IMG/VR virus record: IMGVR_UViG_3300042345_000282
Coordinates: 36,328-100,327 of that record
Strand: one strand, 5' to 3'
Length of the DNA stretch: 64,000 nucleotides
From: a virus
The position numbers and the translations under genes were made by a program. This document shows, one piece after another, positions 1 to 64,000 of this stretch. The notes beneath the pieces are model-generated. The model worked only from the letters and a program-made list of their open reading frames with translations, made no database searches and was not told the DNA's origin. Position 1 is the stretch's first letter. The number at the start of each line of letters is the position of its first letter.

Positions 1-34
1 CTCCCTCTATCCTAATAGTACCTTCTTTAGCCAT
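1..34 (-). CDS. Possible translation initiation factor IF-1, N-terminal fragment
   Basis: Only the first 11 codons are in the window; the gene runs off the left edge. The peptide reads MAKEGTIRIEG, which resembles the start of bacterial IF-1 (MAKE...IE..G). It begins 16 bases after the stop of the nucleosidase gene. An AGGAG sequence overlaps that stop but sits rather far (about 15 bases) from this ATG, so the start is not certain. Eleven residues cannot prove the identity. If correct, it would join bS21 as a second translation-machinery gene in this phage. Confidence 0.35.
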   Translation of the reverse strand, partial: MAKEGTIRIEG

Positions 35-49
35 AAGCGTGTTTTGATG

Positions 50-604
50 TTACTCCTCTAGATTGAAATTGAGATCCTTTAGTACTTTGATGTAAAGGTT
101 CTCTCCGGCAGCGACTTGTTCTTTCCAAGTCACATTAGCATTCTCATCTGCCTTGTCGCTAATGTATTTCCAAATTTCGCATTCTGTGCCTGTTAGTAGA
201 CAAGCCTTAGCAATGCTATACGCTTCCATTTCTACAATATCACATTGTATTCGTAACTTATGTGGTTCAGTCACAAACAGATCACCGCTAGCGCAGGTCT
301 TGCCCTCACCACCTAGATCAATAAAACTCTTATGATCATTAAGATGTTCGCCGGGCTTGAGACCTACCGGCTTTAGATTGACATCATGCTGAAGTAATTT
401 GTTAATTCTGTATATACCGTGACCTGCAGTCAATCCGCCAGCAGTACCTAGATTGATCACGCGATCTGGATTAAAACGATTTATCAATATTGTTGTATTG
501 ATAGCAGCGTTTACCTTCCCCACACCCACACAAAATACATTTCTGTATTTCGCGAACAAGGTAGGCGCCTCTTCTCGCATAGCAAACAAAATTATATCAT
601 TCAT
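50..604 (-). CDS. MTA/SAH nucleosidase-like protein (PNP/UDP family)
   Basis: 184 aa, a short member of the PNP_UDP_1 superfamily (bacterial MTA/SAH nucleosidases are usually about 230 aa). Visible family marks: N-terminal AMREE, which holds the position of the MTAN catalytic Glu; INLGTAGG; DIVEMEAYSIA, with the ribose-binding Met-Glu; and ISDKAD, with the catalytic Asp. These enzymes cleave adenine from methylthioadenosine, S-adenosylhomocysteine or 5'-deoxyadenosine. It overlaps the adenine phosphoribosyltransferase gene by 8 bases, so the adenine it frees could be salvaged at once. Which nucleoside it prefers cannot be told from sequence. Confidence 0.75.
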   Translation of the reverse strand: MNDIILFAMREEAPTLFAKYRNVFCVGVGKVNAAINTTILINRFNPDRVINLGTAGGLTAGHGIYRINKLLQHDVNLKPVGLKPGEHLNDHKSFIDLGGEGKTCASGDLFVTEPHKLRIQCDIVEMEAYSIAKACLLTGTECEIWKYISDKADENANVTWKEQVAAGENLYIKVLKDLNFNLEE

Positions 605-1157
605 TTATGTTAATTAGATTGACGACCTGGACGCCTAGTTGGTTGAGAAGTTTCTCACCAGGTAAAAATGTGATGTTGAGTAAAGTTACCACGACCATAT
701 CTTTATATTCGATATCTAATCCTTCGTGTAACAACTTGCATATTGCTTCTGCCGTCCCGCCTGTAGCCAATACATCATCAATTATCATTACTGTACCTGC
801 AGGCTTTTTGATTTTAGCGATCTCTAATGTGTCTGTGCCGTATTCAAGTTGATATTCGCGGCTGATTAGTTCCCCGGGCATCTTACCTTTTTTACGCACT
901 ACATGTAATGGAATTTGATATTTGAATGCTACAGGTGCAGCCCATAGAAAGCCTCTAGCGTCAGCGGCAAATATTGTTCTAGCACTGATACTGTCAGCCA
1001 CTCTACTATACCATACAACACTATTCCAAAATAGATCAGGGTCACGACATATATCTACAGTATTAAGATAATTCACGCCTTCTTTAGGCCAATCTTTGTA
1101 TACCTTCAAATTACTTTCAACGTAATTTGATAGAGTTGAGTCGCTAATCCACTTCAT
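597..1157 (-). CDS. apt: Adenine phosphoribosyltransferase-like enzyme
   Basis: 186 aa. The PRPP-binding motif VMIIDDVLATGGTA lies near residue 130, and the ADARGF and KKGKMPGE stretches match the core and hood of type I phosphoribosyltransferases of the Apt group. It would make AMP from adenine and PRPP in the cytoplasm. It is upstream of and overlaps the nucleosidase gene by 8 bases, and its own start overlaps the preceding gene by ATGA, so the three are translationally coupled. Specificity for adenine is inferred from the resemblance and from the neighbour. Confidence 0.8.
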   Translation of the reverse strand: MKWISDSTLSNYVESNLKVYKDWPKEGVNYLNTVDICRDPDLFWNSVVWYSRVADSISARTIFAADARGFLWAAPVAFKYQIPLHVVRKKGKMPGELISREYQLEYGTDTLEIAKIKKPAGTVMIIDDVLATGGTAEAICKLLHEGLDIEYKDMVVVTLLNITFLPGEKLLNQLGVQVVNLININE

Positions 1158-1747
1158 CGCTTAAGTATATCCCACATCTTTTCTTTTTCGATGAGTTCTT
1201 TTTCTAGTTCTTTATAACGCTTGCTCAGTTCTTTGAGTTCTTCCCAACGATCTTCAAGTTCTGGATTAGGTTTTAGTATAGCAAGACGTTCTTCTAATTT
1301 CTCTAATGTATCAGCAATGCTTTTGCCGTTGATCTTAACATCACCTTCAAACTCAGCATCACCTTTGACTTGTAATGTGCCTTGACGAACGTTTGATAAG
1401 TTACCCCAATTAACACCATTAGTACCGGTAGTTAGTATCTGCCCGCTATTAAGAGTATTAGGTCCTATCGTAATATTGGGTAAAGAAGTCCCGGCGGATG
1501 TCACATTATTATAAGTGTAATTATATTGTCCTGATGCTGATGCACCAATAGCACCAATAGAGAAACTATAGTCATCAGACAATGATATAGTGTCTGTCCC
1601 TATAGCACTGATAGTAAGAGCAGGTTGCGCTCCATAGCCGGTAGTATTCATGTTGTCATCGGTAAAATTTAAACTAAGTTGTGATTCTTCTTTTGATAAA
1701 TCATCTAACCAACTATTCAGATCTTGTAAACTATTCTTAATAGTCAT
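1154..1747 (-). CDS. Virion structural-type protein with C-terminal coiled coil
   Basis: 197 aa from the ATG just after the AbrB-like gene (TAA-A-ATG); a longer reading from 1786 would run into that gene. The middle is Gly/Ser/Thr/Asn-rich and repetitive (residues about 45-125), like tail or fibre proteins. A GDAEFEGDVKINGKSI stretch is followed by a Glu/Lys coiled coil (LEKLEERLAILKPNPELE then WEELKELSKRYKELEKEL). This architecture recurs in T4-like marine phage structural proteins. Exact role in the particle is unknown. Confidence 0.6.
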   Translation of the reverse strand: MTIKNSLQDLNSWLDDLSKEESQLSLNFTDDNMNTTGYGAQPALTISAIGTDTISLSDDYSFSIGAIGASASGQYNYTYNNVTSAGTSLPNITIGPNTLNSGQILTTGTNGVNWGNLSNVRQGTLQVKGDAEFEGDVKINGKSIADTLEKLEERLAILKPNPELEDRWEELKELSKRYKELEKELIEKEKMWDILKR

Positions 1748-1748
1748 T

Positions 1749-1931
1749 TTAAGCCTTTGAAAGATATAGTTCGCCGTTGGGGCCAATCTCTAATTTAATA
1801 TCATCACCTTCTTTGAGTCCCATCTGTGCGAGTATCGGGGGAGGGATAGGAATAATTAGATCACCTGATTCAGGATCTTCCTGTGTGATGACTTCGTACC
1901 TTACATTATTCTGTGGTGAATTTTTAGCCAT
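1749..1931 (-). CDS. AbrB/MazE-type (SpoVT fold) DNA-binding protein
   Basis: 60 aa. The core DLIIPIPPPILAQMGLKEGDDIKLEIGPNGELYLSK matches the swapped-hairpin AbrB fold found in transition regulators and MazE-type antitoxins: a proline-rich strand, then GLKEGD. No toxin gene is beside it; the downstream gene encodes a structural protein. A sigma70-like promoter lies immediately upstream and would place the transcript start at or next to the ATG. It is probably a phage transcription regulator. Confidence 0.65.
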   Translation of the reverse strand: MAKNSPQNNVRYEVITQEDPESGDLIIPIPPPILAQMGLKEGDDIKLEIGPNGELYLSKA

Positions 1932-1936
1932 GATTT

Positions 1937-1965
1937 ATTTTACAATATAATATTTTAGTTGTCAA
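1937..1965 (-). promoter_or_regulatory. Sigma70-like promoter for the AbrB-like gene
   Basis: TTGACA, 17 bases, TAAAAT. The ATG starts only six bases past the -10 box, so the mRNA may be leaderless. Confidence 0.65.
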
Positions 1966-1974
1966 CTACAAAGG

Positions 1975-2607
1975 TCAATCAGTAACCCAATGCGCTAAAA
2001 AAATATCTCTATCCCCTTCATACCCCATGGTGATTTTTTTGACCCCGTGACCATAATAACCGTTATGCGCTATCAATGAATTCGATAGTGTGTCATATGT
2101 TTCTATAGGTTCTTTATCAGTTAGACCTATATCCATGATCCCGCCGTAACTTACATCCCATTCAGGATGCATATAGAATATGCTAATCCAAAATTTGCTT
2201 GGTGCTATATTCTTAGGACGTATATGTTTATGCCATTCTACAGAAGGTTTGTTATGTGTATATGCGCGAACCATATATGGTCTAGGATTCACAAGTCCCT
2301 TTTCCTTAAATACACCTTGCGTCTTATACATGATATTGGAGTAGCCCTCACCTATATAAGGAATATAGTCTTCGATGTTGTATCTGTAATTAAAAAATGT
2401 GCCCGGCGATACTTCATAATCTGTATTGAGACCGGTACCGCTGTTAACAGGTTCTAATTTGTCTAATATAGTAGTAGTACCGTCAGAGTTCAAAACTACA
2501 GCAGGTTTTTTATCTTTGATCAACGACTTTTTATATGTCTGAAGTTGATCAAATTCAGACTGTTCTAACAGATTGGTCTTTTGAAAGACAGTCACCTTAC
2601 CAAGCAC
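1975..2607 (-). CDS. Putative 2-oxoglutarate/Fe(II)-type oxygenase, start uncertain
   Basis: About 210 aa. The open frame extends to 2895 but overlaps a better gene, so the start is probably GTG at 2607, preceded by GGAG five bases upstream; GTG at 2595 is the alternative. C-terminal features suggest a double-stranded beta-helix dioxygenase: EWHKH, FWISIFYMHPEWD, GYYGHGVKKI and GDRDIF could give the two metal histidines and the distal Arg. The usual HxD is not clean, so this call is tentative. The gene overlaps the preceding one by about 11 bases. Confidence 0.45.
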   Translation of the reverse strand: MLGKVTVFQKTNLLEQSEFDQLQTYKKSLIKDKKPAVVLNSDGTTTILDKLEPVNSGTGLNTDYEVSPGTFFNYRYNIEDYIPYIGEGYSNIMYKTQGVFKEKGLVNPRPYMVRAYTHNKPSVEWHKHIRPKNIAPSKFWISIFYMHPEWDVSYGGIMDIGLTDKEPIETYDTLSNSLIAHNGYYGHGVKKITMGYEGDRDIFLAHWVTD

Positions 2608-3184
2608 GACAACTCCAATATCTTGCTTTCCAGCGCGGACCCGGATTGTCACAATTGTGTCGTGCGCGGAAGTTTTTACGGCGTCCTGGGTTGCTCTTTT
2701 TGATACGCATCTTCTTGTCACCAAAGTTAACTTTGACAACATTACCTTTAGGACCTTTAACATAGACTTTAGATTTCTTGACATCACCTGCCATTGGCTT
2801 GCCAAGTGGAACTTTGCGTCCCTGATATTCGGCTTCGTCAATCTCGTCTTTCTTTTCTTCTTTTTCTTTCTTGCGCTGATAAGCAGGCTTATCATAATCT
2901 GTCTTATCTACAGGCTTGGTCTTACCGCTTTTGATACGGTTGATAGTAGGCTCATCATACTTTTTCCAATCAGTCTCTTCTAAGACCAATCCATGCTCTG
3001 CTAATAGTTCAAGGGTCTTATCATCACCCTCAATCAATATTCCATCTTCATTAATATCAACTACACCGGATTCTATCACTAGGTCTTCACCTAATTCAAT
3101 GTCAAAACTATCATGTAATTCTATTGAGCCCTCTTCTTCGCTCATCTCGTTGATCAAATCAAGTATATCGCGCATGTTGTTCAT
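2597..3184 (-). CDS. Late protein with capsid-targeting-like N-terminus and Cys/Arg-rich C-terminus
   Basis: 195 aa, ATG with AGGGA seven bases upstream. The N-terminus MNNMRDILDLINE has the I-x-E end of T4 capsid-targeting peptides. The middle is acidic, then very charged (KKEKEEKKDEIDE). The C-terminus (RRKNFRARHNCDNPGPRWK and ARYWSC) is a conserved basic, Cys-containing segment that I recall from other T4-like marine phage proteins of unknown function. A T4-type late promoter lies just upstream at 3208-3215, overlapping the end of the upstream gene. Role unknown; a packaged or prohead protein is inferred. Confidence 0.6.
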   Translation of the reverse strand: MNNMRDILDLINEMSEEEGSIELHDSFDIELGEDLVIESGVVDINEDGILIEGDDKTLELLAEHGLVLEETDWKKYDEPTINRIKSGKTKPVDKTDYDKPAYQRKKEKEEKKDEIDEAEYQGRKVPLGKPMAGDVKKSKVYVKGPKGNVVKVNFGDKKMRIKKSNPGRRKNFRARHNCDNPGPRWKARYWSCRAW

Positions 3185-3206
3185 GGTATAATCCCTATCT
3201 ATACAT

Positions 3207-3785
3207 CTATTTATTCAGGTAGGGGGCGTAAATTTTTTCAAGTTTTGATATGGTGTGCGCACCTGTATCCGGATCCTCATACTGATCTTCATGCTTGACT
3301 GCGATACCGCCCGCTCCCCTCCAAGCATTTAAGTACTTACCATAGTCATCGACAAGCACGTTTGGGACACCGCCCACAGTAGCATATTTCGCTTTATTCT
3401 GTGTGAATATAGCATGTCCGCTACTTCCGCCGTGAAACTCGTCCAACCAATCACGCTTTGCTTTTACGCTGGCTTGACTATAGGGACCGCGCAAAGGTGC
3501 GCTGAGTACTGTATAGGGTATCTTATTCTGCACTAACCATTGTATCACTTGCATACCCCCGCTTAATGGGTCTAAATTACGGAAAAACTCATAGACTTCT
3601 TGCGGGGTGCTATGTGCTAGTTCGTTGATTTCTTTTTCTTTATCTGCTATGGCTTTCCAATGCTCTACACCGCTACGTTTAGACCATGCACCGAAAAAGT
3701 CTGCCTGCACACCGTCCATATCTAGGTAAAGGTGTGGCATTTTATCTTTCATTTCTTCTTCTTTCAAAATTTCACTTATACGCAT
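3207..3785 (-). CDS. HAD-superfamily 5'(3')-deoxyribonucleotidase-like protein, probably packaged
   Basis: 192 aa. LYLDMDGVQADFF (about residue 20) is HAD motif I with the two catalytic Asp; TVLSAPLRGP is motif II-like; KAKRDWL carries the Lys and VLVDDYGKYLNAW is motif IV. These fit the 5' nucleotidase, deoxy (NT5C-type) family, which dephosphorylates nucleoside monophosphates. The N-terminal extension MRISEILKEEE resembles a T4 capsid-targeting sequence (I-L-K-E). A late promoter places +1 on the ATG. This points to late expression and perhaps packaging and injection. Confidence 0.7.
   Translation of the reverse strand: MRISEILKEEEMKDKMPHLYLDMDGVQADFFGAWSKRSGVEHWKAIADKEKEINELAHSTPQEVYEFFRNLDPLSGGMQVIQWLVQNKIPYTVLSAPLRGPYSQASVKAKRDWLDEFHGGSSGHAIFTQNKAKYATVGGVPNVLVDDYGKYLNAWRGAGGIAVKHEDQYEDPDTGAHTISKLEKIYAPYLNK
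3208..3215 (-). promoter_or_regulatory. T4-type late promoter
   Basis: AATAAATA on the minus strand, inside the end of the upstream coding region and 24 bases before the ATG of the Cys/Arg-rich late protein. A weak GTATA/TATAC inverted repeat spans the leader. Confidence 0.5.
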
Positions 3786-3789
3786 ATGT

Positions 3790-4065
3790 CTATTTATAGA
3801 CGTTTTTAAACTTTTCGGGCCGTTTCGGATCAGGTAAATAGTCTTTGTAAGGTATAGGACTATTGTCTTTACGTATGTGATCCCAACTCTTCATATCATC
3901 TCCGTATTTGATCATGAGATAACTCTGCGCTTCTTCCGGAACAGTATGGCTGATCAATAATAGATAATATTTCCATCGAATACGTTGTCTAAAATACTTT
4001 TTGATAGTATTGTCATTCAATATATCTTCAAATTTGTTATCTTCTCTGTAAAATAGATAATTCAT
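3790..4065 (-). CDS. Conserved-type phage protein of unknown function
   Basis: 91 aa. I chose the ATG at 4065, which overlaps the upstream stop as ATGA; a GTG at 4074 is also open. The protein is rich in Tyr, Lys and Asp (KKYFRQRIRWKYYLLLI; KDYLPDPKRPEKFKNVYK), has no membrane segment, and is not recognised. It lies in the run from dCMP deaminase toward the HAD nucleotidase. Confidence 0.55.
   Translation of the reverse strand: MNYLFYREDNKFEDILNDNTIKKYFRQRIRWKYYLLLISHTVPEEAQSYLMIKYGDDMKSWDHIRKDNSPIPYKDYLPDPKRPEKFKNVYK
3791..3798 (-). promoter_or_regulatory. T4-type late promoter, ATG at predicted +1
   Basis: Exact TATAAATA, then five bases, then the ATG of the HAD nucleotidase gene. In T4, late transcripts start about six bases past this box, so the message would be leaderless. 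Confidence 0.65.
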
Positions 4066-4265
4066 TTTTTCCACATTATAAATTTGACGAAATCTTTCTC
4101 GTCATCGAATTGAAATTCATATCTACCAGGACTAGTGCCCGGTATGTTGATCATATCATAATGCCAATCGCGCTCACAGTTATATTGACACCATTGAACT
4201 ATCTCTTTAAGAGATCCGAATTCTACATCGACTTCTGTTTTATACGGGATTATGTTGGTGGACAT
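4062..4265 (-). CDS. Small protein of unknown function
   Basis: 67 aa, [20 protein letters not shown] at the start. It overlaps the dCMP deaminase gene by 26 bases and the following gene by ATGA, so it is probably translationally coupled. It holds two Cys near residue 25-30 (QWCQYNCERDW) and ends in FDDEKDFVKFIMWKK. Not recognised. Confidence 0.5.
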   Translation of the reverse strand: MSTNIIPYKTEVDVEFGSLKEIVQWCQYNCERDWHYDMINIPGTSPGRYEFQFDDEKDFVKFIMWKK

Positions 4266-4707
4266 GTACGCCGCTCAGTTCAAGGAACTTTAAACCTGCA
4301 TCACTACGATACTGATCTCTGTAGTATACAGTATTGATGCCTGATTGATAAATCAATTTGGCACATTCGATACATGGTGCATGTGTGCAAAACAATGTAG
4401 CATCTTTACTGCTTTCTGTGCTTTGTGCCACCTTAGCAATCGCATTCGTCTCGGCGTGTAGTACTTCTGCCTTAGTTTTGAGTTGACCAGTTTTTTCTAA
4501 TCTATTACCTTTTTCAAGATCGCTGACAAGAACTTCTTCTTCGTACTCACAAACATTTTCCCAACCGCTTGGCATACCGTTATAGCCAGTAGCAAGTATC
4601 TGATTGTCTTTGACGATAACCGCACCAACATTTAATCGTTTAGCATAACTGAGGCCACTTGTGACCTCAGCAATCTTCATGTAATAATCAATAAACTTTG
4701 GTTTCAT
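4240..4707 (-). CDS. Deoxycytidylate deaminase
   Basis: 155 aa, full length for the phage dCMP deaminase family. Zinc and catalytic motif HAETNAI (His and catalytic Glu) near residue 85 and PCIECAKLI with two zinc Cys near 110. [22 protein letters not shown] is the typical N-terminal strand. It converts dCMP to dUMP for dTTP synthesis. It overlaps the ferredoxin gene by ATGA upstream and an unknown small gene downstream. Confidence 0.9.
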
Positions 4708-5033
4708 TTCTCTAATAGATCACGCTTGTTGGGCTTGTCTTTCCATTCTGCGTGATCAGGCAATGCTTCTTTCTTTTTAGTGATAACTGGCCAACCACTT
4801 TGTGAAAGTTCAGTGTTGAGTTGAACCCAAAAGGGTATGTCAGGATAGTTCTTGTCTGTATCAACTTTGATCGCATCGACCGGGCATTCTGGAATGCATA
4901 CACCGCAATCGATACATTCATCGGGGTTGATAGCAAGAAAATTAGGTCCCTCATAAAAGCAGTCGACCGGGCATACGGCTACGCAATCAGTATGCTTACA
5001 CTTGATACAATTTTCAACTACTACGTGTGTCAT
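4704..5033 (-). CDS. fdxA: FdxA-type 7Fe ferredoxin
   Basis: 109 aa; ATG at 5033 with AGGAG six bases upstream. N-terminal [18 protein letters not shown] and [15 protein letters not shown] carry the Cys sets for one [3Fe-4S] and one [4Fe-4S] cluster. The C-terminal tail ([20 protein letters not shown]) is the long tail of betaproteobacterial and gammaproteobacterial FdxA proteins, unlike the [2Fe-2S] ferredoxins usual in cyanophages. It is a soluble electron carrier; partners in this window could be the radical SAM proteins. It is probably host-derived. ATGA overlap with dCMP deaminase. Confidence 0.88.
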
Positions 5034-5042
5034 CAATAACTC

Positions 5043-5579
5043 CTAATCCCATAAATTTCTGTAATATTTACCAAATAAATCCAAACCTTCTTGTATGCGT
5101 TCTTCATGTTTACGCATACCTTCGTAATCTGTCCAATGTTCTTTTGGATTTTTGTCTACCATTTGAAACGTTTTTTCTATCTTGCCGGTAACGGGATTGG
5201 GGAACTCTTTATCAGTCCTAACCCAATCAAATTCACTTCTACCGTGACGATACTTTTCTTCATACTCATCAAGTAGGATTTGCTCAAAACTCCATATCAT
5301 TTTATCTAATACTTCGTTCCAACGTTCAACACCTTTGTCGAAACACTCGTTATGTGTTTCTTTATAAAAGTCAAAACTTTCTTGTGCCTCATAATCGGCA
5401 CCGCCTACTTCTGCAAATTCATGTGGGATACCATGTTTACATTCTTTTAATTGAATCAACATGGGCAGTATGACATACGACAACGTATGATCCATGCTGA
5501 AAGAATCATGGCGCTCTATCTCTACCGATATGCGCCTATCAATCGCTCTTTTGAAATACTTCCCGATGTTTACTTTCAT
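5043..5579 (-). CDS. Phage protein of unknown function
   Basis: 178 aa, soluble and acidic, rich in Trp, Tyr and Glu. Patterns: RRISVEIERHDSFSMDHTL near the start, GGADYEAQESFDFYKETHNE in the middle, and a charged C-terminus. It resembles a protein I recall from other large aquatic phages, with no known activity. ATGA overlap with the gene upstream. Confidence 0.6.
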   Translation of the reverse strand: MKVNIGKYFKRAIDRRISVEIERHDSFSMDHTLSYVILPMLIQLKECKHGIPHEFAEVGGADYEAQESFDFYKETHNECFDKGVERWNEVLDKMIWSFEQILLDEYEEKYRHGRSEFDWVRTDKEFPNPVTGKIEKTFQMVDKNPKEHWTDYEGMRKHEERIQEGLDLFGKYYRNLWD

Positions 5580-5971
5580 TGCAATTCTTTTAAATCATCA
5601 CGTATCTTGCCCTCAACAAACCAAAATTGTTTAGATTCATGGTTGACTAGGGCAAACTTGACCTTTTCAAACTTATAGATATGTTCAGCGAGTTCTTCTA
5701 TAGTCTTTGCTTGGCCCATGAATCTTCCTGTATCCTTGTTATATAATAGTATACTATTATCTGCGACCTCAGTAAAGAAATTAGGTACTTTGATAACTCT
5801 AGTCTCTAGTCCGTTTGCTTGATCAAACATCTCTACTATCTCTTCTAGCGTCATACCGTTTTCTTCAGCGATCTTTTTGATGGCTCGGCGAAGTTTGTAG
5901 GTCATGAAAAATTGACCGCATACCCAGCCGGACGCAAAGATAGATAGCACAAATAATAGTTCCATGCTCAT
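5576..5971 (-). CDS. Single-pass membrane protein of unknown function
   Basis: 131 aa from ATG at 5971, two bases after the upstream stop. One N-terminal membrane segment (MELLFVLSIFASGWVCGQFF), then KLRRAIKKIAEENGMTLEEIVEM, then a soluble domain with SILLYNKDTGRFMGQAKTIEELAEHI. The N-terminus-out/C-in orientation would put the soluble part in the cytoplasm (positive-inside rule). Not recognised. Confidence 0.6.
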   Translation of the reverse strand: MSMELLFVLSIFASGWVCGQFFMTYKLRRAIKKIAEENGMTLEEIVEMFDQANGLETRVIKVPNFFTEVADNSILLYNKDTGRFMGQAKTIEELAEHIYKFEKVKFALVNHESKQFWFVEGKIRDDLKELQ

Positions 5972-5973
5972 AT

Positions 5974-6462
5974 TTATTTTACTAATTGATCCCAATTATC
6001 CAAGCACTCGTCGTGCTTGATCCATTCAGTATTACCCTTAGGGGTATCCTTAGTTTTGATTACAAATCCCCAATCACGTACTTGAGGTCCCATGAAGAAT
6101 AGTGTAGTAGCAGATCCTACATCTGGGTCCATTTCAAGCCAATGCAATGCTTTGCTACCGCGTATGATGATGCTACCCGGTCCACGCCAGCGAATCTTCT
6201 CGCCTCGTATATATTTTCCTATATACAACGGGGTATGCTCATAGTAACCACCCTTAAGTATGATAGTCATATAAGGCCAGGGGTGGTCATGAAAAACAGG
6301 ATCGTCACTACGAACAATCTTATGTAGTGTAAGATTGAACGGAAACCAGCAACGGTCCCTCAGAAATAAATAATACCGGTGCATATAATCTGCACCGGTC
6401 CGTCGATCATGTATTAAACGATATCGACCAAGTTTGTTGAATAGTTTATGAAAAATATTCAT
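5974..6462 (-). CDS. Cupin-fold protein
   Basis: 162 aa. HDHPWPYMTIILKGGYYEH (about residues 58-76) and GSIIIRGSKALHWLEM are the two cupin-type metal or ligand motifs of a small beta-barrel protein. Related phage proteins are widespread in T4-like aquatic phages; substrate unknown. It could be an isomerase or dioxygenase. The intergenic hairpin at 6478-6499 lies directly upstream of its start. Confidence 0.6.
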   Translation of the reverse strand: MNIFHKLFNKLGRYRLIHDRRTGADYMHRYYLFLRDRCWFPFNLTLHKIVRSDDPVFHDHPWPYMTIILKGGYYEHTPLYIGKYIRGEKIRWRGPGSIIIRGSKALHWLEMDPDVGSATTLFFMGPQVRDWGFVIKTKDTPKGNTEWIKHDECLDNWDQLVK

Positions 6463-6477
6463 TTATGATTTATAGTA

Positions 6478-6499
6478 TGCGGGACTTAAGGCGCCCGCA
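6478..6499 (-). other. TGCGGG...CCCGCA hairpin between two genes
   Basis: Six-base-pair stem with a ten-base loop, next to a second palindrome CTAATCAATGATTAG at 6506-6520 that overlaps the upstream stop. No T tract follows, so it is not a classical terminator; it may be an RNA processing or pausing site. The same stem sequence recurs at 12670-12710. Confidence 0.5.
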
Positions 6500-6516
6500 G
6501 ACCTTCTAATCAATGA

Positions 6517-6783
6517 TTAGACTAGACCAGCAGCCAACGCCTTGTAGCCGGCAGCAACAACAGCACGGCTCGGAGTTCCGAGACGATACTTAGTTGAAGT
6601 GCGACCCTTAGAGTCAGTGCTTGGGTTAGCGTAAACAGCGAAGCCCAAGAAGCGCAAGTCACTAACAGTGGCAGTCGGGTTAGCGATGCCAAAACGTGCC
6701 TTGATCTGGGCAGCAGTCAACTGCTCACCAGTACGAAGAGCCTCAAGAAGACGACCCTGCTTAGTTACATTTACATTACTCAT
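6517..6783 (-). CDS. Winged-helix/HTH DNA-binding protein
   Basis: 88 aa. KQGRLLEALRTGEQLTAAQIKARFGIANPTATVSDLRFLGF is a helix-turn-helix with recognition helix, followed by a wing ending in GRTSTKYRLGTPSR. Small HTH proteins like this are common in T4-like aquatic phages. It has its own sigma70-like promoter (6831-6859). It is Ala-rich and more GC-rich than its neighbours, which may reflect strong early expression. Target unknown. Confidence 0.7.
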   Translation of the reverse strand: MSNVNVTKQGRLLEALRTGEQLTAAQIKARFGIANPTATVSDLRFLGFAVYANPSTDSKGRTSTKYRLGTPSRAVVAAGYKALAAGLV

Positions 6784-6830
6784 TTCAATTTCCTCTTAGT
6801 AAAAGCATTGTCTTTCAACAATGTAGAGAT

Positions 6831-6859
6831 ATTATATGATATAGCACTTCAAGTATCAA
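6831..6859 (-). promoter_or_regulatory. Sigma70-like promoter for the HTH protein
   Basis: TTGATA, 17 bases, TATAAT; leader of about 40 bases to the ATG. Confidence 0.65.
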
Positions 6860-6872
6860 GTACTTTGGTTGC

Positions 6873-7163
6873 CTAGATATACTGATCTATCAATGTGCCT
6901 ACCCAATATGCATATTTGTAGTCACGATATGCTTGCACTTGACCCAAACGATTGTAGAGATTTAGATCCTTCATCTCATCTTGCATTTTTCTACGCTCAA
7001 CGAGGCGCTGTTCTTCTTGATGTTTCTCAAGTTTCAATGCCTCACGCTCTACTTCTGCACGTTGATCTTCTAAACGACGGATGCGTAACTCATCCTGTTG
7101 TCGATTATAACGCTCAGTGTATTTTAATAGAGGTGAGGGTACGAATGGAATTGGAGTAGTCAT
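6873..7163 (-). CDS. Coiled-coil protein of unknown function
   Basis: 96 aa; residues about 20-75 are a continuous charged helix (RIRRLEDQRAEVEREALK and LEKHQEEQRLVERRKMQDE). Overlaps the phosphoesterase gene by ATGA. No recognised family. Confidence 0.55.
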   Translation of the reverse strand: MTTPIPFVPSPLLKYTERYNRQQDELRIRRLEDQRAEVEREALKLEKHQEEQRLVERRKMQDEMKDLNLYNRLGQVQAYRDYKYAYWVGTLIDQYI

Positions 7164-7999
7164 AGTTCTATGATACTATTTACATCCCAACCACTGTCGG
7201 GTTCATAACCCTCGTATCCACGTGGATTACAGGCCACTTTGGTAGATCCTATCATATATTCAAAAGCATGATGTGTATGCCCTTGAGTCCATAATTTGAT
7301 CTGTGGATGATCAAGAATGAATTCGCTGAGGTCGCTACAGTATCCACCATTCAAGTGAAAATCATTTTTATATTGTTCGTGGATGCTAAGGTGACTTGGT
7401 CCCATATGGCCAACTACCACTACCTTATTATAGTTTGGTAATGTTTCACGTAACCAATTCTTATGTTCTTGATGGCGCTCCATAGTATGCATGGCTCTAA
7501 GCCTACTAAATCCCAACTTATCATTGCGAATCAGTCTATGATCGTTCATCATAGACTCAACGCTATGCATAGTCAATGGGTCACCCTTGTTCAAGTCAGT
7601 CCAAAGAGTGCAACCAAGAAAGGCTATATCATCGATGACTTTGACATCTTTCTCAAGGAAATAGATGTTTGGCCAATAACTACATTCCTCACGTAAGTAA
7701 TCAAGTGTAGCATACCACTTACCATGATAAAACTCATGGTTGCCTGCTACATAAATCACATGCGGAAAGTTCTTGCTACAGCGATCAAGAAAATTACGGA
7801 ATCGATCTGCCTTTTGAGGTCGCATCTGACCTCCCTTCCAAAGGTACTCCTGGGTTTGCAGCCAATCACCGCGAGGATGGTCGTGAAGGTCTTGTGCGAT
7901 CATAATATCGCCGCTCAATATTAGTACATCACAACCATTATTTGGAATGTCTACATCACTAAACTCAAGATGTAGATCACTCACTAATTTAATCTTCAT
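7160..7999 (-). CDS. Calcineurin-like metallophosphoesterase
   Basis: 279 aa from ATG at 7999, which has AGAGG about six bases upstream inside the previous gene. The five metal motifs are present: SDLHLEF, LSGDI, GNHEFY, GHMGPS and GHTHHAF. This is an intact dinuclear metallophosphatase; nucleotide or phosphodiester substrates are possible. Homologues occur widely in phages. It contrasts with the degenerate relative at 20073-20762. It overlaps the preceding gene by 11 bases and the next by ATGA. Confidence 0.8.
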   Translation of the reverse strand: MKIKLVSDLHLEFSDVDIPNNGCDVLILSGDIMIAQDLHDHPRGDWLQTQEYLWKGGQMRPQKADRFRNFLDRCSKNFPHVIYVAGNHEFYHGKWYATLDYLREECSYWPNIYFLEKDVKVIDDIAFLGCTLWTDLNKGDPLTMHSVESMMNDHRLIRNDKLGFSRLRAMHTMERHQEHKNWLRETLPNYNKVVVVGHMGPSHLSIHEQYKNDFHLNGGYCSDLSEFILDHPQIKLWTQGHTHHAFEYMIGSTKVACNPRGYEGYEPDSGWDVNSIIEL

Positions 8000-8597
8000 C
8001 TTCATCCTCTTCAAATTCCGGCACATTCCAATCGTAACCCTGCTCTTTAGCATGTGTTTCGCACAATGTACGGTGCCAACCTTGGGGCAGATATTTGCCC
8101 GGGTTACCACAGTCTTCACAAGTAACAGCACTCATGCTATCAGCCAACGATTCTACACCTTGACAGTATTCATCACCGCCATAGTAATAGAAACGCAACG
8201 TACCAAACTTTTCTTTGACTTGACTTGCTACAACTTGTGGGCACGCCTTAGGTACATCACGAAATTTAAGACCACGCTCAACATCTTCGTTAGTATACTT
8301 GATAGCGTATTCACGGGCTTGTAACCCCCTACCGTATGTGTGATACTTGATGAGAGGTTCAAGATCACCATTAATGGCCCTTTTGACAGCACGGTTATAT
8401 CTAAGTGCGCGGGCGCGGCTTTTGCGTGATTGGTCGATGTGCCATTGCATACTACGGCACATTTGATTGATGATGTTGAACCAACCATCACCGATATCAA
8501 ATCCCCAGCACATGGCGGTAGTCCGCATATCGCCATGGCGATCACGGAAAATTTTTGGATATTGCTTGCACAGCAGTTCGTCAAGTTCTTTTTTCAT
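7989..8597 (-). CDS. Phage protein with C-terminal zinc ribbon
   Basis: 202 aa. N-terminus has YPKIFRDRHGDMRTTAMCWG and DIGDGWFNIINQMC; the end has CEDCGNPGKYLPQGWHRTLC and ETHAKEQ, a CxxC...CxxH zinc site, then an acidic tail. The arrangement recurs in many large phages but has no known function that I recall. First gene after a sigma70-like promoter. Confidence 0.65.
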   Translation of the reverse strand: MKKELDELLCKQYPKIFRDRHGDMRTTAMCWGFDIGDGWFNIINQMCRSMQWHIDQSRKSRARALRYNRAVKRAINGDLEPLIKYHTYGRGLQAREYAIKYTNEDVERGLKFRDVPKACPQVVASQVKEKFGTLRFYYYGGDEYCQGVESLADSMSAVTCEDCGNPGKYLPQGWHRTLCETHAKEQGYDWNVPEFEEDEDED

Positions 8598-8624
8598 GTT
8601 GCGTCCCCTTGTTAGCGCACTATT

Positions 8625-8653
8625 ATTATACTATAGTGCTAGCAGGAAAACAA
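8625..8653 (-). promoter_or_regulatory. Sigma70-like promoter
   Basis: TTGTTT, 17 bases, TATAAT, in the gap before the zinc-ribbon gene. Confidence 0.6.
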
Positions 8654-8663
8654 CATGTTTGGG

Positions 8664-8816
8664 TCATTCTTCTGAATGCTTTTTACTTAATGATTTATTC
8701 TTTAATAATCTAAATTTTGGATGAATCAAAAACAATAGCAAAAATAGACTACCGAACATTATGATGAGCGGTAGCAATACTAGTTTGATCAAAAAATTCT
8801 TTAGATAGTTAACCAC
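8664..8816 (-). CDS. Small single-pass membrane protein
   Basis: 50 aa, GTG start overlapping the upstream gene by 16 bases. MVNYLKNFLIKLVLLPLIIM begins a long hydrophobic stretch (residues about 8-31), followed by a basic tail (HPKFRLLKNKSLSKKH). No strong ribosome-binding site, so it may depend on coupling. It fills what would otherwise be a 200-base gap. Confidence 0.45.
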   Translation of the reverse strand: MVNYLKNFLIKLVLLPLIIMFGSLFLLLFLIHPKFRLLKNKSLSKKHSEE

Positions 8817-8998
8817 ATAACACCGAATAGTATAATAAAAATCATGGCATAAAATAACGCCGCGCGTAAAGTCAAATTAGGTTTAGGGTACATAGGACAA
8901 CGACCTTGCTGAAAGTCGCAATATTCTACAGGTATGTTATCGCTATCTAATTTCTTCCTACAACCACTAATAGGACACTTGACAATTTCTGTACTCAT
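8801..8998 (-). CDS. Small zinc-binding-like membrane protein
   Basis: 65 aa from ATG at 8998 (ATGA overlap with the upstream gene). CPISGCRK and CDFQQGRCPM give four Cys in the N-terminal half, then one C-terminal membrane segment (AALFYAMIFIILFGVMWL). Function unknown. Confidence 0.6.
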   Translation of the reverse strand: MSTEIVKCPISGCRKKLDSDNIPVEYCDFQQGRCPMYPKPNLTLRAALFYAMIFIILFGVMWLTI

Positions 8999-9273
8999 AA
9001 TAGATTTAATTGTTTGATGAGGCCCACGGTGCAAATGAACAGCATCACGCCATTAACTAATTGCATGGCTCTGTCGCCCCACTTGTAGCCAACCCAGTAC
9101 CAACCTAACGCGCCTATCCAACTAGCGGCAGTATCGTATACTTGCCACTCAGGATTACCTGTACCACGACCTAAAGCCATGCCTACAAGCATGATGATGC
9201 TGACACTCCACTTGACATACCACGTAGCATCTTGTTTCGGGGTGATGCTTTTGACCTCATTGAACCATTTCAT
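8995..9273 (-). CDS. Small multi-pass membrane protein
   Basis: 92 aa with three likely membrane segments (VKWSVSIIMLVGMALG, SWIGALGWYWVGY, GVMLFICTVGLI). ATGA overlaps on both sides, in an operon of small membrane proteins. A holin-like role is possible but nothing specific shows it. Confidence 0.55.
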   Translation of the reverse strand: MKWFNEVKSITPKQDATWYVKWSVSIIMLVGMALGRGTGNPEWQVYDTAASWIGALGWYWVGYKWGDRAMQLVNGVMLFICTVGLIKQLNLL

Positions 9274-9461
9274 AAACTGCCCTTATACCAATATTGGTCT
9301 ACTTTTTCCAATACAGGTCCTAAATTGCTAGGATAGACTACAGCATGATCGTTGAGTACATCATGATTAACCGTTAGGCTACAAACCTCTTTATACATCT
9401 CTTTCAATTTTTGAAAGAGTGTCGCTTCTTCGTTACTGATAACTGTGAAATTCCCGCTCAC
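9270..9461 (-). CDS. Small soluble protein of unknown function
   Basis: 63 aa, MSGNFTVISNEEATLFQKLK at the start; no motif seen. First gene of the ATGA-coupled membrane-protein run. Confidence 0.45.
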   Translation of the reverse strand: MSGNFTVISNEEATLFQKLKEMYKEVCSLTVNHDVLNDHAVVYPSNLGPVLEKVDQYWYKGSL

Positions 9462-9489
9462 TAGACACCTCGCATTTGCTATTAATATA

Positions 9490-10614
9490 TTATTTCTTAT
9501 CTACTAAAAAATCAACCATTTCGGGAAAAGTATTCTTAAAGTTTAATTTACGAAAACCATCGTGCCTCACTAATCTATATCTAAACGTATCAAAGTGTTT
9601 GCTGTCGTCTTCAGTATTCAACAGCAAGATGAACGGGCTTAGATCAAAACGGCAATTCTCTAATCGATTTATGATGAATTGTTTAGCGTCTTCTCTCCAT
9701 ACAGTAGGTCTTAAGTGAACTGGGTTATGTACCCTGCCTAGATAAGGCAACCCTAATCCTATGTCATCACACCATTCTACTAACTCATTTAGATACGCAA
9801 TATTATATGCGCTGACTGTAGTAGAAACACCTAGTTTGATACTGCTACTGTTTCTAAGTTCTATATATTTTTTTATGTTAGATAGCACTTCTTCCCATAC
9901 TGCAGGATACCTGATATATTCAAATTTATCAGCCACACCATCTATGCTCAACTGCAATTCTACTTCGTTGAAGTGGCTCCATATCTCTAACCATTCATCA
10001 TCAGGAAACTTAGTGCAGTTTGTTGTATAATGAAGGCTGATATCTTTAGCAGAGTTATCATTTATATACATGCGTAACAACTCTTTTTGTTGCTTGACAC
10101 CACTCAGTAAAGGCTCACCGCCCGGTATATCAAGATGAATCAGATTGGGTGTCTTATCTTTAAAACTCTGTACGAAATCTTCTTTGTAAAAATGATTAGG
10201 TTTGACATCCTTACCTAAAAGTATCTTCCATTCTTGTTGCCATTTACTTGATGCTGATGGGTCGCAGGTTATACAACTCAGATTACATGTGTTTCCGAAC
10301 GCTACACTAGCGGTGACGAAACCTTTATCCTCTGATAATAATGAGCCCCAACGTTCATGGTCTTGAACACGCTTGCTACGTATATCGTTAGCCTCTTCGA
10401 TCTTACAACGTTCACAACCCTTAGGCCATTTTCCTTCTTTGAAATCTCGTTTTACTTCTTTTAGTGTGGGGCTATTGATATATTCATCTATAGATGATGA
10501 ATTGATGTTGCTAGGTCTGTTGGGATATAGAGAACTTTTAAACTTACAGCAAGGAGACATCTCTCCTTGCGGAGAGATGTCTATGTTAGTCCATGGTAAT
10601 GAACAATAGGGCAT
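9490..10614 (-). CDS. Radical SAM protein with SPASM/twitch-like Cys motif
   Basis: 374 aa. Radical SAM cluster motif CNLSCITCDPS (CxxxCxxC) near residue 112, then HLDIPGGEPLL and LQLSIDGV typical of the TIM barrel. An N-terminal YCSLPWTNIDISPQGEMSPC-type segment and GCERCKIEE form a twitch-like auxiliary cluster site placed before the barrel, an arrangement found in phage radical SAM proteins. Substrate unknown; peptide or protein modification is possible. The FdxA ferredoxin could be the reductant. Confidence 0.8.
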   Translation of the reverse strand: MPYCSLPWTNIDISPQGEMSPCCKFKSSLYPNRPSNINSSSIDEYINSPTLKEVKRDFKEGKWPKGCERCKIEEANDIRSKRVQDHERWGSLLSEDKGFVTASVAFGNTCNLSCITCDPSASSKWQQEWKILLGKDVKPNHFYKEDFVQSFKDKTPNLIHLDIPGGEPLLSGVKQQKELLRMYINDNSAKDISLHYTTNCTKFPDDEWLEIWSHFNEVELQLSIDGVADKFEYIRYPAVWEEVLSNIKKYIELRNSSSIKLGVSTTVSAYNIAYLNELVEWCDDIGLGLPYLGRVHNPVHLRPTVWREDAKQFIINRLENCRFDLSPFILLLNTEDDSKHFDTFRYRLVRHDGFRKLNFKNTFPEMVDFLVDKK

Positions 10615-10621
10615 CAACTAC

Positions 10622-10870
10622 TTAGTCAGTAAAGGGCTTCCTGTCATGGAATGCATTTTGCCTGATTAGCATCTCAAATGTCTCAAATAGCCGTTCAAAC
10701 TTGACCTGATAGATCGTCTCAAGGCCCAATAGGTAATTGTTGACCTCATCTTCAGTCATATTGCGCCGATCCATCTTGCAACGGCTGAGTTCTTTGATAT
10801 CTTCAACTACGCTCCAGCAGTTCATGATATCTTGCTCTAGGTCAAATCGTGTTCGATTAGTCTCACTCAT
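10622..10870 (-). CDS. Conserved-type small phage protein
   Basis: 82 aa, helical, starting MSETNRTRFDLEQDIMNCWS. This pattern is familiar from large aquatic phages without known function. Overlaps the upstream gene by 8 bases. Confidence 0.6.
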   Translation of the reverse strand: MSETNRTRFDLEQDIMNCWSVVEDIKELSRCKMDRRNMTEDEVNNYLLGLETIYQVKFERLFETFEMLIRQNAFHDRKPFTD

Positions 10871-11093
10871 CTTTTACTCCATAGTATTTGAGGATCAATT
10901 TAAAGGCTTCGATATGCTCTTTGATTAGTGCTAAATCGGTAGTCTTATCTGTTTCAAAAATAGCCATGCCTGTGCCTTTCTTGCGCTTCTTTAGATCCTC
11001 TTGTAGATTAGCCTTGAGGCTAACAAGTTCCTGTTTGACGATACCATCGATGGTATTCCAATCTAGTTCAACTGTCACTTTACGTGCTTCCAT
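10863..11093 (-). CDS. Small helical protein of unknown function
   Basis: 76 aa; LDWNTIDGIVKQELVSLKAN and basic KKRKKGTG. AAGGA ribosome-binding site seven bases upstream. Part of a short-gene operon from 11642 leftward. Confidence 0.55.
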   Translation of the reverse strand: MEARKVTVELDWNTIDGIVKQELVSLKANLQEDLKKRKKGTGMAIFETDKTTDLALIKEHIEAFKLILKYYGVKDE

Positions 11094-11101
11094 GATATTC
11101 C

Positions 11102-11188
11102 TTATTCAATAAAAACCCAATAGATCCCTAGTAGGATCACGTACACAAAAACGATGTTAGCAACGCTAATCCAGAAATCTTTACTCAT
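11102..11188 (-). CDS. 28-residue membrane peptide
   Basis: MSKDFWISVANIVFVYVILL then GIYWVFIE: a single membrane span with almost nothing else. It has a strong GAGG site six bases before the ATG and overlaps the upstream stop by eight bases, which supports real translation. Confidence 0.6.
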   Translation of the reverse strand: MSKDFWISVANIVFVYVILLGIYWVFIE

Positions 11189-11642
11189 TTGTTTCCTCTT
11201 TAGTTAATTCACATACCAATAAGAAATGTTCGTATGCTTTTTTGACACTAGGATTAGACAGTAGTTTTTCAGCCTCATCCTGCATAGCCTTGACAGCAGT
11301 TTCACACGCTTCTCTGGCACTAGGCCATTCTAACCTACGTGCGTCTTCACCGAACTCTTTGACTAGATTTTCCCAAGCCTCTTTTTGTTTTTTTGTGATA
11401 GGTTTAGTACGTGGGCGCAAGTCAGTAGCCTTCCTGATCACTTCACTGATCTTATCTTCTGCTACACGACCAGCGGCAATCATAGGCGCATATGCGATAT
11501 TGATACTATATCGTGTGCTACGACCGCCTGGATACACACATACCAAGTGCGCACCTTTAGGCATAGCATCCATCAATACTTGGTCGTACTCATATACAGG
11601 CTTATACCTGCGACCAACTTTCTCGTAAAAAATTTTCTTCAT
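11181..11642 (-). CDS. Conserved-type phage protein of unknown function
   Basis: 153 aa. N-terminus MKKIFYEKVGRRYKPVYEYD, then GAHLVCVYPGGRSTRYSINI, then a charged helical C-terminal half. The pattern is familiar from T4-like aquatic phages. No catalytic motif seen. Confidence 0.6.
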   Translation of the reverse strand: MKKIFYEKVGRRYKPVYEYDQVLMDAMPKGAHLVCVYPGGRSTRYSINIAYAPMIAAGRVAEDKISEVIRKATDLRPRTKPITKKQKEAWENLVKEFGEDARRLEWPSAREACETAVKAMQDEAEKLLSNPSVKKAYEHFLLVCELTKEETNE

Positions 11643-11648
11643 GATAAC

Positions 11649-11894
11649 TTAATCAAAAATCTTAGACCAGACAGTTAGTTTCTCACGTTTGGATTGTTTA
11701 GCCACATCTAATTCTTCTTTAGTGATGATGTTGTTTTCTAACATCAAGTCAATCATGCACCAAACATCACCTACCTCTTTAATTAGATGATCTCGGTTAG
11801 AGTCCATACCGAAACGTCTTACCTTGCTAATGACTTGAACCAACTCCCCGCATTCTTCCTGCGTGATAGTGAAAATCTCTTCTATCTTATCCAC
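11649..11894 (-). CDS. MazG-like nucleotide pyrophosphohydrolase
   Basis: 81 aa from GTG at 11894 (AAGGA six bases upstream, overlapping the previous gene by 8). EECGELVQVISKVRRFG and LIKEVGDVWCMIDLML match the EExxE and ExxD metal-binding helices of the all-alpha NTP pyrophosphatase fold. Such phage enzymes may clear dNTPs or alter alarmone levels. Confidence 0.7.
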   Translation of the reverse strand: MDKIEEIFTITQEECGELVQVISKVRRFGMDSNRDHLIKEVGDVWCMIDLMLENNIITKEELDVAKQSKREKLTVWSKIFD

Positions 11895-12312
11895 GGCGCA
11901 TCCTTGAAATGTCTTGCATCTGTTCTTCGTTGATAACGGGAACAGCATTGCTCTTATGCATAGTAGCAATACCTTTGATCAACGTACCTGTATACTTAGG
12001 TGGTTCTTTCTTAGCGCAACTATCGGGACTACCCATAGTTTGCAAACTAGGAATATGTTGTGTAGTCTCTCGCCTATAAGGAGTATCGTTAAAAATCTTT
12101 ACCGAGGACACTTGCGCAATTTTGCCGCGAACGATACCGCGACGGTTGTCTACATACTCATCGAAATCAATCTTGGGCAGTCCTTGACGTTTCTGATCAC
12201 GATTATGTTGCATCCAATCAACCTGCAATTCGGCATACTTAGCCTTAGTCATTTTGAACTTTGGCTTGCGAGTGTTGAGTGTGCAAACACCACGGATAAG
12301 ATGCATTGTCAT
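11887..12312 (-). CDS. Widespread phage protein of unknown function
   Basis: 141 aa. Typical ends: MHLIRGVCTLNTRKPKFKMT at the start, and YTGTLIKGIATMHKSNAVP plus a C-terminal MRRG at the end. This family is shared by many unrelated phages and has no known function. The start could be the second Met, six bases later. Confidence 0.7.
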   Translation of the reverse strand: MTMHLIRGVCTLNTRKPKFKMTKAKYAELQVDWMQHNRDQKRQGLPKIDFDEYVDNRRGIVRGKIAQVSSVKIFNDTPYRRETTQHIPSLQTMGSPDSCAKKEPPKYTGTLIKGIATMHKSNAVPVINEEQMQDISRMRRG

Positions 12313-12319
12313 AATATAA

Positions 12320-12649
12320 TTATAATACAGAATTTAAATGTTTGCAAGTACCTCGGAACTGGAATCCAGCACAAGTGCAAGTCTTGTTGTCCGGATCTAC
12401 AAAATAGGTATCGCCCTTGCTACCGGATACTTTGATTAGATTGGTCTCGACTTTGACCTTGAAGGGATTCTTTTTGAGTTCCACAAACTGGCGACCACGC
12501 TTGTCGATGCGCAAAGGCTTCTTAAAGTAGAATGCATCACCTTCGCCCCACTTGATGTATGCAACAGCCTTGTCACCATCTAGCAAATAGATATGATTGG
12601 GTTGCTTGTATTCAACATCCCATTTAGTAGTTTCACGCACAGCAATCAT
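12320..12649 (-). CDS. SWIM zinc-finger protein
   Basis: 109 aa. C-terminal [15 protein letters not shown] is a CxC...CxH SWIM zinc finger (about residues 91-105), likely for DNA or protein binding. N-terminal half is a small beta domain. It has its own promoter and a structured 5' leader (12670-12710), so expression may be controlled by attenuation. Confidence 0.7.
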
Positions 12650-12669
12650 ATATCACCTGTAGAAAAAGA

Positions 12670-12710
12670 TGCGGGACTTGATCGCTTCAATTGAAGCAGG
12701 GGTGCCCGCA
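12670..12710 (-). promoter_or_regulatory. Attenuator-like hairpin in the 5' leader of the SWIM gene
   Basis: Outer stem TGCGGG/CCCGCA encloses a perfect inner palindrome GCTTCAATTGAAGC. It is followed on the minus strand by TCTTTTTC, and sits between the promoter and the ATG. This looks like an intrinsic terminator placed in a leader. Confidence 0.55.
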
Positions 12711-12724
12711 CAACCCATATTAGA

Positions 12725-12754
12725 AGTATACTGTACTAGTATGCTAATGTCAAG
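12725..12754 (-). promoter_or_regulatory. Early-type sigma70 promoter for the SWIM gene
   Basis: TAGGCTTGACA, 17 bases, TATACT; member of the AAGGCTTGAC promoter family. Confidence 0.7.
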
Positions 12755-12755
12755 C

Positions 12756-13046
12756 CTAAGCATGATATTTCATAAAGTGAGTTAGTATTTGACTGGCCCT
12801 GCTTAGATCAAAATTCTCTTGACGATAGTGCCACAATTTTTTTCTTTCTGCGACTTCAAGGGCTTTCATAAGCATAAACTTTTCATCTAGACTTTTTGTA
12901 GTCATCAATAGTTTATTCATATCATGTATATCAACACTATACTCTACCCATTTTACTGTGCTATCAATGCGATCCCTAGGAATCATCATTGGGCCTTTGC
13001 TAGTACTAGCAGTATATTTTACAGCATAACGTTTAGCATTAAACAT
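12756..13046 (-). CDS. Small protein of unknown function
   Basis: 96 aa, basic and Met-rich, starting MFNAKRYAVKYTASTSKGPM. No motif recognised. Driven by a consensus promoter at 13077-13105 with AAAAGG ahead of the ATG; likely early. Confidence 0.55.
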   Translation of the reverse strand: MFNAKRYAVKYTASTSKGPMMIPRDRIDSTVKWVEYSVDIHDMNKLLMTTKSLDEKFMLMKALEVAERKKLWHYRQENFDLSRASQILTHFMKYHA

Positions 13047-13076
13047 ATAACACCTTTTCTAGTTGATAGAATTAGT

Positions 13077-13105
13077 ATTATATGCCCAAATTGACCCAAT
13101 GTCAA
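13077..13105 (-). promoter_or_regulatory. Early-type sigma70 promoter, consensus
   Basis: AAGGC TTGACA, 17 bases, TATAAT: perfect consensus at both boxes. Confidence 0.8.
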
Positions 13106-13108
13106 GCC

Positions 13109-13390
13109 TTAATCACCGCTGTCGATTTCGTACCTATGACCACAATCCGTGCAAGTATATTCTGTCAAACACCGACCGGTCGTGCGACTAGTATATTTGT
13201 GCTTGCAGGGCTGTCCCTCTTTGTTCAAGGGCACTTGACCACTAGCACGACCATACATAGTTTGCCCACCACAATTGCTACAAGCCCTGTGTGTCTTGTC
13301 CTTATTCCAACTATACTTCAATTCACCGTCTGTAAGAGGGACTTCCTTAGTACCATTACAAACCGGGCAAACTCCATATTCAATCGCCAT
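13109..13390 (-). CDS. Zinc-ribbon protein
   Basis: 93 aa with three CxxC pairs: CPVCNGTKE, ACSNCGGQ, and YTCTDCGHRYEI. Likely two zinc ribbons; DnaJ-like Cys-rich spacing. Transcribed with the gene upstream (12-base gap, TAGGAA site). Confidence 0.6.
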   Translation of the reverse strand: MAIEYGVCPVCNGTKEVPLTDGELKYSWNKDKTHRACSNCGGQTMYGRASGQVPLNKEGQPCKHKYTSRTTGRCLTEYTCTDCGHRYEIDSGD

Positions 13391-13402
13391 TTTAATTTCC
13401 TA

Positions 13403-13858
13403 TTAAGAACCAGTTGTCATGAAAAGAATTTCGGGGTTGACCGAACTTTGCTTGAAATGTTCGATAAACACATGATGGTTGTCGCCGCTGTCACGGATGA
13501 GTGCATTACCTGCGACATACAATGCCGCCCAAGTACTACCATTGATAGCGACCTCTTGATCGCCTGAACCAAACGCACTATAGACTACCTTAGTAGCGCC
13601 CTCGAACGGATGACGTTCGCTAAGGTTGTCAACCTCGTAGACAGACCAAATCGCATCAAGACCAAGTTCCTTCTTGACCTCACTATAATGCTCATGCTTG
13701 TTATCGAATGAATCTTGATCTTGTGCATAAGCACCAGCAAGAGCCTCACGAATCTTTTGAGCACCTGTCACAGCATCCATGCTATTAAACTCTAGATGCC
13801 AGAGGATGTTGTGAATCTCAGAAAATTCCTTAGCAGTCAATGTCACATCGCAATTCAT
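13403..13858 (-). CDS. Phage protein of unknown function, early-type promoter
   Basis: 151 aa, starting MNCDVTLTAKEFSEIHNILW. Middle part has SVYEVDNLSERHPFEGATKV; no membrane segment. Leader contains GAGTTGAGAAACGGAGA, shared almost base for base with the leader at 14182. Function unknown. Confidence 0.6.
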   Translation of the reverse strand: MNCDVTLTAKEFSEIHNILWHLEFNSMDAVTGAQKIREALAGAYAQDQDSFDNKHEHYSEVKKELGLDAIWSVYEVDNLSERHPFEGATKVVYSAFGSGDQEVAINGSTWAALYVAGNALIRDSGDNHHVFIEHFKQSSVNPEILFMTTGS

Positions 13859-13889
13859 ATCAGTCTCCGTTTCTCAACTCTATGTAACT

Positions 13890-13918
13890 ATTATAGTACC
13901 AAATTGACCCAAAGTCAA
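13890..13918 (-). promoter_or_regulatory. Early-type sigma70 promoter
   Basis: AAGGC TTGACT, 17 bases, TATAAT. Confidence 0.8.
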
Positions 13919-13921
13919 GCC

Positions 13922-14182
13922 TTAATAGTCATACTCGTAAAACTTAACTGCCGGATCCAACTTGCGTAGTTCCTTAGCGGCAGCATCCAATTCCTTATAA
14001 CGACGGTTAACTTCTGCACGGGGCAGTTCGCCATCGCATGTCAAGTTCTCGGGACTCAGTGCCGCATCGATCATATCCGCAACACGCTGGCGACCAGCGG
14101 CAGTCTTGATTTCATATTGCTCACCGTTGAAAAAACTGTTCCAACGATTCTTTTGATCTATGAATTTCTGTAGTGCTTTCAT
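13922..14182 (-). CDS. Small helical protein of unknown function
   Basis: 86 aa, KALQKFIDQKNRWNSFFNGE at the start and KELDAAAKELRKLDPAVKFY near the end. Own promoter and strong GGAGA site. No family recognised. Confidence 0.6.
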   Translation of the reverse strand: MKALQKFIDQKNRWNSFFNGEQYEIKTAAGRQRVADMIDAALSPENLTCDGELPRAEVNRRYKELDAAAKELRKLDPAVKFYEYDY

Positions 14183-14213
14183 TTCTATCTCCGTTTCTCA
14201 ACTCTATGTATTA

Positions 14214-14242
14214 ATTATAGACCCATGATACCCAAAAGTCAA
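14214..14242 (-). promoter_or_regulatory. Early-type sigma70 promoter
   Basis: AAGGC TTGACT, 17 bases, TATAAT. Confidence 0.8.
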
Positions 14243-14270
14243 GCCTTTTAGCCATTATTTTATGGATATT

Positions 14271-14290
14271 TTGTTGTTTAAAAACAACAA
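14271..14290. repeat. TTGTTGTTTAAAAACAACAA palindrome
   Basis: Inverted repeat between a gene end and the next promoter. A second, near-identical copy with the same flanks is at 32419-32438. It could be a terminator-like element or a protein site; no U tract follows on the minus strand. Confidence 0.55.
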
Positions 14291-14291
14291 C

Positions 14292-14495
14292 TTACAGACG
14301 GATTTTGTCGAAAATCTGCTGTTGTAAACGTGCAACATCATCACGGGGCACGTAAAAGTCGGTCTGCGGGTCCCAATAATCCCCTGCTTTGGGATCGTAA
14401 TAAAGCACCGCACCTGACGGGTAGAAGAACGGACCCTCGAGGCCCTTACGGGGTTGATACTTGCGCTCCAACTCAGATAGTACACGGAAACCCAT
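14292..14495 (-). CDS. Small protein of unknown function
   Basis: 67 aa. Start has AAGGAG six bases upstream. Aromatic-rich middle (GPFFYPSGAVLYYDPKAGDY) then FDKIRL at the end. An alternative reading frame over the same bases is a poorer coding match. Confidence 0.6.
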   Translation of the reverse strand: MGFRVLSELERKYQPRKGLEGPFFYPSGAVLYYDPKAGDYWDPQTDFYVPRDDVARLQQQIFDKIRL

Positions 14496-14505
14496 AACTC
14501 ACTCC

Positions 14506-14775
14506 TTAAAGAAGATCAACTTGAACATCGTACTCAACTTGCTCACCGGTCTCACCGAAGACCTTCTCGCGGCGTAGCAGACCAGTGGGACGCTTACCTT
14601 CAGGCAAATACTGATCGAAACCTAAGTTAGTCAACGCAGAACTGACCGCGATACGTTGGCTAGTGAAACACATATCGAAAACGCCTTTGACGGTCGTCAC
14701 GAAACCGATCCCATTGATGATCACACGGATCTTTTGGTTATTGTCAAGTCCCATGATATATCGCTTCGTCTTCAT
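14506..14775 (-). CDS. Small protein of unknown function
   Basis: 89 aa, mixed alpha/beta: KIRVIINGIGFVTTVKGVFD, then YLPEGKRPTGLLRREKVFGE. Own early-type promoter; TAGGAGA site. Function unknown. Confidence 0.55.
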   Translation of the reverse strand: MKTKRYIMGLDNNQKIRVIINGIGFVTTVKGVFDMCFTSQRIAVSSALTNLGFDQYLPEGKRPTGLLRREKVFGETGEQVEYDVQVDLL

Positions 14776-14805
14776 TAGTATCTCCTAAAATCTCAGTATG
14801 TAGTT

Positions 14806-14834
14806 ATTATGCTCCCTAATGGGTCAAAAGTCAA
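14806..14834 (-). promoter_or_regulatory. Early-type sigma70 promoter
   Basis: AAGGC TTGACT, 17 bases, CATAAT. Confidence 0.7.
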
Positions 14835-14857
14835 GCCTTTTATGCCATTATTTCGCC

Positions 14858-14894
14858 ATAAAAAAGGCGTTGTAAATCAACAACTTACAACGCC
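14858..14894 (-). terminator. Rho-independent terminator after the B12-type radical SAM gene
   Basis: Ten-base-pair stem GGCGTTGTAA/TTACAACGCC followed on the minus strand by TTTTTT. Confidence 0.8.
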
Positions 14895-14917
14895 AGGATG
14901 TTGTGTAAAAACAACGG

Positions 14918-16375
14918 TTATAGTCCCAAATATGCTTTCTTTTTTGCTATGTATATCTGTTTAAGTTGGGCACTCACGTTATACGCTTGGTTTCTCAATT
15001 GTTCGTATATGATTTTTTTGCCGGGTCTCAACAATCCTAGTGAACGGAATCCAGCATACTCAAAATGATTCATCAATAGAATTCTCTGCCCTATGCTTTC
15101 ATATAATTCACTTACGAAAGTTTGTGCTTGTTTATAATCTATCCAATCACTATTCCAATCTAAAGTATTAGTTTCTTTATCTCCGTGCAAAGATGTTATG
15201 GGAATTCTTTTAGTTTTAAAACCGTATTTTTCTGGTTCTTTATCTAAGTCACTTAAAAAATAACTATCGGTTAAACTATTAGAACTAGTGATGACTAAAG
15301 GATATACTTGCAAGCCCCATAACAATTTTTCATCAATGACACGTTCGATGCTATCAACAATAGACTGTTTATTGTCTCCTTCTAATCCTACAATTAAACT
15401 ACCGATAGTATACGTATCAGGACAGCGTTTCTTGATCTCACGTAGTGTTTCAAAGTTATCAATCAAGCCGGTACGTTTGCGCATAGTCTTACTAACATCA
15501 GGATTGAAACTCTCTATACCAAAAAACAATGCGGAGAACTGTATCTTTTCAATAAGGTCTAATTGATGTTTGCGCTTACTAAACAAATCCAGTCTAGCAA
15601 AACTTGTTATCTTAGGACTATAATCAAGGCCCTCCATAGCCTCTACTATGATCTCTAGTTTCTGATCGCTCTCGTTGATAGTATCATCGCTAGTATAAAA
15701 ATTAGTGATTCCGTATTTTTTATATGCGACTTCAAAATAATGATGTAACTCTTTAGGGTCTAGAAACTTAGTGATCTTGGCGTTACGTAATTCATAGTTA
15801 CAGAAAGTACAATTAAATTTGCAACCTACACCGATCTCAAAACCTAATATATCCCTATTTAAAAAGCAATTGTCTTCATCGTCTATGTTAGGTAATACGG
15901 GCTCATCGATTACTTGATCAAAATCATGATTCAGTAAAACTAGAGGTGAATTGTGAACGATATACTTAGACAAATCCTTATTAGTCACCCAAGCATCAAA
16001 CATCTCCATGCTTCTTCCTAAGAAGAAGACTTCGATAAGATCATCTAATGTCTTTTGAAAAGTTCTGCTGCCGCCGTGAATTATTTTAAGTTTGGGGTAT
16101 CTTGCTTTAGCATCCCTCAAGAAAGATTCAATCTTATACAAGTCACGATTATCAAAAGGTGTTGATACTGCTATGACTGGTTCGTCCGTGTCTTTGAAGT
16201 ATGCGCCTGCAGCCGCAATTAGATCATCTATCTTCCAATGAGTGAACCACTCAAGTATAGTAGCATCATGACCGTGCCTTTTTGCACGTTTCTTTAACTC
16301 AAAGGCACCCAGGCCCCTGTAATGCAGGTAGGGCCAAGCGCCATTGCTGTTCTCGCATAATATCAGGAATTTCAT
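14918..16375 (-). CDS. B12-binding-domain-type radical SAM protein
   Basis: 485 aa. N-terminal about 150 residues form a Rossmann-like region of the cobalamin-binding type (MKFLILCENSNGAWPYLHYR; DEPVIAVSTPFD; LKIIHGGSRTF). The radical SAM motif is GVGCKFNCTFCNYELR (CxxxCxxC) near residue 195. It ends in a helical domain. Such proteins act as methyltransferases or other cobalamin-dependent radical enzymes; substrate unknown. Directly downstream of clpP, followed by a strong terminator. Confidence 0.8.
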   Translation of the reverse strand: MKFLILCENSNGAWPYLHYRGLGAFELKKRAKRHGHDATILEWFTHWKIDDLIAAAGAYFKDTDEPVIAVSTPFDNRDLYKIESFLRDAKARYPKLKIIHGGSRTFQKTLDDLIEVFFLGRSMEMFDAWVTNKDLSKYIVHNSPLVLLNHDFDQVIDEPVLPNIDDEDNCFLNRDILGFEIGVGCKFNCTFCNYELRNAKITKFLDPKELHHYFEVAYKKYGITNFYTSDDTINESDQKLEIIVEAMEGLDYSPKITSFARLDLFSKRKHQLDLIEKIQFSALFFGIESFNPDVSKTMRKRTGLIDNFETLREIKKRCPDTYTIGSLIVGLEGDNKQSIVDSIERVIDEKLLWGLQVYPLVITSSNSLTDSYFLSDLDKEPEKYGFKTKRIPITSLHGDKETNTLDWNSDWIDYKQAQTFVSELYESIGQRILLMNHFEYAGFRSLGLLRPGKKIIYEQLRNQAYNVSAQLKQIYIAKKKAYLGL

Positions 16376-16384
16376 TAACTATAT

Positions 16385-16978
16385 TTACACGACCCTCTTG
16401 TCGAGAATCTTATCAGCAAGGCCGTATTCCAATGCCTGCTGTGCGCTCATGAAAAAGTCACGCTCCATGTCTTTAGCAAGTTCTTCATATGTCTTGCCTT
16501 TGCTATTATGCTTGACGTAGATGTTGGTTAGATTCTTTTTCATCTCAAGGATTTCCTTGACTTGAATCTCCATGTCAGTTGCTTGACCACGTGCGCCGCC
16601 ACTTGGTTGATGAATCATGTGACGGGCATTAGGTAGAATCATTCGCTTACTTGCGGCACCTGCTTGTGCAAGCAAACTACCCATGCTACAAGCCTGTCCC
16701 ATGACGATAGTTGAAACGTCTGGTTGAATGAATTGCATAGCATCATAGATAGCCATACCAGCAGTCACGCTACCACCTGGACTATTGATGTAAAGGCTGA
16801 TATCTTTTTCAGGATTTTCTGATTCAAGATAAAGTAATTGGGCAACGATAAGATTTGCCATCTGATCGTGGACCTCACCCTCAAGTAAGATCACACGATC
16901 ACGTAATAGACGGCTATAGATATCGTAACTACGCTCACCGCGGCTTGTCTGCTCAAGGACTATTGGAACTAAACTCAT
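16385..16978 (-). CDS. clpP: ClpP protease subunit
   Basis: 197 aa, near full length. Catalytic Ser98 in [14 protein letters not shown], His123 in [10 protein letters not shown] and the Asp-containing [27 protein letters not shown] is the substrate-binding strand. Intact active site. With the phage ClpX (21909-23126) and ClpS it could form a complete phage-coded ATP-dependent protease, or mix with host subunits. Own sigma70-like promoter at 17002-17030 and AGGAG site. Confidence 0.92.
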
Positions 16979-17001
16979 ATATTCTCCTGTAATTGATAGT
17001 T

Positions 17002-17030
17002 ATAATAAACTATCTAGCAGACAAAATCAA
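17002..17030 (-). promoter_or_regulatory. Sigma70-like promoter for clpP
   Basis: TTGATT, 17 bases, TATTAT. Confidence 0.6.
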
Positions 17031-17040
17031 ATGAAACGGA

Positions 17041-17271
17041 TTACTTTGCTAATTTAAAATTAGGAAACTGACCAATTTCTTTGCTGATTACTGTACTGAT
17101 CTCAGCGCCGGTCTTTACTACTTGCTTGGCAAAGTTTGTCTGTGCATCGACAAAACCATTCATGGCTTCAGCAATCTTCTCGTCTTTAACGAATTGCTTT
17201 ACCCATTCTTTCTTTGCACCTTGGACCATACTAATACCTAAATTTGCGTTATCTGATAACATTGTAAACAT
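17041..17271 (-). CDS. Phasin-like protein
   Basis: 76 aa from ATG at 17271 (AAGGA about seven bases upstream). Helical: FVDAQTNFAKQVVKTGAEIS resembles the phasin (PHB-granule-associated) repeat pattern. A scaffold or amphipathic helix role is possible; the family call is tentative. Confidence 0.45.
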   Translation of the reverse strand: MFTMLSDNANLGISMVQGAKKEWVKQFVKDEKIAEAMNGFVDAQTNFAKQVVKTGAEISTVISKEIGQFPNFKLAK

Positions 17272-17272
17272 T

Positions 17273-17413
17273 TTATTTCCTTTTTTGAGTTTGATTATAA
17301 GCCACGAGTTCGCGGGCTTGTTCAGCATAGCCACGATTATAAAGAATATGTGCGGCTCTTGCTGTAGCGAATACTTCATACCACTCCATAAAGGAGTTCC
17401 ATAACTTTCTCAT
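17273..17413 (-). CDS. 46-residue small protein
   Basis: MRKLWNSFMEWYEVFATARA then AHILYNRGYAEQARELVAYN: helical, Trp/Tyr-rich, slightly like DUF1127 proteins. Good AAGGA site; stop is one base from the phasin-like ATG, so the two are co-translated from the late promoter at 17462-17469. Confidence 0.55.
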   Translation of the reverse strand: MRKLWNSFMEWYEVFATARAAHILYNRGYAEQARELVAYNQTQKRK

Positions 17414-17438
17414 GATAATCCTTTCATATGGAAGTTAG

Positions 17439-17469
17439 TGTGAGAAGAACATCTCACAGTGTATTTATG
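17439..17469 (-). promoter_or_regulatory. Late promoter followed by a 5'-terminal hairpin
   Basis: CATAAATA (17462-17469); predicted +1 at 17456 begins the stem TGAGA...TCTCA (extended TGTGAGA/TCTCACA at 17439-17458). Same layout as at 21616-21654 and 53490-53518. Confidence 0.55.
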
Positions 17470-17493
17470 CTGCGGCGCAACAATTTGAAATTT

Positions 17494-18906
17494 TTAGTCT
17501 GTGACTTTGAAAGAAAGAGCCTGGCTCATGTCAGCCGTGCTTAGTTTAGTATATAGTGACACATTACCGTCAACTTTACCTGGCCACAACACTTTGAATA
17601 CAAGTTTGCCGCCAACAACTCTAGTGAAAATTTGCATGAAGTTTTCATCTAGTAGTTCAAGAACCGTTTCTCTGAAGCCCGGAATCAATCCATCGTTGAT
17701 GATTTTTACTAATTCTTTGGTCATGAAATATACGACACTGCCGCCCGCTGTGCCTTTGCCCGGCTTCATAAAAGGTTCTTGTGTGAATTTTTTGAACTTG
17801 GCAGGGATAGGAGTAGTACCCTTCATCTTTATATTGGCGAGTACTTTGTCTACGTCATCGTTGCTGAACGGCATTAGTTTTCTTAGATAGTCAGGTATAG
17901 CATCTGGATAATGTTGTGATACCCAGTTCAAGCCCACGAATCCTTGTTTCACAGTAGAAGTAGAATTCATAGTACTGATGAAATCAAGACCGTTGCCGGG
18001 CTTAATCTTTCCCTTACGTTTTTCAACACTTGACTTTAATCCACTCATTGCTGGAGCGGCACCGGTCGCAGTCTTACCTACGCCACCTTTACTACTGATC
18101 ATGATAGTATGACCAGTCTGTGCGTTCTGTACGCCGTAACTGTCTGCGAGACTTGCGTTCTGCTCACCGGGGAAGATCAATAATAAATTATCTAAATTCT
18201 GAGACTTCAAGAATTTTAAGAATGCTTCCTTCTTGGGGAACTCTGCAACGTCTTTGACCATTGCCAATATGCCTAGATACTCGCCAGCATCGATAGCCAT
18301 AGTCTTTTGTGTTCGTTCATCATATTGCTTGACCGAAGGATTTTGACCCTCGTTGATTTCTTTAGCAGCCTGCTTGATAGCCGCACCCAAATCTCCTGCT
18401 TTATCTAATGTAGGGTTGGACATGATCACATCATATAACTTACCTGCAGGGATTTCTTTATGTGCGTCTAATGCGTCTTGTATCGCTTGGTCTGTGGTTA
18501 CAACTTCTTTTTTCTTACCCTTGATCGCAGCCTTAGGATTTGTAGCGATGCCGATACCTATAGGCTGTACGTTGACTGATTGTGTCGCTTGACCAGTAGC
18601 CTTTTGTAGATCGGCCTTTTCAAATTTTTTAGTAGACATCAAGCCATGATCTTTGATTTTTACTTGTATGTCAGGGGCAGCAAACATTGGATTCTTTAAA
18701 AGAGCCTGCACAGTTTTTGTGACGACAGGTTCAAGTCTTTCGCCTTCACCTTCTTCAGGATAATACTCGTTACCTGCTTTATCTACGAAAGGTGTACCTG
18801 AGTGCAACTTACTGATAAAGGCGCTGGGTCTCCAAGTCAAATGTCTGGGATCAAACAATGCACTGGAATCTAGTGACTTTTCTGTTAAAAATTCTTTTGC
18901 TCGCAT
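17494..18906 (-). CDS. Large late protein with capsid-targeting-like N-terminus
   Basis: 470 aa. N-terminus MRAKEFLTEKS closely follows the T4 capsid-targeting pattern (MKTYQEFIAE). The rest is soluble, with an Ala/Lys-rich part (residues 95-200) and a C-terminal domain (FMQIFTRVVGGKLVFKVLWP). A KGGVGKT string at 273-279 looks like a ParA P-loop, but the flanks do not fit. A late promoter sets +1 at the ATG. Function unknown; packaged internal protein inferred. Confidence 0.65.
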   Translation of the reverse strand: MRAKEFLTEKSLDSSALFDPRHLTWRPSAFISKLHSGTPFVDKAGNEYYPEEGEGERLEPVVTKTVQALLKNPMFAAPDIQVKIKDHGLMSTKKFEKADLQKATGQATQSVNVQPIGIGIATNPKAAIKGKKKEVVTTDQAIQDALDAHKEIPAGKLYDVIMSNPTLDKAGDLGAAIKQAAKEINEGQNPSVKQYDERTQKTMAIDAGEYLGILAMVKDVAEFPKKEAFLKFLKSQNLDNLLLIFPGEQNASLADSYGVQNAQTGHTIMISSKGGVGKTATGAAPAMSGLKSSVEKRKGKIKPGNGLDFISTMNSTSTVKQGFVGLNWVSQHYPDAIPDYLRKLMPFSNDDVDKVLANIKMKGTTPIPAKFKKFTQEPFMKPGKGTAGGSVVYFMTKELVKIINDGLIPGFRETVLELLDENFMQIFTRVVGGKLVFKVLWPGKVDGNVSLYTKLSTADMSQALSFKVTD

Positions 18907-18911
18907 TATAG

Positions 18912-18919
18912 TATTTATT
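18912..18919 (-). promoter_or_regulatory. T4-type late promoter, ATG at predicted +1
   Basis: AATAAATA, five bases (CTATA), then the ATG of the large late protein. Confidence 0.6.
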
Positions 18920-18925
18920 CAACTA

Positions 18926-19417
18926 CTAGCATTTGAAAAGTTGTTGTGTCTGGAACCATTTGTTATGATCATTAAATGTTTTTAATGGAATACTGTGCTT
19001 TTTGAATTTGTCTTTCCATTGATAAAAACTAGGACCATGACTCATGATAGGATCCAGACCTTTCTTCATACGTCTCTTACTGTAAACATCCCATTGCCAT
19101 TGATGAACCATCTCATGCGCTAGAGCCATGATTAGCCATTGACGGCAATACCAACGCTCAGATAACAAAATGACGCATCTAGACCTGCCCCTATCATACA
19201 TCGTGTCAGCACCATAGCATTGTCCCCACATTTCCCTTAGTCTGGGTTTTACATGGATCTTGGGCATACTCAATCTGTCGTTAAATATGCTACTATTAAT
19301 AAGACGATATAGAGCCTTAGTTTCCCTGATATTGGTGACATAAGACATCTTTCTTTGATATGTCAGAGTAGGGAGTTCTTGGGACATTAAATCTTTCAGG
19401 GTAACATTATGATACAT
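18926..19417 (-). CDS. SprT-like zinc metalloprotease-type protein
   Basis: 163 aa. LIMALAHEMVHQWQWDVY holds the HExxH zinc motif with the SprT-like context; ETKALYRLINSSIFNDRLSM is the usual upstream helix. The family (SprT/Spartan) includes proteases for DNA-protein crosslinks. In phages the role is unknown. Late promoter at 19441-19448 and AGAGGAG site. Confidence 0.75.
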   Translation of the reverse strand: MYHNVTLKDLMSQELPTLTYQRKMSYVTNIRETKALYRLINSSIFNDRLSMPKIHVKPRLREMWGQCYGADTMYDRGRSRCVILLSERWYCRQWLIMALAHEMVHQWQWDVYSKRRMKKGLDPIMSHGPSFYQWKDKFKKHSIPLKTFNDHNKWFQTQQLFKC

Positions 19418-19440
19418 GTCTCATCTCCTCTTTCATATGA

Positions 19441-19448
19441 TATTTATT
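19441..19448 (-). promoter_or_regulatory. T4-type late promoter
   Basis: AATAAATA; leader of about 18 bases with AGAGGAG before the SprT-like ATG. Confidence 0.55.
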
Positions 19449-19686
19449 TCTTCAAACTGTCTATATACTCTTGGTATTCCCGATTGGGGTGATTTGTCAG
19501 TCTTTTATGATACAGAAAAATTACGGTTTTAGCAGCCGTTCCGGGAAAAAGACCTGGAATAAACCCGTGCAACATACTTGCTATACCTGCCCAAATCAGT
19601 CTAAACCCGGCTAGAAACGCCCAAATTAAGTGGCTAAAGTAGGTTTCTTTGCTTTTTTCGAGGTGCTCTCGGCTTTTCTTAAACAT
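19444..19686 (-). CDS. DUF6356-type small membrane protein
   Basis: 80 aa; one or two membrane-associated helices (LIWAFLAGFRLIWAGIASML, HGFIPGLFPGTAAKTVIFLY). The HGFIPG/T-A pattern resembles DUF6356 proteins of bacteria. Late promoter CATAAATA 18 bases from the start. Confidence 0.6.
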   Translation of the reverse strand: MFKKSREHLEKSKETYFSHLIWAFLAGFRLIWAGIASMLHGFIPGLFPGTAAKTVIFLYHKRLTNHPNREYQEYIDSLKK

Positions 19687-19703
19687 TGTTATTTTCCCTA
19701 AAA

Positions 19704-19711
19704 TATTTATG
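19704..19711 (-). promoter_or_regulatory. T4-type late promoter
   Basis: CATAAATA; predicted +1 at 19698 gives a 12-base leader GGGAAAATAACA before ATG 19686. Confidence 0.5.
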
Positions 19712-19753
19712 TGTTATAAAAATAAGTTAAATAAGTTTTTAGGAGAAAAAACA

Positions 19754-20065
19754 ATGGACGCATTCGTATTAGTATTATTAGTCATCGCTGGTGGTTTAGC
19801 CGCACTTTGGTACTTCAATAGAGGTACTAAGGACTTCGATACCAACAAAGATGGCGCAGTCAATTTTGACGATGCTAAGAAGGCTGTTGAAAATACAGTT
19901 CAAGGTGTTAAGGCTGTAGCAGATGTAAACAAAGACGGTACTGTTAATGTTGCTGATGCTAAGGAAGTAGTTGCTAAGGCCAGAAAGACGGTAGCCAAGA
20001 AGGCCGCCCCTAAGGCTAAGCCTGCTGCCAAGAAGACATCACCTAAACTTAAAGTAGCAAAATAA
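19754..20065 (+). CDS. Membrane-anchored protein with dockerin/EF-hand-like repeats and histone-like tail
   Basis: 103 aa from ATG at 19754 (AGGAG nine bases upstream). One N-terminal membrane span (FVLVLLVIAGGLAALWYF), then two calcium-loop repeats DTNKDGAVNFDDAKKAV and DVNKDGTVNVADAKEV, then a Lys/Ala/Pro-rich tail (KAAPKAKPAAKKTSPK) like histone H1. Starts the first plus-strand island; divergent from the DUF6356-like gene. The mix of parts is unusual; role unknown. Confidence 0.65.
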   Translation: MDAFVLVLLVIAGGLAALWYFNRGTKDFDTNKDGAVNFDDAKKAVENTVQGVKAVADVNKDGTVNVADAKEVVAKARKTVAKKAAPKAKPAAKKTSPKLKVAK

Positions 20066-20072
20066 GACCGAG

Positions 20073-20762
20073 ATGGAGATAGGATTTGATTTAATCGGCG
20101 ATTTGAATCTAGACCCAGAAGAAAGTTTCAACTGGGAGGGCAAAGCAACCAGCCTGTATTGCATAGTCGCTGGAAATGTTAGTGATGACTTAAGAACAGT
20201 TTTTCAAACTTTAAGTCACCTAAGCAGATTCTATCAAGGTATTTTTTATGTTCCAGGATTAGAAGAGTACAAGAACAGTACTGACTTCGAAATCAGGACT
20301 AAAGAAATTCAAACTTTAGTTAGAAGATTACCTAAGGTTGCGTTGCTATACCATCATGTAGTAATTATTGATGGTATAGCAATACTCGGCATCAATGGCT
20401 TCAGCGCAGATAATCCTGATGACATTGATATACAATTGATCAAGGCTAGACTTGATGATATCGCATATTTGAATAAGAGTGTGGCTAAACTACAAACTCA
20501 TTTAGATGTGAAGAGCATTCTTGTTGTCACAGCATGTGTTCCTAGCAAGCAATTATATTTTGGTAAAGTACCGGAACACGTTGACGATCATATATACCCC
20601 GATCATTGCTTTAGTGTTGATACTGAAATGAAAATCACTCATTGGGCCTATGGTGGCTCAGATACAGTAGCCGAGACTGTATATCAGAGTGTGACCTACA
20701 TGAATAACCCATATAAAAAGAAAGGGCCATATTGGCCCAAACGTGTTGGAATAGAGACTTAA
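20073..20762 (+). CDS. Degenerate calcineurin-like phosphoesterase-type protein
   Basis: 229 aa. The order of strands matches the metallophosphatase fold, but the metal motifs are altered: GDLNLD, AGNVSDD, VPGLEEY (for GNHE) and HWAYGG (for GHTH). It is probably not an active dinuclear enzyme. Its stop abuts the convergent clpS stop (20762/20763) with no space between. Confidence 0.5.
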   Translation: MEIGFDLIGDLNLDPEESFNWEGKATSLYCIVAGNVSDDLRTVFQTLSHLSRFYQGIFYVPGLEEYKNSTDFEIRTKEIQTLVRRLPKVALLYHHVVIIDGIAILGINGFSADNPDDIDIQLIKARLDDIAYLNKSVAKLQTHLDVKSILVVTACVPSKQLYFGKVPEHVDDHIYPDHCFSVDTEMKITHWAYGGSDTVAETVYQSVTYMNNPYKKKGPYWPKRVGIET

Positions 20763-21074
20763 TTATTTCTCTGCTTCAACTTTGACTTGCAATGGATAGC
20801 CCTGTGATCTGGCTTCCAGGGTTACTTCAATACCTTTTTGTTCTGCAATCTCATAAGGAAGCACAGCAACTACTGCGCTACCGTTATCATGAATATCTTT
20901 TGTGATAGTAGTGGCAGTATCTGGATTATAATTGAAATATTCAATCAATGAACCAACAACAAATTCCATAGTAGTAACTTCATCATTCATATAGATGATT
21001 TTATACATAGGTGGTTCTTGTAGTGCGTGATTGACTTTGATATGTTGTTTTGTTTCTGGATGTGCGTTTGCCAT
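20763..21074 (-). CDS. clpS: ClpS protease adaptor
   Basis: 103 aa from ATG at 21074 (AAAGGA site). PMYKIIYMNDEVTTMEFVVG and TATTITKDIHDNGSAVVAVL match the ClpS core, with the N-degron pocket NDEVTTMEFV. An N-terminal flexible arm precedes it. In bacteria ClpS works with ClpA on N-end rule substrates; here only ClpX is visible in the window, so partner choice is open. Downstream of hsp20, separated by a strong hairpin. Confidence 0.88.
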   Translation of the reverse strand: MANAHPETKQHIKVNHALQEPPMYKIIYMNDEVTTMEFVVGSLIEYFNYNPDTATTITKDIHDNGSAVVAVLPYEIAEQKGIEVTLEARSQGYPLQVKVEAEK

Positions 21075-21095
21075 TACTTTGTTTCCTTTGTTAAA

Positions 21096-21123
21096 GTGTT
21101 CGCAGCCTGATGACTGCGAACAC
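21096..21123 (-). terminator. Strong hairpin between hsp20 and clpS
   Basis: Perfect 10-bp stem GTGTTCGCAG/CTGCGAACAC with an 8-base loop. Followed by TTTAACAAAG, so only a short T run; may be a weak terminator or attenuator that lowers clpS expression. Confidence 0.6.
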
Positions 21124-21137
21124 ATGCTACTACTATA

Positions 21138-21584
21138 TTATTTATTGTAGGAAATTGCAATCTTCTTGGGTTGCAACTCGTCAGGTACTTGACGTTCAAG
21201 GGTGATTCCCATGATACCATTGTTAACAACGGCGTCAGATACTTCTACATGGTCGGCGAGAGTAAAAGTGCGGGTAAAATTACGGGCACTGATACCACGA
21301 TATAGATACTCAACATTACTGTCAAGATCCACGCTCTGGCTACCCTCAATAGTAAGTAGGTTCTTATCCACAGTCACGTTGATATCCCCTTCCTTGAAAC
21401 CAGCAACGGCCAATTCGATAACAAACTTGTTGTCGCTATGTTTCACAATATTATATGGGGGATAGTTTGTGTCTTTTTGCTGATTGGATAGTCTTAGAAT
21501 TTCATCAAAGACTCCATCAAATCCGACTGCAAACTTGTGAATCGACGGAATGTCGAAGGAACGTAGTGTTAATGTATTTGTCAT
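21138..21584 (-). CDS. hsp20: Hsp20 / small heat-shock protein
   Basis: 148 aa. Alpha-crystallin domain, residues about 40-135 (FVIELAVAGFKEGDINVTVD, RGISARNFTRTFTLADHVEV, GIMGITLERQVPDE). N-terminus FDIPSIHKFAVGFDGVFDEI is IbpA-like. An ATP-independent holdase; such proteins are known from cyanophages. Late promoter with 5'-terminal hairpin upstream. Confidence 0.9.
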   Translation of the reverse strand: MTNTLTLRSFDIPSIHKFAVGFDGVFDEILRLSNQQKDTNYPPYNIVKHSDNKFVIELAVAGFKEGDINVTVDKNLLTIEGSQSVDLDSNVEYLYRGISARNFTRTFTLADHVEVSDAVVNNGIMGITLERQVPDELQPKKIAISYNK

Positions 21585-21615
21585 TTGTTTTCTCCTTTAT
21601 TAAGCAAGATGACTA

Positions 21616-21654
21616 TTGTAGACCCGACTATCGGCATCTACAACAGTATTTATT
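21616..21654 (-). promoter_or_regulatory. Late promoter followed by a 5'-terminal hairpin, hsp20
   Basis: AATAAATA (21647-21654); predicted +1 G at 21641 begins GTAGA pairing with TCTAC (21618-21622), with inner CCGA/TCGG. The hairpin leaves the AGGAG site free, so it is unlikely to be an RNA thermometer. Confidence 0.55.
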
Positions 21655-21690
21655 ATAACGTGTTTCGCAATAAATTAAAGTATTTAGGAA

Positions 21691-21912
21691 TTAAAACTTA
21701 GACTTAGGGAGATTTTGTTGGTCTATTTGTTTTTTCCAACGTCTTTTGGCTAATTCTCTAGCGAGTTTCTTTTTGACGCTAGGTTTAGTATATGTCTCTC
21801 TATCTTTAAGTTCTAATAGTAAGCCGGACTCCTGCACCTTTTTCTTTAGTTTTCTTAGTGCTTTTTCTACGTTTCCGTCTTTGACTATTACTTTTCTACC
21901 GTATAAATTCAT
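21691..21912 (-). CDS. rpsU: Ribosomal protein bS21
   Basis: 73 aa. Residues 8-45 (IVKDGNVEKALRKLKKKVQE; SGLLLELKDRETYTKPS) and the basic C-terminus (KKKLARELAKRRWKKQ) match bS21. bS21 is the last, exchangeable small-subunit protein near the mRNA exit, and phage copies are known in pelagiphages and other aquatic phages. It might bias initiation to phage messages. ATGA overlap with clpX upstream. Confidence 0.85.
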   Translation of the reverse strand: MNLYGRKVIVKDGNVEKALRKLKKKVQESGLLLELKDRETYTKPSVKKKLARELAKRRWKKQIDQQNLPKSKF

Positions 21913-23126
21913 ATTAATGTCTCAGGATTTTTCACAAGGTCCTGAATAATATTTATCTCCGCAACGTCACTTTCCTTGTATCTGCTGATGTTAAACATGT
22001 GGGGCATGAGTACTCGTTCTAGTTCGCTTTGTATGCCCCTAGCACCGGTTTTTAACTTAAGACAGTTATCAGCCATCTGTTCTATAGCACCCTTGCTAAA
22101 TTTGAGTTTGATCTTGTCGATGCTGAATAGATATGTATATTGATCAATTAGATTGTTTTTGACCTTGGTCATGACTTCGACTAACTGTTTCTTATCTAAA
22201 TCCTCTACAGATATAGAAGTAGCGAATCTACCAACAAATTCAGGTATCAAACCAAATCGTGTCAAGTCGTCCGGACTTACTCTATCTAAGAAACTTTCAT
22301 CAGTATTTGGCTTTACTTCAGCATTGAAGCCTATGCTGGTTCCCTTGATGCGAGACTTGACGATATCGTTCAATCCTACAAACGCACCGCCCGCTATGAA
22401 CAATATGTTCCTAGTATCAATCATATCCATCTTGCCGTCAGGGTGCTTTCTCCCGCCATTAGCAGGAATACGACAACGTGTTCCTTCTATCAGTTTCAGT
22501 AGTGCTTGCTGAACGCCCTCACCACTAACGTCACGGGTGATACTAGTGCTTTCGCTTTTACGTGCGATCTTGTCAATCTCATCGATGAATATGATTCCAC
22601 GTTCGGCTAGTTGTATATCTCCACCGGCTTCTTGTAATAACATAGCGATCATGCTTTCGACATCATCACCTACGTAGCCCGCTTCAGTTAAACTTGTAGC
22701 ATCGGCTATGACAAAAGGAACACGCAAAAACTTAGCGGCTGTCTTAGCCAATAAGGTTTTACCGGAACCAGTAGGACCTAGCAACAATACATTACCTTTT
22801 TGAATCTCAAGATTATCCGGCGGATGCATGATACGCTTATAATGATTAGCGATAGCGACAGACAAGGTAACTTTAGCGTTATGTTGCCCGACTACATGCC
22901 CATTTAAGTGATCATAAATGTTTAGGGCATCTACATCTCTTAACGCCTCTAACATCTGATGTTGTTTCTCATCATCAGGCTTTATGTCTTTACTAACAAG
23001 ATCGTGGCATAGATACGTGCAATAATCACATATTGCTACCTCACCGGACACAATTAATTTTTTTCTTTTATCCTTATGGGTACCACAAAAAGAACAGGTT
23101 TCTAAATGTTTTTCTTCATCACTCAT
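21909..23126 (-). CDS. clpX: ClpX ATPase
   Basis: 405 aa, nearly full length. N-terminal zinc domain CSFCGTHKDKRKKLIVSG and ICDYCTYLC; Walker A GPTGSGKTLLAKT; pore loop AGYVGDDVE; Walker B FIDEIDKIARKS; RKH-like loop NGGRKHPDG; ClpP-docking GTSIGFNAEVK; sensor LIPEFVGRF. All functional parts present. A phage copy could steer degradation with phage or host ClpP. Heads clpX-rpsU coupling. Confidence 0.92.
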   Translation of the reverse strand: MSDEEKHLETCSFCGTHKDKRKKLIVSGEVAICDYCTYLCHDLVSKDIKPDDEKQHQMLEALRDVDALNIYDHLNGHVVGQHNAKVTLSVAIANHYKRIMHPPDNLEIQKGNVLLLGPTGSGKTLLAKTAAKFLRVPFVIADATSLTEAGYVGDDVESMIAMLLQEAGGDIQLAERGIIFIDEIDKIARKSESTSITRDVSGEGVQQALLKLIEGTRCRIPANGGRKHPDGKMDMIDTRNILFIAGGAFVGLNDIVKSRIKGTSIGFNAEVKPNTDESFLDRVSPDDLTRFGLIPEFVGRFATSISVEDLDKKQLVEVMTKVKNNLIDQYTYLFSIDKIKLKFSKGAIEQMADNCLKLKTGARGIQSELERVLMPHMFNISRYKESDVAEINIIQDLVKNPETLI

Positions 23127-23155
23127 GACTTTACTTAGTGCCTTAAATTGTTATG

Positions 23156-24103
23156 TTATAATTTGCAATCACGTGCCGCAACAACATCTACGTATATATC
23201 ATATATGACATCTGCAGGTACTGTCAGTTTAATGCGCATGGTTCCTGCATTGCGGTCATTGCCGAATACAGTTAATCGATTATTTACGCCTATGCTGTAG
23301 AATATGCCGCCTGCTCGGTACTCAGGATTATAACAGATATTCAATACTTGTCTGCCGCGATCATCTCTAGCCTTTACCTTCAGACGCAGTTCGTTTTGGT
23401 TTACAAACTTGCTTTTTAGATAATCAAGTCTATGTAAATCATCGATGAAATATTTATTGTGCTTACCTAACAATAAATCATTAGGATTTTTAGCAGAAAC
23501 ATTGATCACCCCACGGCCTATAGGAGTCTCTATCTCAGAGAATATCTCATTCATCGATGTGACAAAATTGTAATTCCATCTGATATCATAGGGTACCATC
23601 AGATAGAAGTTTCTATATGAATCTGTTGTAAAGTATGGATTTTTAGTTTGTTGCAAATTATAGGCACGATAAGGATAATCGCGAAATACTTCATCAATTA
23701 ATCTATCGCCTTTCTGCTGTTCATGGCGAATAGTATGTACTTGTGCATTGACGATATTACTGTCAAATTGATTTTTAGAATTAGATTTGCTGAACAATCT
23801 TTCGGATGTTTTGTTATTGGTCACCGTCACATTGATCTTTATTTGAGTACCAATATCCTCTAGTATCTCGTATTTCTCTACACGACAACTACTGTATGAG
23901 ATTACTTGATCATGAACCGTCTTTCCGTTGAAATGTTCACGGTCGCTTAACACGGCAGTACCGCATATATTTTCTATGGCAGTACGGAAAGCGTCCTTCT
24001 TGGCAGATTCGCGGTCGGCACCATAACCATATACAGTTATAGATTCAGCACCGACCGCGATTCCCGCAAATGATAGAAGGATCGCAGTAGCGATCTTCTT
24101 CAT
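23156..24103 (-). CDS. Secreted periplasmic protein, FlgT/LPP20-like N-domain
   Basis: 315 aa with Sec signal peptide MKKIATAILLSFAGIAVGAE. The first mature domain, SITVYGYGADRESAKKDAFR then IENICGTAVLSDRE and QIKINVTVT, resembles FlgT-N/LPP20-type envelope folds. The C-terminal half is beta-rich with few Cys. Start two bases after the lipoprotein stop (TAATATG). Function unknown; envelope role inferred. Confidence 0.6.
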   Translation of the reverse strand: MKKIATAILLSFAGIAVGAESITVYGYGADRESAKKDAFRTAIENICGTAVLSDREHFNGKTVHDQVISYSSCRVEKYEILEDIGTQIKINVTVTNNKTSERLFSKSNSKNQFDSNIVNAQVHTIRHEQQKGDRLIDEVFRDYPYRAYNLQQTKNPYFTTDSYRNFYLMVPYDIRWNYNFVTSMNEIFSEIETPIGRGVINVSAKNPNDLLLGKHNKYFIDDLHRLDYLKSKFVNQNELRLKVKARDDRGRQVLNICYNPEYRAGGIFYSIGVNNRLTVFGNDRNAGTMRIKLTVPADVIYDIYVDVVAARDCKL

Positions 24104-24104
24104 A

Positions 24105-24743
24105 TTAGCCGCCAGCAATCAAGCCACGTACTTGTCGAATGTCATTACTATCATACTTGTTCCAATTGATAGTACATGCCACAGTCTTGGGATCTACAAG
24201 ATTAGTCTTACTGATCGCAAAACCTACAAGACGACCTTGAGCATTAACAGTAACAGTTCTGACGATATCAATGTCAGTGTTGATCAATGCTTCGCGGACG
24301 CTATAGTTGGTATCCTTGTTAGGATCATCGGGACTCATAGAAACATCAGGTCCGATCTCAGTTTGGCTCTTGAATCTATCCTTCTGATTCTCGTTCTGGT
24401 TGTTCTTAGTAATAGTACGGCGATTTTCGGAAACGTTCATACCAAACACATAAGCGACTACGTTAGCACGGGCATTATCACACGCCATACTAGTCGTAGA
24501 CTTCTGAAGCAATCGGGTAGCACCAACACTAGGTTGCACACCTACAGCCTGAATGCCGATCACTTCGCACTGTTTGCTATTCCATAGCCACCCGCACTTC
24601 TTATCAATCTTGATAGTCTCGCCGGGAACGTTTGTTGCGAAAGTTTGAGATTCGATTGTGGGAATCTCGCCCTTCTTAGGACCATTACTAGAACAACCAG
24701 CAATAGCCAATGCAACACCTGCAACAATTAAACTAGACTTCAT
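24105..24743 (-). CDS. Lipoprotein of unknown function
   Basis: 212 aa from ATG at 24743 (GGAG nine bases upstream; an ATG at 24758 is alternative). Lipobox AIAGC follows a hydrophobic signal. The mature part has several Cys (KKCGWLWNSKQCEVIG; SMACDNARA; TVACTINW) and an LPP20-like flavour. A host-type promoter lies upstream. With the next gene it forms an exported pair that may alter the host envelope. Confidence 0.6.
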   Translation of the reverse strand: MKSSLIVAGVALAIAGCSSNGPKKGEIPTIESQTFATNVPGETIKIDKKCGWLWNSKQCEVIGIQAVGVQPSVGATRLLQKSTTSMACDNARANVVAYVFGMNVSENRRTITKNNQNENQKDRFKSQTEIGPDVSMSPDDPNKDTNYSVREALINTDIDIVRTVTVNAQGRLVGFAISKTNLVDPKTVACTINWNKYDSNDIRQVRGLIAGG

Positions 24744-24777
24744 AAACGTTTTCTCCATAGTTGTGAAACGTATAATG

Positions 24778-24806
24778 ATTATAGAATAGTCTACTGTTTA
24801 GGTCAA
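24778..24806 (-). promoter_or_regulatory. Sigma70-like promoter for the lipoprotein pair
   Basis: TTGACC, 17 bases, TATAAT. Confidence 0.7.
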
Positions 24807-25432
24807 GTGTTTTGGTTACCTTTTAGATGTGCTTCTATCTCAGCCTTTTCGTCATCGCTGAATACATCCAAATCGTATTCGCCCGAATTCAATTTCTCAA
24901 TCAAAAACTCAATGTACTCCTTGTTGTACATATAACTTTGGCTAGTGTTCTTATTTTGCTCTAACCATTTTTTACCGTCAAACTTGAATACACGATTTGG
25001 TAACACATCTACGCGAACGAATATATCACCTTTCGCGGCTATTTTGGGAAACTGTGTTCCAAATCCTGTACTCTTTTGAGCACCTAAATCTGCTTTGGCA
25101 GAGAATAAATCCGGACGCAATTCTTTCAGTGCGTTGCTCTGATATAAAGAACTATTGAATTCTACGTAGCCGTTACCTACATCCTTTAAAGGGGTAACAC
25201 CCTCAGTTATTATTTCTTTGGGGGCAACAACTTCTTGAACAGATTTAATATCGGGCTTCGGCTCCAGTTTGTTAGGTTCTTCCAACTTAACTTTTCTTTT
25301 ACGTTTAGTTGGCTTAGGCTGGAACGTAACTTGCTTGAGAGGTTTGACGGGCTTAGTGACTTTATTTGGTCTAATCTTGGCAACTTTAAGTTTAGGTTGC
25401 TCAACTTTAGCCTTTCGCTTAACTTTTTTTTT
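24803..25432 (-). CDS. C-terminal extension of the membrane protein, reached by -1 frameshift
   Basis: About 209 codons open in the -1 frame beyond the A_AAA_AAG site. It begins with a long Lys/Pro-rich linker (KVKRKAKVEQPKLKVAKIRP) and ends in a soluble domain (AAKGDIFVRVDVLPNRVFKF, DGKKWLEQNKNT). There is no ATG or ribosome-binding site near its front; the only start inside would be TTG at 25285. It is therefore best read as part of a fusion with the upstream gene. Confidence 0.65.
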   Translation of the reverse strand, partial: KKKVKRKAKVEQPKLKVAKIRPNKVTKPVKPLKQVTFQPKPTKRKRKVKLEEPNKLEPKPDIKSVQEVVAPKEIITEGVTPLKDVGNGYVEFNSSLYQSNALKELRPDLFSAKADLGAQKSTGFGTQFPKIAAKGDIFVRVDVLPNRVFKFDGKKWLEQNKNTSQSYMYNKEYIEFLIEKLNSGEYDLDVFSDDEKAEIEAHLKGNQNT

Positions 25433-26415
25433 ACAGGACTATCCTGCTTTACTTCTTCTTTAACTAAGCCGCCGTCGGCAGTGAGTTCTGCATCCCCTGC
25501 TTTTGGCTCAATAGGCTCGCTTGTTTGTTCTTTTTCTTCAGGGGTTAATGGTAGATATCCTGCTGTGGTGGCCGGAACAAACTCTTCCTTCTTTTCAAAT
25601 TCCCATTTATAACTACTGATTGCGGCGATCACAAGCATCAATGCTAATGGGTCAAATACAAAAATCAATAGTATGATTACCCAACGGACGGCCTTTTCTA
25701 ACAACGCATTGTCTGGGTTGTCACCATATATCAATGCCGCGATATATTTTATAGGACCTACTTCTGCTTCAATCTTACGAAACTGAGTGGCTAACGGAGC
25801 CTTTTCTAAACTCAATGCCTGTATAGTCTGATTTGATTTTTCTATACGGGACTGTGCATCATCAATCTCTTTTGTATATGCCTGTCTATCTCTACGCTGT
25901 GCGGCTCTTATCTGTACGGATCTTTCTGCACTTGCCTCACTAGTGCCGCGATCCAGTCTTGCGGACACTTGAGCATCCATCTGTGATAATGCTCTGCGGG
26001 CAGATTCTATATTTTCGCGCTCACTGCTTATCAATTCACGCTGAATAGCGATCTTCTCATCGATTAAACTTATCTGAGCAGCCACATCGCCTGTAGGTAT
26101 ACCCTGATCCATATGGGCTTTGCTTAAGAAGCCGAATATGCCCATGCTTGTGACAAGTGCTAATACTGCTACAGCACCTGTCAAATATGTTTTCATCAAC
26201 CATCTACATCTTTCCCAATATCGGTGCAACCATATCGTTGTAACAATCTTGGCTACCTCGAGACTACCTCCCATGATGATCACGGGTATGACGGCGGCAG
26301 CGAATATAGCGGTCAAACCGACTACGCTATACCAGGCTGCTATGGCACTGAGCGTTAATGCTGTGATTAACGCTAATGTAGATAGGCTAAATACTTTCCT
26401 TATTAATAGTGGCAT
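25210..26415 (-). CDS. Large membrane protein with coiled coil (zero-frame product)
   Basis: 401 aa from ATG at 26415; a longer reading would cross the late promoter. Membrane spans near residues 5-50 (VFSLSTLALITALTLSAIAA; VIPVIIMGGSLEVAKIV), about 75-95 and about 230-260; a coiled coil (residues 105-200) lies between. This layout recurs in T4-like aquatic phage structural membrane proteins. The slippery site at 25423-25429 allows either this product, ending in a Lys/Ser/Leu-rich tail, or a 537-residue fusion. Confidence 0.65.
   Translation of the reverse strand: MPLLIRKVFSLSTLALITALTLSAIAAWYSVVGLTAIFAAAVIPVIIMGGSLEVAKIVTTIWLHRYWERCRWLMKTYLTGAVAVLALVTSMGIFGFLSKAHMDQGIPTGDVAAQISLIDEKIAIQRELISSERENIESARRALSQMDAQVSARLDRGTSEASAERSVQIRAAQRRDRQAYTKEIDDAQSRIEKSNQTIQALSLEKAPLATQFRKIEAEVGPIKYIAALIYGDNPDNALLEKAVRWVIILLIFVFDPLALMLVIAAISSYKWEFEKKEEFVPATTAGYLPLTPEEKEQTSEPIEPKAGDAELTADGGLVKEEVKQDSPVKKKLSERLKLSNLNLKLPRLDQIKSLSPSNLSSKLRSSLSQLNVKEKLSWKNLTNWSRSPILNLFKKLLPPKK
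25423..25429 (-). promoter_or_regulatory. Putative programmed -1 frameshift site A_AAA_AAG
   Basis: Run of nine A then G on the minus strand; in the zero frame it reads A_AAA_AAG, the dnaX slippery heptamer. A CAGGA/TCCTG inverted repeat with an AGGA lies 12 bases upstream. No clear downstream hairpin found. Confidence 0.6.
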
Positions 26416-26420
26416 TAATA

Positions 26421-26428
26421 TATTTATT
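26421..26428 (-). promoter_or_regulatory. T4-type late promoter, ATG at predicted +1
   Basis: AATAAATA, five bases (TATTA), then the ATG of the membrane protein. Confidence 0.6.
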
Positions 26429-26454
26429 ACGAATTGCACCAAAATAAGTGCATA

Positions 26455-26688
26455 TTATTCTCTAGGTTCAGGAGCCTCTCCTTTACCAAACAAATGCCCG
26501 TAATTGCCTAAAAACTCTGTAAGAGACTGCACAAGATTTCGTGGAATGCCTGGACCTTGTTGTACTAGATATCCTACAATAAAGTCTTCGTCACCGCGCC
26601 ATTTGATATGCTTAACTTCAAGCCAGTCACCATCAGCGAACATATATCGCTGACCTACTAAATCTTCGTAGCCGCTGAGTTTAGTCAT
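26455..26688 (-). CDS. Small protein of unknown function
   Basis: 77 aa, MTKLSGYEDLVGQRYMFADG at the start. ATG at 26688 overlaps the upstream stop by eight bases; ATG at 26706 is possible. No motif recognised. Confidence 0.55.
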   Translation of the reverse strand: MTKLSGYEDLVGQRYMFADGDWLEVKHIKWRGDEDFIVGYLVQQGPGIPRNLVQSLTEFLGNYGHLFGKGEAPEPRE

Positions 26689-26971
26689 CTTCGCCGGGAA
26701 CCTCATAGGCTACGTCATAGCCACCCTTGCGATCACTGAACCAATCATCATCACGGTCGTAATCGTAGTTTTCGATGAACTCTAAGAAATTATCATGCTC
26801 TTCATCAGTAGGTTCTTCACCTTCTGGTTCGTTCCAATCATTGCTAGTCATATGGCTAGCGATCTCTTTGAAACGTTCTACTGAACCAAAGTTCTCAATG
26901 ATATCTTCTTCAGGGATATCATAATTAAAATGACTATGTACTTGGTGATACTCAATTTTTACGAATTTCAT
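26681..26971 (-). CDS. Acidic small protein of unknown function
   Basis: 96 aa from ATG at 26971 (GGAG site). Strongly acidic C-terminal half (EPEGEEPTDEEHDNFLEF). Not recognised. Confidence 0.55.
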   Translation of the reverse strand: MKFVKIEYHQVHSHFNYDIPEEDIIENFGSVERFKEIASHMTSNDWNEPEGEEPTDEEHDNFLEFIENYDYDRDDDWFSDRKGGYDVAYEVPGEDD

Positions 26972-26982
26972 GGTTTTCTCCT

Positions 26983-27183
26983 TTACCAACTATCTGAATG
27001 TGTGACGTTAACGCGAACAGTTACCGGTGTACTATTTAATACAAAATCAAACTCCATAGATAAAGTAGATCCGATATCGCTCTCATTATCATAAATCAAT
27101 TTTATAACACCGTCTACTTCATTCTCTCTTACGACATTAACTATAAAGTCTAATTCTTGTTTGGTTATATAAATTTCATTCAT
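26983..27183 (-). CDS. Small protein, paralogue of 47629-47838
   Basis: 66 aa. ITKQELDFIVNVVREN...SMEFDF...THSDSW shares its plan with the protein at 47629-47838 (VITRNQFEKLREVF...TIEFDP...TDVESW). Unknown family; ATGA overlap upstream. Confidence 0.55.
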   Translation of the reverse strand: MNEIYITKQELDFIVNVVRENEVDGVIKLIYDNESDIGSTLSMEFDFVLNSTPVTVRVNVTHSDSW

Positions 27184-27413
27184 TCTTCAACTCCGAAATG
27201 TTCTTTAATATCTTTAAGATGTTTCATGGAACGCAAATACTTTTCAGTATTGTGGCCATCACGGGTAATACCCATCTGAATAGTTAGAATACATTCTTTC
27301 ACAATCAACTGGGCAAACTTTTCTTTGTCAAAGATCCATCCCTCGCCACTGTTTGCTGTTGGCTCAATATAGGTAGTAGCCTGTACGGCAAGTAGTTTAA
27401 TTCGTTCGTTCAT
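27180..27413 (-). CDS. MNERI-family small protein, copy 1
   Basis: 77 aa. Starts MNERIKLLAVQA, has DKEKFAQLIVKEC in the middle and ends IKEHFGVEE. One of three tandem paralogues here. The family is common in large phages; function unknown. Confidence 0.65.
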   Translation of the reverse strand: MNERIKLLAVQATTYIEPTANSGEGWIFDKEKFAQLIVKECILTIQMGITRDGHNTEKYLRSMKHLKDIKEHFGVEE

Positions 27414-27625
27414 AGTTCAACGCCGAAATGTTGTTTAATCTGTTCACTGATCATCCGGCCTGTCCAAGCAGGATGATCCTCACAAGTCTGCAACATTTCC
27501 CGAACAATCAACTCGGCGAACTTTTCAGTATCAAAACGATCTACCATGTAACTGTTAAACGCAGTAGTACCTCGTTGTTCACGGACAATGCATTGTGATT
27601 TTAATAATGCGATACGTTCATTCAT
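27410..27625 (-). CDS. MNERI-family small protein, copy 2
   Basis: 71 aa from ATG at 27625. MNERIALLKSQ, then DTEKFAELIVREM, then IKQHFGVEL. ATGA overlap with copy 1 and one-base overlap (TGATG) with the gene upstream. Confidence 0.65.
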   Translation of the reverse strand: MNERIALLKSQCIVREQRGTTAFNSYMVDRFDTEKFAELIVREMLQTCEDHPAWTGRMISEQIKQHFGVEL

Positions 27626-27789
27626 CAAAAGTGTTTCCCAAAAAGACAATACACAGCAAATCGTTTCCAAGTCTTAGGTTGTGTATTACGTGTAGCAACT
27701 TGCATAGGATTCTGTCGCCATGTCATGCCATCAGGTCCCCACTGCCAGTGATATGTACCGAATCTGATATTGAACCATAAGTTACTCAT
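27625..27789 (-). CDS. 54-residue protein of unknown function
   Basis: Starts MSNLWFNIRFGTYHWQWGPD, rich in Trp and basic residues, ends in YCLFGKHF. Overlaps both neighbours (ATGA, TGATG), which supports it being real despite its size. Confidence 0.6.
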   Translation of the reverse strand: MSNLWFNIRFGTYHWQWGPDGMTWRQNPMQVATRNTQPKTWKRFAVYCLFGKHF

Positions 27790-28013
27790 GATTTGAGTCC
27801 AAAATGTTCCCTTATAGCCTTGACGCTATTATTGATGGTATGCGATACCATACCTTGATCAAAGGTCGTATAAATGTGGTTAGTATTTGTCTTAGACTCT
27901 ACTGCTAGAATCGCTTCCTGTATGATCAAATCAGCAAACTCTTCAAGACGCACATGGCTTACACAATGTTCTACTTGCGCTTTTACAGCAATCTCTTTAA
28001 GTCGTTCGTTCAT
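27786..28013 (-). CDS. MNERI-family small protein, copy 3
   Basis: 75 aa. MNERLKEIAVKA, RLEEFADLIIQEA, and VKAIREHFGLKS. The most diverged of the three copies in the middle segment. Confidence 0.65.
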   Translation of the reverse strand: MNERLKEIAVKAQVEHCVSHVRLEEFADLIIQEAILAVESKTNTNHIYTTFDQGMVSHTINNSVKAIREHFGLKS

Positions 28014-28135
28014 TCTTTTGGTTCCTTAATATAATCTTTTAATTTGAATTCTGTGAAATTAACAATCAATAAAAGAATATACAGGGCGAAAGGAAACAAC
28101 ATTCCAACCATCAATAATAATATGTCATATATCAC
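28010..28135 (-). CDS. 41-residue membrane protein
   Basis: GTG start at 28135 with AGGA five bases upstream. MIYDILLLMVGMLFPFALYI then LLLIVNFTEFKLKDYIK: one long membrane span and a charged end. Stop overlaps the next ATG. Confidence 0.55.
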   Translation of the reverse strand: MIYDILLLMVGMLFPFALYILLLIVNFTEFKLKDYIKEPKE

Positions 28136-28144
28136 ATTGATCCT

Positions 28145-29482
28145 TTATTTGTCATCACGGAATCTCACAAAGCGGGGAAATCGCAAACTATAAGTTCCGT
28201 CTTGATTTTGTGTAATCACATCACACAAGATTTCAACTGTGCGACCAATAACCAAACTACGGTTACCCCAAAGGCTATCTCTATCACCATCAGTAAAGCC
28301 ACTACCAACATTGACAGTAATAGTTTTCCCGTCGTCAACTCCGGAGCAAACAAGAGCCCCAAGTCGTCCCACATTTCTACCAGTACCTTCTTCAAGATCA
28401 ATTACCTCCAAGTCAACTGTGATAGTAGGCTTCCACTTCATCCAGAAAGTGTTGCGCTTGCACTCATAAGGACTATTGATGTCCTTGATCATGATGCCTT
28501 CGAACCCTGCGTTAACGTTATCCTTAGCATAACGCATCAACTGATCACGACCTTCGCCTGTATCAAGATCAACCATGATGTGCGGCAACAACTCTACGTT
28601 AGGCATAGTATCAATGACAGGACGCAACTTCTCAAGCAATTTTACACGCTTATGCAACTGTGCGTTCCAGTATCCACGCTCCCAGTCATCGATAGGAATG
28701 ATATCAAAGATATTGAACACGCTATCATCAGCCTTGGCGTTGTCTTTGCGCCGTGCTTGTCGCATCAATTCTTGGAAACTGTTACCGATAACTTCACCGT
28801 CAAGCCAGAAGCCATTGAATAGGCTACGATCACCTGAGGCACGGACTAATTTGAGATGATTATTTTGAATTTGTTGTTCGATAATACTGAAGTTCTCAAA
28901 GATTTTACCATTGCGGCTATAGCAAGTAGTGACACATTCTCCTTGATCATTATGAACGACACGCATCAGTACACGCACACCGTCAAGTTTAGGCTCAAGA
29001 CGCTTGAGTCCCTTCATCTCAGGACGACCCTCGCTATTCGTTGCCAACTGACAACCAAAGATAGGAATCTCGTACTCTGACTTCTTGACAACCTTGTTGA
29101 AAGTCTTATCGCTGATACCGCAACGCAAATCCTTGCGAATCACATTACGGCAGAAGTTATTCCATTCGTCAGTATCGAAACGCTTGCTCATCATATCTAC
29201 GGCATCACGGGCACTATTGCCTGTGATATCACGGTTGCGCAATTTCAATAGCAAGTCTGTGAATTCTTCCCAAGGATTTTCCTGATTGATCAGACCTTCA
29301 GTCTCTGGCACCTGGCGCAAGTGGAAATTGTCATAAGGATTATAAGCACTTTGCACATAACGCAAGAATCGAATGCTACTCTCGTTACCAAGCACAGCCA
29401 TCTCATATGCCTGCTTGAGTACGTCTTCCTTGTGTAGACGGCTATCGCTCTCGTTTAGTTTGTGAATCCAGTATGCGCTCAT
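28145..29482 (-). CDS. ATP-dependent DNA ligase
   Basis: 445 aa from ATG at 29482. Nucleotidyltransferase motif I EPKLDGVRV with the AMP-linked Lys near residue 160; motif IIIa/IV (FWLDGEVIG; FEGIMIKD) and motif V-like FWMKWKPT; C-terminal OB domain (DLEVIDLEEGTG). Closest in plan to T4 gp30-type ligases. Seals nicks in replication and repair. Confidence 0.9.
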   Translation of the reverse strand: MSAYWIHKLNESDSRLHKEDVLKQAYEMAVLGNESSIRFLRYVQSAYNPYDNFHLRQVPETEGLINQENPWEEFTDLLLKLRNRDITGNSARDAVDMMSKRFDTDEWNNFCRNVIRKDLRCGISDKTFNKVVKKSEYEIPIFGCQLATNSEGRPEMKGLKRLEPKLDGVRVLMRVVHNDQGECVTTCYSRNGKIFENFSIIEQQIQNNHLKLVRASGDRSLFNGFWLDGEVIGNSFQELMRQARRKDNAKADDSVFNIFDIIPIDDWERGYWNAQLHKRVKLLEKLRPVIDTMPNVELLPHIMVDLDTGEGRDQLMRYAKDNVNAGFEGIMIKDINSPYECKRNTFWMKWKPTITVDLEVIDLEEGTGRNVGRLGALVCSGVDDGKTITVNVGSGFTDGDRDSLWGNRSLVIGRTVEILCDVITQNQDGTYSLRFPRFVRFRDDK

Positions 29483-29489
29483 GTATTTC

Positions 29490-29996
29490 TCACTTAAAGG
29501 GCCATGCACTATTTGGGTCTAGTTTGGGCCGGGGTTCTAATTTGATATCTTCTTCAATGACTTCATTATACTCGTCCCCGTCAACAATATCAACCTTGAA
29601 CGGACCCGCAATCTCAATATAGTCTTCCTCTACCACCCAATCACTAAAATCATAAAGCCAGGCTGCTCCCGATCTTTCAAATTCATCATCCGGATCTCCG
29701 TTACACCATAACTTTCCAATTTCTTCTTTTTCTTCTTCGGTAAAGTCATCATCAAATTCAAAATCAAGGCTAATCAAGTCGTCTAACTCTGATCCCCAAC
29801 CTATACCTGGATCACAGATAATCCAGTTATCTTCAAGATAAACAGGTTCGTCAAGTTCGCGGAATCCCTGTCCCCAACGATATAGTTCACGTACTACGAA
29901 ACCTCGGGTGTTACCCTCACTATCAGTTTTGTAAACATCATACACGGCATAGATAGATTTCTTATCTGTGGGCATGATGCGATATAATTTAGCCAT
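29490..29996 (-). CDS. Acidic protein of unknown function
   Basis: 168 aa, very acidic (SLDFEFDDDFTEEEKEEIGK), starting MAKLYRIMPTDKKSIYAVYD. Stop is seven bases before the ligase ATG. Not recognised. Confidence 0.55.
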   Translation of the reverse strand: MAKLYRIMPTDKKSIYAVYDVYKTDSEGNTRGFVVRELYRWGQGFRELDEPVYLEDNWIICDPGIGWGSELDDLISLDFEFDDDFTEEEKEEIGKLWCNGDPDDEFERSGAAWLYDFSDWVVEEDYIEIAGPFKVDIVDGDEYNEVIEEDIKLEPRPKLDPNSAWPFK

Positions 29997-29997
29997 A

Positions 29998-30210
29998 TTA
30001 ATCTTTCTTATTAATTGCGTTGGTCACACTACCAAACGTCACCATAGTTAACCAAGCCATAGCCAACCATGTCCAAAAAGTATAATCGATACCTAGATTG
30101 AACAATGTGTTTAGTGACCAAATCGTTACCAGTGGGGCAAATATTAAAAGTGCTATAATTAGCAAAATTAAAACAGTGAAAGTTATAGGTGTGAGATTTA
30201 ATTTACGCAT
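29998..30210 (-). CDS. Two-span membrane protein
   Basis: 70 aa from ATG at 30210. Spans LTPITFTVLILLIIALLIFA and TFWTWLAMAWLTMVTFG. Small proteins with this start are common in T4-like aquatic phages. Function unknown. Confidence 0.6.
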   Translation of the reverse strand: MRKLNLTPITFTVLILLIIALLIFAPLVTIWSLNTLFNLGIDYTFWTWLAMAWLTMVTFGSVTNAINKKD

Positions 30211-30225
30211 GATACTATTATACAC

Positions 30226-30585
30226 TTACCAACTAGAATTGTAAAATACTTTACGACCCAAAAACAGTTCTGCTTTTGCGTTAACGCAAAATTCTAGGTC
30301 ATGATCACGATAGTGTTCATCGCTAGGATTACCGAAAAAGAATCCAGTTGTACCTAGTTTGGACACTTGACCTGACTTGATATCTTGCTCAAGTTTATGA
30401 ACATCGTCCCATGTCAGTTCTACTTCAACACCGTTGAATGTGTCGCACACTCCACCCTTCTCAGCAAAGAGTTTTTCCATCCAGCCTTGCAAGTTGGGAT
30501 GCTTGCGCCAGTAACTGATCTCTTGATGGTTGTTCCAATCCTCGCCTGCCTTGCTAGCGACATATGCGTATGCATCAAGTCCCAT
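30226..30585 (-). CDS. Conserved-type phage protein of unknown function
   Basis: 119 aa. MGLDAYAYVASKAGEDWNNH at the start, YWRKHPNLQGWMEKLF, TGFFFGNPSDEHYRDHDLEF. Similar proteins are sometimes labelled phosphoglycerate kinase, but no kinase motif is present. Overlaps the upstream gene by 11 bases. Confidence 0.65.
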   Translation of the reverse strand: MGLDAYAYVASKAGEDWNNHQEISYWRKHPNLQGWMEKLFAEKGGVCDTFNGVEVELTWDDVHKLEQDIKSGQVSKLGTTGFFFGNPSDEHYRDHDLEFCVNAKAELFLGRKVFYNSSW

Positions 30586-30784
30586 TTTTAATCCTCTCTA
30601 AGATAGGTTGCACTAAATCTACCGAATCCACATTATCATAATATGCGGCTAACATCATGTTGTAAACTACTACCGCATCTTTACCATATGTGCCTATGAT
30701 TTCTTTTACTTCACTAGTATTCTTGGCTTTCCACAACAAATCAGCGATATGATGTTGTACCTTGTTTGCTAATTGCAATTCCAT
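30575..30784 (-). CDS. Small protein of unknown function
   Basis: 69 aa, helical, MELQLANKVQHHIADLLWKA at the start. Familiar from aquatic T4-like phages. AAGGA site. Confidence 0.6.
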   Translation of the reverse strand: MELQLANKVQHHIADLLWKAKNTSEVKEIIGTYGKDAVVVYNMMLAAYYDNVDSVDLVQPILERIKNGT

Positions 30785-30793
30785 GATATTCCT

Positions 30794-30904
30794 TTATACA
30801 AAAGATTTTACAGTATCTACGAACTTTTGTAAAGACTCAGCGATACGATACATCCCAATTTCACCGATGATGATACCCACAATCACGCCTATAAAAAATC
30901 TCAT
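30794..30904 (-). CDS. 36-residue membrane peptide
   Basis: MRFFIGVIVGIIIGEIGMYR then IAESLQKFVDTVKSFV: one membrane span and an amphipathic tail. ATGA overlap with the gene upstream. Confidence 0.55.
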   Translation of the reverse strand: MRFFIGVIVGIIIGEIGMYRIAESLQKFVDTVKSFV

Positions 30905-31560
30905 ATGACCTGCACCCTATTCAATTGTGTTTGGTTATTGTCCTGACGTTTCACTGTACCCTTGATAGATAACTTACTACCATAGTTTAGATCCTGCTTG
31001 TAACTGAAAAAGATCGATTGATCCTTATCGGTGATAGCAGTCACAAAGTACACGCCCCACTTCTGACTATAGATGCACTTCAAGACCTCGATGTTGGCTG
31101 TGACACGATCCAACACTTTACCTAGATATCCGCCTTGTGCAAACTTAGCACGATTCTCACCTAAGTCACGTTGCACGCCTTTAAGATATGACGCAGGGAG
31201 ACTGCTGGCTACTGCTATTTCATAGTTACCAACTATCTCTTCTTTCTCGACCAACTTCATAGCATTGCGGTCGAACTCACTCATATAACCACCGCCAAGA
31301 ATCTTGAACGTCTTACCTTGATACCAGGCTTTGAGGCTAGCAGCCATGTCGTTGTCTTCTTTAGTGATAGTGCTAGGATCGGCAATGAATTCCATGACCA
31401 ACTGACGATTAGACTTGCGAGGATCCCCTTTGGTATCCTGTGTATTACCAATCTCGTATGCCACCTTGACATACATACCATTGACACGTTGCGCGGCACA
31501 TGCCGCCGACAACACAAGCATAGTAGGATACATTGCCTCAACCTTTTTAACTTTAGGCAT
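30901..31560 (-). CDS. Phage protein of unknown function
   Basis: 219 aa from ATG at 31560, overlapping the upstream gene by eight bases. MPKVKKVEAMYPTMLVLSAA at the start; NAMKLVEKEEIVGNYEIAVA; C-terminal beta-rich segment (GSKLSIKGTVKRQDNNQTQL) like an OB or DNA-binding strand set. No known function. Confidence 0.6.
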   Translation of the reverse strand: MPKVKKVEAMYPTMLVLSAACAAQRVNGMYVKVAYEIGNTQDTKGDPRKSNRQLVMEFIADPSTITKEDNDMAASLKAWYQGKTFKILGGGYMSEFDRNAMKLVEKEEIVGNYEIAVASSLPASYLKGVQRDLGENRAKFAQGGYLGKVLDRVTANIEVLKCIYSQKWGVYFVTAITDKDQSIFFSYKQDLNYGSKLSIKGTVKRQDNNQTQLNRVQVI

Positions 31561-32029
31561 TTTCTTCTTCTGCTTCTTTAGCAAAAGCCTCAGTCAACAA
31601 AATGTAGTCATCACCATGATCGGACACATACCAATTACCATCAGTACGCAGTATGTAATCATATTCCTCGGCTTGACCATTAGCCTTGAAATCTGCAAAG
31701 TCCTTGAAGTAACGTGCATAGACATTGTGTTCGCTACGGTCACGACCATAGAAGGTAGTCATGTTGCCGTACAATTCCTCAAACTTACCATCCTTGCTCA
31801 TTGGGCTGTCAGAGGGTAAGTCCAACACGCTAAAGGGATGCTTGGTTCCGATTGTAGGACGCAAACTTGAGACATCACCTAAGTCAATCAGGTCACGCAA
31901 GATGAAGGGATTTGAATAATTCTCAAACAGGATCTTACCGTTGTGAGACAAGTAACCGTCCCAGTGACAATACACTTGACCAATAGTACCATCTGCAAAT
32001 TCAAGAGAGATTGTAGAACGTGTAGCCAT
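31553..32029 (-). CDS. Conserved-type phage protein of unknown function
   Basis: 158 aa. MATRSTISLEFADGTIGQVY and CHWDGYLSHNGKIL are a familiar N-terminus in T4-like phages. Soluble. Early-type promoter (32064-32092) and GGACTCAC leader shared with 32327. Confidence 0.65.
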   Translation of the reverse strand: MATRSTISLEFADGTIGQVYCHWDGYLSHNGKILFENYSNPFILRDLIDLGDVSSLRPTIGTKHPFSVLDLPSDSPMSKDGKFEELYGNMTTFYGRDRSEHNVYARYFKDFADFKANGQAEEYDYILRTDGNWYVSDHGDDYILLTEAFAKEAEEENA

Positions 32030-32063
32030 TTCGTGAGTCCTTTAATTAACTGTTTAAGATTCT

Positions 32064-32092
32064 ATTATATACCCAAACCGATTTATTGTCAA
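32064..32092 (-). promoter_or_regulatory. Early-type sigma70 promoter, consensus
   Basis: AAGG TTGACA, 17 bases, TATAAT. Confidence 0.75.
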
Positions 32093-32096
32093 CCTT

Positions 32097-32327
32097 TTAG
32101 CCTACTTCAGCACCACAGAAAACTACTTCATATACTGCTTCCCGTACAGCGGTATCCATTGCTTCACCAAACTTGGGGTAGTCAGAATCGGCCAATGCCC
32201 GCAAAGCACTCTCGGTTTGGTCCCAAGTCAGTTTCAAAGTTTTAGCAGTAATCGCAATACCGTGAACTGCCAAGTTACCTTCGGTACTGAACATTTCGTA
32301 AGAGATATCGTATGTCAATGTAGCCAT
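32097..32327 (-). CDS. Small protein of unknown function
   Basis: 76 aa, MATLTYDISYEMFSTEGNLA at the start, helical C-terminal half. Own early-type promoter and the same leader (TAGAATCTTA...AAGGACTCAC) as the gene at 31553-32029, so the two units look like a duplicated promoter-leader cassette. Confidence 0.6.
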   Translation of the reverse strand: MATLTYDISYEMFSTEGNLAVHGIAITAKTLKLTWDQTESALRALADSDYPKFGEAMDTAVREAVYEVVFCGAEVG

Positions 32328-32360
32328 TTGTGAGTCCTTTTCTTTACTGTCTAAGATTCT

Positions 32361-32389
32361 ATTATATGCCCAAACTGACCCAAAGTCAA
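32361..32389 (-). promoter_or_regulatory. Early-type sigma70 promoter
   Basis: AAGGC TTGACT, 17 bases, TATAAT. Confidence 0.8.
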
Positions 32390-32418
32390 GCCTTTTATGC
32401 CATTATTTTTAGGATATT

Positions 32419-32438
32419 TTGTTGTTTAAAAACAACAA
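32419..32438. repeat. TTGTTGTTTAAAAACAACAA palindrome, second copy
   Basis: Same palindrome and flanks (GCCATTATTTT...ATATTTTG...CTTAC) as at 14271-14290; again between a gene end and an AAGGCTTGAC promoter. Confidence 0.55.
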
Positions 32439-32439
32439 C

Positions 32440-32640
32440 TTACGCTTCCTTAGGGTTCACGGTAAATTCCAGTCTGGCCAGTCTACCTACGTAGAGTTTC
32501 CGTTTCTCATCTAGGGTCATTTCCAGTACCTGATTGGTCGGAAAACGCACCCAAATCTTGTTGGTTTCCATGTCAACTATGGGGCAATTCACTCCCTTGC
32601 CCCCTTCGCTACGGACAGTAATGTTCTCACCCTTACGCAT
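32440..32640 (-). CDS. Small basic protein of unknown function
   Basis: 66 aa from ATG at 32640, overlapping the upstream stop by eight bases. MRKGENITVRSEGGKGVNCP then KIWVRFPTNQVLEMTLDE: small beta barrel-like, perhaps SH3 or KOW type. Function unknown. Confidence 0.55.
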   Translation of the reverse strand: MRKGENITVRSEGGKGVNCPIVDMETNKIWVRFPTNQVLEMTLDEKRKLYVGRLARLEFTVNPKEA

Positions 32641-32815
32641 GTTCCTTTTCCTTTTTTCCGGCAATAGTCAACAATGCGGCAATGCTAGCCTCGAGGTCAC
32701 CGGTCATTGTGTAAAGATCCTCGCTACTAAGGTTTTCGTTTTCTAGTGCGATCATGTAACCAAGAGTACTAAGAACATCGCTAACCTGAGTCAGAGTAAG
32801 ATTTTTATTAGCCAT
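32633..32815 (-). CDS. Small helical protein of unknown function
   Basis: 60 aa, MANKNLTLTQVSDVLSTLGY at the start. AAGGAG-type site. No motif. Confidence 0.55.
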   Translation of the reverse strand: MANKNLTLTQVSDVLSTLGYMIALENENLSSEDLYTMTGDLEASIAALLTIAGKKEKEHA

Positions 32816-32827
32816 TTTGTGTCTCCT

Positions 32828-33601
32828 TTATTTAAGTTCAATACTAGCAACTTTCAATCTAGCAAAAATGTCATCACCAAACTTCCATCCTTCGGGCATA
32901 CTTGTCTGCATGTCCAATTCATTATCAAGTTTAACAGCCTCTTCGTTAGTAATCAAGACAATAGCCAAATTGTTTTTAATCATTTGGGCAATCTCAGTAA
33001 CAGGACATTTTTCCATAGTCATCGTTACCGCTTGATTATAAATCATGATACAAGGAACGATATGCTCACGATAAGTATTTTCCTTAGTACGGTTTACACT
33101 CTCGCCGATAGTGATAAGATGGTCAATGCTATCACTCTCAAGTAATGACCTCGCATTCTCTAGACCAAATCCATCTTCGTTGTCAATCAAAAATCTAAAA
33201 CGTTTGGCAATCTTTTCAAAGATGTTACGCTCACTAACCTCACGTGGTATAGGCTTGATTGCCTGTCCACGAACCTTTCTTACGATTGTTTCAATAGATT
33301 CGATGATACTAACAAGTATCCAAAAATTTTCAAGGATATCACCGTCAAAATTGATAGTGATACATTTCTCATTATCCTTTCGTGCCTTTTCAGAAAATCC
33401 CTGCTCCAGCATACGCTTTCGCATTTCGGCAATATCTTCTGATCGTGCTAACCAACCAAAGGTATAATGCTTCTTCTTGATTTCACATTTGACACCGTTG
33501 TTGGTATAGAGTACGCAATTATTTTGCTCCTCGTATACACGTTCAGTGTAGCCACGCTCCTCACATGAGGACTTGAATATATTGAAACTAATAGCAGCCA
33601 T
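32828..33601 (-). CDS. Protein of unknown function
   Basis: 257 aa, soluble, Glu/Ile/Lys-rich, starting MAAISFNIFKSSCEERGYTE. Several segments of alternating charge (FEKIAKRFRFLIDNEDGFGL). I recognise no family or catalytic motif. Confidence 0.6.
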   Translation of the reverse strand: MAAISFNIFKSSCEERGYTERVYEEQNNCVLYTNNGVKCEIKKKHYTFGWLARSEDIAEMRKRMLEQGFSEKARKDNEKCITINFDGDILENFWILVSIIESIETIVRKVRGQAIKPIPREVSERNIFEKIAKRFRFLIDNEDGFGLENARSLLESDSIDHLITIGESVNRTKENTYREHIVPCIMIYNQAVTMTMEKCPVTEIAQMIKNNLAIVLITNEEAVKLDNELDMQTSMPEGWKFGDDIFARLKVASIELK

Positions 33602-33605
33602 TATA

Positions 33606-33875
33606 TTAGTTCATGAGGTAAGTGCTGATGATCCACTTAGCACGATTGATCGCCTGACGGCCGTCTTCGGCTCGCATACTATCAACTTCACCGTATTCGG
33701 TGTTGATCATTTCCTGCGCATCGCTGAGGATGCTCATTGCCATCATAGCAGGGCCACTGAAACGAAACGTGAGACTGTCCTCGACCGCTTCACGCATCTG
33801 GGTCTCAGTGCAACCAAACATGCGAACTTGGCGTTTTTCTTGCTCGGTCAAACCACTGTAAATTGCTGTTGTCAT
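33606..33875 (-). CDS. Small protein of unknown function
   Basis: 89 aa, MTTAIYSGLTEQEKRQVRMF; helical. More GC-rich than average, like other genes with AAGGCTTGAC promoters. CGGAGATAG site. Confidence 0.6.
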   Translation of the reverse strand: MTTAIYSGLTEQEKRQVRMFGCTETQMREAVEDSLTFRFSGPAMMAMSILSDAQEMINTEYGEVDSMRAEDGRQAINRAKWIISTYLMN

Positions 33876-33904
33876 CTCTATCTCCGTTCGTTCAGTATGT
33901 ATAT

Positions 33905-33933
33905 ATTATGAACCCAATTAGCCCAAATGTCAA
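33905..33933 (-). promoter_or_regulatory. Early-type sigma70 promoter
   Basis: AAGGC TTGACA, 17 bases, CATAAT. Confidence 0.7.
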
Positions 33934-33998
33934 GCCTTTTTTGTTGTTTTTTTGCTACAAAAAACCTATATAAATCAACGACTTACAAGAGCGGGATT

Positions 33999-35564
33999 TT
34001 ACTGTACGGTTTTCACACCCTTGTAAAACTTGATAGCACCTTTTAACGACTTGTTATTCAACACGTTGTCCGGATACACAATGATATCCATGATGCCGTC
34101 ACCATCAAAGTCTGCCATTTCGGACATATGCTTATCAACATCATGCAATACAAACTTAGACAGATCGCCGATATCTAACTTTTTGAAAGTAGAGTCTTTC
34201 TGGTTGATATAGATACGACTGATCTCATTAGTCTTTCCTGGACCCACACTCATGACAAGATCATCATAACCATCTTTGTTGACATCGATGCATTGCAGTC
34301 TGCCACCAGTGAGATTAGTTTCCCCGGGTATGTTTAGAGCAGTTCTAATAAGTTCCTTACCTTTGATCGTGTATGCAGTTAGTTCGACATCAAAATTAAG
34401 ATTTTCAAACTTTAATTCCGTACCGGAAGCATATAACGTTTTTAATGTGGGCATGTATGTGACACCTACAGAGAAGGGCTCACTATTACCCATTCTAACC
34501 GTGCAAAGATTTTCAACTCCGCCCATAGTACCGGCAAGTACATGCTTACCTTTATACTCATAGACATCAACTGGTTTTCTATCTCCGGCGTAATTGATTA
34601 TAGATTGACCAGACGCTATTAATTTCATCTCAGGGTTCACATGATTAGTAGGGAACCATGAACCATTCTCCATATAGTAACCTTCTACACCATAATGTCC
34701 TCGAAAGAATGTTTGCTGTACCATCCTGTTCGATGATTTGTTATCAGTAGAATAGAAATTAAAAGTCACAGGACTGATGCCGGGAAGTATACCATCGTGT
34801 ACAGTATGTAAACTCACTCCATTCCACATATATTTGTGATTCTGTCTATAGACTCCTAGATCGCTGGGGAAGCCGGCAGCGGTGACGAATTGTTTTCCAT
34901 AATAGTCAACACCGTGACCTATGCTACCATAGTACTTACCTTCACCAGTCCTGTGCATCTTATACTTTTTGTTAGGTTGACTTACGTAAGCCACTACATA
35001 ACCTGTGACTAACGAACCAGCATCGTTGCTCCTACCATCAGACTGATTAGTAGAGTAAAAGATATCTTTTAATCCGTCACCGTTGATATCAAGTATAGAA
35101 TAAATGAATCCAGAACACGATTGGCTATCTCTGGTTCCCTCGATATACTTTTCGCTAGCGTCAACAAACTTGCCTTCACTATTCAATTCATAGATAACTG
35201 TCAAACTTTTGCAGGGCTCTGCTACATAACTACGCCATAATAGATCAGAACCTTTGCCCTTGTGAAAGGTCATGAGAAATTCAAGTTTACCGTCATTGTT
35301 GAGATCGACTGCTATGCTACCTGCCACCTTAGCGGGATAATTTTTACCCGAAAGATCAAGCGGCGCGCTAGCGTGTGCAGGATCAAAAAACCAGTACGTC
35401 AATGTAGGATCGGGGAAAGCACCTGCTACTTCTTGAAAGTAGTCTTTGGATACTACTGCGGCCTGAGTGACCGGGGCATTATTAGTAGTCGGGGCAGGAT
35501 TACTTCCACCGCCACCGCATGCAGTAAGAATGATACTGCTAACAACATAAGCAACCTTGCGCAT
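33999..35564 (-). CDS. FG-GAP/VCBS repeat lipoprotein
   Basis: 521 aa. Signal with lipobox LTAC, then GGGGSNPAPTTNNAP linker. At least four calcium-loop repeats: DLNNDGKLEFLM, DINGDGLKDIFY, DVNKDGYDDLVM and DFDGDGIMDIIV, typical of integrin-type beta propellers. It would be an outer- or inner-membrane lipoprotein facing the periplasm or outside. Own promoter. Roles such as surface masking or superinfection exclusion are possible but not shown. Confidence 0.75.
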   Translation of the reverse strand: MRKVAYVVSSIILTACGGGGSNPAPTTNNAPVTQAAVVSKDYFQEVAGAFPDPTLTYWFFDPAHASAPLDLSGKNYPAKVAGSIAVDLNNDGKLEFLMTFHKGKGSDLLWRSYVAEPCKSLTVIYELNSEGKFVDASEKYIEGTRDSQSCSGFIYSILDINGDGLKDIFYSTNQSDGRSNDAGSLVTGYVVAYVSQPNKKYKMHRTGEGKYYGSIGHGVDYYGKQFVTAAGFPSDLGVYRQNHKYMWNGVSLHTVHDGILPGISPVTFNFYSTDNKSSNRMVQQTFFRGHYGVEGYYMENGSWFPTNHVNPEMKLIASGQSIINYAGDRKPVDVYEYKGKHVLAGTMGGVENLCTVRMGNSEPFSVGVTYMPTLKTLYASGTELKFENLNFDVELTAYTIKGKELIRTALNIPGETNLTGGRLQCIDVNKDGYDDLVMSVGPGKTNEISRIYINQKDSTFKKLDIGDLSKFVLHDVDKHMSEMADFDGDGIMDIIVYPDNVLNNKSLKGAIKFYKGVKTVQ

Positions 35565-35596
35565 AATCGATATCCATAGTTACAACAGATATGACT

Positions 35597-35625
35597 ATGT
35601 TAACAGATTACATGTAAAAGGTCAA
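35597..35625 (-). promoter_or_regulatory. Sigma70-like promoter for the lipoprotein
   Basis: TTGACC, 17 bases, TAACAT; the -35 box overlaps the stop of the gene upstream. Confidence 0.5.
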
Positions 35626-35792
35626 GACCCTCTGCCCGTTTTTCGGGTAACTGCAGGGCCGCCAAAACCCTTACTTACCTTACCCTTTTTTCCGTTATTA
35701 GGATTGAACTGTCCTTTATTATTCGCTTGTATCGCTTTCTTACGTGCTAGTAATTCTGCGATTGGGTTTTTTGTTTTATTATCTTCGCTCAT
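35622..35792 (-). CDS. 56-residue basic protein
   Basis: MSEDNKTKNPIAELLARKKA then IQANNKGQFNPNN and a Gly/Lys-rich tail (GKKGKVSKGFGGPAVTRK). ATGA overlap with the methyltransferase. Similar short proteins are common in phages; likely nucleic-acid binding. Confidence 0.6.
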   Translation of the reverse strand: MSEDNKTKNPIAELLARKKAIQANNKGQFNPNNGKKGKVSKGFGGPAVTRKTGRGS

Positions 35793-36586
35793 GTGAATAT
35801 AGGTCCTTCTGTTTCAGGTCTCAACGACCTGTTATTTTTAAAACTAAAGTTCTTGCAAAATACGCTGGTGCACCAAGCATTATAATTATTCCAACCTGGA
35901 CCCCAGAAATCTATTCGCTTATACCCTTTATCTATCAAGTACTGTTGCAAAGTGTTATACTGCCAGCGATCACTGTTGTCCAATATGATCAACGTATCGT
36001 CTCTTGCTCGTTCGACGGCTAACACACCGCTTAATGCTCTAGCCATACCGTCTAACACGATCACATCAAAATATCCTTGTGGATAATTATATAAAGTGCT
36101 GGCGTAGCCAGCGAATTCGTTGTTAATCAATCCATGCCTGACATCGTGATCCCTGTCATCACTACGTATCTGCGGAAAGTTTGTAATGAAGTTGTTTACG
36201 ACTTCCAATGCATCATCGTGTACTTTTGCATTTTGATCTACTACATGTATCACTGCATTAGGTGCCTTTTCTTTGACATGATCTACCCAGGTGATATCAT
36301 GCTCGACACTAACTGTTTCTCTCACGTAATTGTTAAAGAATAGTGTGCTGTATCCACAACCATATTCGAATACTTTACTTTCTTTTGACAATACATCTTT
36401 TAAGAATGCGATTGCTGGAAATGTCATCCACGGGGTCACACCTTCTTCATCGCAAGGATGATCATGGAACCATCCATGCTCTTGCAAATATAGGTATGCG
36501 TGTGTGCTTAAATGTGAACTAAGATCGTTGGTGAGACTTAAACGTTTTACACCTTCGTGTTCTACTAATACTATAGGTTTTTTCAT
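35789..36586 (-). CDS. SAM-dependent methyltransferase-like protein
   Basis: 265 aa. VFEYGCGYSTLFFNNYV is motif I (E/DxGxG), SVEHD motif II, and FDVIVLDGMARALS motif IV, of the class I fold. Related phage proteins are sometimes near FkbM or glycan methyltransferases. Substrate unknown. ATGA overlaps on both sides. Confidence 0.7.
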   Translation of the reverse strand: MKKPIVLVEHEGVKRLSLTNDLSSHLSTHAYLYLQEHGWFHDHPCDEEGVTPWMTFPAIAFLKDVLSKESKVFEYGCGYSTLFFNNYVRETVSVEHDITWVDHVKEKAPNAVIHVVDQNAKVHDDALEVVNNFITNFPQIRSDDRDHDVRHGLINNEFAGYASTLYNYPQGYFDVIVLDGMARALSGVLAVERARDDTLIILDNSDRWQYNTLQQYLIDKGYKRIDFWGPGWNNYNAWCTSVFCKNFSFKNNRSLRPETEGPIFT

Positions 36587-36987
36587 GTCTTTGCTGATTC
36601 AAGATATTCTAAGAAACTGCCATATAATGTGATCATCATGGCAATTTTACTATCATATATGCGTATATATGCTGTTTTAGCCTGCTGATTTTTTAATCCT
36701 ATATACCAAGGACATTTTATTTTTTTGCCTAGTTTCAGCGTGAACCTCTTTAGGTCTTCTTTTTTCAGACCTTTATGCTTGTCACCCACAAACAAAGGAA
36801 AATCATAATGCTCTATCTCAGCGAGTGAGAAGGCATCCATACCGTCTTCAGTAAGGCGCAGGCCAGAACCACTGCGTCCTGTAGCCCACCATTTAAATAA
36901 CAAATCGTTGATTGAGTTTTTAGGTTGAGATAAGTCTATCTCTAGTATTTCTATCAGTGCTTGTGTGATAAGTTCTTTATTCTTCAT
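36583..36987 (-). CDS. Conserved-type phage protein of unknown function
   Basis: 134 aa, MKNKELITQALIEILEIDLS; GDKHKGLKKEDLKRFTLKLG; CPWYIGLKNQ. This and the next four genes to the right form an ATGA-coupled block of conserved unknowns familiar from T4-like phages. Confidence 0.6.
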   Translation of the reverse strand: MKNKELITQALIEILEIDLSQPKNSINDLLFKWWATGRSGSGLRLTEDGMDAFSLAEIEHYDFPLFVGDKHKGLKKEDLKRFTLKLGKKIKCPWYIGLKNQQAKTAYIRIYDSKIAMMITLYGSFLEYLESAKT

Positions 36988-37273
36988 CTGGGTAAACTTG
37001 TCTACCCTGGTTCATGAACACCACTGTAAACTTATCAGTTTTGAATTGATTGTTTAACTTACGACACAAGTTTCTAGCATGTCCTGGATTACTGAAACTA
37101 GTCTTTTTATACTTAGGAGCCGCTTCGTTCGCTAGGTAATGCTGACTCTTGAGATTGATCGGTTGTCCCTCATAAAACACAGCCCAAATACCAGAAGCCT
37201 CTACTATCTGGTCGCACTTGTACGTTGTTTTGTCAACATGCTCAAGTATTATTTTTGGTTGTGTTCTGCTCAT
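36977..37273 (-). CDS. Conserved-type phage protein of unknown function
   Basis: 98 aa; SGIWAVFYEGQPINLKSQHY and NPGHARNLCRKLNNQFKTDK. No catalytic motif. Overlaps both neighbours. Confidence 0.6.
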   Translation of the reverse strand: MSRTQPKIILEHVDKTTYKCDQIVEASGIWAVFYEGQPINLKSQHYLANEAAPKYKKTSFSNPGHARNLCRKLNNQFKTDKFTVVFMNQGRQVYPDEE

Positions 37274-37473
37274 TTAAATTTTCCACCTGTAATCTCTACT
37301 TTGATAACTTCCTCAGTTTTTTTATCCTCATTATTAAGTTCATGTAGATCAGCAAGTAACTTCGCTATCTCATCCCTCAATACTCTAGCCTCTGACATGG
37401 GTAAAACAAGATCCTTAGACCTTTTGCTGTCCAAATGAGAGACTTTATCCATGAATCTCTTTATCTGAATCAT
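37270..37473 (-). CDS. Small coiled-coil protein of unknown function
   Basis: 67 aa; helical SEARVLRDEIAKLLADLHEL. ACATAAATA occurs just upstream within the end of the previous gene and may be a late promoter. Confidence 0.6.
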   Translation of the reverse strand: MIQIKRFMDKVSHLDSKRSKDLVLPMSEARVLRDEIAKLLADLHELNNEDKKTEEVIKVEITGGKFK

Positions 37474-37478
37474 CTTAA

Positions 37479-37928
37479 TTATTTATGTGTTTTGGCCTCA
37501 TCTTCTGATTTAAACGGACCCTCATAGGGGTATCGCTGTATGAAGATGTATTTGGGGCAAAAAACTGTCTGATTATGTCCATTTTGATCTATATTAAACC
37601 ATCCTGCTACATGATAACACTTGCTTTTTGTCGTTTTTGTAAAGATATGTAACTTACGCTTGACATCAAACATATTGTTATATGTCTTGTTAGTAGTAGG
37701 ATATTCAGGATAAGGCATCTCTACCTTAGTCCTATTACTCTTCATAGGTTGAAAACTAATCTTAGTCTTCTTTTGTATATCCTTAGTATTGTTAAATTGT
37801 AGTGTGCTACCATTGATCATGACTTCATAGCCCGCGCTATTGGCCTGCACATTACCTACTTTTTTCTCACCGTCAGTCACGACCCAATATTGGTCTTTGA
37901 TGATTGGTTTCGCTATTAGTTCTGTCAT
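37479..37928 (-). CDS. Conserved-type phage protein of unknown function
   Basis: 149 aa. DQYWVVTDGEKKVGNVQANS and CYHVAGWFNIDQNGHNQTVF then CPKYIFIQRYPYEGPFKSED. Familiar in cyanophages; function unknown. Confidence 0.6.
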   Translation of the reverse strand: MTELIAKPIIKDQYWVVTDGEKKVGNVQANSAGYEVMINGSTLQFNNTKDIQKKTKISFQPMKSNRTKVEMPYPEYPTTNKTYNNMFDVKRKLHIFTKTTKSKCYHVAGWFNIDQNGHNQTVFCPKYIFIQRYPYEGPFKSEDEAKTHK

Positions 37929-37937
37929 ATTTCCTCT

Positions 37938-38540
37938 TTACGTTATCTCTATGAAATTAAAAATCTGTACTATCCTAGCATCTTCATCTTGCTCTCCGAA
38001 CACCGGGCCTATGCCATGGAATTTGTTAGCAGGATATAGCAAGAATCTATTATAAACAATGTTTGATACAGTGTGTATAGTCCATTTATCTAATTGGTTA
38101 AATTCATTATTTTGAATAATATGCTTAAGATGCTCTTTGCTCAATGCTCTATCTGAGTTGGTTGACTTTTGGTTATAAAAGATAGTACCGGGGGTGTCTT
38201 CTCTGTTTTTAGAAAGATACAACACACCCGCATAATAATTGGCATCAACGGAATCCGCATGTAACAAGTTTGATGATACCGTACCTTTTTTACTAATCCT
38301 AAAAGAACCGTTATCCATCTGTCTCAACTGGCGCATATTCTTATTTAGAATCTTAGAAATTTTCACATCGATCCAAGTAGGGGAATACGTATCCTTGCTC
38401 ATTTTTCCTGGCCAAGGTGCATCACCAAACTTATAGCCTGATGATTTTTTATCTTCGTAATATTCGGAAGACAAAGCCATATCTCTGATACTATCAGGAT
38501 CATCATAGAAATCATCGATTATGATTAATCCTAAATTCAT
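37938..38540 (-). CDS. DUF6445 / 2OG-Fe(II) oxygenase-like protein
   Basis: 200 aa from ATG at 38540 (ATGA overlap). LLHADSVDANYYAGVLYLSK and FLLYPANKFHGIGPVFGEQD carry the HxD and distal His of a prolyl-hydroxylase-like fold, as in DUF6445 proteins. Modification target unknown. Confidence 0.65.
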   Translation of the reverse strand: MNLGLIIIDDFYDDPDSIRDMALSSEYYEDKKSSGYKFGDAPWPGKMSKDTYSPTWIDVKISKILNKNMRQLRQMDNGSFRISKKGTVSSNLLHADSVDANYYAGVLYLSKNREDTPGTIFYNQKSTNSDRALSKEHLKHIIQNNEFNQLDKWTIHTVSNIVYNRFLLYPANKFHGIGPVFGEQDEDARIVQIFNFIEIT

Positions 38541-38761
38541 TCTGATATGCTCTCCCAAAACAATTCGTTATCCTTGACATTTGCTATGGGTTTGAGCCAA
38601 CCTCTATCAATACAATCTAGTAAAATTGATTTATATTCCCTAGGACATTTATCACTAATTTCAAACCCTGCTCTAGGTGCCATAACTAATCCATCGATAA
38701 TATGAAACTTTGGATCACCCGATTTAAGAGTTCGAATAGATGTTTGAGTAACCTTAAACAT
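38537..38761 (-). CDS. Small protein of unknown function
   Basis: 74 aa from ATG at 38761, overlapping the flap endonuclease gene by eight bases. MFKVTQTSIRTLKSGDPKFH; APRAGFEISDKCPREYK. Not recognised. Confidence 0.55.
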   Translation of the reverse strand: MFKVTQTSIRTLKSGDPKFHIIDGLVMAPRAGFEISDKCPREYKSILLDCIDRGWLKPIANVKDNELFWESISE

Positions 38762-39764
38762 TTGCCAACTCACCTGTATAAGGATTGTTCAACCACTTTG
38801 CATAACTATCAGCCTGGTCGCTGATCTTTTGCAATTCATACTTGCCACAAAACTTCATGAAGTGAACACCAACTTGCGGTGTCGTCTTGAGGCGCACACC
38901 TGTAGTGATGCTAGCATCAACTATCTGCTTAATTTCATCAGGCTGCGCAGTCAGATCAATCAATAATCTATTACGTTCATAATCTTCACGTACACGATGT
39001 TCGACACCATCGGGGTCTACCCAACGCTGTAGCATCATGTTGTTCCAATTAAAGCCCTGCTTAGTGCGGTCAGCATATGCTTCGATGAGACCGACTTTGT
39101 TCTTGCTACCCTTAGTACGCACTCCAGGATAAGCACTGAACACATTATCACCCGCGTCACCGCGCATGATCTTCTCAAACAATACAAATTGTGGATCACC
39201 AAGCAACTTGGGTTCTTTAGTCTTTTTATCTTTGACTGGCTTACCCTTGTCATCAAAATAACCTTCAAGAGTAATTAGTTGGTTTGCGACACCGTTGTAC
39301 TGCTTGACGTTGGGTGCGATCAATTGAATATAGTCTGTGTCGCTACTGATGATCACATGTTCATCGTTGGGATGTAGATGTACGAATCGTGCGATGAGGT
39401 CGTCTGCCTCAGCACGTTCATGTCGCAACACACTTACGTTAGTCTTCTCACGCAAAAACGTAGTGAACATATCATACGTTTCCCAGAACATCTTATTTTC
39501 TTCTGCTTCTGCCTCAGTGAGGCTTTGCTCTGCAACTTTACGATGTGCCTTATAAGGTGCATACACATCCTTGCGCCAACTACGACCCTCAAGACAGAAT
39601 ACGACATGATCGATTCCATATTTGCGAACAGCCTGATTGACACTTGATAATGTCAAGTGCAGAGCCATGCCGATCTTTTCCCAAGTATCGCTATTGCGAC
39701 TGGCAACATGTCGGGCACGGAAAAATGTATTAGCAGTATCAATCAGAGCATATTTCACAATCAC
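38754..39764 (-). CDS. 5'-3' exonuclease / RNase H (flap endonuclease family)
   Basis: 336 aa. PIN/FEN core: LIDTANTFFRARH with metal Asp, GRSWRKDVYAPYKAHR, HERAEADDLIARF, ISSDTDYIQL and RGDAGDNVFSAYPG (helix-hairpin with K-metal site). Closest to T4 RNase H and T5 FEN. Removes primers and flaps in lagging-strand synthesis. Consensus promoter upstream. Confidence 0.88.
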   Translation of the reverse strand: MIVKYALIDTANTFFRARHVASRNSDTWEKIGMALHLTLSSVNQAVRKYGIDHVVFCLEGRSWRKDVYAPYKAHRKVAEQSLTEAEAEENKMFWETYDMFTTFLREKTNVSVLRHERAEADDLIARFVHLHPNDEHVIISSDTDYIQLIAPNVKQYNGVANQLITLEGYFDDKGKPVKDKKTKEPKLLGDPQFVLFEKIMRGDAGDNVFSAYPGVRTKGSKNKVGLIEAYADRTKQGFNWNNMMLQRWVDPDGVEHRVREDYERNRLLIDLTAQPDEIKQIVDASITTGVRLKTTPQVGVHFMKFCGKYELQKISDQADSYAKWLNNPYTGELANV

Positions 39765-39791
39765 ACCTATTTAGTAGAATAATATACGTAT

Positions 39792-39820
39792 ATTATACTA
39801 GGTGTTTGCGAACATGTCAA
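39792..39820 (-). promoter_or_regulatory. Sigma70-like promoter for the flap endonuclease
   Basis: TTGACA, 17 bases, TATAAT: consensus at both boxes. Confidence 0.75.
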
Positions 39821-39838
39821 CTAACTTAGGTACAGCCT

Positions 39839-40882
39839 TTACCCAAAGTTAAACAACATGATACCTGTGGGTTCGACTTTGTTTTTGGACAGTACCATTA
39901 TGCTTTCATCTGTATTCAGATTTGATTTGGCACTAGGTCGTACCTTATTCTTAAGGTCAGTGGTCTGTATATGATGATAGCCCAAACTTTTTGCCAAGGA
40001 TAAAGTATCCTCGTACAATTTATAATTTGAAAAATTCTTTATGTTAACTAGCAATTTACCTTCAGCAATTAGATATTTGTTGATGTTCACCAATGTGGGC
40101 TTAAGATAATTGTCTAGCCATTGTTGATAAGTAGTTCCGGGTTTATACGATTGATTACCTACCCTATAATCTTCAAGATTAAAATATGGAGGACTACTAA
40201 AAGCCAATCCAATCGTGTTCTCCCATTCAGGCACATACACCTCACTACCCTGGCATCGTATGTCGTATTTGCTATCTGTTAGGTTGGCTGTATCATAATC
40301 CTTTGCCATTTCAAATAATCTGTCAACCAACAAGTTATTAGGATCTGTCCCATAATACTCTACTTTATTTTTGATTGCGCTTAGTAATCTTACACCCCAA
40401 CCACAACTAAAATCATAATACTTGTTATTCACATTGTAATATTTCAATATGTGGTCGGCAGTCTGCATTGGAAAGTTGCTCGGTTTCATAGCAACTCCCC
40501 CACCAGAAATTCTTAACGCCGTCTCTAAATTTTGTATATCAGTATTTGTTTTTGGATACACTTTTTCACTGGCTAATGTGCGGCTATAAAAATATTTTAT
40601 CAGATCATTTGACTCAAATACCTCTTCTATGCTCCAGCGAGGGGTTTCAAGTTTTACTTTTGCCATCAAATCTTTATAGTAATAGTTGGCTATATCACCT
40701 ATCGCAGTACCACCGCGCTTTACGCTTTTCAAATTTTCTTTTACAAGGTTGTAGTCGGGTTTAGTATAATACTGTTGTTTTAATTCAATACACTTTTCAA
40801 CAGGCAGGTCATAATAATGGTCGGTGTACAAAACCTTACCAAGATGTTCAATGGTATATTTTTTCTTAGTGGTTTTAGCCAC
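39839..40882 (-). CDS. DNA amino-methyltransferase-like protein
   Basis: 347 aa. YYDFSCGWGVRLLSAIK is a SAM-binding motif I variant and AFSSPPYFNLEDY is the catalytic SPPY motif of N4-cytosine or N6-adenine DNA methylases. The order (motif I before SPPY) fits a gamma or zeta-like class. A PD-(D/E)XK-like protein lies two genes upstream, so a modification system is possible. Target sequence unknown. Confidence 0.7.
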   Translation of the reverse strand: MAKTTKKKYTIEHLGKVLYTDHYYDLPVEKCIELKQQYYTKPDYNLVKENLKSVKRGGTAIGDIANYYYKDLMAKVKLETPRWSIEEVFESNDLIKYFYSRTLASEKVYPKTNTDIQNLETALRISGGGVAMKPSNFPMQTADHILKYYNVNNKYYDFSCGWGVRLLSAIKNKVEYYGTDPNNLLVDRLFEMAKDYDTANLTDSKYDIRCQGSEVYVPEWENTIGLAFSSPPYFNLEDYRVGNQSYKPGTTYQQWLDNYLKPTLVNINKYLIAEGKLLVNIKNFSNYKLYEDTLSLAKSLGYHHIQTTDLKNKVRPSAKSNLNTDESIMVLSKNKVEPTGIMLFNFG

Positions 40883-40897
40883 GATACTTTTATGTTA

Positions 40898-41341
40898 TCA
40901 ACTGATTTCGGTTCGTCCGTTACCCAAATCTCGTTGTCTGATTACTCTGAGATTATCTGCGTTCCTGCGCTTTTCTGGGTCTGCTATCTCTTGCTCATAC
41001 ATCTCAAGTGCGATGTTACGGCAAACTGCTTGAAACCAGCGATCTACGATCTCGTTGTCGGTATCAGTCTCGCTTTTCTTATATCCTGACTTAATTAGAT
41101 TAAGAAGGAACTTATCGTTCCAATCTAATTCAAAAGCGCCGTTGTTGATGTTGTTGGGGTCAATGTCTACTCTATTGATAGCGATATAAGGATCACCATC
41201 TTTAGTGGCCTGCTCTTTGGGACTGAGTTTCTTTTCAGTTTTTTCTTTCTTAGGTTTGGAGGAATCCTCGCTCGGTGGATTCGGCCTCGGCTCTGGTTTT
41301 TTCGCTCCTAACCCAAAAATACTTTTAATCTTATTGAACAT
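40898..41341 (-). CDS. Conserved-type phage protein with Pro/Lys-rich linker
   Basis: 147 aa from ATG at 41341. MFNKIKSIFGLGAKKPEPRP, then acidic-basic linker, then YIAINRVDIDPNNINNGAFE and LDWNDKFLLNLIKSGY. This protein type is shared with cyanophages; function unknown. Sits between the methylase and the PD-(D/E)XK-like gene. Confidence 0.65.
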   Translation of the reverse strand: MFNKIKSIFGLGAKKPEPRPNPPSEDSSKPKKEKTEKKLSPKEQATKDGDPYIAINRVDIDPNNINNGAFELDWNDKFLLNLIKSGYKKSETDTDNEIVDRWFQAVCRNIALEMYEQEIADPEKRRNADNLRVIRQRDLGNGRTEIS

Positions 41342-41900
41342 TCTTAGCCCTGGTAATAGCGCCACGCACCGCAGTTTGTAACGCATTGTTTAAATCTACA
41401 TTGTACTTATTGTTGGCAACTACGTAACCAGAAATTTCTTTAATGTCATTGAGATTAATTTTCAAGTCGAATCCATCTCCCGTTTTATGCAGATTACGAA
41501 TGACCGTTTCTTTGTCAACAAGAAAACACCCATCGTTTCGTAATACTATTGTAATGTCGCAAATTAATTCAGGTTCTAACATGTCCTTATTATTCGTGCC
41601 ATTACTATTTGTAAATTTGACAATGAATGTTTTTCTGCTTTTACCATTCTTTTTATACATGCTTTGACTTAACTGGCTTTTTAACTCAATAGTAGTATTA
41701 TGTTTTGGCCAATCAAAGTCTTTGTGATCCTCTCTCACACAAATTAATGAGGAATCTTGCATAGCAATTAATTCTTCGCAGACGAATCCCTTTAAAAATC
41801 TGAGTTGTCTGTCATTCAACTCTTCTAGGCTATTACCAAAATTAATGATAAATTGCCAGTCGTATTTTTTAAGATCATTGATTATTTGTTGCATATTCAT
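41331..41900 (-). CDS. PD-(D/E)XK nuclease-like protein
   Basis: 189 aa; start ATG at 41900 or 41894. HKDFDWPKHNTTIELKSQLS gives D...E-x-K spacing of the PD-(D/E)XK fold, with a preceding helix (RQLRFLKGFVCEELIAM). C-terminal half is mixed alpha/beta (DGFDLKINLNDIKEISGYVV). It might be a restriction-type or repair nuclease. Overlaps uvsE by 26 bases. Tentative. Confidence 0.45.
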   Translation of the reverse strand: MNMQQIINDLKKYDWQFIINFGNSLEELNDRQLRFLKGFVCEELIAMQDSSLICVREDHKDFDWPKHNTTIELKSQLSQSMYKKNGKSRKTFIVKFTNSNGTNNKDMLEPELICDITIVLRNDGCFLVDKETVIRNLHKTGDGFDLKINLNDIKEISGYVVANNKYNVDLNNALQTAVRGAITRAKNVQ

Positions 41901-42906
41901 ATAGTTTAAAACTTGCAAGATTTTTAGCCTTGCTTTCGCACATTATATCAGCCCATGAACGATGTGTCAATGCCCAATTATTTACTGCTTCATTCCAGTA
42001 GTAATCACTATGAGCGCGTAGTTTCTGTTTGTTATGGCCGCTTTCTAGTAGTGTAGTCAAGCACGGACGGCTGACGGTGCAGGCACTTGGTAGATGCTCT
42101 TCTCTACTGACACTATAGTGTATGACAGGGCGCACGCCACGCCAACTATCAATAACCATGCCAATACGGGGATCAGTTTTTTCAATGTATTCTCCTGTTT
42201 TAATCCAATTGTGATGAATGTCGAGTACGATAGGAACAAGGTCAGCCAACTCTAGGCACGAATCGAGACCCCACGACATTTCTTCGTTTTCGATTGTGAG
42301 TCCATTTCTTGCTTCGGGGCTGAGTCTGTTGTAGGCCCGCCGGATGCCTTCGGGACCTTGGCGACCACTGATGTGGACGTTGATTTTAATGTCCTGAAAT
42401 GATTTACCATACCCCATGAAACGGGCCATATCTGCATGATATTCGAACTCCTCGATACTCTTATTTACTACCTCAGGACGATCACTTGCAAGAACAACAA
42501 ACTGATCAGGGTGAAAACTTAGTCGTACATCATTGGCACGTGCAGTCTCACCTATAGGAGCCATCCAACGTTCTAGTGTATCCTGTACATCTCTACGTAA
42601 CCAAAAGTCTTTGTACTCATCCATTGTATAGAAACTAAACATATCGCTTGTGATACGCAACATACGTAGTTCATGCGGTAGTTCTGCTACCTTTTTGACA
42701 AGCGCATGGGTATTGAGGATGTTGCGTTTGGCTACATCAATGATCTTGTCTTCAACTACTTGCCGCGATTTTTGACGTTTTGCCCACGCAAAAGTCGTGC
42801 CACCTGTGTTGAGGCCCTCGGTGCTAGCGATCTCGCCTTTTTTATTGATCTCTGCCCATTTGCAGGCAAAGCCAATGCGTTTGATATTAATATTGAAGGT
42901 AGTCAT
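41875..42906 (-). CDS. uvsE: UV DNA damage endonuclease
   Basis: 343 aa from ATG at 42906. UvsE TIM-barrel marks: IGFACKWAEINKKGE, HPDQFVVLAS, INVHISGRQGPEGI, LTIENEEMSW and VLDIHHNWI, with metal His/Glu residues. Cuts 5' of UV lesions; useful to a surface-water phage. Its sigma70-like promoter ends six bases before the ATG, so it may be leaderless. Confidence 0.88.
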   Translation of the reverse strand: MTTFNINIKRIGFACKWAEINKKGEIASTEGLNTGGTTFAWAKRQKSRQVVEDKIIDVAKRNILNTHALVKKVAELPHELRMLRITSDMFSFYTMDEYKDFWLRRDVQDTLERWMAPIGETARANDVRLSFHPDQFVVLASDRPEVVNKSIEEFEYHADMARFMGYGKSFQDIKINVHISGRQGPEGIRRAYNRLSPEARNGLTIENEEMSWGLDSCLELADLVPIVLDIHHNWIKTGEYIEKTDPRIGMVIDSWRGVRPVIHYSVSREEHLPSACTVSRPCLTTLLESGHNKQKLRAHSDYYWNEAVNNWALTHRSWADIMCESKAKNLASFKLYEYATNNQ

Positions 42907-42912
42907 GATATA

Positions 42913-42941
42913 AATATAACACAATAGATTATGAATGTCAA
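42913..42941 (-). promoter_or_regulatory. Sigma70-like promoter for uvsE
   Basis: TTGACA, 17 bases, TATATT; the ATG is at the predicted +1. Confidence 0.65.
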
Positions 42942-42950
42942 CACCAACTT

Positions 42951-43655
42951 ATGAAGTATGAGCCAAATCAAAAATACACTTATGTGACTAATGGGCAACG
43001 CAAGATTTCTATAGACTTCATGGGATTCTTGAATGGGGGCGGTACGTGGGGAAGTGTAAGGTTCATAAATACTCTCCAAAAATATTATCCTAACAAGTCT
43101 TTCCAAAAATGTTTAGAATGGTGCAGCGGCCCGGGCTTCATAGGCTTTGAACTATTATCTAATAATATTTGCTCAGAGTTAAGTTTTATGGACATATATC
43201 AGCCTGCTTTGGACAACATAGCAGAGACTATAAAAAATAATGGACTCACTGACAAGATAACATTGCATAACGTAGGAAAACTGTCAGAATTATCAGGAGA
43301 AAAATATGACCTGATATTGGGTAATCCTCCATGGCACAAAAAAGCCCCTGCTAGATTCGCTATCAAAGACGGTGAATATAATGGGGATTTCATGCGTAGA
43401 AATGTAGACGAAGGACTAGTGATACACAAAGAGTTTTTCAATCACGTGGGCGACCATTTAAATGAAAAGGGAGTGGTCATCATTAGCGCATTAGACAATC
43501 GATATGACGATCCTAGACATATAGGGGTCAGCATACATGACTTCTATTCTATGGCCAAGAATACTCCGCTAAAATTGATCGATATTTATTATCCTGATAG
43601 AGACTTGTCTAAGGGCTATTCTACCACATATTACGCTGTATTTGAAAAAAGGTAA
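42951..43655 (+). CDS. PrmC/HemK-like SAM methyltransferase
   Basis: 234 aa. LEWCSGPGFIGFELL is motif I, LSFMDIYQPAL motif II, and LILGNPPWHKK is the NPPW catalytic motif for amide or amino nitrogen, as in PrmC-type or DNA amino-methylases. Divergent from uvsE across a short gap. Substrate unknown. Confidence 0.7.
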   Translation: MKYEPNQKYTYVTNGQRKISIDFMGFLNGGGTWGSVRFINTLQKYYPNKSFQKCLEWCSGPGFIGFELLSNNICSELSFMDIYQPALDNIAETIKNNGLTDKITLHNVGKLSELSGEKYDLILGNPPWHKKAPARFAIKDGEYNGDFMRRNVDEGLVIHKEFFNHVGDHLNEKGVVIISALDNRYDDPRHIGVSIHDFYSMAKNTPLKLIDIYYPDRDLSKGYSTTYYAVFEKR

Positions 43656-43659
43656 TTTC

Positions 43660-43667
43660 GATAAATA
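43660..43667 (+). promoter_or_regulatory. T4-type late promoter, plus strand
   Basis: GATAAATA; leader of about 17 bases containing TTAGGA before the GP88-like ATG. Confidence 0.5.
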
Positions 43668-43689
43668 CTACATATTTAGGACTATAAAC

Positions 43690-44844
43690 ATGAATTTCAG
43701 AAAACTTATCAAACTAGTGACCGAAGGGGTCAGCCCTTTCAGTAAAAATCTCAAAGTCATGAGCCTTGACCAATTCGTGGATAGTGAAGGCAAGGACGAA
43801 AAAGATGTTGAAGAAGCCAAATTATCGGGAGTCGCTAGTCGCAAATTTGATAAAGATGAACTTACAGCATATCTAGACAGAATTATCGGCAAAAATAAAG
43901 AGAAACAGGACAAATATCAGCGCCCATATATACACAGCGGCAATATACCTATCGTCAATGACGAAGGTAAGAAATATGACCTAGATGCCCTTCGCAAGAC
44001 TTTCTCCGAGCGTCCCGCAAAGATTCTCAAGCAAAACGAAAAGATGCAACACAGCGACGGCACATCAAGCATTTTCTTCAATGTTGGTCTCCCTGCACTA
44101 AAGGGACTTGCCGTTGATGAAGACACCGGTGAATTTATAGTGATTGATACTTGTCCTGGCGCAGGCGCATGTAAGACATTCTGCTATGCTATGAAGGGTG
44201 GTTATGTTCAATGGAAGGCTAGCAGTTTGGGTTCAACTAAGATGCTTAACTTCTTGTACAATGATCCAGACGGTTTCATGGCTAAGTTAAGTGAAGAGAT
44301 CGACCAAGCAGAGAAAAAGTACGGCAAGAAGGGTACCAAAGTTGTTATTCGTTGGCATGATGCCGGCGACTTCTTTAGCCCACAATACCTAGAAATGGCA
44401 TACGATGTTGCTAAGAAACATCCTGATGTTGACTTCTATGCATATACTAAGATGGCTAGTGTAGCACAGGCGGCACGTCCTGATAACTTTAAGATGAACT
44501 TCAGCCAAGGTGCGGCTACTGGTCAAGAAAAGAAAATCGATTTCGTTAAGACTAAGAACAGTCGTGTAGTTCCTAAAGAACTATTTGCCGACGCATTAGA
44601 GAAGGATGAATCAGGTAAATGGCAATATAAGAACCCAGAAGCAGAAAAGGCTGTCAAGGATCGTATCGCTATCAAGTATAGTCTCAAGCCAGAGTCGGTC
44701 ATCACTTACGATGAGATGATGAAGAAGCCGGCTGATAAAGATCCAGAAGCCAAAGGTAAATGGAATGTTATCGTCAAGCCGGGTGATGGTGACGATGCTG
44801 CCAATCGTAATGACGTATTGAGCAGTTTACTTCTTATTCACTAA
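43690..44844 (+). CDS. GP88-family-like protein with capsid-targeting-like N-terminus
   Basis: 384 aa from ATG at 43690. Cys motif CPGAGACKTFCYAMKGGYV, then VIRWHDAGDFFSPQYLEMAY and VDFYAYTKMASVAQ, as in the GP88 domain of mycobacteriophage-type proteins of unknown function. N-terminus MNFRKLIKLVTEG resembles a capsid-targeting peptide (L-V-T-E). Late promoter upstream. Ends 11 bases inside the convergent epimerase gene. Confidence 0.65.
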   Translation: MNFRKLIKLVTEGVSPFSKNLKVMSLDQFVDSEGKDEKDVEEAKLSGVASRKFDKDELTAYLDRIIGKNKEKQDKYQRPYIHSGNIPIVNDEGKKYDLDALRKTFSERPAKILKQNEKMQHSDGTSSIFFNVGLPALKGLAVDEDTGEFIVIDTCPGAGACKTFCYAMKGGYVQWKASSLGSTKMLNFLYNDPDGFMAKLSEEIDQAEKKYGKKGTKVVIRWHDAGDFFSPQYLEMAYDVAKKHPDVDFYAYTKMASVAQAARPDNFKMNFSQGAATGQEKKIDFVKTKNSRVVPKELFADALEKDESGKWQYKNPEAEKAVKDRIAIKYSLKPESVITYDEMMKKPADKDPEAKGKWNVIVKPGDGDDAANRNDVLSSLLLIH

Positions 44845-45673
44845 CCTTCAATAAGTCTTTCAATTCAAATAAGTGCTTCATGTAACGGCTAGGATTATCT
44901 AGCACACTTACTGCGGCATCACCTTTCCTTCGAGGTCCGTACTTAACATCAAACTTGACGTTATTGACTTCCTTGTACATCTCTACCATAGCGTTCACTG
45001 TAGTACCTACTCCGTGCCCTAAATTCTCAAGGCTATTTGCAGGTTCTTCGATAGCAGTCTTCAATGCTTCGCAAATCTCTAACACATGAACATAATCACG
45101 AACACATGTGCCGTCTGGGGTATCATAGTCGTTACCGAATATAGTAAACTCACCCTTAGTTTCTGCCCACATTAGGTTCAGCATCAACCCATCAGGGTTA
45201 GTGGGCATCAATCCATAACTAGCACCGATCACATTATAGAATCTAAACATGCTAAAATCTTTAGGATGATGATTAGTGCAGTATTCCCGCACACAATCTT
45301 CCGCCGCCCGCTTACTGATACCGTATGCACTCTCACATAATGCGGCTGCACCGGTACTAGCAAAGATGAAATTATTAGTAGGTACTTTATTCAGTACGTT
45401 CATAGTACCGTTCATGTTAGTGATATAATACATGATGGGTATGCGTTCACTCTCACTAACGTTGACCATAGCAGCCAGATGTATCACAGCATGATATGGT
45501 TCTGTTTGATCGGGAATAGTAAACAATCTGTTGATGTCAACATTATAAAATTTGCTTATCGGGACGACAGGATCTCTGATATCAAGACCATGTATCTCGT
45601 ATTGTCCTTCTAACATCTTGCATAGATGACTACCGATATAGCCTGAGCAGCCTGTTATTAATATTTTTTTCAT
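44834..45673 (-). CDS. NAD-dependent sugar epimerase (GalE-like)
   Basis: 279 aa. ITGCSGYIGSHLCKML is the Rossmann GxxGxxG; HLAAMVNVSES, the catalytic SAYGISKRAAED (YxxxK) and FRFYNVIGASYG fit short extended-SDR UDP-glucose 4-epimerases. It is shorter than GalE (about 330 aa). ATGA overlap with the glycosyltransferase gene. Confidence 0.85.
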   Translation of the reverse strand: MKKILITGCSGYIGSHLCKMLEGQYEIHGLDIRDPVVPISKFYNVDINRLFTIPDQTEPYHAVIHLAAMVNVSESERIPIMYYITNMNGTMNVLNKVPTNNFIFASTGAAALCESAYGISKRAAEDCVREYCTNHHPKDFSMFRFYNVIGASYGLMPTNPDGLMLNLMWAETKGEFTIFGNDYDTPDGTCVRDYVHVLEICEALKTAIEEPANSLENLGHGVGTTVNAMVEMYKEVNNVKFDVKYGPRRKGDAAVSVLDNPSRYMKHLFELKDLLKVSE

Positions 45674-47004
45674 ATTCCCTCAAATAAGTTCGTTGATTCT
45701 AATTTTTCTACTGGTTGAAAAGTAGGATCTTTAGTCAAGTATGTATTGTCATCTGTGTAGATAACACTGAATTTATGCTTGTTGGTTAAGATACTACGCA
45801 CATCATCGATGCAAATTATTTTTCTACCTAAACTTTGTATGAACTCACTATGTTGCACTGTATTAAAATTACAAATCTGTGCAGTGTTGTTATTGCTTTG
45901 TTTGCCTTTGAAATCATTGAAGCATTCATTCCACTTATGAAACACATCTTTTTCTCTATTACGATATGCTTCTAATATATCATTAGAATACCAAGTCTTA
46001 GCATCAGGAACATTATTATATAAATCTAACACAGTCTTAGCCATATTCTTTTTGTTGACTGTAAAAAAATGACGGCTATCAAAGTTTTGAGTCCAGCGTT
46101 GATTCTCTAATACTACTGTAGGCATCTGTATCATCTGTTCATAAAAAGCCATGCCATAACTCTCTACAGTGCTAGGGTTGAATGCTACCCTTGCGCCAGT
46201 GATGAAGTCTACCTTCTCTTGTCCTACAATGCTAGCACGAACATCATAGGTAGCACCGATCTTAGCCAGTCTATCTTCAAACTTCTTAACACCATTAGGA
46301 CTAGTCATTACTTTAGCGGGTAATTTAGTTTGTTCTATCAAATCGATAAACAGTTCAGGATTCTTACCTTCTTCCCAACGACCAATAAACAATACACCTT
46401 CACGTGGTTTGTGATGTTCTTCTAACAATCCTTGCTCCGTGACGGGGATAGGTAAATGCCAAGCATTGTCAAATTGATGCTTATTGAACATGCTCTGTGT
46501 ACCTACATAGATACCATCAGTCTGTAACTGTTGACGCATCACCACATTTGTATTGTACAAGAATGGATTCTTTGTGTCTTTGAACATTTGACTTTCAAGG
46601 TGTGTATACGCAATAATTTGTATAACATCCTCGAGGCCCATAGTACTAGCGACTTGTACAGTCTCGTATGTATTACAGATAAATGCATCATATAGATTGT
46701 GTTCCAATGCTTCTACAATAGCAGTACGGAAGTTGGCCATGCGCTCATAGCAAAACGTATCACCATACATGAATATATTACTATGAAGAGTGTATGGCAG
46801 TGGTTCTAGTGGGGCAATGATGTTCGCTTTCAATGACTCGACAAACTCATTATCTTTAGGTTCTTTATCTGTAATGATATCGACTTTGATATTATGCTCG
46901 TCCATCAATTCACAAAAACTCTTTGTAAATTGACCTATACCACCATGAGGTATCAATGTTTGATAACTCACTAAGAAGCCGATTCGTTTATCGTAGGTTC
47001 TCAT
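45670..47004 (-). CDS. GT-B glycosyltransferase
   Basis: 444 aa. N-terminal SYQTLIPHGGIGQFTKSFCE; middle GVLFIGRWEEGKNPELFIDL; C-terminal NPSTVESYGMAFYEQM is the GT4 E-x7-E motif. A C-terminal extension of about 90 residues follows. With the epimerase it would build or attach a sugar to phage or host molecule. Confidence 0.8.
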   Translation of the reverse strand: MRTYDKRIGFLVSYQTLIPHGGIGQFTKSFCELMDEHNIKVDIITDKEPKDNEFVESLKANIIAPLEPLPYTLHSNIFMYGDTFCYERMANFRTAIVEALEHNLYDAFICNTYETVQVASTMGLEDVIQIIAYTHLESQMFKDTKNPFLYNTNVVMRQQLQTDGIYVGTQSMFNKHQFDNAWHLPIPVTEQGLLEEHHKPREGVLFIGRWEEGKNPELFIDLIEQTKLPAKVMTSPNGVKKFEDRLAKIGATYDVRASIVGQEKVDFITGARVAFNPSTVESYGMAFYEQMIQMPTVVLENQRWTQNFDSRHFFTVNKKNMAKTVLDLYNNVPDAKTWYSNDILEAYRNREKDVFHKWNECFNDFKGKQSNNNTAQICNFNTVQHSEFIQSLGRKIICIDDVRSILTNKHKFSVIYTDDNTYLTKDPTFQPVEKLESTNLFEGI

Positions 47005-47387
47005 TCTTCCACTTTAGTAATTTCTAACTCACAATCGATGATCATCTCGCATTCATCTTGTACCCAACCGTGATCGCATTCGAGGTCAAGCCAACTATTG
47101 CCCTCTTCAAAAAATTCTTCTAGCCACTCTTGTGTTTCTTCATCACATTCATCCATGTCATGCTCTTCCCAACAGCCGTCAGTAGTTTCTACTAGTTCAG
47201 ATTCATAACCACAATCATAGATATTCACACCGGCTTCGATATCAGGAGGATTATCATCCTCAGTCTCTACGGTGAACTCACCCCAACGCCATCCAGTCTC
47301 AATCATAATACGATTGTCACCTTTATAAAGGTAATTACGTTCAATGATTGACTTCTTCCATGCGGGTTTTACACTCCAAGTTGCCAT
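47001..47387 (-). CDS. Acidic, Cys-rich protein of unknown function
   Basis: 128 aa; MATWSVKPAWKKSIIERNYL at the start, then acidic stretches with several Cys (DCGYESELVETTDGCWEEHD; LDLECDHGWVQDECEMIIDC). ATGA overlap. Not recognised. Confidence 0.55.
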   Translation of the reverse strand: MATWSVKPAWKKSIIERNYLYKGDNRIMIETGWRWGEFTVETEDDNPPDIEAGVNIYDCGYESELVETTDGCWEEHDMDECDEETQEWLEEFFEEGNSWLDLECDHGWVQDECEMIIDCELEITKVEE

Positions 47388-47629
47388 TATACGTTTCCTT
47401 TCAATTTAGCAATAAGATATTCATCTTTATGATACCAGCGATATTCAAACACAGGTTCGCCTGGACCTGTCCACATGGCTACTTTTCTATATGCGAACTG
47501 TAGCCATAACCTTTTATCTGATAGCCAGCAACGTTTAGGTAACCAAGCGAATCGCAAGGTAGTACCTATACTATGGTGATCAAAATGATCCCAATCATCT
47601 ACTCTATCTCTACTGTTATAGAATGGCAT
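47387..47629 (-). CDS. Small Trp-rich protein of unknown function
   Basis: 80 aa from ATG at 47629 (TAATG overlap). MPFYNSRDRVDDWDHFDHHS; LPKRCWLSDKRLWLQFAYRK. Familiar in large phages; function unknown. Confidence 0.6.
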   Translation of the reverse strand: MPFYNSRDRVDDWDHFDHHSIGTTLRFAWLPKRCWLSDKRLWLQFAYRKVAMWTGPGEPVFEYRWYHKDEYLIAKLKGNV

Positions 47630-47838
47630 TACCAACTCTCTACGTCAGTAATGTCTAACTTTACCATCTCTTTAGGATCAAACTCAATTGTTACTGACGG
47701 TCCAATACCGCTAGGTGATGATTGCTTCCAAACAATTTGATTAACTGCATCATACATATCGAACACTTCTCTAAGTTTTTCAAACTGATTGCGAGTGATC
47801 ACAAATTGTTGTTCTTTTGATATAACACCTTCTGTCAT
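47629..47838 (-). CDS. Small protein, paralogue of 26983-27183
   Basis: 69 aa, MTEGVISKEQQFVITRNQFE, TIEFDPKEMVKLDITDVESW. Shares length and end pattern with the protein at 26983-27183. Function unknown. Confidence 0.55.
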   Translation of the reverse strand: MTEGVISKEQQFVITRNQFEKLREVFDMYDAVNQIVWKQSSPSGIGPSVTIEFDPKEMVKLDITDVESW

Positions 47839-47839
47839 G

Positions 47840-48697
47840 TTATGTTCCCCATTCGTTCTTAAACAATGGTACTTGCAGTCTATCGCTGTACCTCAAACCA
47901 TTCTTCATAGCAAAGTTTGCTACTTGTCTATTATTAAGACTGTACACACTTTCTACACCGCCTACGGGCATGACATACACATTACCTGTAAAACCTTCAC
48001 TGCGATAAAGTTCTGTGACTTCTAATACTTCGTCCATATCTTCTTGACTTGCGATAACAAACTTAAGATATACATGACCTGATTCTTGATATTGTAAAAC
48101 AACATCAGGTCTGATCGCACGTTCACGCTTTTCACCACTAACACTGAGTTTTGCGCTTACGCTAAACGTGATACTATCATAACTGCGACTGCTGAACGGA
48201 TCACCCTCAGCCCAATCATATAAAAAGTCTACAAGTTCAGGCTTTAGTTTCTGACTACCGTTAGTCTCAAACGTGATCTCTTTAAGATTTTTCATGAAGG
48301 GATGACTGAGAAGTTTAGGATACATCTTCTGCCATCCTAACAGTGGCTCACCGCCTGTGATGACTAAGTGTTCGTCTCGCCACTCTTTGAAGGGGAGGAT
48401 ATCTTTGATTGAATCAGCGATGCCATCAACTGAGACACGCGGACTAAGATGCTTGAACCTAGGATCCCAACTAGCATAACTGTCACATCCGGTACTAACC
48501 AGTGGTAAATCTCTATAAGATTTATATAACTTTGCATCGACAGCATGACGTTCATTAGTTTTTTCTCCTCTGGGCATACCGAAACCATCGCAAGTGAAGT
48601 TACAGCCGAACGTTCTTAGAAAGACTGAAGGCACGCCCATGTAGCGACCTTCGCCTTGAATACTGTAGAATAGTTCACTTATCTTGATTGAGTTCAT
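47840..48697 (-). CDS. queE: 7-carboxy-7-deazaguanine synthase (QueE), phage type
   Basis: 285 aa. FYSIQGEGRYMGVPSVFLRT, then CNFTCDGFGMPRGEK and an inserted segment ending GCDSYASWDPRF; HLVITGGEPLLGWQ; ITFETNGSQKL. The Cys spacing (CxxxC then a distant Cys) is a phage variant of the QueE cluster site. A radical SAM enzyme that converts CPH4 to CDG. Works with FolE and QueD in this window. Confidence 0.88.
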   Translation of the reverse strand: MNSIKISELFYSIQGEGRYMGVPSVFLRTFGCNFTCDGFGMPRGEKTNERHAVDAKLYKSYRDLPLVSTGCDSYASWDPRFKHLSPRVSVDGIADSIKDILPFKEWRDEHLVITGGEPLLGWQKMYPKLLSHPFMKNLKEITFETNGSQKLKPELVDFLYDWAEGDPFSSRSYDSITFSVSAKLSVSGEKRERAIRPDVVLQYQESGHVYLKFVIASQEDMDEVLEVTELYRSEGFTGNVYVMPVGGVESVYSLNNRQVANFAMKNGLRYSDRLQVPLFKNEWGT

Positions 48698-49085
48698 TTA
48701 AATACCTTATTAATTCTTTATCTGTAGGTTTCACACTGTAGTTCTGTTTAAAGAATATCTCATAACTATCACTACCGTATTTACCAATACCATAGAGTAT
48801 ATTAGCATTTATTTTGTCCCAAGTCAAGTAATCACGGCTCATACCACGCAACCTTTTTTCCCTGATATTATACATACCAAGAGGCTTGATGATATCGATC
48901 ACTTGTTCTGGTGTACTATTTAGGAGACTTCTTGGGTTTGGAAACTTTTTTAGGAACTTTGGAAGCACGTACTTTACTGGCTTTCTTCCCGTTTGGTTCA
49001 GCATGATCACTCCTACCATGTGTTCCCATTCGTTCTTTATCTGTTGCTGAACCATTAGATCGTCTCTTAGTGCTTTTACCTTCAC
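48675..49085 (-). CDS. HhH-GPD DNA glycosylase-like protein
   Basis: 136 aa; GTG start at 49085 with GGGAG seven bases upstream. MVGVIMLNQTGRKPVKYVLP and FPNPRSLLNSTPEQV then NANILYGIGKYGSDSYEIF resemble the MBD4/endonuclease III glycosylase core. A base-excision repair or modified-base enzyme. Overlaps the upstream gene by 170 bases in another frame. Confidence 0.65.
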   Translation of the reverse strand: MKVKALRDDLMVQQQIKNEWEHMVGVIMLNQTGRKPVKYVLPKFLKKFPNPRSLLNSTPEQVIDIIKPLGMYNIREKRLRGMSRDYLTWDKINANILYGIGKYGSDSYEIFFKQNYSVKPTDKELIRYLNELNQDK

Positions 49086-49254
49086 TTTGCTTCTCCCTGT
49101 ATCTCAACACGCCATCTACTATGCCATATTCAGTAGTCTCTGTGACCAATCGCCAACCGTCAAAAACTACTATTTTTTCAGTGGTTTCACGCTCTAAAAA
49201 TTGCTTGAATTCTGATAGGCTATTATACTTTAATTTTTTAGGTATATACATCAT
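48916..49254 (-). CDS. Small protein overlapping the glycosylase gene
   Basis: 112 aa from ATG at 49254. N-terminal half is globular (MYIPKKLKYNSLSEFKQFLE; VVFDGWRLVTETTEYGIVDG); the C-terminal half, which shares DNA with the glycosylase gene, is Lys/Ser/Gly-rich (KKASKVRASKVPKKVSKPKK) and may be disordered. ATGA overlap with the gene upstream. The long out-of-frame overlap is unusual. Confidence 0.5.
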   Translation of the reverse strand: MMYIPKKLKYNSLSEFKQFLERETTEKIVVFDGWRLVTETTEYGIVDGVLRYREKQSEGKSTKRRSNGSATDKERMGTHGRSDHAEPNGKKASKVRASKVPKKVSKPKKSPK

Positions 49255-49517
49255 TGAAACTTGAGTTTGTACCAATTCAGTTCAGCATCAGAATATAAGT
49301 ATATCCTAGTTCTATGATTGTCAGTCAAAAAAGCCCAGGTATATTTTTGTTTAGGATTTAAAAATTTTAATTCTCTACCCGGGCCAAATACTTGCCAGCA
49401 CCATTCACGTATCGTACAAAAATCATGACCATCTTTATGAGGGTGGACGAACTCTAAGCAGTACCCAAAGTTCGCACCACCGGCAAATCTACGATCTAAT
49501 TTTTGTATGATTATCAA
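49251..49517 (-). CDS. Protein of unknown function, TTG start
   Basis: 88 aa if the start is TTG at 49517, right after the PRTase stop with GGTGG before it. The open frame extends further upstream but into that gene. NFGYCLEFVHPHKDGHDFCT; FGPGRELKFLNPKQKYTWAF. Function unknown. Confidence 0.5.
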   Translation of the reverse strand: MIIIQKLDRRFAGGANFGYCLEFVHPHKDGHDFCTIREWCWQVFGPGRELKFLNPKQKYTWAFLTDNHRTRIYLYSDAELNWYKLKFQ

Positions 49518-49518
49518 A

Positions 49519-50043
49519 TTACCACCAGTCTTCCCAAGGGAACACACACCATTCGGGATTCTCGGCTTTGTTGATCGCCAGGCCAACAAAGTCTGTCTCA
49601 AATTCGCTTGCTTGATTTTCGATCAATACAGCAAACCTGACATTCTTATGCCAAACACTAGCCCATGCTGTTTGTTCTTTAGGTAAGCAACCGCCTTGCC
49701 AATCGCTAACAATATTTTTAAATGTATTGCCAGTGTCATTGATGTCGTCAACAATCAAGATATTCTTGCGCATAGAAACATCCCAGCGACTCTTATATGT
49801 CTCTTGCTCTTCAGATGGAACAGTGCCAAATGCGTCCTCTGCCATCCATAGATTAGACTCAGCAGGATCTAATGCATAGAAAGGAATGTTTAGGTAATGA
49901 CTAAGCATCACGCCAGGAATCAATCCTCCCCTAGTCAAACCTACAATATAGTCAGGTCTGTAGTCGGCAGTATACATCTGACGCACGATTTCTAGAACCC
50001 CGCCCTTGACGAATTCATCTGTGTAATACATTTGTTTATCCAT
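49519..50043 (-). CDS. Phosphoribosyltransferase (hypoxanthine/xanthine/guanine type)
   Basis: 174 aa from ATG at 50043. DYIVGLTRGGLIPGVMLSHY and the PRPP motif ILIVDDINDTGNTF are those of purine type I PRTases; WVDPE-like end is weak. Beside QueD; with GMP reductase and FolE it points to guanine-nucleotide handling. Base specificity is not clear. Confidence 0.75.
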   Translation of the reverse strand: MDKQMYYTDEFVKGGVLEIVRQMYTADYRPDYIVGLTRGGLIPGVMLSHYLNIPFYALDPAESNLWMAEDAFGTVPSEEQETYKSRWDVSMRKNILIVDDINDTGNTFKNIVSDWQGGCLPKEQTAWASVWHKNVRFAVLIENQASEFETDFVGLAINKAENPEWCVFPWEDWW

Positions 50044-50045
50044 AA

Positions 50046-50237
50046 TTACCAATGCCTCATTACGTTTGCTATGATGAATAGACATGTTATCACATGTAAC
50101 ACTACCCATGAAGTTTTTAGGAACAATGCGATACGGGCTTCACGCAAAGTAAGTACAGGGACTCTAGGGCGATCCTCGTCGGTCTCACCCATTAGATGCC
50201 CTGTTGCTCTAGCCCAAATTTTTACTAGACTGTTCAT
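50046..50237 (-). CDS. Small C-terminally anchored membrane protein
   Basis: 63 aa from ATG at 50237 (ATGA overlap with QueD). Basic N-terminus (MNSLVKIWARATGHLMGETD), then one span (TSWVVLHVITCLFIIANVM). Function unknown. Confidence 0.6.
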   Translation of the reverse strand: MNSLVKIWARATGHLMGETDEDRPRVPVLTLREARIALFLKTSWVVLHVITCLFIIANVMRHW

Positions 50238-50683
50238 GCTTCGTAAATTGCGCTGTTTGCACCATGTTCGGCACATTCTACACGCACACAATAACAACGA
50301 TTGTTAGATTTCTCGCGAATTAAGTTATCAGCATAATTAAAAGCATGTTCAGCAAATTTTTCTGCGCCCACACCATTAAAATATGTAAGTTTTGCCAACC
50401 CCAATTCTTCTAAATGTTGAAAATCTGCAACGTGCGGGTCTGCTGTATCTAAACAAACCTTATGATCAAAACTGTCTTCTAACCATTTCTTTAAATCTTT
50501 AAGACCCCCGAAATCTACAGCCCAGTTTTTATCATCTAATGTCTCACATCCAAAAGTAAACTTGAATGATAAACTATAGCCATGCAATAAATGACAATGA
50601 CTATGCCCTGCATTGGGCTGTCTAAAGACTGCCGATAAACCTATGTTGTGTCCGTATGTTTTTGTTGAATAGTACTTTGCCAT
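50234..50683 (-). CDS. queD: 6-carboxytetrahydropterin synthase (QueD)
   Basis: 149 aa. SHCHLLHGYSLSF (zinc His, catalytic Cys), VDFGGLKDLKKWLEDSFDHK and VECAEHGANSAIYE match the T-fold PTPS/QueD family. Converts dihydroneopterin triphosphate from FolE into CPH4. Full-length for the family. Confidence 0.88.
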   Translation of the reverse strand: MAKYYSTKTYGHNIGLSAVFRQPNAGHSHCHLLHGYSLSFKFTFGCETLDDKNWAVDFGGLKDLKKWLEDSFDHKVCLDTADPHVADFQHLEELGLAKLTYFNGVGAEKFAEHAFNYADNLIREKSNNRCYCVRVECAEHGANSAIYEA

Positions 50684-50760
50684 CTCTAGTCTCCTTTACT
50701 AATGAGCAAGTTTGATGGCGGCAGAATTTATAAATCGGGATGACGCCAAGACCGATGTGA
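50684..50760 (-). other. Intergenic region with an imperfect inverted repeat
   Basis: 77 bases between QueD and the next gene. GGCGtCA...TGcCGCC could form a weak hairpin around a TTATAAATT late-promoter-like box. AAAGGAG precedes the QueD ATG. Confidence 0.35.
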
Positions 50761-50928
50761 TTATACGCTTTTTACTTCGTATTGTTCGCTAATTTTAGTA
50801 GTCAATGTTTCCCATAATGGCTCTAGTGCATTACGCGGATCCAACTCTACTTCTTGATCAGTGATACAAGATACATCATAATTGACGATAACCTTATCAC
50901 CTTTGTTATTCTCAAATGTTAACTTCAT
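50761..50928 (-). CDS. 55-residue acidic protein
   Basis: MKLTFENNKGDKVIVNYDVS at the start, then TDQEVELDPRNALEPLWETL. ATG at 50928 is chosen because AGGAG lies six bases upstream; it overlaps the Smr stop as ATGA. Unknown function. Confidence 0.6.
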   Translation of the reverse strand: MKLTFENNKGDKVIVNYDVSCITDQEVELDPRNALEPLWETLTTKISEQYEVKSV

Positions 50929-51137
50929 ATCCATCTCCTAACTATCACTGTTCCATATCTGTACATATGTGTCTCACAGCCTATTCTGTCAGTAACACTG
51001 TGTACTAATTGTATCATCTTTGCGCTGTTTCCGCAAATGATTTCTAATGGGAATTCGCCCTGATTCATCAATATAAAGTTCTCTACCATAGGTTCGACCT
51101 CACTATGTCTGACACCGTGTAGGTCTAACTGATTCAT
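50925..51137 (-). CDS. Smr-domain protein
   Basis: 70 aa, a bare Smr domain. LDLHGVRHSEVEPMVENFIL carries LDLHG; then LEIICGNSAKM and a short end. Smr domains of MutS2 and SmrA type nick DNA or cleave RNA; the usual GxG(x)xLr end is altered (YGTVIVRR). ATGA overlaps both sides. Confidence 0.7.
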   Translation of the reverse strand: MNQLDLHGVRHSEVEPMVENFILMNQGEFPLEIICGNSAKMIQLVHSVTDRIGCETHMYRYGTVIVRRWI

Positions 51138-51610
51138 GGCTTATCAGAGTACCTTTTTTGATTCTCTGCTTCCCATACACGCTCACGCAAGTTAGTGCTA
51201 CTGAAACTATGATCGCGGCTATTAAACACTAATTCAATATTACGCTTCTCGCAGATAGCACGACCAGTAAATTCACTTTGCATATACTCTACACCTAATA
51301 TACGAACATCAAGGGGTAGTGTTAGCAAAATATCTTCAAGGTCTTTTTCACTATTATAAACTACGATTTCGTCAACGAATCTATTTGCACTAAGTTGAAT
51401 CTGTCTTTCTACCAGGCTTTGTATGGGAGCATTCTTTTGAGGTCTGTCCCAACTCGCATTGTTTTGTAAACCTGCGATTAGATAATCGCAATGATTCTTT
51501 GCTTCTGCAAGCATAGCAACATGACCTGCATGTAACAAATCGAATTGGCTGAACGTGATACCTATCTTCAACCCTTTATCTTTTAATTCTTTTATTTTAT
51601 TGAATATCAT
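51134..51610 (-). CDS. Cytidylyltransferase-like nucleotidyltransferase
   Basis: 158 aa. ITFSQFDLLHAGHVAMLAEA carries the HxGH motif, and RDHSFSSTNLRERV the ISSTxxR-like end of TagD/RfaE-type enzymes. It activates a sugar or polyol phosphate. One of two HxGH enzymes in the window. Confidence 0.8.
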   Translation of the reverse strand: MIFNKIKELKDKGLKIGITFSQFDLLHAGHVAMLAEAKNHCDYLIAGLQNNASWDRPQKNAPIQSLVERQIQLSANRFVDEIVVYNSEKDLEDILLTLPLDVRILGVEYMQSEFTGRAICEKRNIELVFNSRDHSFSSTNLRERVWEAENQKRYSDKP

Positions 51611-51843
51611 CTTTTTAATTCACTCCAAAATTGTTTCTTATGTTGCTCTTCAAGCCAAACATCTTCATCAGTGAATGTAGGTTGTCTTTTGAGCATTTCC
51701 TCTAAAAGAAATTTGATCTCATAGAGTTCTTTTTTAGTCTGCCAAGATGTCCATCCGTCATTATAAGGGCTACAGATTTCTCCATGAGCCTTAATCAATT
51801 GCATTTTAATGCTATCTGGCTCTATTGGTTTCCTGTATCCCAT
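51607..51843 (-). CDS. Small protein of unknown function
   Basis: 78 aa from ATG at 51843 (AAGG site). MGYRKPIEPDSIKMQLIKAH; GWTSWQTKKELYEIKFLLEE. Familiar from large phages; function unknown. Overlaps the upstream gene by 32 bases. Confidence 0.6.
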   Translation of the reverse strand: MGYRKPIEPDSIKMQLIKAHGEICSPYNDGWTSWQTKKELYEIKFLLEEMLKRQPTFTDEDVWLEEQHKKQFWSELKR

Positions 51844-52006
51844 TTGCGACCTTATTAGTATCAATGATGATGTCCATTGCTTGACGTAGTAACTGTTCGA
51901 TAGTCACAAGTTTCTGTTCAGTTTCCCAAACTTTCTTGTGCTGTAGTTCTAATCTAGCCTCTAATTCACATACTTTAGAGAATAGTTGATCGTTAAAGTC
52001 TCCCAT
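51812..52006 (-). CDS. Small coiled-coil protein
   Basis: 64 aa from ATG at 52006 (TGATG overlap with folE stop). Helical throughout: KVCELEARLELQHKKVWETE. Unknown function. Confidence 0.55.
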   Translation of the reverse strand: MGDFNDQLFSKVCELEARLELQHKKVWETEQKLVTIEQLLRQAMDIIIDTNKVANGIQETNRAR

Positions 52007-52686
52007 CACTTACAGCCCTTCATTGCGATATTCAAAAACTCAGCACGGGCAGCAGGATCGTTCTTGAATCCACCACCAAGACGGCTTGTGACTGTGCTAC
52101 TACCTGTATCCTCTACACCACGACTCTTCACACAATAATGTTGTGCATCAATCATTACAGCAACATCTTCTGTGCCTAGGATGAATTGTAATGTGTGGAA
52201 GATTTGTTCTGTGAGGCGTTCTTGAATCTGTGGACGCTTGCTGAAGTATTCAACGATTCTGTTGATCTTGCTGAGTCCCAATACTTTATCCTTAGGTACA
52301 TATGCTACTGTAGCAAGACCATCGATGACAACAAAGTGATGTTCGCAGTTGCTTTGTACATTGACATTACGCTCAACGACCATCTCGTTATACTTCATCT
52401 TGTTATCGACCGTAGTACACTTAGGGAACGAATCATAATCTAGTCCCCAGAAAATCTCATTGACATACATTTTAGCGACACGCTTGGGTGTATCGATCAA
52501 ACTGTCATCGGTCAAGTCTAATCCTAAAGCCCTCATGATCTCAGCAAAGTTACCTTCGATGATATCAATCTGTTCTTTACGATCTAGATTGCGCTTTTTG
52601 ATTGGGGTTTCAACACCCATTTTGACTAGGTGTTCATGAACCTGTTTGCCAAGTTCTGGGTCTGTTTTTGTCTTATTGTATGACAT
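52006..52686 (-). CDS. folE: GTP cyclohydrolase I
   Basis: 226 aa. NCEHHFVVIDGLATVAYVPK (zinc Cys and His), GLSKINRIVEYFSKRPQIQE and AQHYCVKSRGVEDTGSSTVT are type I FolE signatures. First enzyme of the deazaguanine pathway, or of folate synthesis. Queuosine role is inferred from QueD and QueE nearby. Confidence 0.92.
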   Translation of the reverse strand: MSYNKTKTDPELGKQVHEHLVKMGVETPIKKRNLDRKEQIDIIEGNFAEIMRALGLDLTDDSLIDTPKRVAKMYVNEIFWGLDYDSFPKCTTVDNKMKYNEMVVERNVNVQSNCEHHFVVIDGLATVAYVPKDKVLGLSKINRIVEYFSKRPQIQERLTEQIFHTLQFILGTEDVAVMIDAQHYCVKSRGVEDTGSSTVTSRLGGGFKNDPAARAEFLNIAMKGCK

Positions 52687-52701
52687 TTAGTTTCTCCTTC
52701 C

Positions 52702-53451
52702 TTACACGGATATGTTAAATTTTGCATTGATATGCGGTAGAACTATTTGTTCTGCGAACCCTTTAAACTGTTCTCTACTTGGATGAGTAGCCCTGTATCG
52801 AACTTCTAGATTACTATGATTTCTTAAATGCTCGGGCAAACATGCGAATCCAGAATTCAAACACCAGTCCCAACATGTTTTGACTGGTAAGAAATTACTC
52901 CAGTCTATCATATCGTAAAGATGTTTAACGTTTGGATGCTTCATCATAGATTCTTCAGGTAAACCTGCTTCATTAAATATAGACATGAAGTATTTTACGT
53001 TGACAGATTTAAGATACCACTGAGTCCTCACTATATGTTCTAATGCATATATGCAGGAACCTACAGGGTCATAGTAGTTTTTGATATAAGAGATTGTATA
53101 GTTATCTTCTTCCCAGGGACGCAGGGAAACCCAACAACCTTCATCGTTGTCTATGAAACGAAATGTGAATCTAGACTTAAATCTATCTGTATCACTGTGA
53201 TAATTTTCTAGCCTATGAATGCTAGACCACATCACGCCTACTAATAGTTCTTGGGGATTAGATGATTTCAGAGCAGTCTCTACACCGTGAATGACGGATC
53301 GACTGATGTACCCATTACCTGCACCGTTAACGGCATAATTATATAAGGGTAGGTTTAAAGATTCGGCTACATAGTTTGGCCAAGCGATTCTGCCTTCAGT
53401 AGGAATACCCTCAGTAAAACTACAACCACTTACTATTAACTTTTCTAACAT
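52702..53451 (-). CDS. SGNH-hydrolase-like protein, copy A
   Basis: 249 aa. IVSGCSFTEGIPTEGRIAWP has the nucleophile-type Ser; NGAGNGYISR the oxyanion Gly block; VGVMWSS a block III-like segment; ATHPSREQFKGFAEQ a terminal His. Paralogous to the gene at 53520-54263. In phages such proteins may trim or transfer acyl groups on glycans. Late promoter with hairpin upstream. Confidence 0.65.
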   Translation of the reverse strand: MLEKLIVSGCSFTEGIPTEGRIAWPNYVAESLNLPLYNYAVNGAGNGYISRSVIHGVETALKSSNPQELLVGVMWSSIHRLENYHSDTDRFKSRFTFRFIDNDEGCWVSLRPWEEDNYTISYIKNYYDPVGSCIYALEHIVRTQWYLKSVNVKYFMSIFNEAGLPEESMMKHPNVKHLYDMIDWSNFLPVKTCWDWCLNSGFACLPEHLRNHSNLEVRYRATHPSREQFKGFAEQIVLPHINAKFNISV

Positions 53452-53489
53452 CGTCCTTCCTTACGCGGATAAAATTTGTAAATCAACTC

Positions 53490-53518
53490 GCTACCGTTGT
53501 GTAGCATATGTATTTATA
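53490..53518 (-). promoter_or_regulatory. Late promoter followed by a 5'-terminal hairpin
   Basis: Exact TATAAATA (53511-53518); predicted +1 G at 53505 is the first base of stem GCTAC...GTAGC (53490-53505). Confidence 0.6.
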
Positions 53519-53519
53519 T

Positions 53520-54263
53520 CTAACTGATATAACCCTTACTTTTTAAATGGGGCAATATCACCTTATCTACAAACATCTTACTAATAGCAGGCGTAGGATG
53601 CTGTGTTTCATCGAACTTCATACCTTCTCTTTTACCCCAATCATACATGTTCTTTATGGGTAGAACGTTACTATAATCTATCTGATCGCGCAGATATTTT
53701 ACGTCTGTATGATTATTATATTTCAAATAATCATCACCGTCTAAACTGTCGTAGTTATATGTAGTGAAAAAATATTTGATATTGTGCATTTTTAAGAACC
53801 ATTGAATGCGCAAAATATTTTCTATAGTGTTTATGTACAGACCTATATCATCATAATAATGTTTATAATAAATCTGACTTAATTCATCACTCCAGCCCGG
53901 ATGCATCAGATAATTATTCTGTTCAGCACCTACGCTACACGGTTGGCTGTAATACCAGTTGGTTGATTTGTGCGGATCCCACTGATAATAATCTACAGGT
54001 TCATGCGTCAGATATACAGACTTTCTAGATACTCCCGACCACATCACTCCCACTAGTAGATTTTCAGGTTTGTACTTTTGCACAGTCAAGCATTGATTGA
54101 CTCTGAAGATCACACGTTTAGAAATAATGTCGTTACCTGTGCTACCTGCACCGTCAAAAAAAGCCTGCATGTCTAATGCATCACGCAAGAATACAGGCCA
54201 GTTATCGCCGGGTACTTGTGTGAAACTGCAACCTGCTGATATCAATATTCTAGGATTTGCCAT
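53520..54263 (-). CDS. SGNH-hydrolase-like protein, copy B
   Basis: 247 aa. [54 protein letters not shown] and [20 protein letters not shown] align block by block with copy A, so the two are a tandem duplication. Starts inside the end of the GMP reductase gene. Confidence 0.65.
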
Positions 54264-55278
54264 TTACAAAAACACCATTATACTGTTGCGTTACGCGGAC
54301 AAAAGTCGTACACTTGCTAAGATTTTTTAATGTATGCGCACCTACATACGTACATGTGCTACGGATACCTCCCAGTAAATCTAGTACTGTGTTATTAACA
54401 GGACCACGATATGGGACTACGACCGTTCGCCCTTCGCTACTACGATAACTTGCTATACCGCCGTTGTGCTTGTTCATAGCAGTATCAGAACTCATTCCAT
54501 AGAATGTAATTTTTCCATCTTCTACGGTGCCGCCACCTTCGTCATGTCCGGCTAACATACCACCAAGCATGACGAAATCTGCCCCTGCGCCAAATGCTTT
54601 AGCCACATCGCCTGGGCAAGTACACCCGCCATCAGCAATGATATGTCCCCCAAGCCCATGCGCCGCATCGCTACACTCAATGATCGCACTAAGTTGCGGG
54701 TAGCCAACCCCAGTTTGTATCCTAGTTGTACATACCGATCCTGGCCCGATTCCGACTTTAACAATATCTGCTCCTCGTAGTATCAATTCTTGTGTCATAT
54801 CTGCGGTAACAACGTTACCTGCAATGATTGTACAATGCGGAAATGCTTCGCGCACTTCTTCTACATAATCACCGAAATGATCGCTGTATCCATTGGCAAC
54901 ATCTATGCAGATAAAATGAATCTCAGGATAACTATTGATGATACGGCTTAGTCTTTGAAAGTCTTTCTCATTAGTACCTGTGCTTACTGCTAGATGATTA
55001 CCACCGATCTTGCCGATCGTATCAGAAAACTGATCTTCAGTATATGACTTAACAAGGCATGTGAACATACGATGTTCATATAATGCTTCAGCCATTCCTA
55101 GAGTACCTACACCATCCATGTTAGCGGCCATGACTGGAACACCTGTCCATTCAAAACCGCTATGCTTGAACTTGTAAGTACGATTCAAATCGACTTCTTT
55201 ACGACTAGATAGTGTGCTACGCTTGGGGCGTATCAATACATCCTTGAAGTCTAACTTGATATCTTCTTCGATACGCAT
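54250..55278 (-). CDS. guaC: GMP reductase (IMPDH/GMPR family)
   Basis: 342 aa. [54 protein letters not shown] with the catalytic Cys, [20 protein letters not shown] and [10 protein letters not shown] are GuaC-type; no CBS domains. It turns GMP into IMP with NADPH. It may rebalance host guanine pools. C-terminus is slightly longer than usual. Confidence 0.88.
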
Positions 55279-55281
55279 TTA

Positions 55282-55470
55282 TTAAGCCTTTGCTTCCTTA
55301 CGTGCGTTCTTAGTAGCAGTGATTTCGTTACGGCGTGCCTTTACAGCCTTAGCAAGTTCACCAAGGGCCTTACGTGCGCGGGTACCGGCAGCGTTATTGC
55401 CCTTCTCAAACTTCTCATGTTCAGCAAGATATGCTTCCAAATGTGTGTTAATATCGTTATGTGCGCTCAT
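55282..55470 (-). CDS. Histone H1-like small basic protein
   Basis: 62 aa. EKFEKGNNAAGTRARKALGE then LAKAVKARRNEITATKNARK resembles the Hc1-type histone-like motif (KGN.AAGTRARKAL). Likely binds DNA or RNA. GGAG site; in operon with the glycosyltransferase upstream. Confidence 0.6.
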   Translation of the reverse strand: MSAHNDINTHLEAYLAEHEKFEKGNNAAGTRARKALGELAKAVKARRNEITATKNARKEAKA

Positions 55471-55482
55471 ATTTTTCTCCTA

Positions 55483-56652
55483 TTAATATTTGCTTTCTCT
55501 CGTATGATTACGATAATCCGTACTCATACGCAACCATTGCTCACCCTTACCTTCAAGGATGTCACAAATTCTATCTATCGTCTTGTCAGTCCAGTCACTT
55601 ATTTTACCCATGTATTGACTTTCAACAAAAATAGCATTGTTTAGTTTGATCAATGCATCAGTCTTAGACCATGGCACATACATACGTGAATGATCATTAG
55701 CGAATGTCTCGGGGAAACTGCGATATGCCGGATACACTACGTTGCATCCTAATGCATCTGCTTCGCTGACAGTATTACTCACCCAGTCTTGTAATGCACA
55801 GTTGAACAACACACGGCTGTCGTTCAATAAACTATAGTAATCATTCTTGTCGAGATCGCTATAAATTGTAAGTTTACCTTGTTCTTCAAGGCGTAGTGTA
55901 CGTTCCATATACGAACTGTTATTGCTACGTAACTTTGCGCCACTCAATAATGCAAACTCTACATCTTTGTGAATCTTAGTATATTCTTCAATGATGTCCA
56001 TGTAGAAGTCAGGCTGTTTCTCTTGATCCCAACGTGCGGCAAACACAACACGCAACTTACGCTTGTCGAAAGGCTTGATCTCTTTGACACGACCACGAAC
56101 TTCTTCTTTACCAAATGCAAGACCACTGATATTATAGATCGGAGCCTTCCAGCCTGCGACCTTCATATGCATGACCATCTCTTCATTGCTAGCCAATACG
56201 CCATCAACGAACTCGTTGACCATTTCTTCATACTTGCGCATGAAGCCTTGCATATCCCATACGTGCAAGAAGTCATCAGGGTCGATAGTCTGTGCTAGAC
56301 AACGAACGTAGACCTTAGGGCGATACTCTTTAGGTACTTGCTTGAGAATATAAGGGATGCTGTCAATACCACTAGTATACATGTCTTCAAAATAGATGAC
56401 ATCTTCGCTTGTGACTTCACCGATTTTCATCAATCTGACAAGTTCAGCCATCTGTGTGAGGCTGTAATATGTTCGACCATGTGCATCAAGCACTTGACCA
56501 GTAACGATGCTCTGATCGTTGCTCAATGTCTGACCATTGACTAATTGATAGTTGATATCTCTACGCTTGAATACACGTTCATTCCAGTCTTGCAACTGTA
56601 ATGTATATCTTGCCTTGTAGGGTTCTAGACCCATGTAGTATAATTTACGCAT
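55483..56652 (-). CDS. GT-B-type glycosyltransferase
   Basis: 389 aa from ATG at 56652. GTF segments: KLRVVFAARWDQEKQPDFYM, FALLSGAKLRSNN and NCALQDWVSNTVSEADALGC, the donor-site E-x7-E-like region of GT4-type enzymes. Start overlaps the upstream fusion gene by eight bases. Confidence 0.75.
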   Translation of the reverse strand: MRKLYYMGLEPYKARYTLQLQDWNERVFKRRDINYQLVNGQTLSNDQSIVTGQVLDAHGRTYYSLTQMAELVRLMKIGEVTSEDVIYFEDMYTSGIDSIPYILKQVPKEYRPKVYVRCLAQTIDPDDFLHVWDMQGFMRKYEEMVNEFVDGVLASNEEMVMHMKVAGWKAPIYNISGLAFGKEEVRGRVKEIKPFDKRKLRVVFAARWDQEKQPDFYMDIIEEYTKIHKDVEFALLSGAKLRSNNSSYMERTLRLEEQGKLTIYSDLDKNDYYSLLNDSRVLFNCALQDWVSNTVSEADALGCNVVYPAYRSFPETFANDHSRMYVPWSKTDALIKLNNAIFVESQYMGKISDWTDKTIDRICDILEGKGEQWLRMSTDYRNHTRESKY

Positions 56653-57418
56653 CACGCCTCTCTATATCTGCTTCTATACATTCAACACCATATTGTACTT
56701 CAAGTATGTGACAAGGTTCATCATAATTATTCTGGCCTTGATGCCACACTTTTTGACCAATCACATATTCTTCATTGGGATGTTTAGTAACTTTTATTAT
56801 ACTCTGATTATATTCAGTTACAATATCGCATTTACCCTTAAGTATATACCAATGTTCACTTCGGTTGAAATGACGTTGCATACTCAATTGTTTGCTTGGT
56901 TCGATCACTAATTCTTTTACTTTATAACCCGGTTTATCATCTAACACACGATAATAGCCCCATGGTCTGTGAACTTTCGGGTTCTTCCATTCTGCTAATA
57001 TCCAACTACTGCTATTGATTTTTGTAGTACCACCTACCCCGAATATAAACTCAATATTATCATCATTGATATCCATCTCAGGAATATTTTCTTTTGTGCG
57101 GTCACCGCCATTAGCAAATATAATTCTACTGTGTGGGTATTGTTTACGAACTAATCTTAAAGCATCTTTTGCGCTATTGTCGCTGTCATCAAATGATATG
57201 ACATCATGCACGCCTTTTAATTCGCTGATGATGATGCTACGGTCTTCAAACTGCATGAAAGGACGTCCTTTCTTGCGTTCTAACCAACTGTCAGAATTGA
57301 CACCGACGATTAAGATGTCTCCTAATGCGCCGGCGTTTCTGAACAACTCAATATGCCCAGCGTGAAGGGGGTCGAAACCCCCTGTCACTAAGACAACCTT
57401 AGGCGTTCTTTCCTGCAT
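56645..57418 (-). CDS. Fusion of an RfaE-type nucleotidyltransferase and a cupin
   Basis: 257 aa from ATG at 57418. N-terminal half: VTGGFDPLHAGHIELFRNAG with HxGH and GVNSDSWLERKKGRPFM, like HldE/RfaE C-domain. C-terminal half: PWGYYRVLDDKPGYKVKELV and SMQRHFNRSEHWYILKGKCD, a ManC/type II PMI-like cupin. The pair could activate and isomerise a sugar phosphate. The fusion is unusual. Overlaps the gene upstream by 20 bases. Confidence 0.75.
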   Translation of the reverse strand: MQERTPKVVLVTGGFDPLHAGHIELFRNAGALGDILIVGVNSDSWLERKKGRPFMQFEDRSIIISELKGVHDVISFDDSDNSAKDALRLVRKQYPHSRIIFANGGDRTKENIPEMDINDDNIEFIFGVGGTTKINSSSWILAEWKNPKVHRPWGYYRVLDDKPGYKVKELVIEPSKQLSMQRHFNRSEHWYILKGKCDIVTEYNQSIIKVTKHPNEEYVIGQKVWHQGQNNYDEPCHILEVQYGVECIEADIERRDA

Positions 57419-57602
57419 CAAACGCCCACATGTCTTTTGCGTCTTTCCCGGCAACGAATTTACTAAACTGACGATAAGCAAAACTCCTATTGTCATAGAG
57501 AGTCGCCTCGTCATACTTGTAGCCGAAGTCCTTACAGAAATTTAGATAATTTTCCAAATCATCAAAAATCTGCCTTACTCGGTTCTTGTCGTTCTTTGCC
57601 AT
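57399..57602 (-). CDS. Conserved-type small phage protein
   Basis: 67 aa from ATG at 57602 (AGGAG site). MAKNDKNRVRQIFDDLENYL and SFAYRQFSKFVAGKDAKDMW: helical, familiar in T4-like aquatic phages. Own promoter at 57639-57667. Function unknown. Confidence 0.6.
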   Translation of the reverse strand: MAKNDKNRVRQIFDDLENYLNFCKDFGYKYDEATLYDNRSFAYRQFSKFVAGKDAKDMWAFDAGKNA

Positions 57603-57638
57603 GTTTATTGCACTCCTAGTTAATTTAAACACAAGTTA

Positions 57639-57667
57639 ATGATAACAGAAAGATATTCAAAAATCAA
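57639..57667 (-). promoter_or_regulatory. Sigma70-like promoter
   Basis: TTGATT, 17 bases, TATCAT; the -35 box lies over the stop of the upstream gene. Confidence 0.5.
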
Positions 57668-58674
57668 ATATCTTTCCACCCAGCCTGACGAATCAAATGA
57701 AGCGCCCAGACGTGATGGCCAGTTTTGGTAGGATGATTGCTATGATAGACTAATCCCTTAGCAACCTTACCAGCAATATAATCGAACATGAAATTTACCT
57801 TGTTTATCTGATCTTCCATCCAATTCATTGGTAACAATAGTTTAGGACCAACAGATTTCGAATAGGCGTCAGTTTCGATAGCGTTCAAGATATACGGGGG
57901 TTCTACATCAACGTTGACTAATTTGCCCGTATAAACGATCCAGGTAGGATCGATTATCTTAAAATTATAATCTCGTTTAGGTGTAGCAATCTTGGTGAAA
58001 TTTCTCCACATGATACCTTCTATAGGACATGCTTTGAAATTAGCAAGCATATTATGGAAACTCTCAAAGAACAGTTCATCATATGATGCTAACCAATCCA
58101 AGATGTGTATCTCGCGCTCTTTGGGAATGTCGTACCATTTGCTGATAGCAGTGTGCGAACGGAATAACTTAGTCCATGGTAGGACTAATTCTCGACCAGG
58201 CTCTGTCATCTGCATTGCTACATAGACTTTCTTGTATCCTAATGTTGCAACGTGCTTCAATATTCTTTCGAGGTCTAGATGCATGTATAGATTGCAATTG
58301 CCGGGAATAGCAAACTGATACAAGTCCCAACCCATGACTTCTGCAATTCTAGGACCAAAGCATCCTTGCAATTGATTACGGAAGTTAAATTTGCCGATGC
58401 CGGTGCCTATACCATCTAGCGCCTCGCCATATGTCCAACTCTCTCCCACATTGACAAACAATGTATCACTGCCCCTTATCACATGAAACTCTGTATTTTC
58501 TGCAGGAATTTGAATGTGCATGGGCTTCATATTGTCGTCAGTGACCAATATCTTTTTTGCGTTATTTAAAAAAGAATTTTCACTCATGAATAATGAGTTC
58601 ATATCGTATTCGCGATATGTTGATTTTTCTATCAATTCAGGTTCTGGGTGCAGACCTGTCTTTGGATCCCACAT
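57664..58674 (-). CDS. SGNH-like protein, larger third member
   Basis: 336 aa. FVNVGESWTYGEALDGIGTG (GES nucleophile-type block), AIPGNCNLYMH, VYVAMQMTEPGREL and HSNHPTKTGHHVWALHLIRQ (catalytic His block). N-terminal 70 residues are extra. Likely the same fold as copies A and B, with a different target. Function unproven. Confidence 0.6.
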   Translation of the reverse strand: MWDPKTGLHPEPELIEKSTYREYDMNSLFMSENSFLNNAKKILVTDDNMKPMHIQIPAENTEFHVIRGSDTLFVNVGESWTYGEALDGIGTGIGKFNFRNQLQGCFGPRIAEVMGWDLYQFAIPGNCNLYMHLDLERILKHVATLGYKKVYVAMQMTEPGRELVLPWTKLFRSHTAISKWYDIPKEREIHILDWLASYDELFFESFHNMLANFKACPIEGIMWRNFTKIATPKRDYNFKIIDPTWIVYTGKLVNVDVEPPYILNAIETDAYSKSVGPKLLLPMNWMEDQINKVNFMFDYIAGKVAKGLVYHSNHPTKTGHHVWALHLIRQAGWKDI

Positions 58675-58675
58675 A

Positions 58676-59152
58676 TTAAATAACCACTCTCATATTAGGT
58701 TTTGTTGTATTGTACGTGATCGTAGCGCCATTCTCGCCGTCTTCGCTTACTGTGATCTCAATCTTGCGATCTGGATATCTAGTGGCGATTTGTTCGTAAA
58801 GGTCATCACTGATCATCTCACAACTCTTGTAGTCTAATGACAATACACCTTGTGCGCTAGAATACAACCCTTCAAGCCACCTTTTGAATTGAATGAATTC
58901 CACATCTCTGTCGTTATGGAAAACTTCAATGGCAACAGTAAAATGAAAAATATGCCTATGCGGGTAACCCAAAAACGATACATCATATTCATCTCCAGTC
59001 TTAAGTTTAGGATCTTCTAATGCGGCAGGATACTTATGAATACCTTCTTTACGGAAGGTAACCCAGATCATTCTAGAAGCCTGATCTTTAATTCTACGTC
59101 TAGTTTCTGCCTTGGCCAAATTGGCCTGATAAATCACTGGATCCTCGCTCAT
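58676..59152 (-). CDS. PTPS/QueD-fold-like protein
   Basis: 158 aa. YPHRHIFHFTVAIEVFHNDR then VEFIQFKRWLEGLY and KIEITVSEDGENGATITYN follow the T-fold order of QueD, but the catalytic Cys is absent and only an HRH remains. It may be a pterin- or purine-binding relative. It sits one gene from the DpdA-like enzyme. Tentative. ATGA overlap upstream. Confidence 0.45.
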   Translation of the reverse strand: MSEDPVIYQANLAKAETRRRIKDQASRMIWVTFRKEGIHKYPAALEDPKLKTGDEYDVSFLGYPHRHIFHFTVAIEVFHNDRDVEFIQFKRWLEGLYSSAQGVLSLDYKSCEMISDDLYEQIATRYPDRKIEITVSEDGENGATITYNTTKPNMRVVI

Positions 59153-59325
59153 CTATCATCTCCTAAATCTATAGTTTCATGTTTTTCTTCCCACTCTTGA
59201 CGGCGCAATCTACGCAACTGATTGACTATATCTGCCATCTTTTGCAGGTCCTTATTATCGGTACCGCTCTCTAATTGTTTTAATTGATTCTCTAACAATC
59301 TAATTTGATATGCGTATGACGACAT
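59149..59325 (-). CDS. 58-residue coiled-coil protein
   Basis: MSSYAYQIRLLENQLKQLES then MADIVNQLRRLRRQEWEEKH. Starts two bases after the DpdA-like stop and overlaps the next gene by ATGA. Unknown function. Confidence 0.6.
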   Translation of the reverse strand: MSSYAYQIRLLENQLKQLESGTDNKDLQKMADIVNQLRRLRRQEWEEKHETIDLGDDR

Positions 59326-59327
59326 AT

Positions 59328-60866
59328 TTAATTCTCCGTATTTTTAGACATCAGATCATCTGTGTCTTCAATTTCCTCTATATAATCTTCAGTACTTTCT
59401 TCTACTGAAAACAGTTCATCAAACTTAGTCAAAGCATTGACTGTCTTTTTGCCACTGAATCCTTGACTGCCTGATTTCATTTGCATCCAGAATCTATCAT
59501 ACTTATCAATTAAGTTGAGACTTCGCTCCCTATCCTTCAATGAGAATATCCCTTCAACGATATCACTGAATCTGATCTTCTCAAAAATCTCGTTCATGAC
59601 CATTGCAGGAACGATACCCTGATCATATGATTTGTTACCGTCTTGTACCGCAGTGATATGCTGATAGACATTATGGGCTTGCAACAATGTATAACTCAAT
59701 GTATCCCAACTTGTCTTAGTCTCTTTACCATGCGCACCCAAGAATCCAACACCTCTATAGCACAAGTCACGAACTAGCATTCTATCAGTGATAGGGCTGT
59801 CAGTGAATGTTTTATGGATACCGTCAGCCAATACAGCAATACTGAATTTCCGATTATCGTTTGCATAATCTTTGTTTTCAGCCGTTTTTTCCATGCTGTA
59901 TGACCACTTAGTATCATGTTCGATGTTGTTCTGAAAGTATGCTAATCCCTTAGCCGCACTATAGAACGGGCTTGCGCAATCGAATGTGATCTGGAAGTTT
60001 GGATTGTGATGCTTTCGAATCGCTCGTTGAATATCACTGAACAATACTGCATATTCTAAGATGCTAGTACCCAAGCAGTGTACAAGATCGTGCTTGCCTG
60101 GCTCAAGTAATCCATCATGAATCATGATCACAAGACGGCGTAGCATCAAATGAATATCAATCTTATTCTGACCACCGAATGCCCAACCATTGAAATGATT
60201 GTCTGGATAGATGTTAGGGTCACAATACTTCTTCATCTCTTCATACCATTTATCACTCTGTGTATGATTGAGACCCTGCAATACGTTTAAGAATTTGCAA
60301 TTACCATTACGGTTATTGATGAAGTATTCGTTATTAATATGTGTAGCCTTCACCGCATCTTCGATTGTGCGAATGCCGTGTTTGTCAAATAGATGTTGAT
60401 TGCGAATAGTCTGTGACGGAACGTCAAGACACATGCCATAATCCATGTATGTATCCATCCAGTTCAATACTAACTTGCGTTGCTTCATAGCCTTAGGACA
60501 GTTAGGGTCTTTCCAGTCAGCAGGCCATTGACCCTTCATGATCTGAAAACCACCACTATCACCTAACATAAACGTACCTTGTTCACGCTTACGAATGATG
60601 CTTTCAGCAGGGTCATCAACAGTAGTGTCGAGATTAGCGTGACCTGCTGAATATAACGCCCACTTATATGTGTATAGTCCTTGCTTGCTATTCAAGAAAT
60701 TCAAACATTCAACATCGCCGTTAAACCCTTGGGGAATTCTAGACAGATCAAAATATTGTTGACCTTCACGCTGTTTTCCCAAACCAGTGATGAAGAAACT
60801 AGACATAGCGGGCAAAAATAAAGCCCAATCATTATTGTGTGAATTCGATAGATTTATTTGTTCCAT
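59328..60866 (-). CDS. dpdA: DpdA-like DNA-guanine transglycosylase (TGT superfamily)
   Basis: 512 aa. FMLGDSGGFQIMKGQWPADW contains the TGT DSGGFQ motif with the substrate-binding Asp; YGMCLDVPSQT, FLNVLQGLNH and GWAFGGQNK line the TIM barrel. Tgt enzymes swap guanine for a 7-deazaguanine; long phage members such as DpdA act on DNA. C-terminal 100 residues are acidic and probably flexible. The FolE-QueD-QueE genes nearby would supply the base. Confidence 0.8.
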   Translation of the reverse strand: MEQINLSNSHNNDWALFLPAMSSFFITGLGKQREGQQYFDLSRIPQGFNGDVECLNFLNSKQGLYTYKWALYSAGHANLDTTVDDPAESIIRKREQGTFMLGDSGGFQIMKGQWPADWKDPNCPKAMKQRKLVLNWMDTYMDYGMCLDVPSQTIRNQHLFDKHGIRTIEDAVKATHINNEYFINNRNGNCKFLNVLQGLNHTQSDKWYEEMKKYCDPNIYPDNHFNGWAFGGQNKIDIHLMLRRLVIMIHDGLLEPGKHDLVHCLGTSILEYAVLFSDIQRAIRKHHNPNFQITFDCASPFYSAAKGLAYFQNNIEHDTKWSYSMEKTAENKDYANDNRKFSIAVLADGIHKTFTDSPITDRMLVRDLCYRGVGFLGAHGKETKTSWDTLSYTLLQAHNVYQHITAVQDGNKSYDQGIVPAMVMNEIFEKIRFSDIVEGIFSLKDRERSLNLIDKYDRFWMQMKSGSQGFSGKKTVNALTKFDELFSVEESTEDYIEEIEDTDDLMSKNTEN

Positions 60867-60869
60867 ATA

Positions 60870-61538
60870 TTATATCCCTGATTTTATTTTATCGTAAAAG
60901 TCTATACCTGTCATGAAATCATAATCAGGCTGTAAATAATTAGATACATTTTTCTTTGCTTGCTTATCTCTATTATAATACTTTTTGAGGTAAGTTAACA
61001 GCACTAATTTTACCGGACTGTCGGTATTTCTGTTATATCGCGATTCTAAGTCAGTGTTCCATAAAGTTAGTTTTTTACCCAATCGATGTTGAACAAAACT
61101 TTTGAATGAGTCGGTGTAGTTATCATTCACTCGTATAAAGGTACAATTATCAGAATTTAATCCATTTAAAAAGTTCACTTGTAGTTCTGAGTGTTCGTCT
61201 AATGCACACTGATTGAATACGTAACATAATAACGCATCATTGTTCAATCGAACCGGGGTGTCGCTAGGGTTATTCTTCCTGTAAAAATGTTCGACCACTC
61301 CAGACATCCATCTTTCTAGAGGATCGCGGATAAGTACCAACATTTCTTTTTTCTTTAATTCTTTATTGGTTAGAAAATTATCATAGTGCCAATTAAAGTT
61401 ATGCATTAAAATATATTCAGTGAATGAACTTGCATTTTTGGCTATAGGAATATAAACAAATCGCTCATCGTCCGAAACTACACAATGACCGCGATTTTCA
61501 AATCCTATCTTGGATAATGTACCCTTTATCTTACTCAT
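60870..61538 (-). CDS. Sulfotransferase-like protein, copy A
   Basis: 222 aa. FVYIPIAKNASSFTEYILMH is a 5'-PSB-like PAPS loop and MLVLIRDPLERWMSGVVEHF the 3'-phosphate site. C-terminal LQPDYDFMTGIDFYDKI. Overlaps copy B by eight bases. Acceptor unknown; could be a glycan or protein. Confidence 0.65.
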   Translation of the reverse strand: MSKIKGTLSKIGFENRGHCVVSDDERFVYIPIAKNASSFTEYILMHNFNWHYDNFLTNKELKKKEMLVLIRDPLERWMSGVVEHFYRKNNPSDTPVRLNNDALLCYVFNQCALDEHSELQVNFLNGLNSDNCTFIRVNDNYTDSFKSFVQHRLGKKLTLWNTDLESRYNRNTDSPVKLVLLTYLKKYYNRDKQAKKNVSNYLQPDYDFMTGIDFYDKIKSGI

Positions 61539-62217
61539 GTTGAGGACCTTTATAAAACGTTAGTGTTTTAATAAAGTCATAGTCCGGCTTTAAGTAATCT
61601 TCTACTATGGCATTATATTTTGGGTAATCTTGAAAAAACTTTTTGAGTTTTTTAAGATTATTTTGTTTACCCGGCCTATCTTGAGTACGATTGAACCATA
61701 ATAGTTGATTCTCTTCTCGAAAGGCTCCGAAGTATGGATTTTCTGTGCCTTTCTTGTCCCAAAAACTATAGTTTTTATTTAGATCATTGATGATAAAATA
61801 TTTTAGTGTATCTTTATAGTTATCATCGAGGAACATAAACACGCACTCATCGGTGTCTAATCCTTCAAGGTAATTTACCTGTAGTTCACTATGAGGATCT
61901 AATGCAAGTTGATGTAAAATATAGTGCATATTATTTTCTTGCATCTCAAGTTGTTGTAGATGAAAATGATGCACGATTCCCGAAAACCATCTAGATAAAG
62001 GATCTCGTAATACTACTAATTTTTTCTTTTCTTTTAGATTTTCATTAGACTTAAAGTTATCTGTCTCGGTCCAGCCGCACATATAATTTAAAATCTGTAT
62101 GGTATATCTACTGGCACATTTAGGCAATGGAACATAGATGTAGTCAGTATCATTCGCCGGCGTACATTTACCTAAGTCCCAACGTGCTATCCTAGATTTA
62201 GGTGCTATTATTCTCAT
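61531..62217 (-). CDS. Sulfotransferase-like protein, copy B
   Basis: 228 aa. IYVPLPKCASRYTIQILNYM and LVVLRDPLSRWFSGIVHHFH align with copy A, as do LALDPHSELQVNYLEGLDTD and YLKPDYDFIKTLTFY. Tandem duplication with about one third identity by eye. Confidence 0.65.
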   Translation of the reverse strand: MRIIAPKSRIARWDLGKCTPANDTDYIYVPLPKCASRYTIQILNYMCGWTETDNFKSNENLKEKKKLVVLRDPLSRWFSGIVHHFHLQQLEMQENNMHYILHQLALDPHSELQVNYLEGLDTDECVFMFLDDNYKDTLKYFIINDLNKNYSFWDKKGTENPYFGAFREENQLLWFNRTQDRPGKQNNLKKLKKFFQDYPKYNAIVEDYLKPDYDFIKTLTFYKGPQHE

Positions 62218-62530
62218 CTTGTACTAATTTGATAATGATATCTAATTTCTCTTTAGCATCTTTTACTGCTGGATATTCTTTAGCGAGTTTTTCGATACGC
62301 TCATCTTCAACCATCTTTTTCTTAGCCCAGTCCATGATAGACTGCAATTGAGGGTCAGATGATAATTCTACCGAGTTGTCGATCTTGTACCAAGATCCGC
62401 TAGCATTATCACATACCTCGAACTGCTTCGTGTTTCCGTTCCAACGCACTTGTCCACTCTGTGCTGGCAGTAGATATTGTCTATCTACTTGCCAGACTAT
62501 GGGATTCTGATATGAATGGATCTTTATCAT
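62198..62530 (-). CDS. Protein of unknown function downstream of the sliding clamp
   Basis: 110 aa from ATG at 62530 (ATGA overlap with the clamp stop). MIKIHSYQNPIVWQVDRQYL; WNGNTKQFEVCDNASGSWYK; C-terminal helix. Familiar in T4-like aquatic phages as a structural-type or replication-adjacent unknown. Confidence 0.6.
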   Translation of the reverse strand: MIKIHSYQNPIVWQVDRQYLLPAQSGQVRWNGNTKQFEVCDNASGSWYKIDNSVELSSDPQLQSIMDWAKKKMVEDERIEKLAKEYPAVKDAKEKLDIIIKLVQDENNST

Positions 62531-63249
62531 TTTGCCTGTGCGGGGAGCAGATAGCGATATGTCGCACACAGTCCCTTCACAGTGATTTCAGTTGCGCCCT
62601 GATCGCTGATCTTGACTGTCTTATCGCCGGGCAAGTCCATGATGCTCATGAATACCTTTACAGGCCATGCCCACGAACGACTCAATGTACCTTCTACATC
62701 AGGGTGAAATACAAAGTTACCGCTGTGTGTTGACGGGTCACCAAAGTAAATCTTAAGATCGCCCTTGTCAGTCTTAGTAGTGAAATGAATCTCTTCGCTG
62801 TTTGCTTGAGCCTGCTTCTTCAATCGCATGATACCTGCAACAGTAGGTTCGAACTCAACGTCCCACTTAGCGCCCTTGAACTTGACATCTTTGACTTTTT
62901 CTTCGATGATAGCCTTGCCCATCAATCGATAGTCATTGACGAAATCACCAGCCTTAGTCTCAAAGTGAATAGCAGTAGGGACATCGTCCTTGTTACGTGT
63001 AACATTGATGACTGCATGTTCATCATAATCATCAAAACCAAGAATAGTCTTGAGTTTGCCTAAATTAGGCATACCGAACGTACCAATGAATTCTGCTTGA
63101 GGAGTATCAAAAGTACCCTCAACGATAACGCTCTTGTCTTCTGCGATAGCAGAGATTACTGTCTGCTTGTCAGTACCTGCGACCTTGACGAGTTCGATGA
63201 CCCCCAAGCCAAATGTATGTTGAATCAAATCTTGTAAATTGTCTTTCAT
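62527..63249 (-). CDS. 45: Sliding clamp (gp45-like)
   Basis: 240 aa, near T4 gp45 length (228). Clamp-type repeats: EGTFDTPQAEFIGTFGMPNL then GKLKTILGFDDYDEHAVINV and KAIIEEKVKDVKFKGAKWDV; C-terminal GLCATYRYLLPAQAK. Binds the polymerase tail and, in T4, the late transcription complex. Here it follows gene 43 directly. Own sigma70-like promoter. Confidence 0.85.
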   Translation of the reverse strand: MKDNLQDLIQHTFGLGVIELVKVAGTDKQTVISAIAEDKSVIVEGTFDTPQAEFIGTFGMPNLGKLKTILGFDDYDEHAVINVTRNKDDVPTAIHFETKAGDFVNDYRLMGKAIIEEKVKDVKFKGAKWDVEFEPTVAGIMRLKKQAQANSEEIHFTTKTDKGDLKIYFGDPSTHSGNFVFHPDVEGTLSRSWAWPVKVFMSIMDLPGDKTVKISDQGATEITVKGLCATYRYLLPAQAK

Positions 63250-63292
63250 GTGTTTCCTCTTTGTGTTAGATATTTAGGTAGAATCATTGTGT

Positions 63293-63321
63293 ATAATAGT
63301 GGATTTTATTGCAAAAGTCAA
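63293..63321 (-). promoter_or_regulatory. Sigma70-like promoter for the sliding clamp
   Basis: TTGACT, 17 bases, TATTAT, in the gap between polymerase and clamp genes. Confidence 0.65.
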
Positions 63322-63328
63322 ATACTTG

Positions 63329-64000
63329 TCATCCAAAACTAAACAAATCATCAAATGTCGAATTGGTGTCTGTGTTCTCTTCTAGTTCCCAATTCAACAC
63401 TCCTAGAAGGTTATCGATCTTTTTATCGACCAATGTTTTTTCCATAGCACTATCATCGAATGGTAGTTCTATGAACCAGTTTGGTAATCGCAATTCATCA
63501 GTGGGATATGCTATGCTTGTGAAGTTCAACGGATTAGGCTTTAGTTTACATACCACTACCTTCATACCATCGACCATCTTCATGCTATAGTTGTCACCAT
63601 TTACACGGCGTAGATAATTCCAGTTCAATGCCGCGCGAACGTGTCCGGGCATATTAGCCTTACCTGTCTTACTATTTGCTTCAAGATCACCATATGTAGT
63701 TAAGTTGTTGACACTCTTGGGCGAACCCTTAGTCCAACTATCTTGCTTACCAAGTTCGATCTTGAATTGCTTGATGCGTTCAATGACATCCTCTCTAGTC
63801 TTACCTGCGAGGACCATCTCAAGCACTTCAAACAAGAAGTCTTGCACATACTTGGGAGTATCTGCTCGTTTCAAGTCAAGACCCATAGCCTTGATCTTGC
63901 CTTGCTTCCCATCTTTGTCTAGTCGCTTACCTTCTTTATCATAGATGTTGATAGCATAACGCTTCTTAGTGATGAACAAACTACGATCACCGACAAGTTC
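63329..64000 (-). CDS. 43: DNA polymerase, C-terminal part (gp43-like)
   Basis: The gene enters from the right edge; 223 codons are visible. YAINIYDKEGKRLDKDGKQG, KAMGLDLKRADTPKYVQDFL and RAALNWNYLRRVNG belong to the thumb of T4-type family B polymerase. The C-terminal TFDDLFSFG is the clamp-binding tail. Partial, so the exonuclease and palm motifs are outside the window. Confidence 0.88.
   Translation of the reverse strand, partial: ELVGDRSLFITKKRYAINIYDKEGKRLDKDGKQGKIKAMGLDLKRADTPKYVQDFLFEVLEMVLAGKTREDVIERIKQFKIELGKQDSWTKGSPKSVNNLTTYGDLEANSKTGKANMPGHVRAALNWNYLRRVNGDNYSMKMVDGMKVVVCKLKPNPLNFTSIAYPTDELRLPNWFIELPFDDSAMEKTLVDKKIDNLLGVLNWELEENTDTNSTFDDLFSFG

Follow-up and report, generated by a model that had tools for sequence, protein, structure and literature searches.

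Does a phage membrane protein gene whose reading frame crosses nine consecutive adenines encode two programmed products, or is the frame break at this locus an error, or the border between two separate genes? The gene is located on the minus strand of the window, the stretch of 64 kb of viral DNA that was analysed here, and its features are listed in Table 1. The mRNA at the run reads CCT GTA AAA AAA AAG TTA and contains both A_AAA_AAA and A_AAA_AAG in frame, the latter being the slippery heptamer of dnaX with the frame-0 codons AAA AAG, as the original prediction had it. That prediction was also correct in that the -1 frame is open from the run onward and that this downstream frame lacks an ATG and a ribosome-binding site; before the soluble domain there is only a TTG at 25285, with no Shine-Dalgarno sequence. 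The AGGA-bearing inverted repeat is present upstream, with AGGA 12 nt before A_AAA_AAG. A slip at this heptamer should give a trans-frame product of 331 + 206 = 537 aa, and the two predicted sizes, 401 and 537 aa with a common membrane part, hold on the sequence. The dinucleotide content would predict about 6.5 runs of at least 8 A or T in the window, and the A9 is the only one. No tRNA genes that could bear on lysine decoding were found within the window, and the virus record, a contig of 100,327 bases, has no close relative by DNA among the phage records searched.

Recoding at the A9G run is close to certain on the comparative evidence given below, and very probably we are dealing with one gene and two programmed products. 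In part, decoding would stay in frame 0 and end at a conserved Lys/Leu/Trp tail (401 aa); in part it would shift to the -1 frame at A9G, and the protein would be extended by a Lys/Pro linker followed by the conserved soluble domain (537 aa). The occurrence of the shift, its level and its efficiency we infer from the sequences of the window and its relatives.

Table 1. Positions in the window of the membrane protein gene, its slip run and the associated elements.
Feature	Position	Strand	Remarks
Frame-0 ORF, 401 aa	25210-26415	-	ATG at 26415, stop at 25210
A9G slip run	25423-25432	-	T9 on the + strand at 25424-25432
6-bp hairpin GCAGGA-UAG-UCCUGU abutting A9	25433-25447	-	From folding; SD-like AGGA (5' arm) at 25442-25445
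Predicted -1 extension after the slip (Lys/Pro/Arg-rich linker and soluble domain)	24803-25422	-	Would add about 206 aa
Frame-0 tail overlapping the -1 linker, dual-coding	25213-25422	-	70 aa after KKK
Conserved tail motif VKEKLSWKNLTNWSRSPIL	25246-25302	-	In 11/11 long-tailed loci aligned
Conserved soluble domain GDxFVRVDxLPNRVxKFDGxKW	24812-25207	-	In-frame fusion in about 50 orthologues

Frameshifted and fused relatives

The frameshift set comprises 13 loci in IMG/VR including the window. It contains the closest relatives of the membrane part, two of its members (L007 and L009) are almost the same in sequence, and L107 was added by a motif scan. The membrane parts are 63–87% identical to that of the window, and in all 13 loci the soluble domain is found in the -1 frame with the A-run in the same phase. 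A9G is conserved in 12 of the 13, and A_AAA_AAG with the frame-0 codons AAA AAG in the window and 11 of the 12 others; the remaining locus, L074, has A8GG and only A_AAA_AAA. The coiled coil of L074 carries a second frame break, and this locus therefore gives weaker support. The break, at L074:2200-2280, resembles a short tandem duplication and is either an assembly artefact or real. The codon before the run varies (GTA, CTA, TTA and CCA, for Val, Leu or Pro) and always has A as its third base, so that the run stays at nine. Homopolymers can act as contingency loci (PMC3711429), and replication slippage that alters the run length would then switch the gene by phase variation, but the run length is constant across contigs, with A9G in 12 of 13 loci and L074 differing by an apparent substitution and not by an indel, and this explanation is extremely unlikely.

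About 50 more distant orthologues in IMG/VR have both parts in a single fused frame and no in-phase A9G, indicating that the two halves belong to one protein. The site in the window is flanked by genes encoding proteins of 83 and 102 aa, a lipoprotein, a secreted protein of 320 aa, and ClpX. Genes homologous to these occur around fused and frameshifted forms alike, and the two forms are therefore taken as orthologous. The comparison with homologues, which the original prediction had named as a test, thus gave neither an indel nor two independent genes; it establishes the two-part architecture, the orthology to the fused genes and the conservation of the slip run, and yielded 12 further loci with the same -1 offset. 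Matches in the genome collection are scattered MAGs and a few isolates, none of them frameshifted with the soluble domain.

Two fused sisters, L088 and L160, have the downstream part in frame 0 and yet keep A9G in the same phase; the sequences at the run are PKKKLVKSKRK and PVKKKKVTKK respectively. A -1 slip in these two would truncate the protein, as a stop follows after only a few codons, and the two frames have thus exchanged roles relative to the frameshift loci. In a tree built on the membrane and soluble parts, which extends a first tree that excluded L160, the slip-run loci constitute one supported clade of 15 rows, 13 frameshifted and two fused (99/96). A single clade of all 13 frameshift rows is rejected (AU p 0.007), and a clade of the 12 rows without L012 is not rejected (p 0.41), which is compatible with one gain and a later re-fusion, or with two gains. 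Among other fused orthologues, L211 (at position 3884) and L212 contain A9G in a different phase, between AGGTT and AACCT, and the run would therefore sit in a hairpin loop. L155 has an in-phase A8C run in the linker (at position 3991) that is a possible slip site.

Selection on the two endings

The original prediction called the frame-0 tail unconvincing, which turned out to be wrong. The tail motif KxKLSWxxLTxWxxSPxL is present in all 11 aligned long-tailed loci with few departures; the tail of L012 is short, with 16 aa following KKK, and does not contain the motif. Within the motif, the diversity at frame-0 codon positions 1, 2 and 3 is 0.231, 0.136 and 0.367 (11 loci), the least variable being position 2, where frame -1 has its wobble base, and the most variable position 3. 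This periodicity (p 0.0014 in a paired Wilcoxon test that ignores kinship) indicates that the tail is constrained in frame 0, and that the overlap is dual-coding. When the frame-0 tail of the window is recoded synonymously, the -1 frame is still open in about 0.01% of the draws, and in ten other long-tailed relatives in at most about 1%. Past the overlap the -1 frame has an ordinary periodicity, with codon-position diversities of 0.293, 0.212 and 0.526. By comparison, both frames are thus under selection.

Since both endings are under selection in the relatives, the locus should indeed encode two products, and its frame break should not stem from a sequencing error. An error would mean that one A is missing from the run as sequenced and that the genome actually carries a single uninterrupted gene; homopolymer runs are prone to error and the distant orthologues are single frames, which would fit. 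However, the same offset is found in 13 loci on separate contigs with widely divergent sequences, and selection on the tail in frame 0 is unexpected for a sequence that is never translated. The 13-locus pattern and the selection on the tail refute an indel or assembly error, and we give it virtually no chance.

The locus might also consist of two genes, with the soluble domain made alone by internal initiation at the TTG at 25285, and relatives do have TTG or GTG at this position. The codon is however forced by a tryptophan in frame 0 and is not preceded by a Shine-Dalgarno sequence, the -1 frame is free of stops from the slip run to the TTG in all long-tailed loci with the linker conserved, and in the distant orthologues the soluble domain is fused to the membrane part. 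Internal initiation is thus very unlikely.

Level of the shift and the upstream hairpin

The programmed -1 frameshift of the original prediction is supported by the relatives, and its assignment to the ribosome at A_AAA_AAG is one of two possible levels. A -1 slip of the ribosome is the more likely of the two, and slippage of the RNA polymerase on A9 is a rival of lower but considerable probability; both may contribute. The ribosome would slip -1 on A_AAA_AAG, or on the tandem A_AAA_AAA / A_AAA_AAG, with help from the SD-like AGGA/AGGU that precedes the heptamer by 12 nt; this element is found in 11 of the 13 loci and absent from L012 and L074. In E. coli dnaX the same heptamer is highly shift-prone, with an SD 10 nt upstream (PMC5009743). 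With slippage of the polymerase on A9, helped by the abutting hairpin in the nascent RNA, mRNAs lengthened by one A (or shortened by two) would encode the long form by normal translation; this would alter the level of the recoding and leave the outcome of two products unchanged.

The hairpin, of 5–6 bp, adjoins A9 in 11 of the 13 frameshift loci, with L012 and L074 lacking it, and its AGG arm is invariant across the 11, which speaks for the ribosome. In the covariation analysis 95.8% of the cells are paired, and 5 of 500 shuffles score as high (8 distinct sequences). Two pairs are changed on both sides, one from C-G to G-C, seen once, and one from A-U to U-A, and these results support the hairpin as a structure. 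Synonymous recoding of the hairpin alone gave P values of 0.03–0.19 in the ten hairpin loci tested, which is suggestive. Downstream of the run, pseudoknot-free folding gave weak folds within 70 nt that are not shared between the loci, and L005 folds to none.

Bacterial RNA polymerase slips efficiently on nine A's, and in a Roseiflexus IS transcriptional slippage is driven by a stem-loop that immediately precedes the slip motif (PMC5009743). The position of the hairpin next to A9 is of the Roseiflexus type and its two pairs with changes on both sides, together with the retention of nine A's, despite the changes in the preceding codon, where A_AAA_AAG needs only six, speak for the polymerase. 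An upstream hairpin adjoining the slip site has also been reported to attenuate -1 shifting by the ribosome (PMC6321510). Against the polymerase, the shift is -1 in all 13 loci, and the two directions that would be a supporting, though not a defining, sign of transcriptional slippage are not seen; the same direction in orthologues is a sign of ribosomal shifting (Antonov et al., PMC3711429). Moreover, the run of L074 is only A8, and the Roseiflexus hairpin yields one-base deletions, which here would lead to an immediate stop in most loci (VKKS*). The G that follows the run is conserved, as A_AAA_AAG would require, and counts in the same direction, although the valine in frame -1 needs this G too.

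Domains, gene neighbourhood and known systems

The 401-aa ORF should encode N-terminal transmembrane helices, a long coiled coil, a further transmembrane helix, an acidic linker and the frame-0 tail; the helices were assigned by eye from the sequence and are of low confidence in the AF2 model (mean pLDDT of the membrane part 59). The membrane part has a DUF4407-like layout with scores below the Pfam cut-off: DUF4407 (PF14362) is matched in fused relatives with at best 24.6 bits, the cut-off being 31.3, and the window protein is not among the matches. Homologues in the isolates Pelagibacter phage Mosig, Flavobacterium phage immuto, Xanthomonas phage XacN1 and Mel-JY01 are 281–381 aa long and contain the membrane part only, which suggests that the short form is functional on its own.

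The soluble domain of about 130 aa is modelled by AF2 with a pLDDT of about 84 over residues 71–160, and from the topology it should face the cytoplasm. It shows weak matches to phrog_11591, a virion structural protein. In BFVD one phage protein of the fused length was found (547 aa, E 9e-14), along with weak matches to tail and structural proteins that have a small beta module in common. Sequence and fold searches of the PDB with the domain gave nothing below 1e-3, the domain of the window has no match in the phage record collection, and no paralogous copy that might name a partner is present within the window. The two forms may serve to set, in an envelope complex of the phage, the ratio between membrane subunits that carry the soluble domain and those that lack it.

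The CDS for the phage-encoded ClpX is located at 21909-23126 (minus strand) and has a zinc finger and an AAA domain; a ClpX-like gene is found near the membrane gene in many of the relatives examined. ORFs at 20763-21584 (minus strand), near ClpX, resemble ClpS and a small heat-shock protein by eye, and the three might possibly form a phage proteostasis cluster. The region 23156-24758 (minus strand) encodes a protein of 217 aa that has a lipoprotein-like signal and one of 320 aa that is probably secreted. Neither has a match in Pfam or PHROGs, and dozens of relatives have homologues of both next to the membrane gene, which hints at an envelope complex. No sign of a tape-measure gene adjoining the membrane gene was found.

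Conserved programmed frameshifts of phages are mostly known from tail-assembly and capsid or tail-extension genes. The setting here is an uncharacterised phage membrane gene with a dual-coded overlap and both endings selected. A joint reading, which we offer tentatively, is that of a phage recoding cassette with a new layout. A9G would be stimulated by a covarying hairpin abutting its 5' side, with no 3' stimulator, and the membrane protein would have two overlapping and separately selected C-terminal endings. Within one clade the gene would have moved between fused and frameshifted forms with the slip run kept and the frame roles swapped, long and short products persisting. The nearby fused relatives serve as natural controls, so that gain and loss of programmed frameshifting in a gene become directly testable, and A9 with its abutting 5' hairpin is a clean case for separating ribosomal from polymerase slippage. 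An ordinary annotation of such phages would overlook the soluble domain or list it as a gene of its own.

With E. coli dnaX (tau/gamma) the locus has in common the A_AAA_AAG in the same register, an SD-like element upstream, at 12 nt as compared to 10 nt in dnaX, and two products with a common N-terminal part. It differs in that the shift would extend the protein, that the run is A9 and not A6, that no conserved downstream stem-loop is present, and that the frame-0 ending is a conserved dual-coded motif; L088 and L160 are closer mirrors of dnaX, since a -1 slip there would truncate the product. The nine-base homopolymer is shared with dnaX of Thermus thermophilus and the stem-loop directly 5' of the slip motif with the Roseiflexus IS, both cases of transcriptional slippage, whereas here the hairpin is short and the direction is the same in all relatives. 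The homologues in Mosig, immuto and XacN1 and the DUF4407 proteins have the same membrane and coiled-coil part, those of the three phages being limited to it. As for gpG/gpGT of phage lambda, a -1 shift would add a domain to part of the molecules of one phage protein and so give two forms, but here the protein is a membrane protein, and in place of a tape-measure gene it has genes for a lipoprotein, a secreted protein and ClpX nearby.

Follow-up and report, generated by a model that had tools for sequence, protein, structure and literature searches.

Type II restriction-modification systems are recognized by adjacent nuclease and methylase genes and by the nuclease being kept together with its cognate methylase. 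Two such nucleases of the PD-(D/E)XK type, NaeI and the enzyme of the solved structure 3ndh (which we take to be ThaI), are similar in predicted fold and in conserved E...D...ExK residues to the phage protein described here, but the identity in the fold alignments is only 9–15%. Unlike type II enzymes, the protein is encoded by a phage gene and has no fixed methylase in its lineage. Further matches of its fold, DpnI, NhoI and Eco15I, are methylation-dependent enzymes that act on methylated targets. With freestanding phage homing endonucleases the protein shares a sporadic presence at a fixed spot, yet its fold lies nearer to restriction enzymes and its family often has a methylase neighbour. 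Orphan methylases are found in Vibrio phage 2.058.O and Mammaliicoccus phage PMS2, where the 3.5 kb around them contain no annotated nuclease. When restriction sites are missing from phage DNA, the usual explanation is past exposure to host defence, and our literature search, made mostly outside subscription journals, found no report of a phage that tolerates its restriction enzyme by having lost the site.

Here we describe a restriction-like nuclease family, unnamed in the curated libraries searched, in a phage cargo system, together with an idea of self-protection that is unproven but testable. The DNA analysed (the window) is a stretch of 64,000 nt, positions 36328–100327 of a 100,327-base IMG/VR record (G000). 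The original prediction was that an SPPY-motif methylase and a D...ExK protein (ExK) encoded close to each other form a modification-restriction pair.

Gene order and predicted fold of ExK

The genes on the minus strand follow the order UvdE, ExK, a conserved gene of the phage group (the intervening gene), the SPPY gene and a 5′–3′ exonuclease family gene. The UvdE UV-damage endonuclease gene (41875..42909; PF03851, E 2.7e-36) makes the left border of the ExK slot and overlaps by 26 nt with the ExK open reading frame (41331..41900; ATG at 41900, end at 41331), which encodes a 189-aa product. ExK overlaps by 11 nt with the downstream intervening gene (40898..41341, read from 41341 to 40898), whose product is weakly similar to virion structural proteins (phrog_13349, E 1e-9) and which relatives retain whether or not its two neighbours are present. 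The SPPY gene (39839..40882) starts with GTG at 40882, 15 nt past the intervening gene, and ends at 39839; the exonuclease gene (38754..39764; PF02739, E 2.6e-19) closes the cargo slot on the right. The presence of a methylase-like and a D...ExK gene with one conserved gene between them, as originally noted, is real, with exact coordinates. It is plausible that ExK, the intervening gene and SPPY form one operon. Full 12/12 matches to the sigma-70-like consensus TTGACA-17-TATAAT were found on the same strand before the exonuclease gene (39792..39820) and within the end of UvdE (41942..41970). As the latter sits just upstream of ExK, ending 41 nt before its start and with TG preceding the second hexamer, ExK possibly has its own promoter. 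Divergent to UvdE lies a gene for a HemK-like methyltransferase containing NPPW (42951–43655, plus strand), found also in near-identical window-type contigs and not at the same place in the L010 and L037 types.

The ExK family was built by iterated searches of viral contigs. In an alignment of 15 sequences, i.e., the window's ExK and 14 homologues 33–70% identical to it, 16 columns are invariant, including E42, D61, E72 and K74; the D...ExK pattern, unchanged in 15/15 sequences, is thus not due to chance. The predicted catalytic motif E72-L73-K74 is encoded at 41679..41687 (minus strand, as are the following codons), with E and K invariant; D61 (41718..41720) is, by analogy with the superfamily, a putative metal ligand, and E42 (41775..41777) would be the helix glutamate of the fold, in predicted helix 34–46. 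With the 15-sequence alignment AlphaFold2 gave a model with pLDDT 91.9 and pTM 0.87, while a model from 3 sequences only was unusable (pLDDT 42.8). In a Foldseek search of the PDB with the better model the rows were individually weak (best E 1.8e-3), and restriction enzymes made up 12 of the first 13. VIA-align placed restriction enzymes in its top eight rows (Z 8.1–10.4): 3ndh with Z 10.4 over 163 residues, NaeI with Z 9.8–9.9 over 136–137 residues, DpnI with Z 9.2, Eco15I with Z 8.7 and NhoI with Z 8.1. An unrelated protein scored Z 6.8 against ExK, and the tool warns that Z below 8 may mean little.

These models indicate that ExK very probably belongs to the PD-(D/E)XK nucleases of the restriction-enzyme type, which agrees with the fold proposed originally, and it would be expected to cut DNA. 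Searches of Pfam, NCBIfam and PADLOC with the window's ExK protein (the only family member used for the latter two) were negative, Pfam searches with the relatives from L010, L052 and L059 gave sub-threshold matches only, and neither ExK nor the family profiles matched any PDB sequence credibly. No convincing relative was found in cultured phages, plasmids or prokaryote genomes; two scans of genome contigs used two short peptide patterns each, so that distant relatives may have been missed. A PHROG match to a "thioredoxin domain" protein was rejected as too weak (E 0.0089; 2/15 members). Among viral proteins, E3SI79 of Synechococcus phage S-SM1 is one of those that match ExK best in fold.

Independent movement of the neighbouring SPPY gene

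The SPPY translation contains DFSCGWG followed by SSPPYF, presumably the SAM motif and the (D/N/S)PP(Y/F/W) motif, respectively, of DNA N4/N6 methyltransferases; as both were read in the translation, the gene qualifies as a methylase of this class by its motifs. The protein has no Pfam family, and a match to PF01555 (N6_N4_Mtase) is absent from it and from the whole of G000. PADLOC gave weak matches to MTase_II (E 4.3e-5) and mad2. Identity to the methylases of phages 2.058.O and PMS2 is 28–35%; unlike these, SPPY is repeat-bracketed cargo of a variable slot.

We examined how ExK and SPPY are distributed in 22 phage records, chosen since earlier searches had shown one or the other in them. ExK was found in 18, a close SPPY in 6 and both in 2 (G000 and G005); G016, with ExK and a distant SPPY, makes 3/22 records with both. 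A close SPPY was absent from 16/18 ExK records and ExK from 4/6 records with a close SPPY, and in the 150-kb G001 three SPPY-type matches were found but ExK was not. As the records are fragments, single absences weigh little. The loci show the same separation: in L011–L019 (SPPY loci) UvdE is followed directly by the intervening gene and ExK is absent, while in L030–L037 ExK is present and the intervening gene runs directly into the exonuclease gene, with no SPPY. The two occur together, two genes apart, in window-type contigs, L009 and L010, and this closeness is what speaks for the pair. A direct comparison of L010 (with SPPY) and L033/L034 (without) is stronger evidence than the record counts: identity is 97.6–98.3% before the insert and 96.6–97.7% after it. 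Hence the nuclease and its supposed cognate methylase are not kept together as in type II systems; an obligate ExK–SPPY pair is ruled out by their independent assortment, and the original pairing of the two, already largely refuted, is highly improbable. A role of SPPY in protecting the phage from ExK is not supported, as the two mostly occur apart in the searched records, including stretches about 98% identical, and the SPPY relatives of the two cultured phages likewise stand without an annotated nuclease nearby. What holds of the prediction, besides the fold, is a tie of the ExK family to DNA methylases, seen in other phages.

SPPY is shown to be a recently moved, independent passenger beside ExK. 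Between the window and L010, identity at four-fold sites is 98.3% in SPPY and 38.7–58.6% in UvdE, ExK, the intervening gene and the exonuclease gene. SPPY is bracketed by a direct repeat (family D3, 77% identity in the window, minus strand) that duplicates the 3′ end of the intervening gene: the left copy (40898..40928) is this end itself, and the right one (39817..39847) covers the SPPY stop codon as well as the −35 box of the gene that follows, running into the 12/12 promoter match that precedes the exonuclease gene. The copies in L019 are, by eye, 31 identical bases. The alignments of L010 with L033 on either side of the insert overlap by 31 bases, and the SPPY-less loci L030, L031 and L037 have a single copy. 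The ExK proteins of L010 (with SPPY) and L037 (without) are 99.5% identical, although the UvdE genes differ (84% nucleotide identity). A repeat common to all slot cargo was rejected: on the exonuclease side of 53 insert-bearing loci only SPPY-type inserts matched (23–26 of 30 positions in four loci with SPPY adjoining the exonuclease gene), the remaining 49/53 giving 12–16, equal to shuffles. An extra open reading frame follows SPPY in L019 (7044–7691), L223 and L239, and a shorter form in L011 and L233; in L019 the second repeat copy takes in its first codons, and a third, short copy is found at its end.

Methylase partners of the ExK family in other phages

In other phages the ExK family is accompanied by a different methylase. 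PF01555 methylases were present in 7/22 of the chosen records, all 7 with ExK. The partner in L068 (PF01555) matches CcrM best in the PDB (E 1.7e-19), followed by DpnA (about 1e-10); it is similar to CcrM/DpnA-type methylases but phage-borne and located beside ExK. The best 80 of 202 confirmed methylase loci were scanned, 43/80 being a close clade. At the level of matches to an iterated profile, 29/43 of these close-clade loci have an ExK-family gene, and tblastn gave no ExK in the 37 distant ones. Counted by lineage among the same best 80 of 202 loci, an ExK-family gene lies near the methylase in 16/24: in 13 within −31 to +48 bp of it, in two at a gap of about 1.15 kb and in one downstream. 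The ExK family and the CcrM-like methylase of other phages are thus adjacent nuclease and methylase genes, the architecture of a type II restriction-modification pair, and they may well act as one. Such frequent pairing would also argue against a requirement for methylated targets of the kind known for DpnI. A CcrM-like methylase was not found in the window's 100-kb record or in 26 other records (a set with no positive control among them), and at E 1e-30 the cultured-phage collection contains no close relative of it. By analogy with CcrM we considered GANTC as the ExK site and rejected it, as it is undepleted (0.66–1.11).

The same loci bear on two other roles for ExK. A freestanding homing endonuclease with a long target would spread its own gene by cutting ExK-less alleles. 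This fits the exact presence or absence of ExK between UvdE and the intervening gene, where both occupied and empty alleles were found, the neighbouring slot with many alternative cargos, several of them nuclease-like by eye, and the homing endonuclease I-Ssp6803I among the fold matches (Z 6.3). Yet type II and methylation-dependent enzymes match ExK better (Z 8–10), and a homing enzyme needs no methylase such as the one ExK abuts in 13 lineages; we regard this role as unlikely. A repair nuclease working with UvdE would account for the overlap of the two genes here and for UvdE adjoining ExK in the distinct phage L053. However, ExK was present in only 5 of the best 80 of 533 exonuclease-neighbour loci, many of which have UvdE, and in L068, L072 and L074 ExK is located beside a methylase, UvdE not being seen in the vicinity; a repair role is highly improbable. 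In L053, a QueD-like gene (265–741; PF01242, E 3.5e-15) lies a few genes upstream of the UvdE–ExK–methylase row, and deazaguanine chemistry is possible for it.

AGCT depletion and exchangeable cargo

The whole window (1..64000) is free of AGCT, with 0 observed vs. 175 expected from a Markov model. Synonymous-codon shuffling of 16 genes left a mean of 63 AGCT (lowest 45 in 200 runs) vs. 0 observed, and two other tetramers in the window gave 311/351 expected for GATC and 188/190 for ACGT. In the whole of G000 AGCT is the lowest of 256 tetramers (5/284 expected), all five occurrences being outside the window. Relatives with ExK had observed/expected counts of 2/32, 2/74, 3/71, 2/45, 1/37, 3/122, 0/19 and 2/15. 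Among records without ExK, counts were 181/565 in G001, 46/202 in G003 and 28/91 in G004, and G002 is AGCT-poor (4/90). Cyanophages taken as controls had ratios of 0.27 (S-SM1) and 0.39 (S-SM2) in 50 kb each; therefore moderate AGCT depletion is unremarkable and near-absence is what is special. ACGCGT and AGCGCT are absent from both G000 and G001.

We then compared the phage group as 49 dereplicated clusters, 9 with ExK (6 window-type and 3 divergent) and 40 without. AGCT ratios were 0.02–0.16 (average 0.05) in the six window-type clusters vs. a mean of 0.33 in the 40 ExK-negative ones. With the three divergent clusters set aside, AGCT had by far the lowest p among 16 palindromes (p 0.0005; next TGCA, 0.03), uncorrected for kinship and for the 16 tests. 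The AGCT p values of a second run (0.0007), of relatives at least 85% identical in the exonuclease gene (5 vs. 12 clusters; 0.0049) and of the set with the divergent clusters counted (0.025) were likewise uncorrected for both. Only 6/9 ExK clusters are AGCT-poor, since the divergent ones (G019–G021, ExK 33–34% identical) have ordinary AGCT, 0.74–0.95. The nearest tree neighbours of L295, L247 and L254, are AGCT-poor without ExK, so the L295 lineage is not independent support. Both observations weaken the link between ExK and AGCT.

A real possibility is therefore that host restriction explains the missing AGCT, i.e., that the hosts cut this site and ExK has another specificity. This rival is strong because site avoidance is an established anti-restriction strategy, stronger in non-temperate phages (PMC6286503). 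It agrees with the 11/40 ExK-negative clusters that are equally depleted (0.02–0.13), many of them fragments. AGATCT is nearly absent group-wide (G000, G010, grpB, G001 and L083 types), with or without ExK, so host-driven avoidance is probably at work in the lineage. Cyanophages too are fully without other palindromes, with GTAC 0/132 in S-SM1 (L217, first 50 kb) and CTAG 0/70 in S-SM2 (L218, 50 kb); in the same part of S-SM1, CCGG is 0/37.

Against host restriction as the explanation stand the depletion of all six window-type ExK clusters and the fact that AGCT poverty tracks the clade of ExK-associated methylases: 98/587 expected in L128–L165, loci of this clade from diverse phages, vs. 759/861 in L167–L203, loci with unrelated methylases. 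Across phages, 15 records with the ExK-associated methylase had ratios of 0.02–0.46, two AGCT-poor ones carrying a T4-type capsid gene. Speaking against a link of ExK to AGCT, ordinary AGCT was seen with ExK and methylase together in G018 (30/35, 0.85) and L150 (16/17), and methylase-clade loci without ExK are AGCT-poor as well. Records with ExK and a CcrM-like methylase tolerated more AGCT than those with ExK alone (Mann-Whitney p 0.023, hand-entered values, with L070 and the near-duplicates G012 and G014 left out; p 0.042 once the weak ExK records G025, G027, G028 and G031 were added).

Taken together, we give a probability of just under one half to the reading that ExK is a restriction-type nuclease carried as exchangeable cargo and cutting AGCT, that the phage purged AGCT, and that SPPY is independent. 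In other phages the ExK family and the CcrM-like methylase make a two-gene module, probably of joint specificity; in the window phage's record, where this methylase was not found, the nearby SPPY rides on its own. The site of ExK, to which the depletion is an indirect pointer, would most likely be AGCT or a sequence containing it, and a phage that had removed AGCT from its own genome would need no methylase, while host or rival DNA would be left open to attack. Of the two, absence of AGCT is a better candidate than SPPY for protection from ExK, if any protection exists. More tentatively, ExK could be a weapon without an antidote gene, to which the AGCT-emptied genome is immune, with relatives swapping nucleases at fixed slots, each of which leaves a matching gap in genome vocabulary. 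If part of the site loss were self-protection, the vocabulary of a genome would predict the cutting sites of uncharacterised phage enzymes, and a methylase-free weapon against host or rival DNA would be revealed.

The slot between the intervening gene and the exonuclease gene is a hotspot. By eye, its cargo in relatives includes HNH-like and GIY-YIG-like genes, a ParB-like gene accompanied by a small nuclease-like gene, a helicase whose end is HNH-like, a 416-aa SPPY gene paired with a nuclease-like gene, and a 459-aa gene alongside ExK. No family was found for the slot proteins searched (the extra L019 reading frame and the 459-aa protein of L059). A second nuclease-like gene, with an IEMKAS/IEQKAS motif, directly precedes a 416–424-aa SPPY methylase in L058 (2621–4482) and L250 (126–1999). 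Both phages with this 190–197-aa nuclease are ACGT-poor (4/36 and 1/12 expected), and ACGT is not depleted in 20 kb of G001, which has only the neighbouring methylase (61/72). This hints in the same direction as ExK and AGCT, yet six other loci of the group (L222, L226, L231, L232, L238 and L260) are also poor in ACGT although no nuclease of this kind was seen in them. Other slot contents recognized by eye are a recurrent 394–421-aa (D/N)GQHT protein with a 139–166-aa GIY-YIG-like protein (L258, L249, L276, L284 and L297) and a protein of about 600 aa that combines a helicase-like region with an end resembling HNH (L260, L265 and L296). The larger records of L265 and L296 are TCGA-poor, as is G056, which has no insert at this place.
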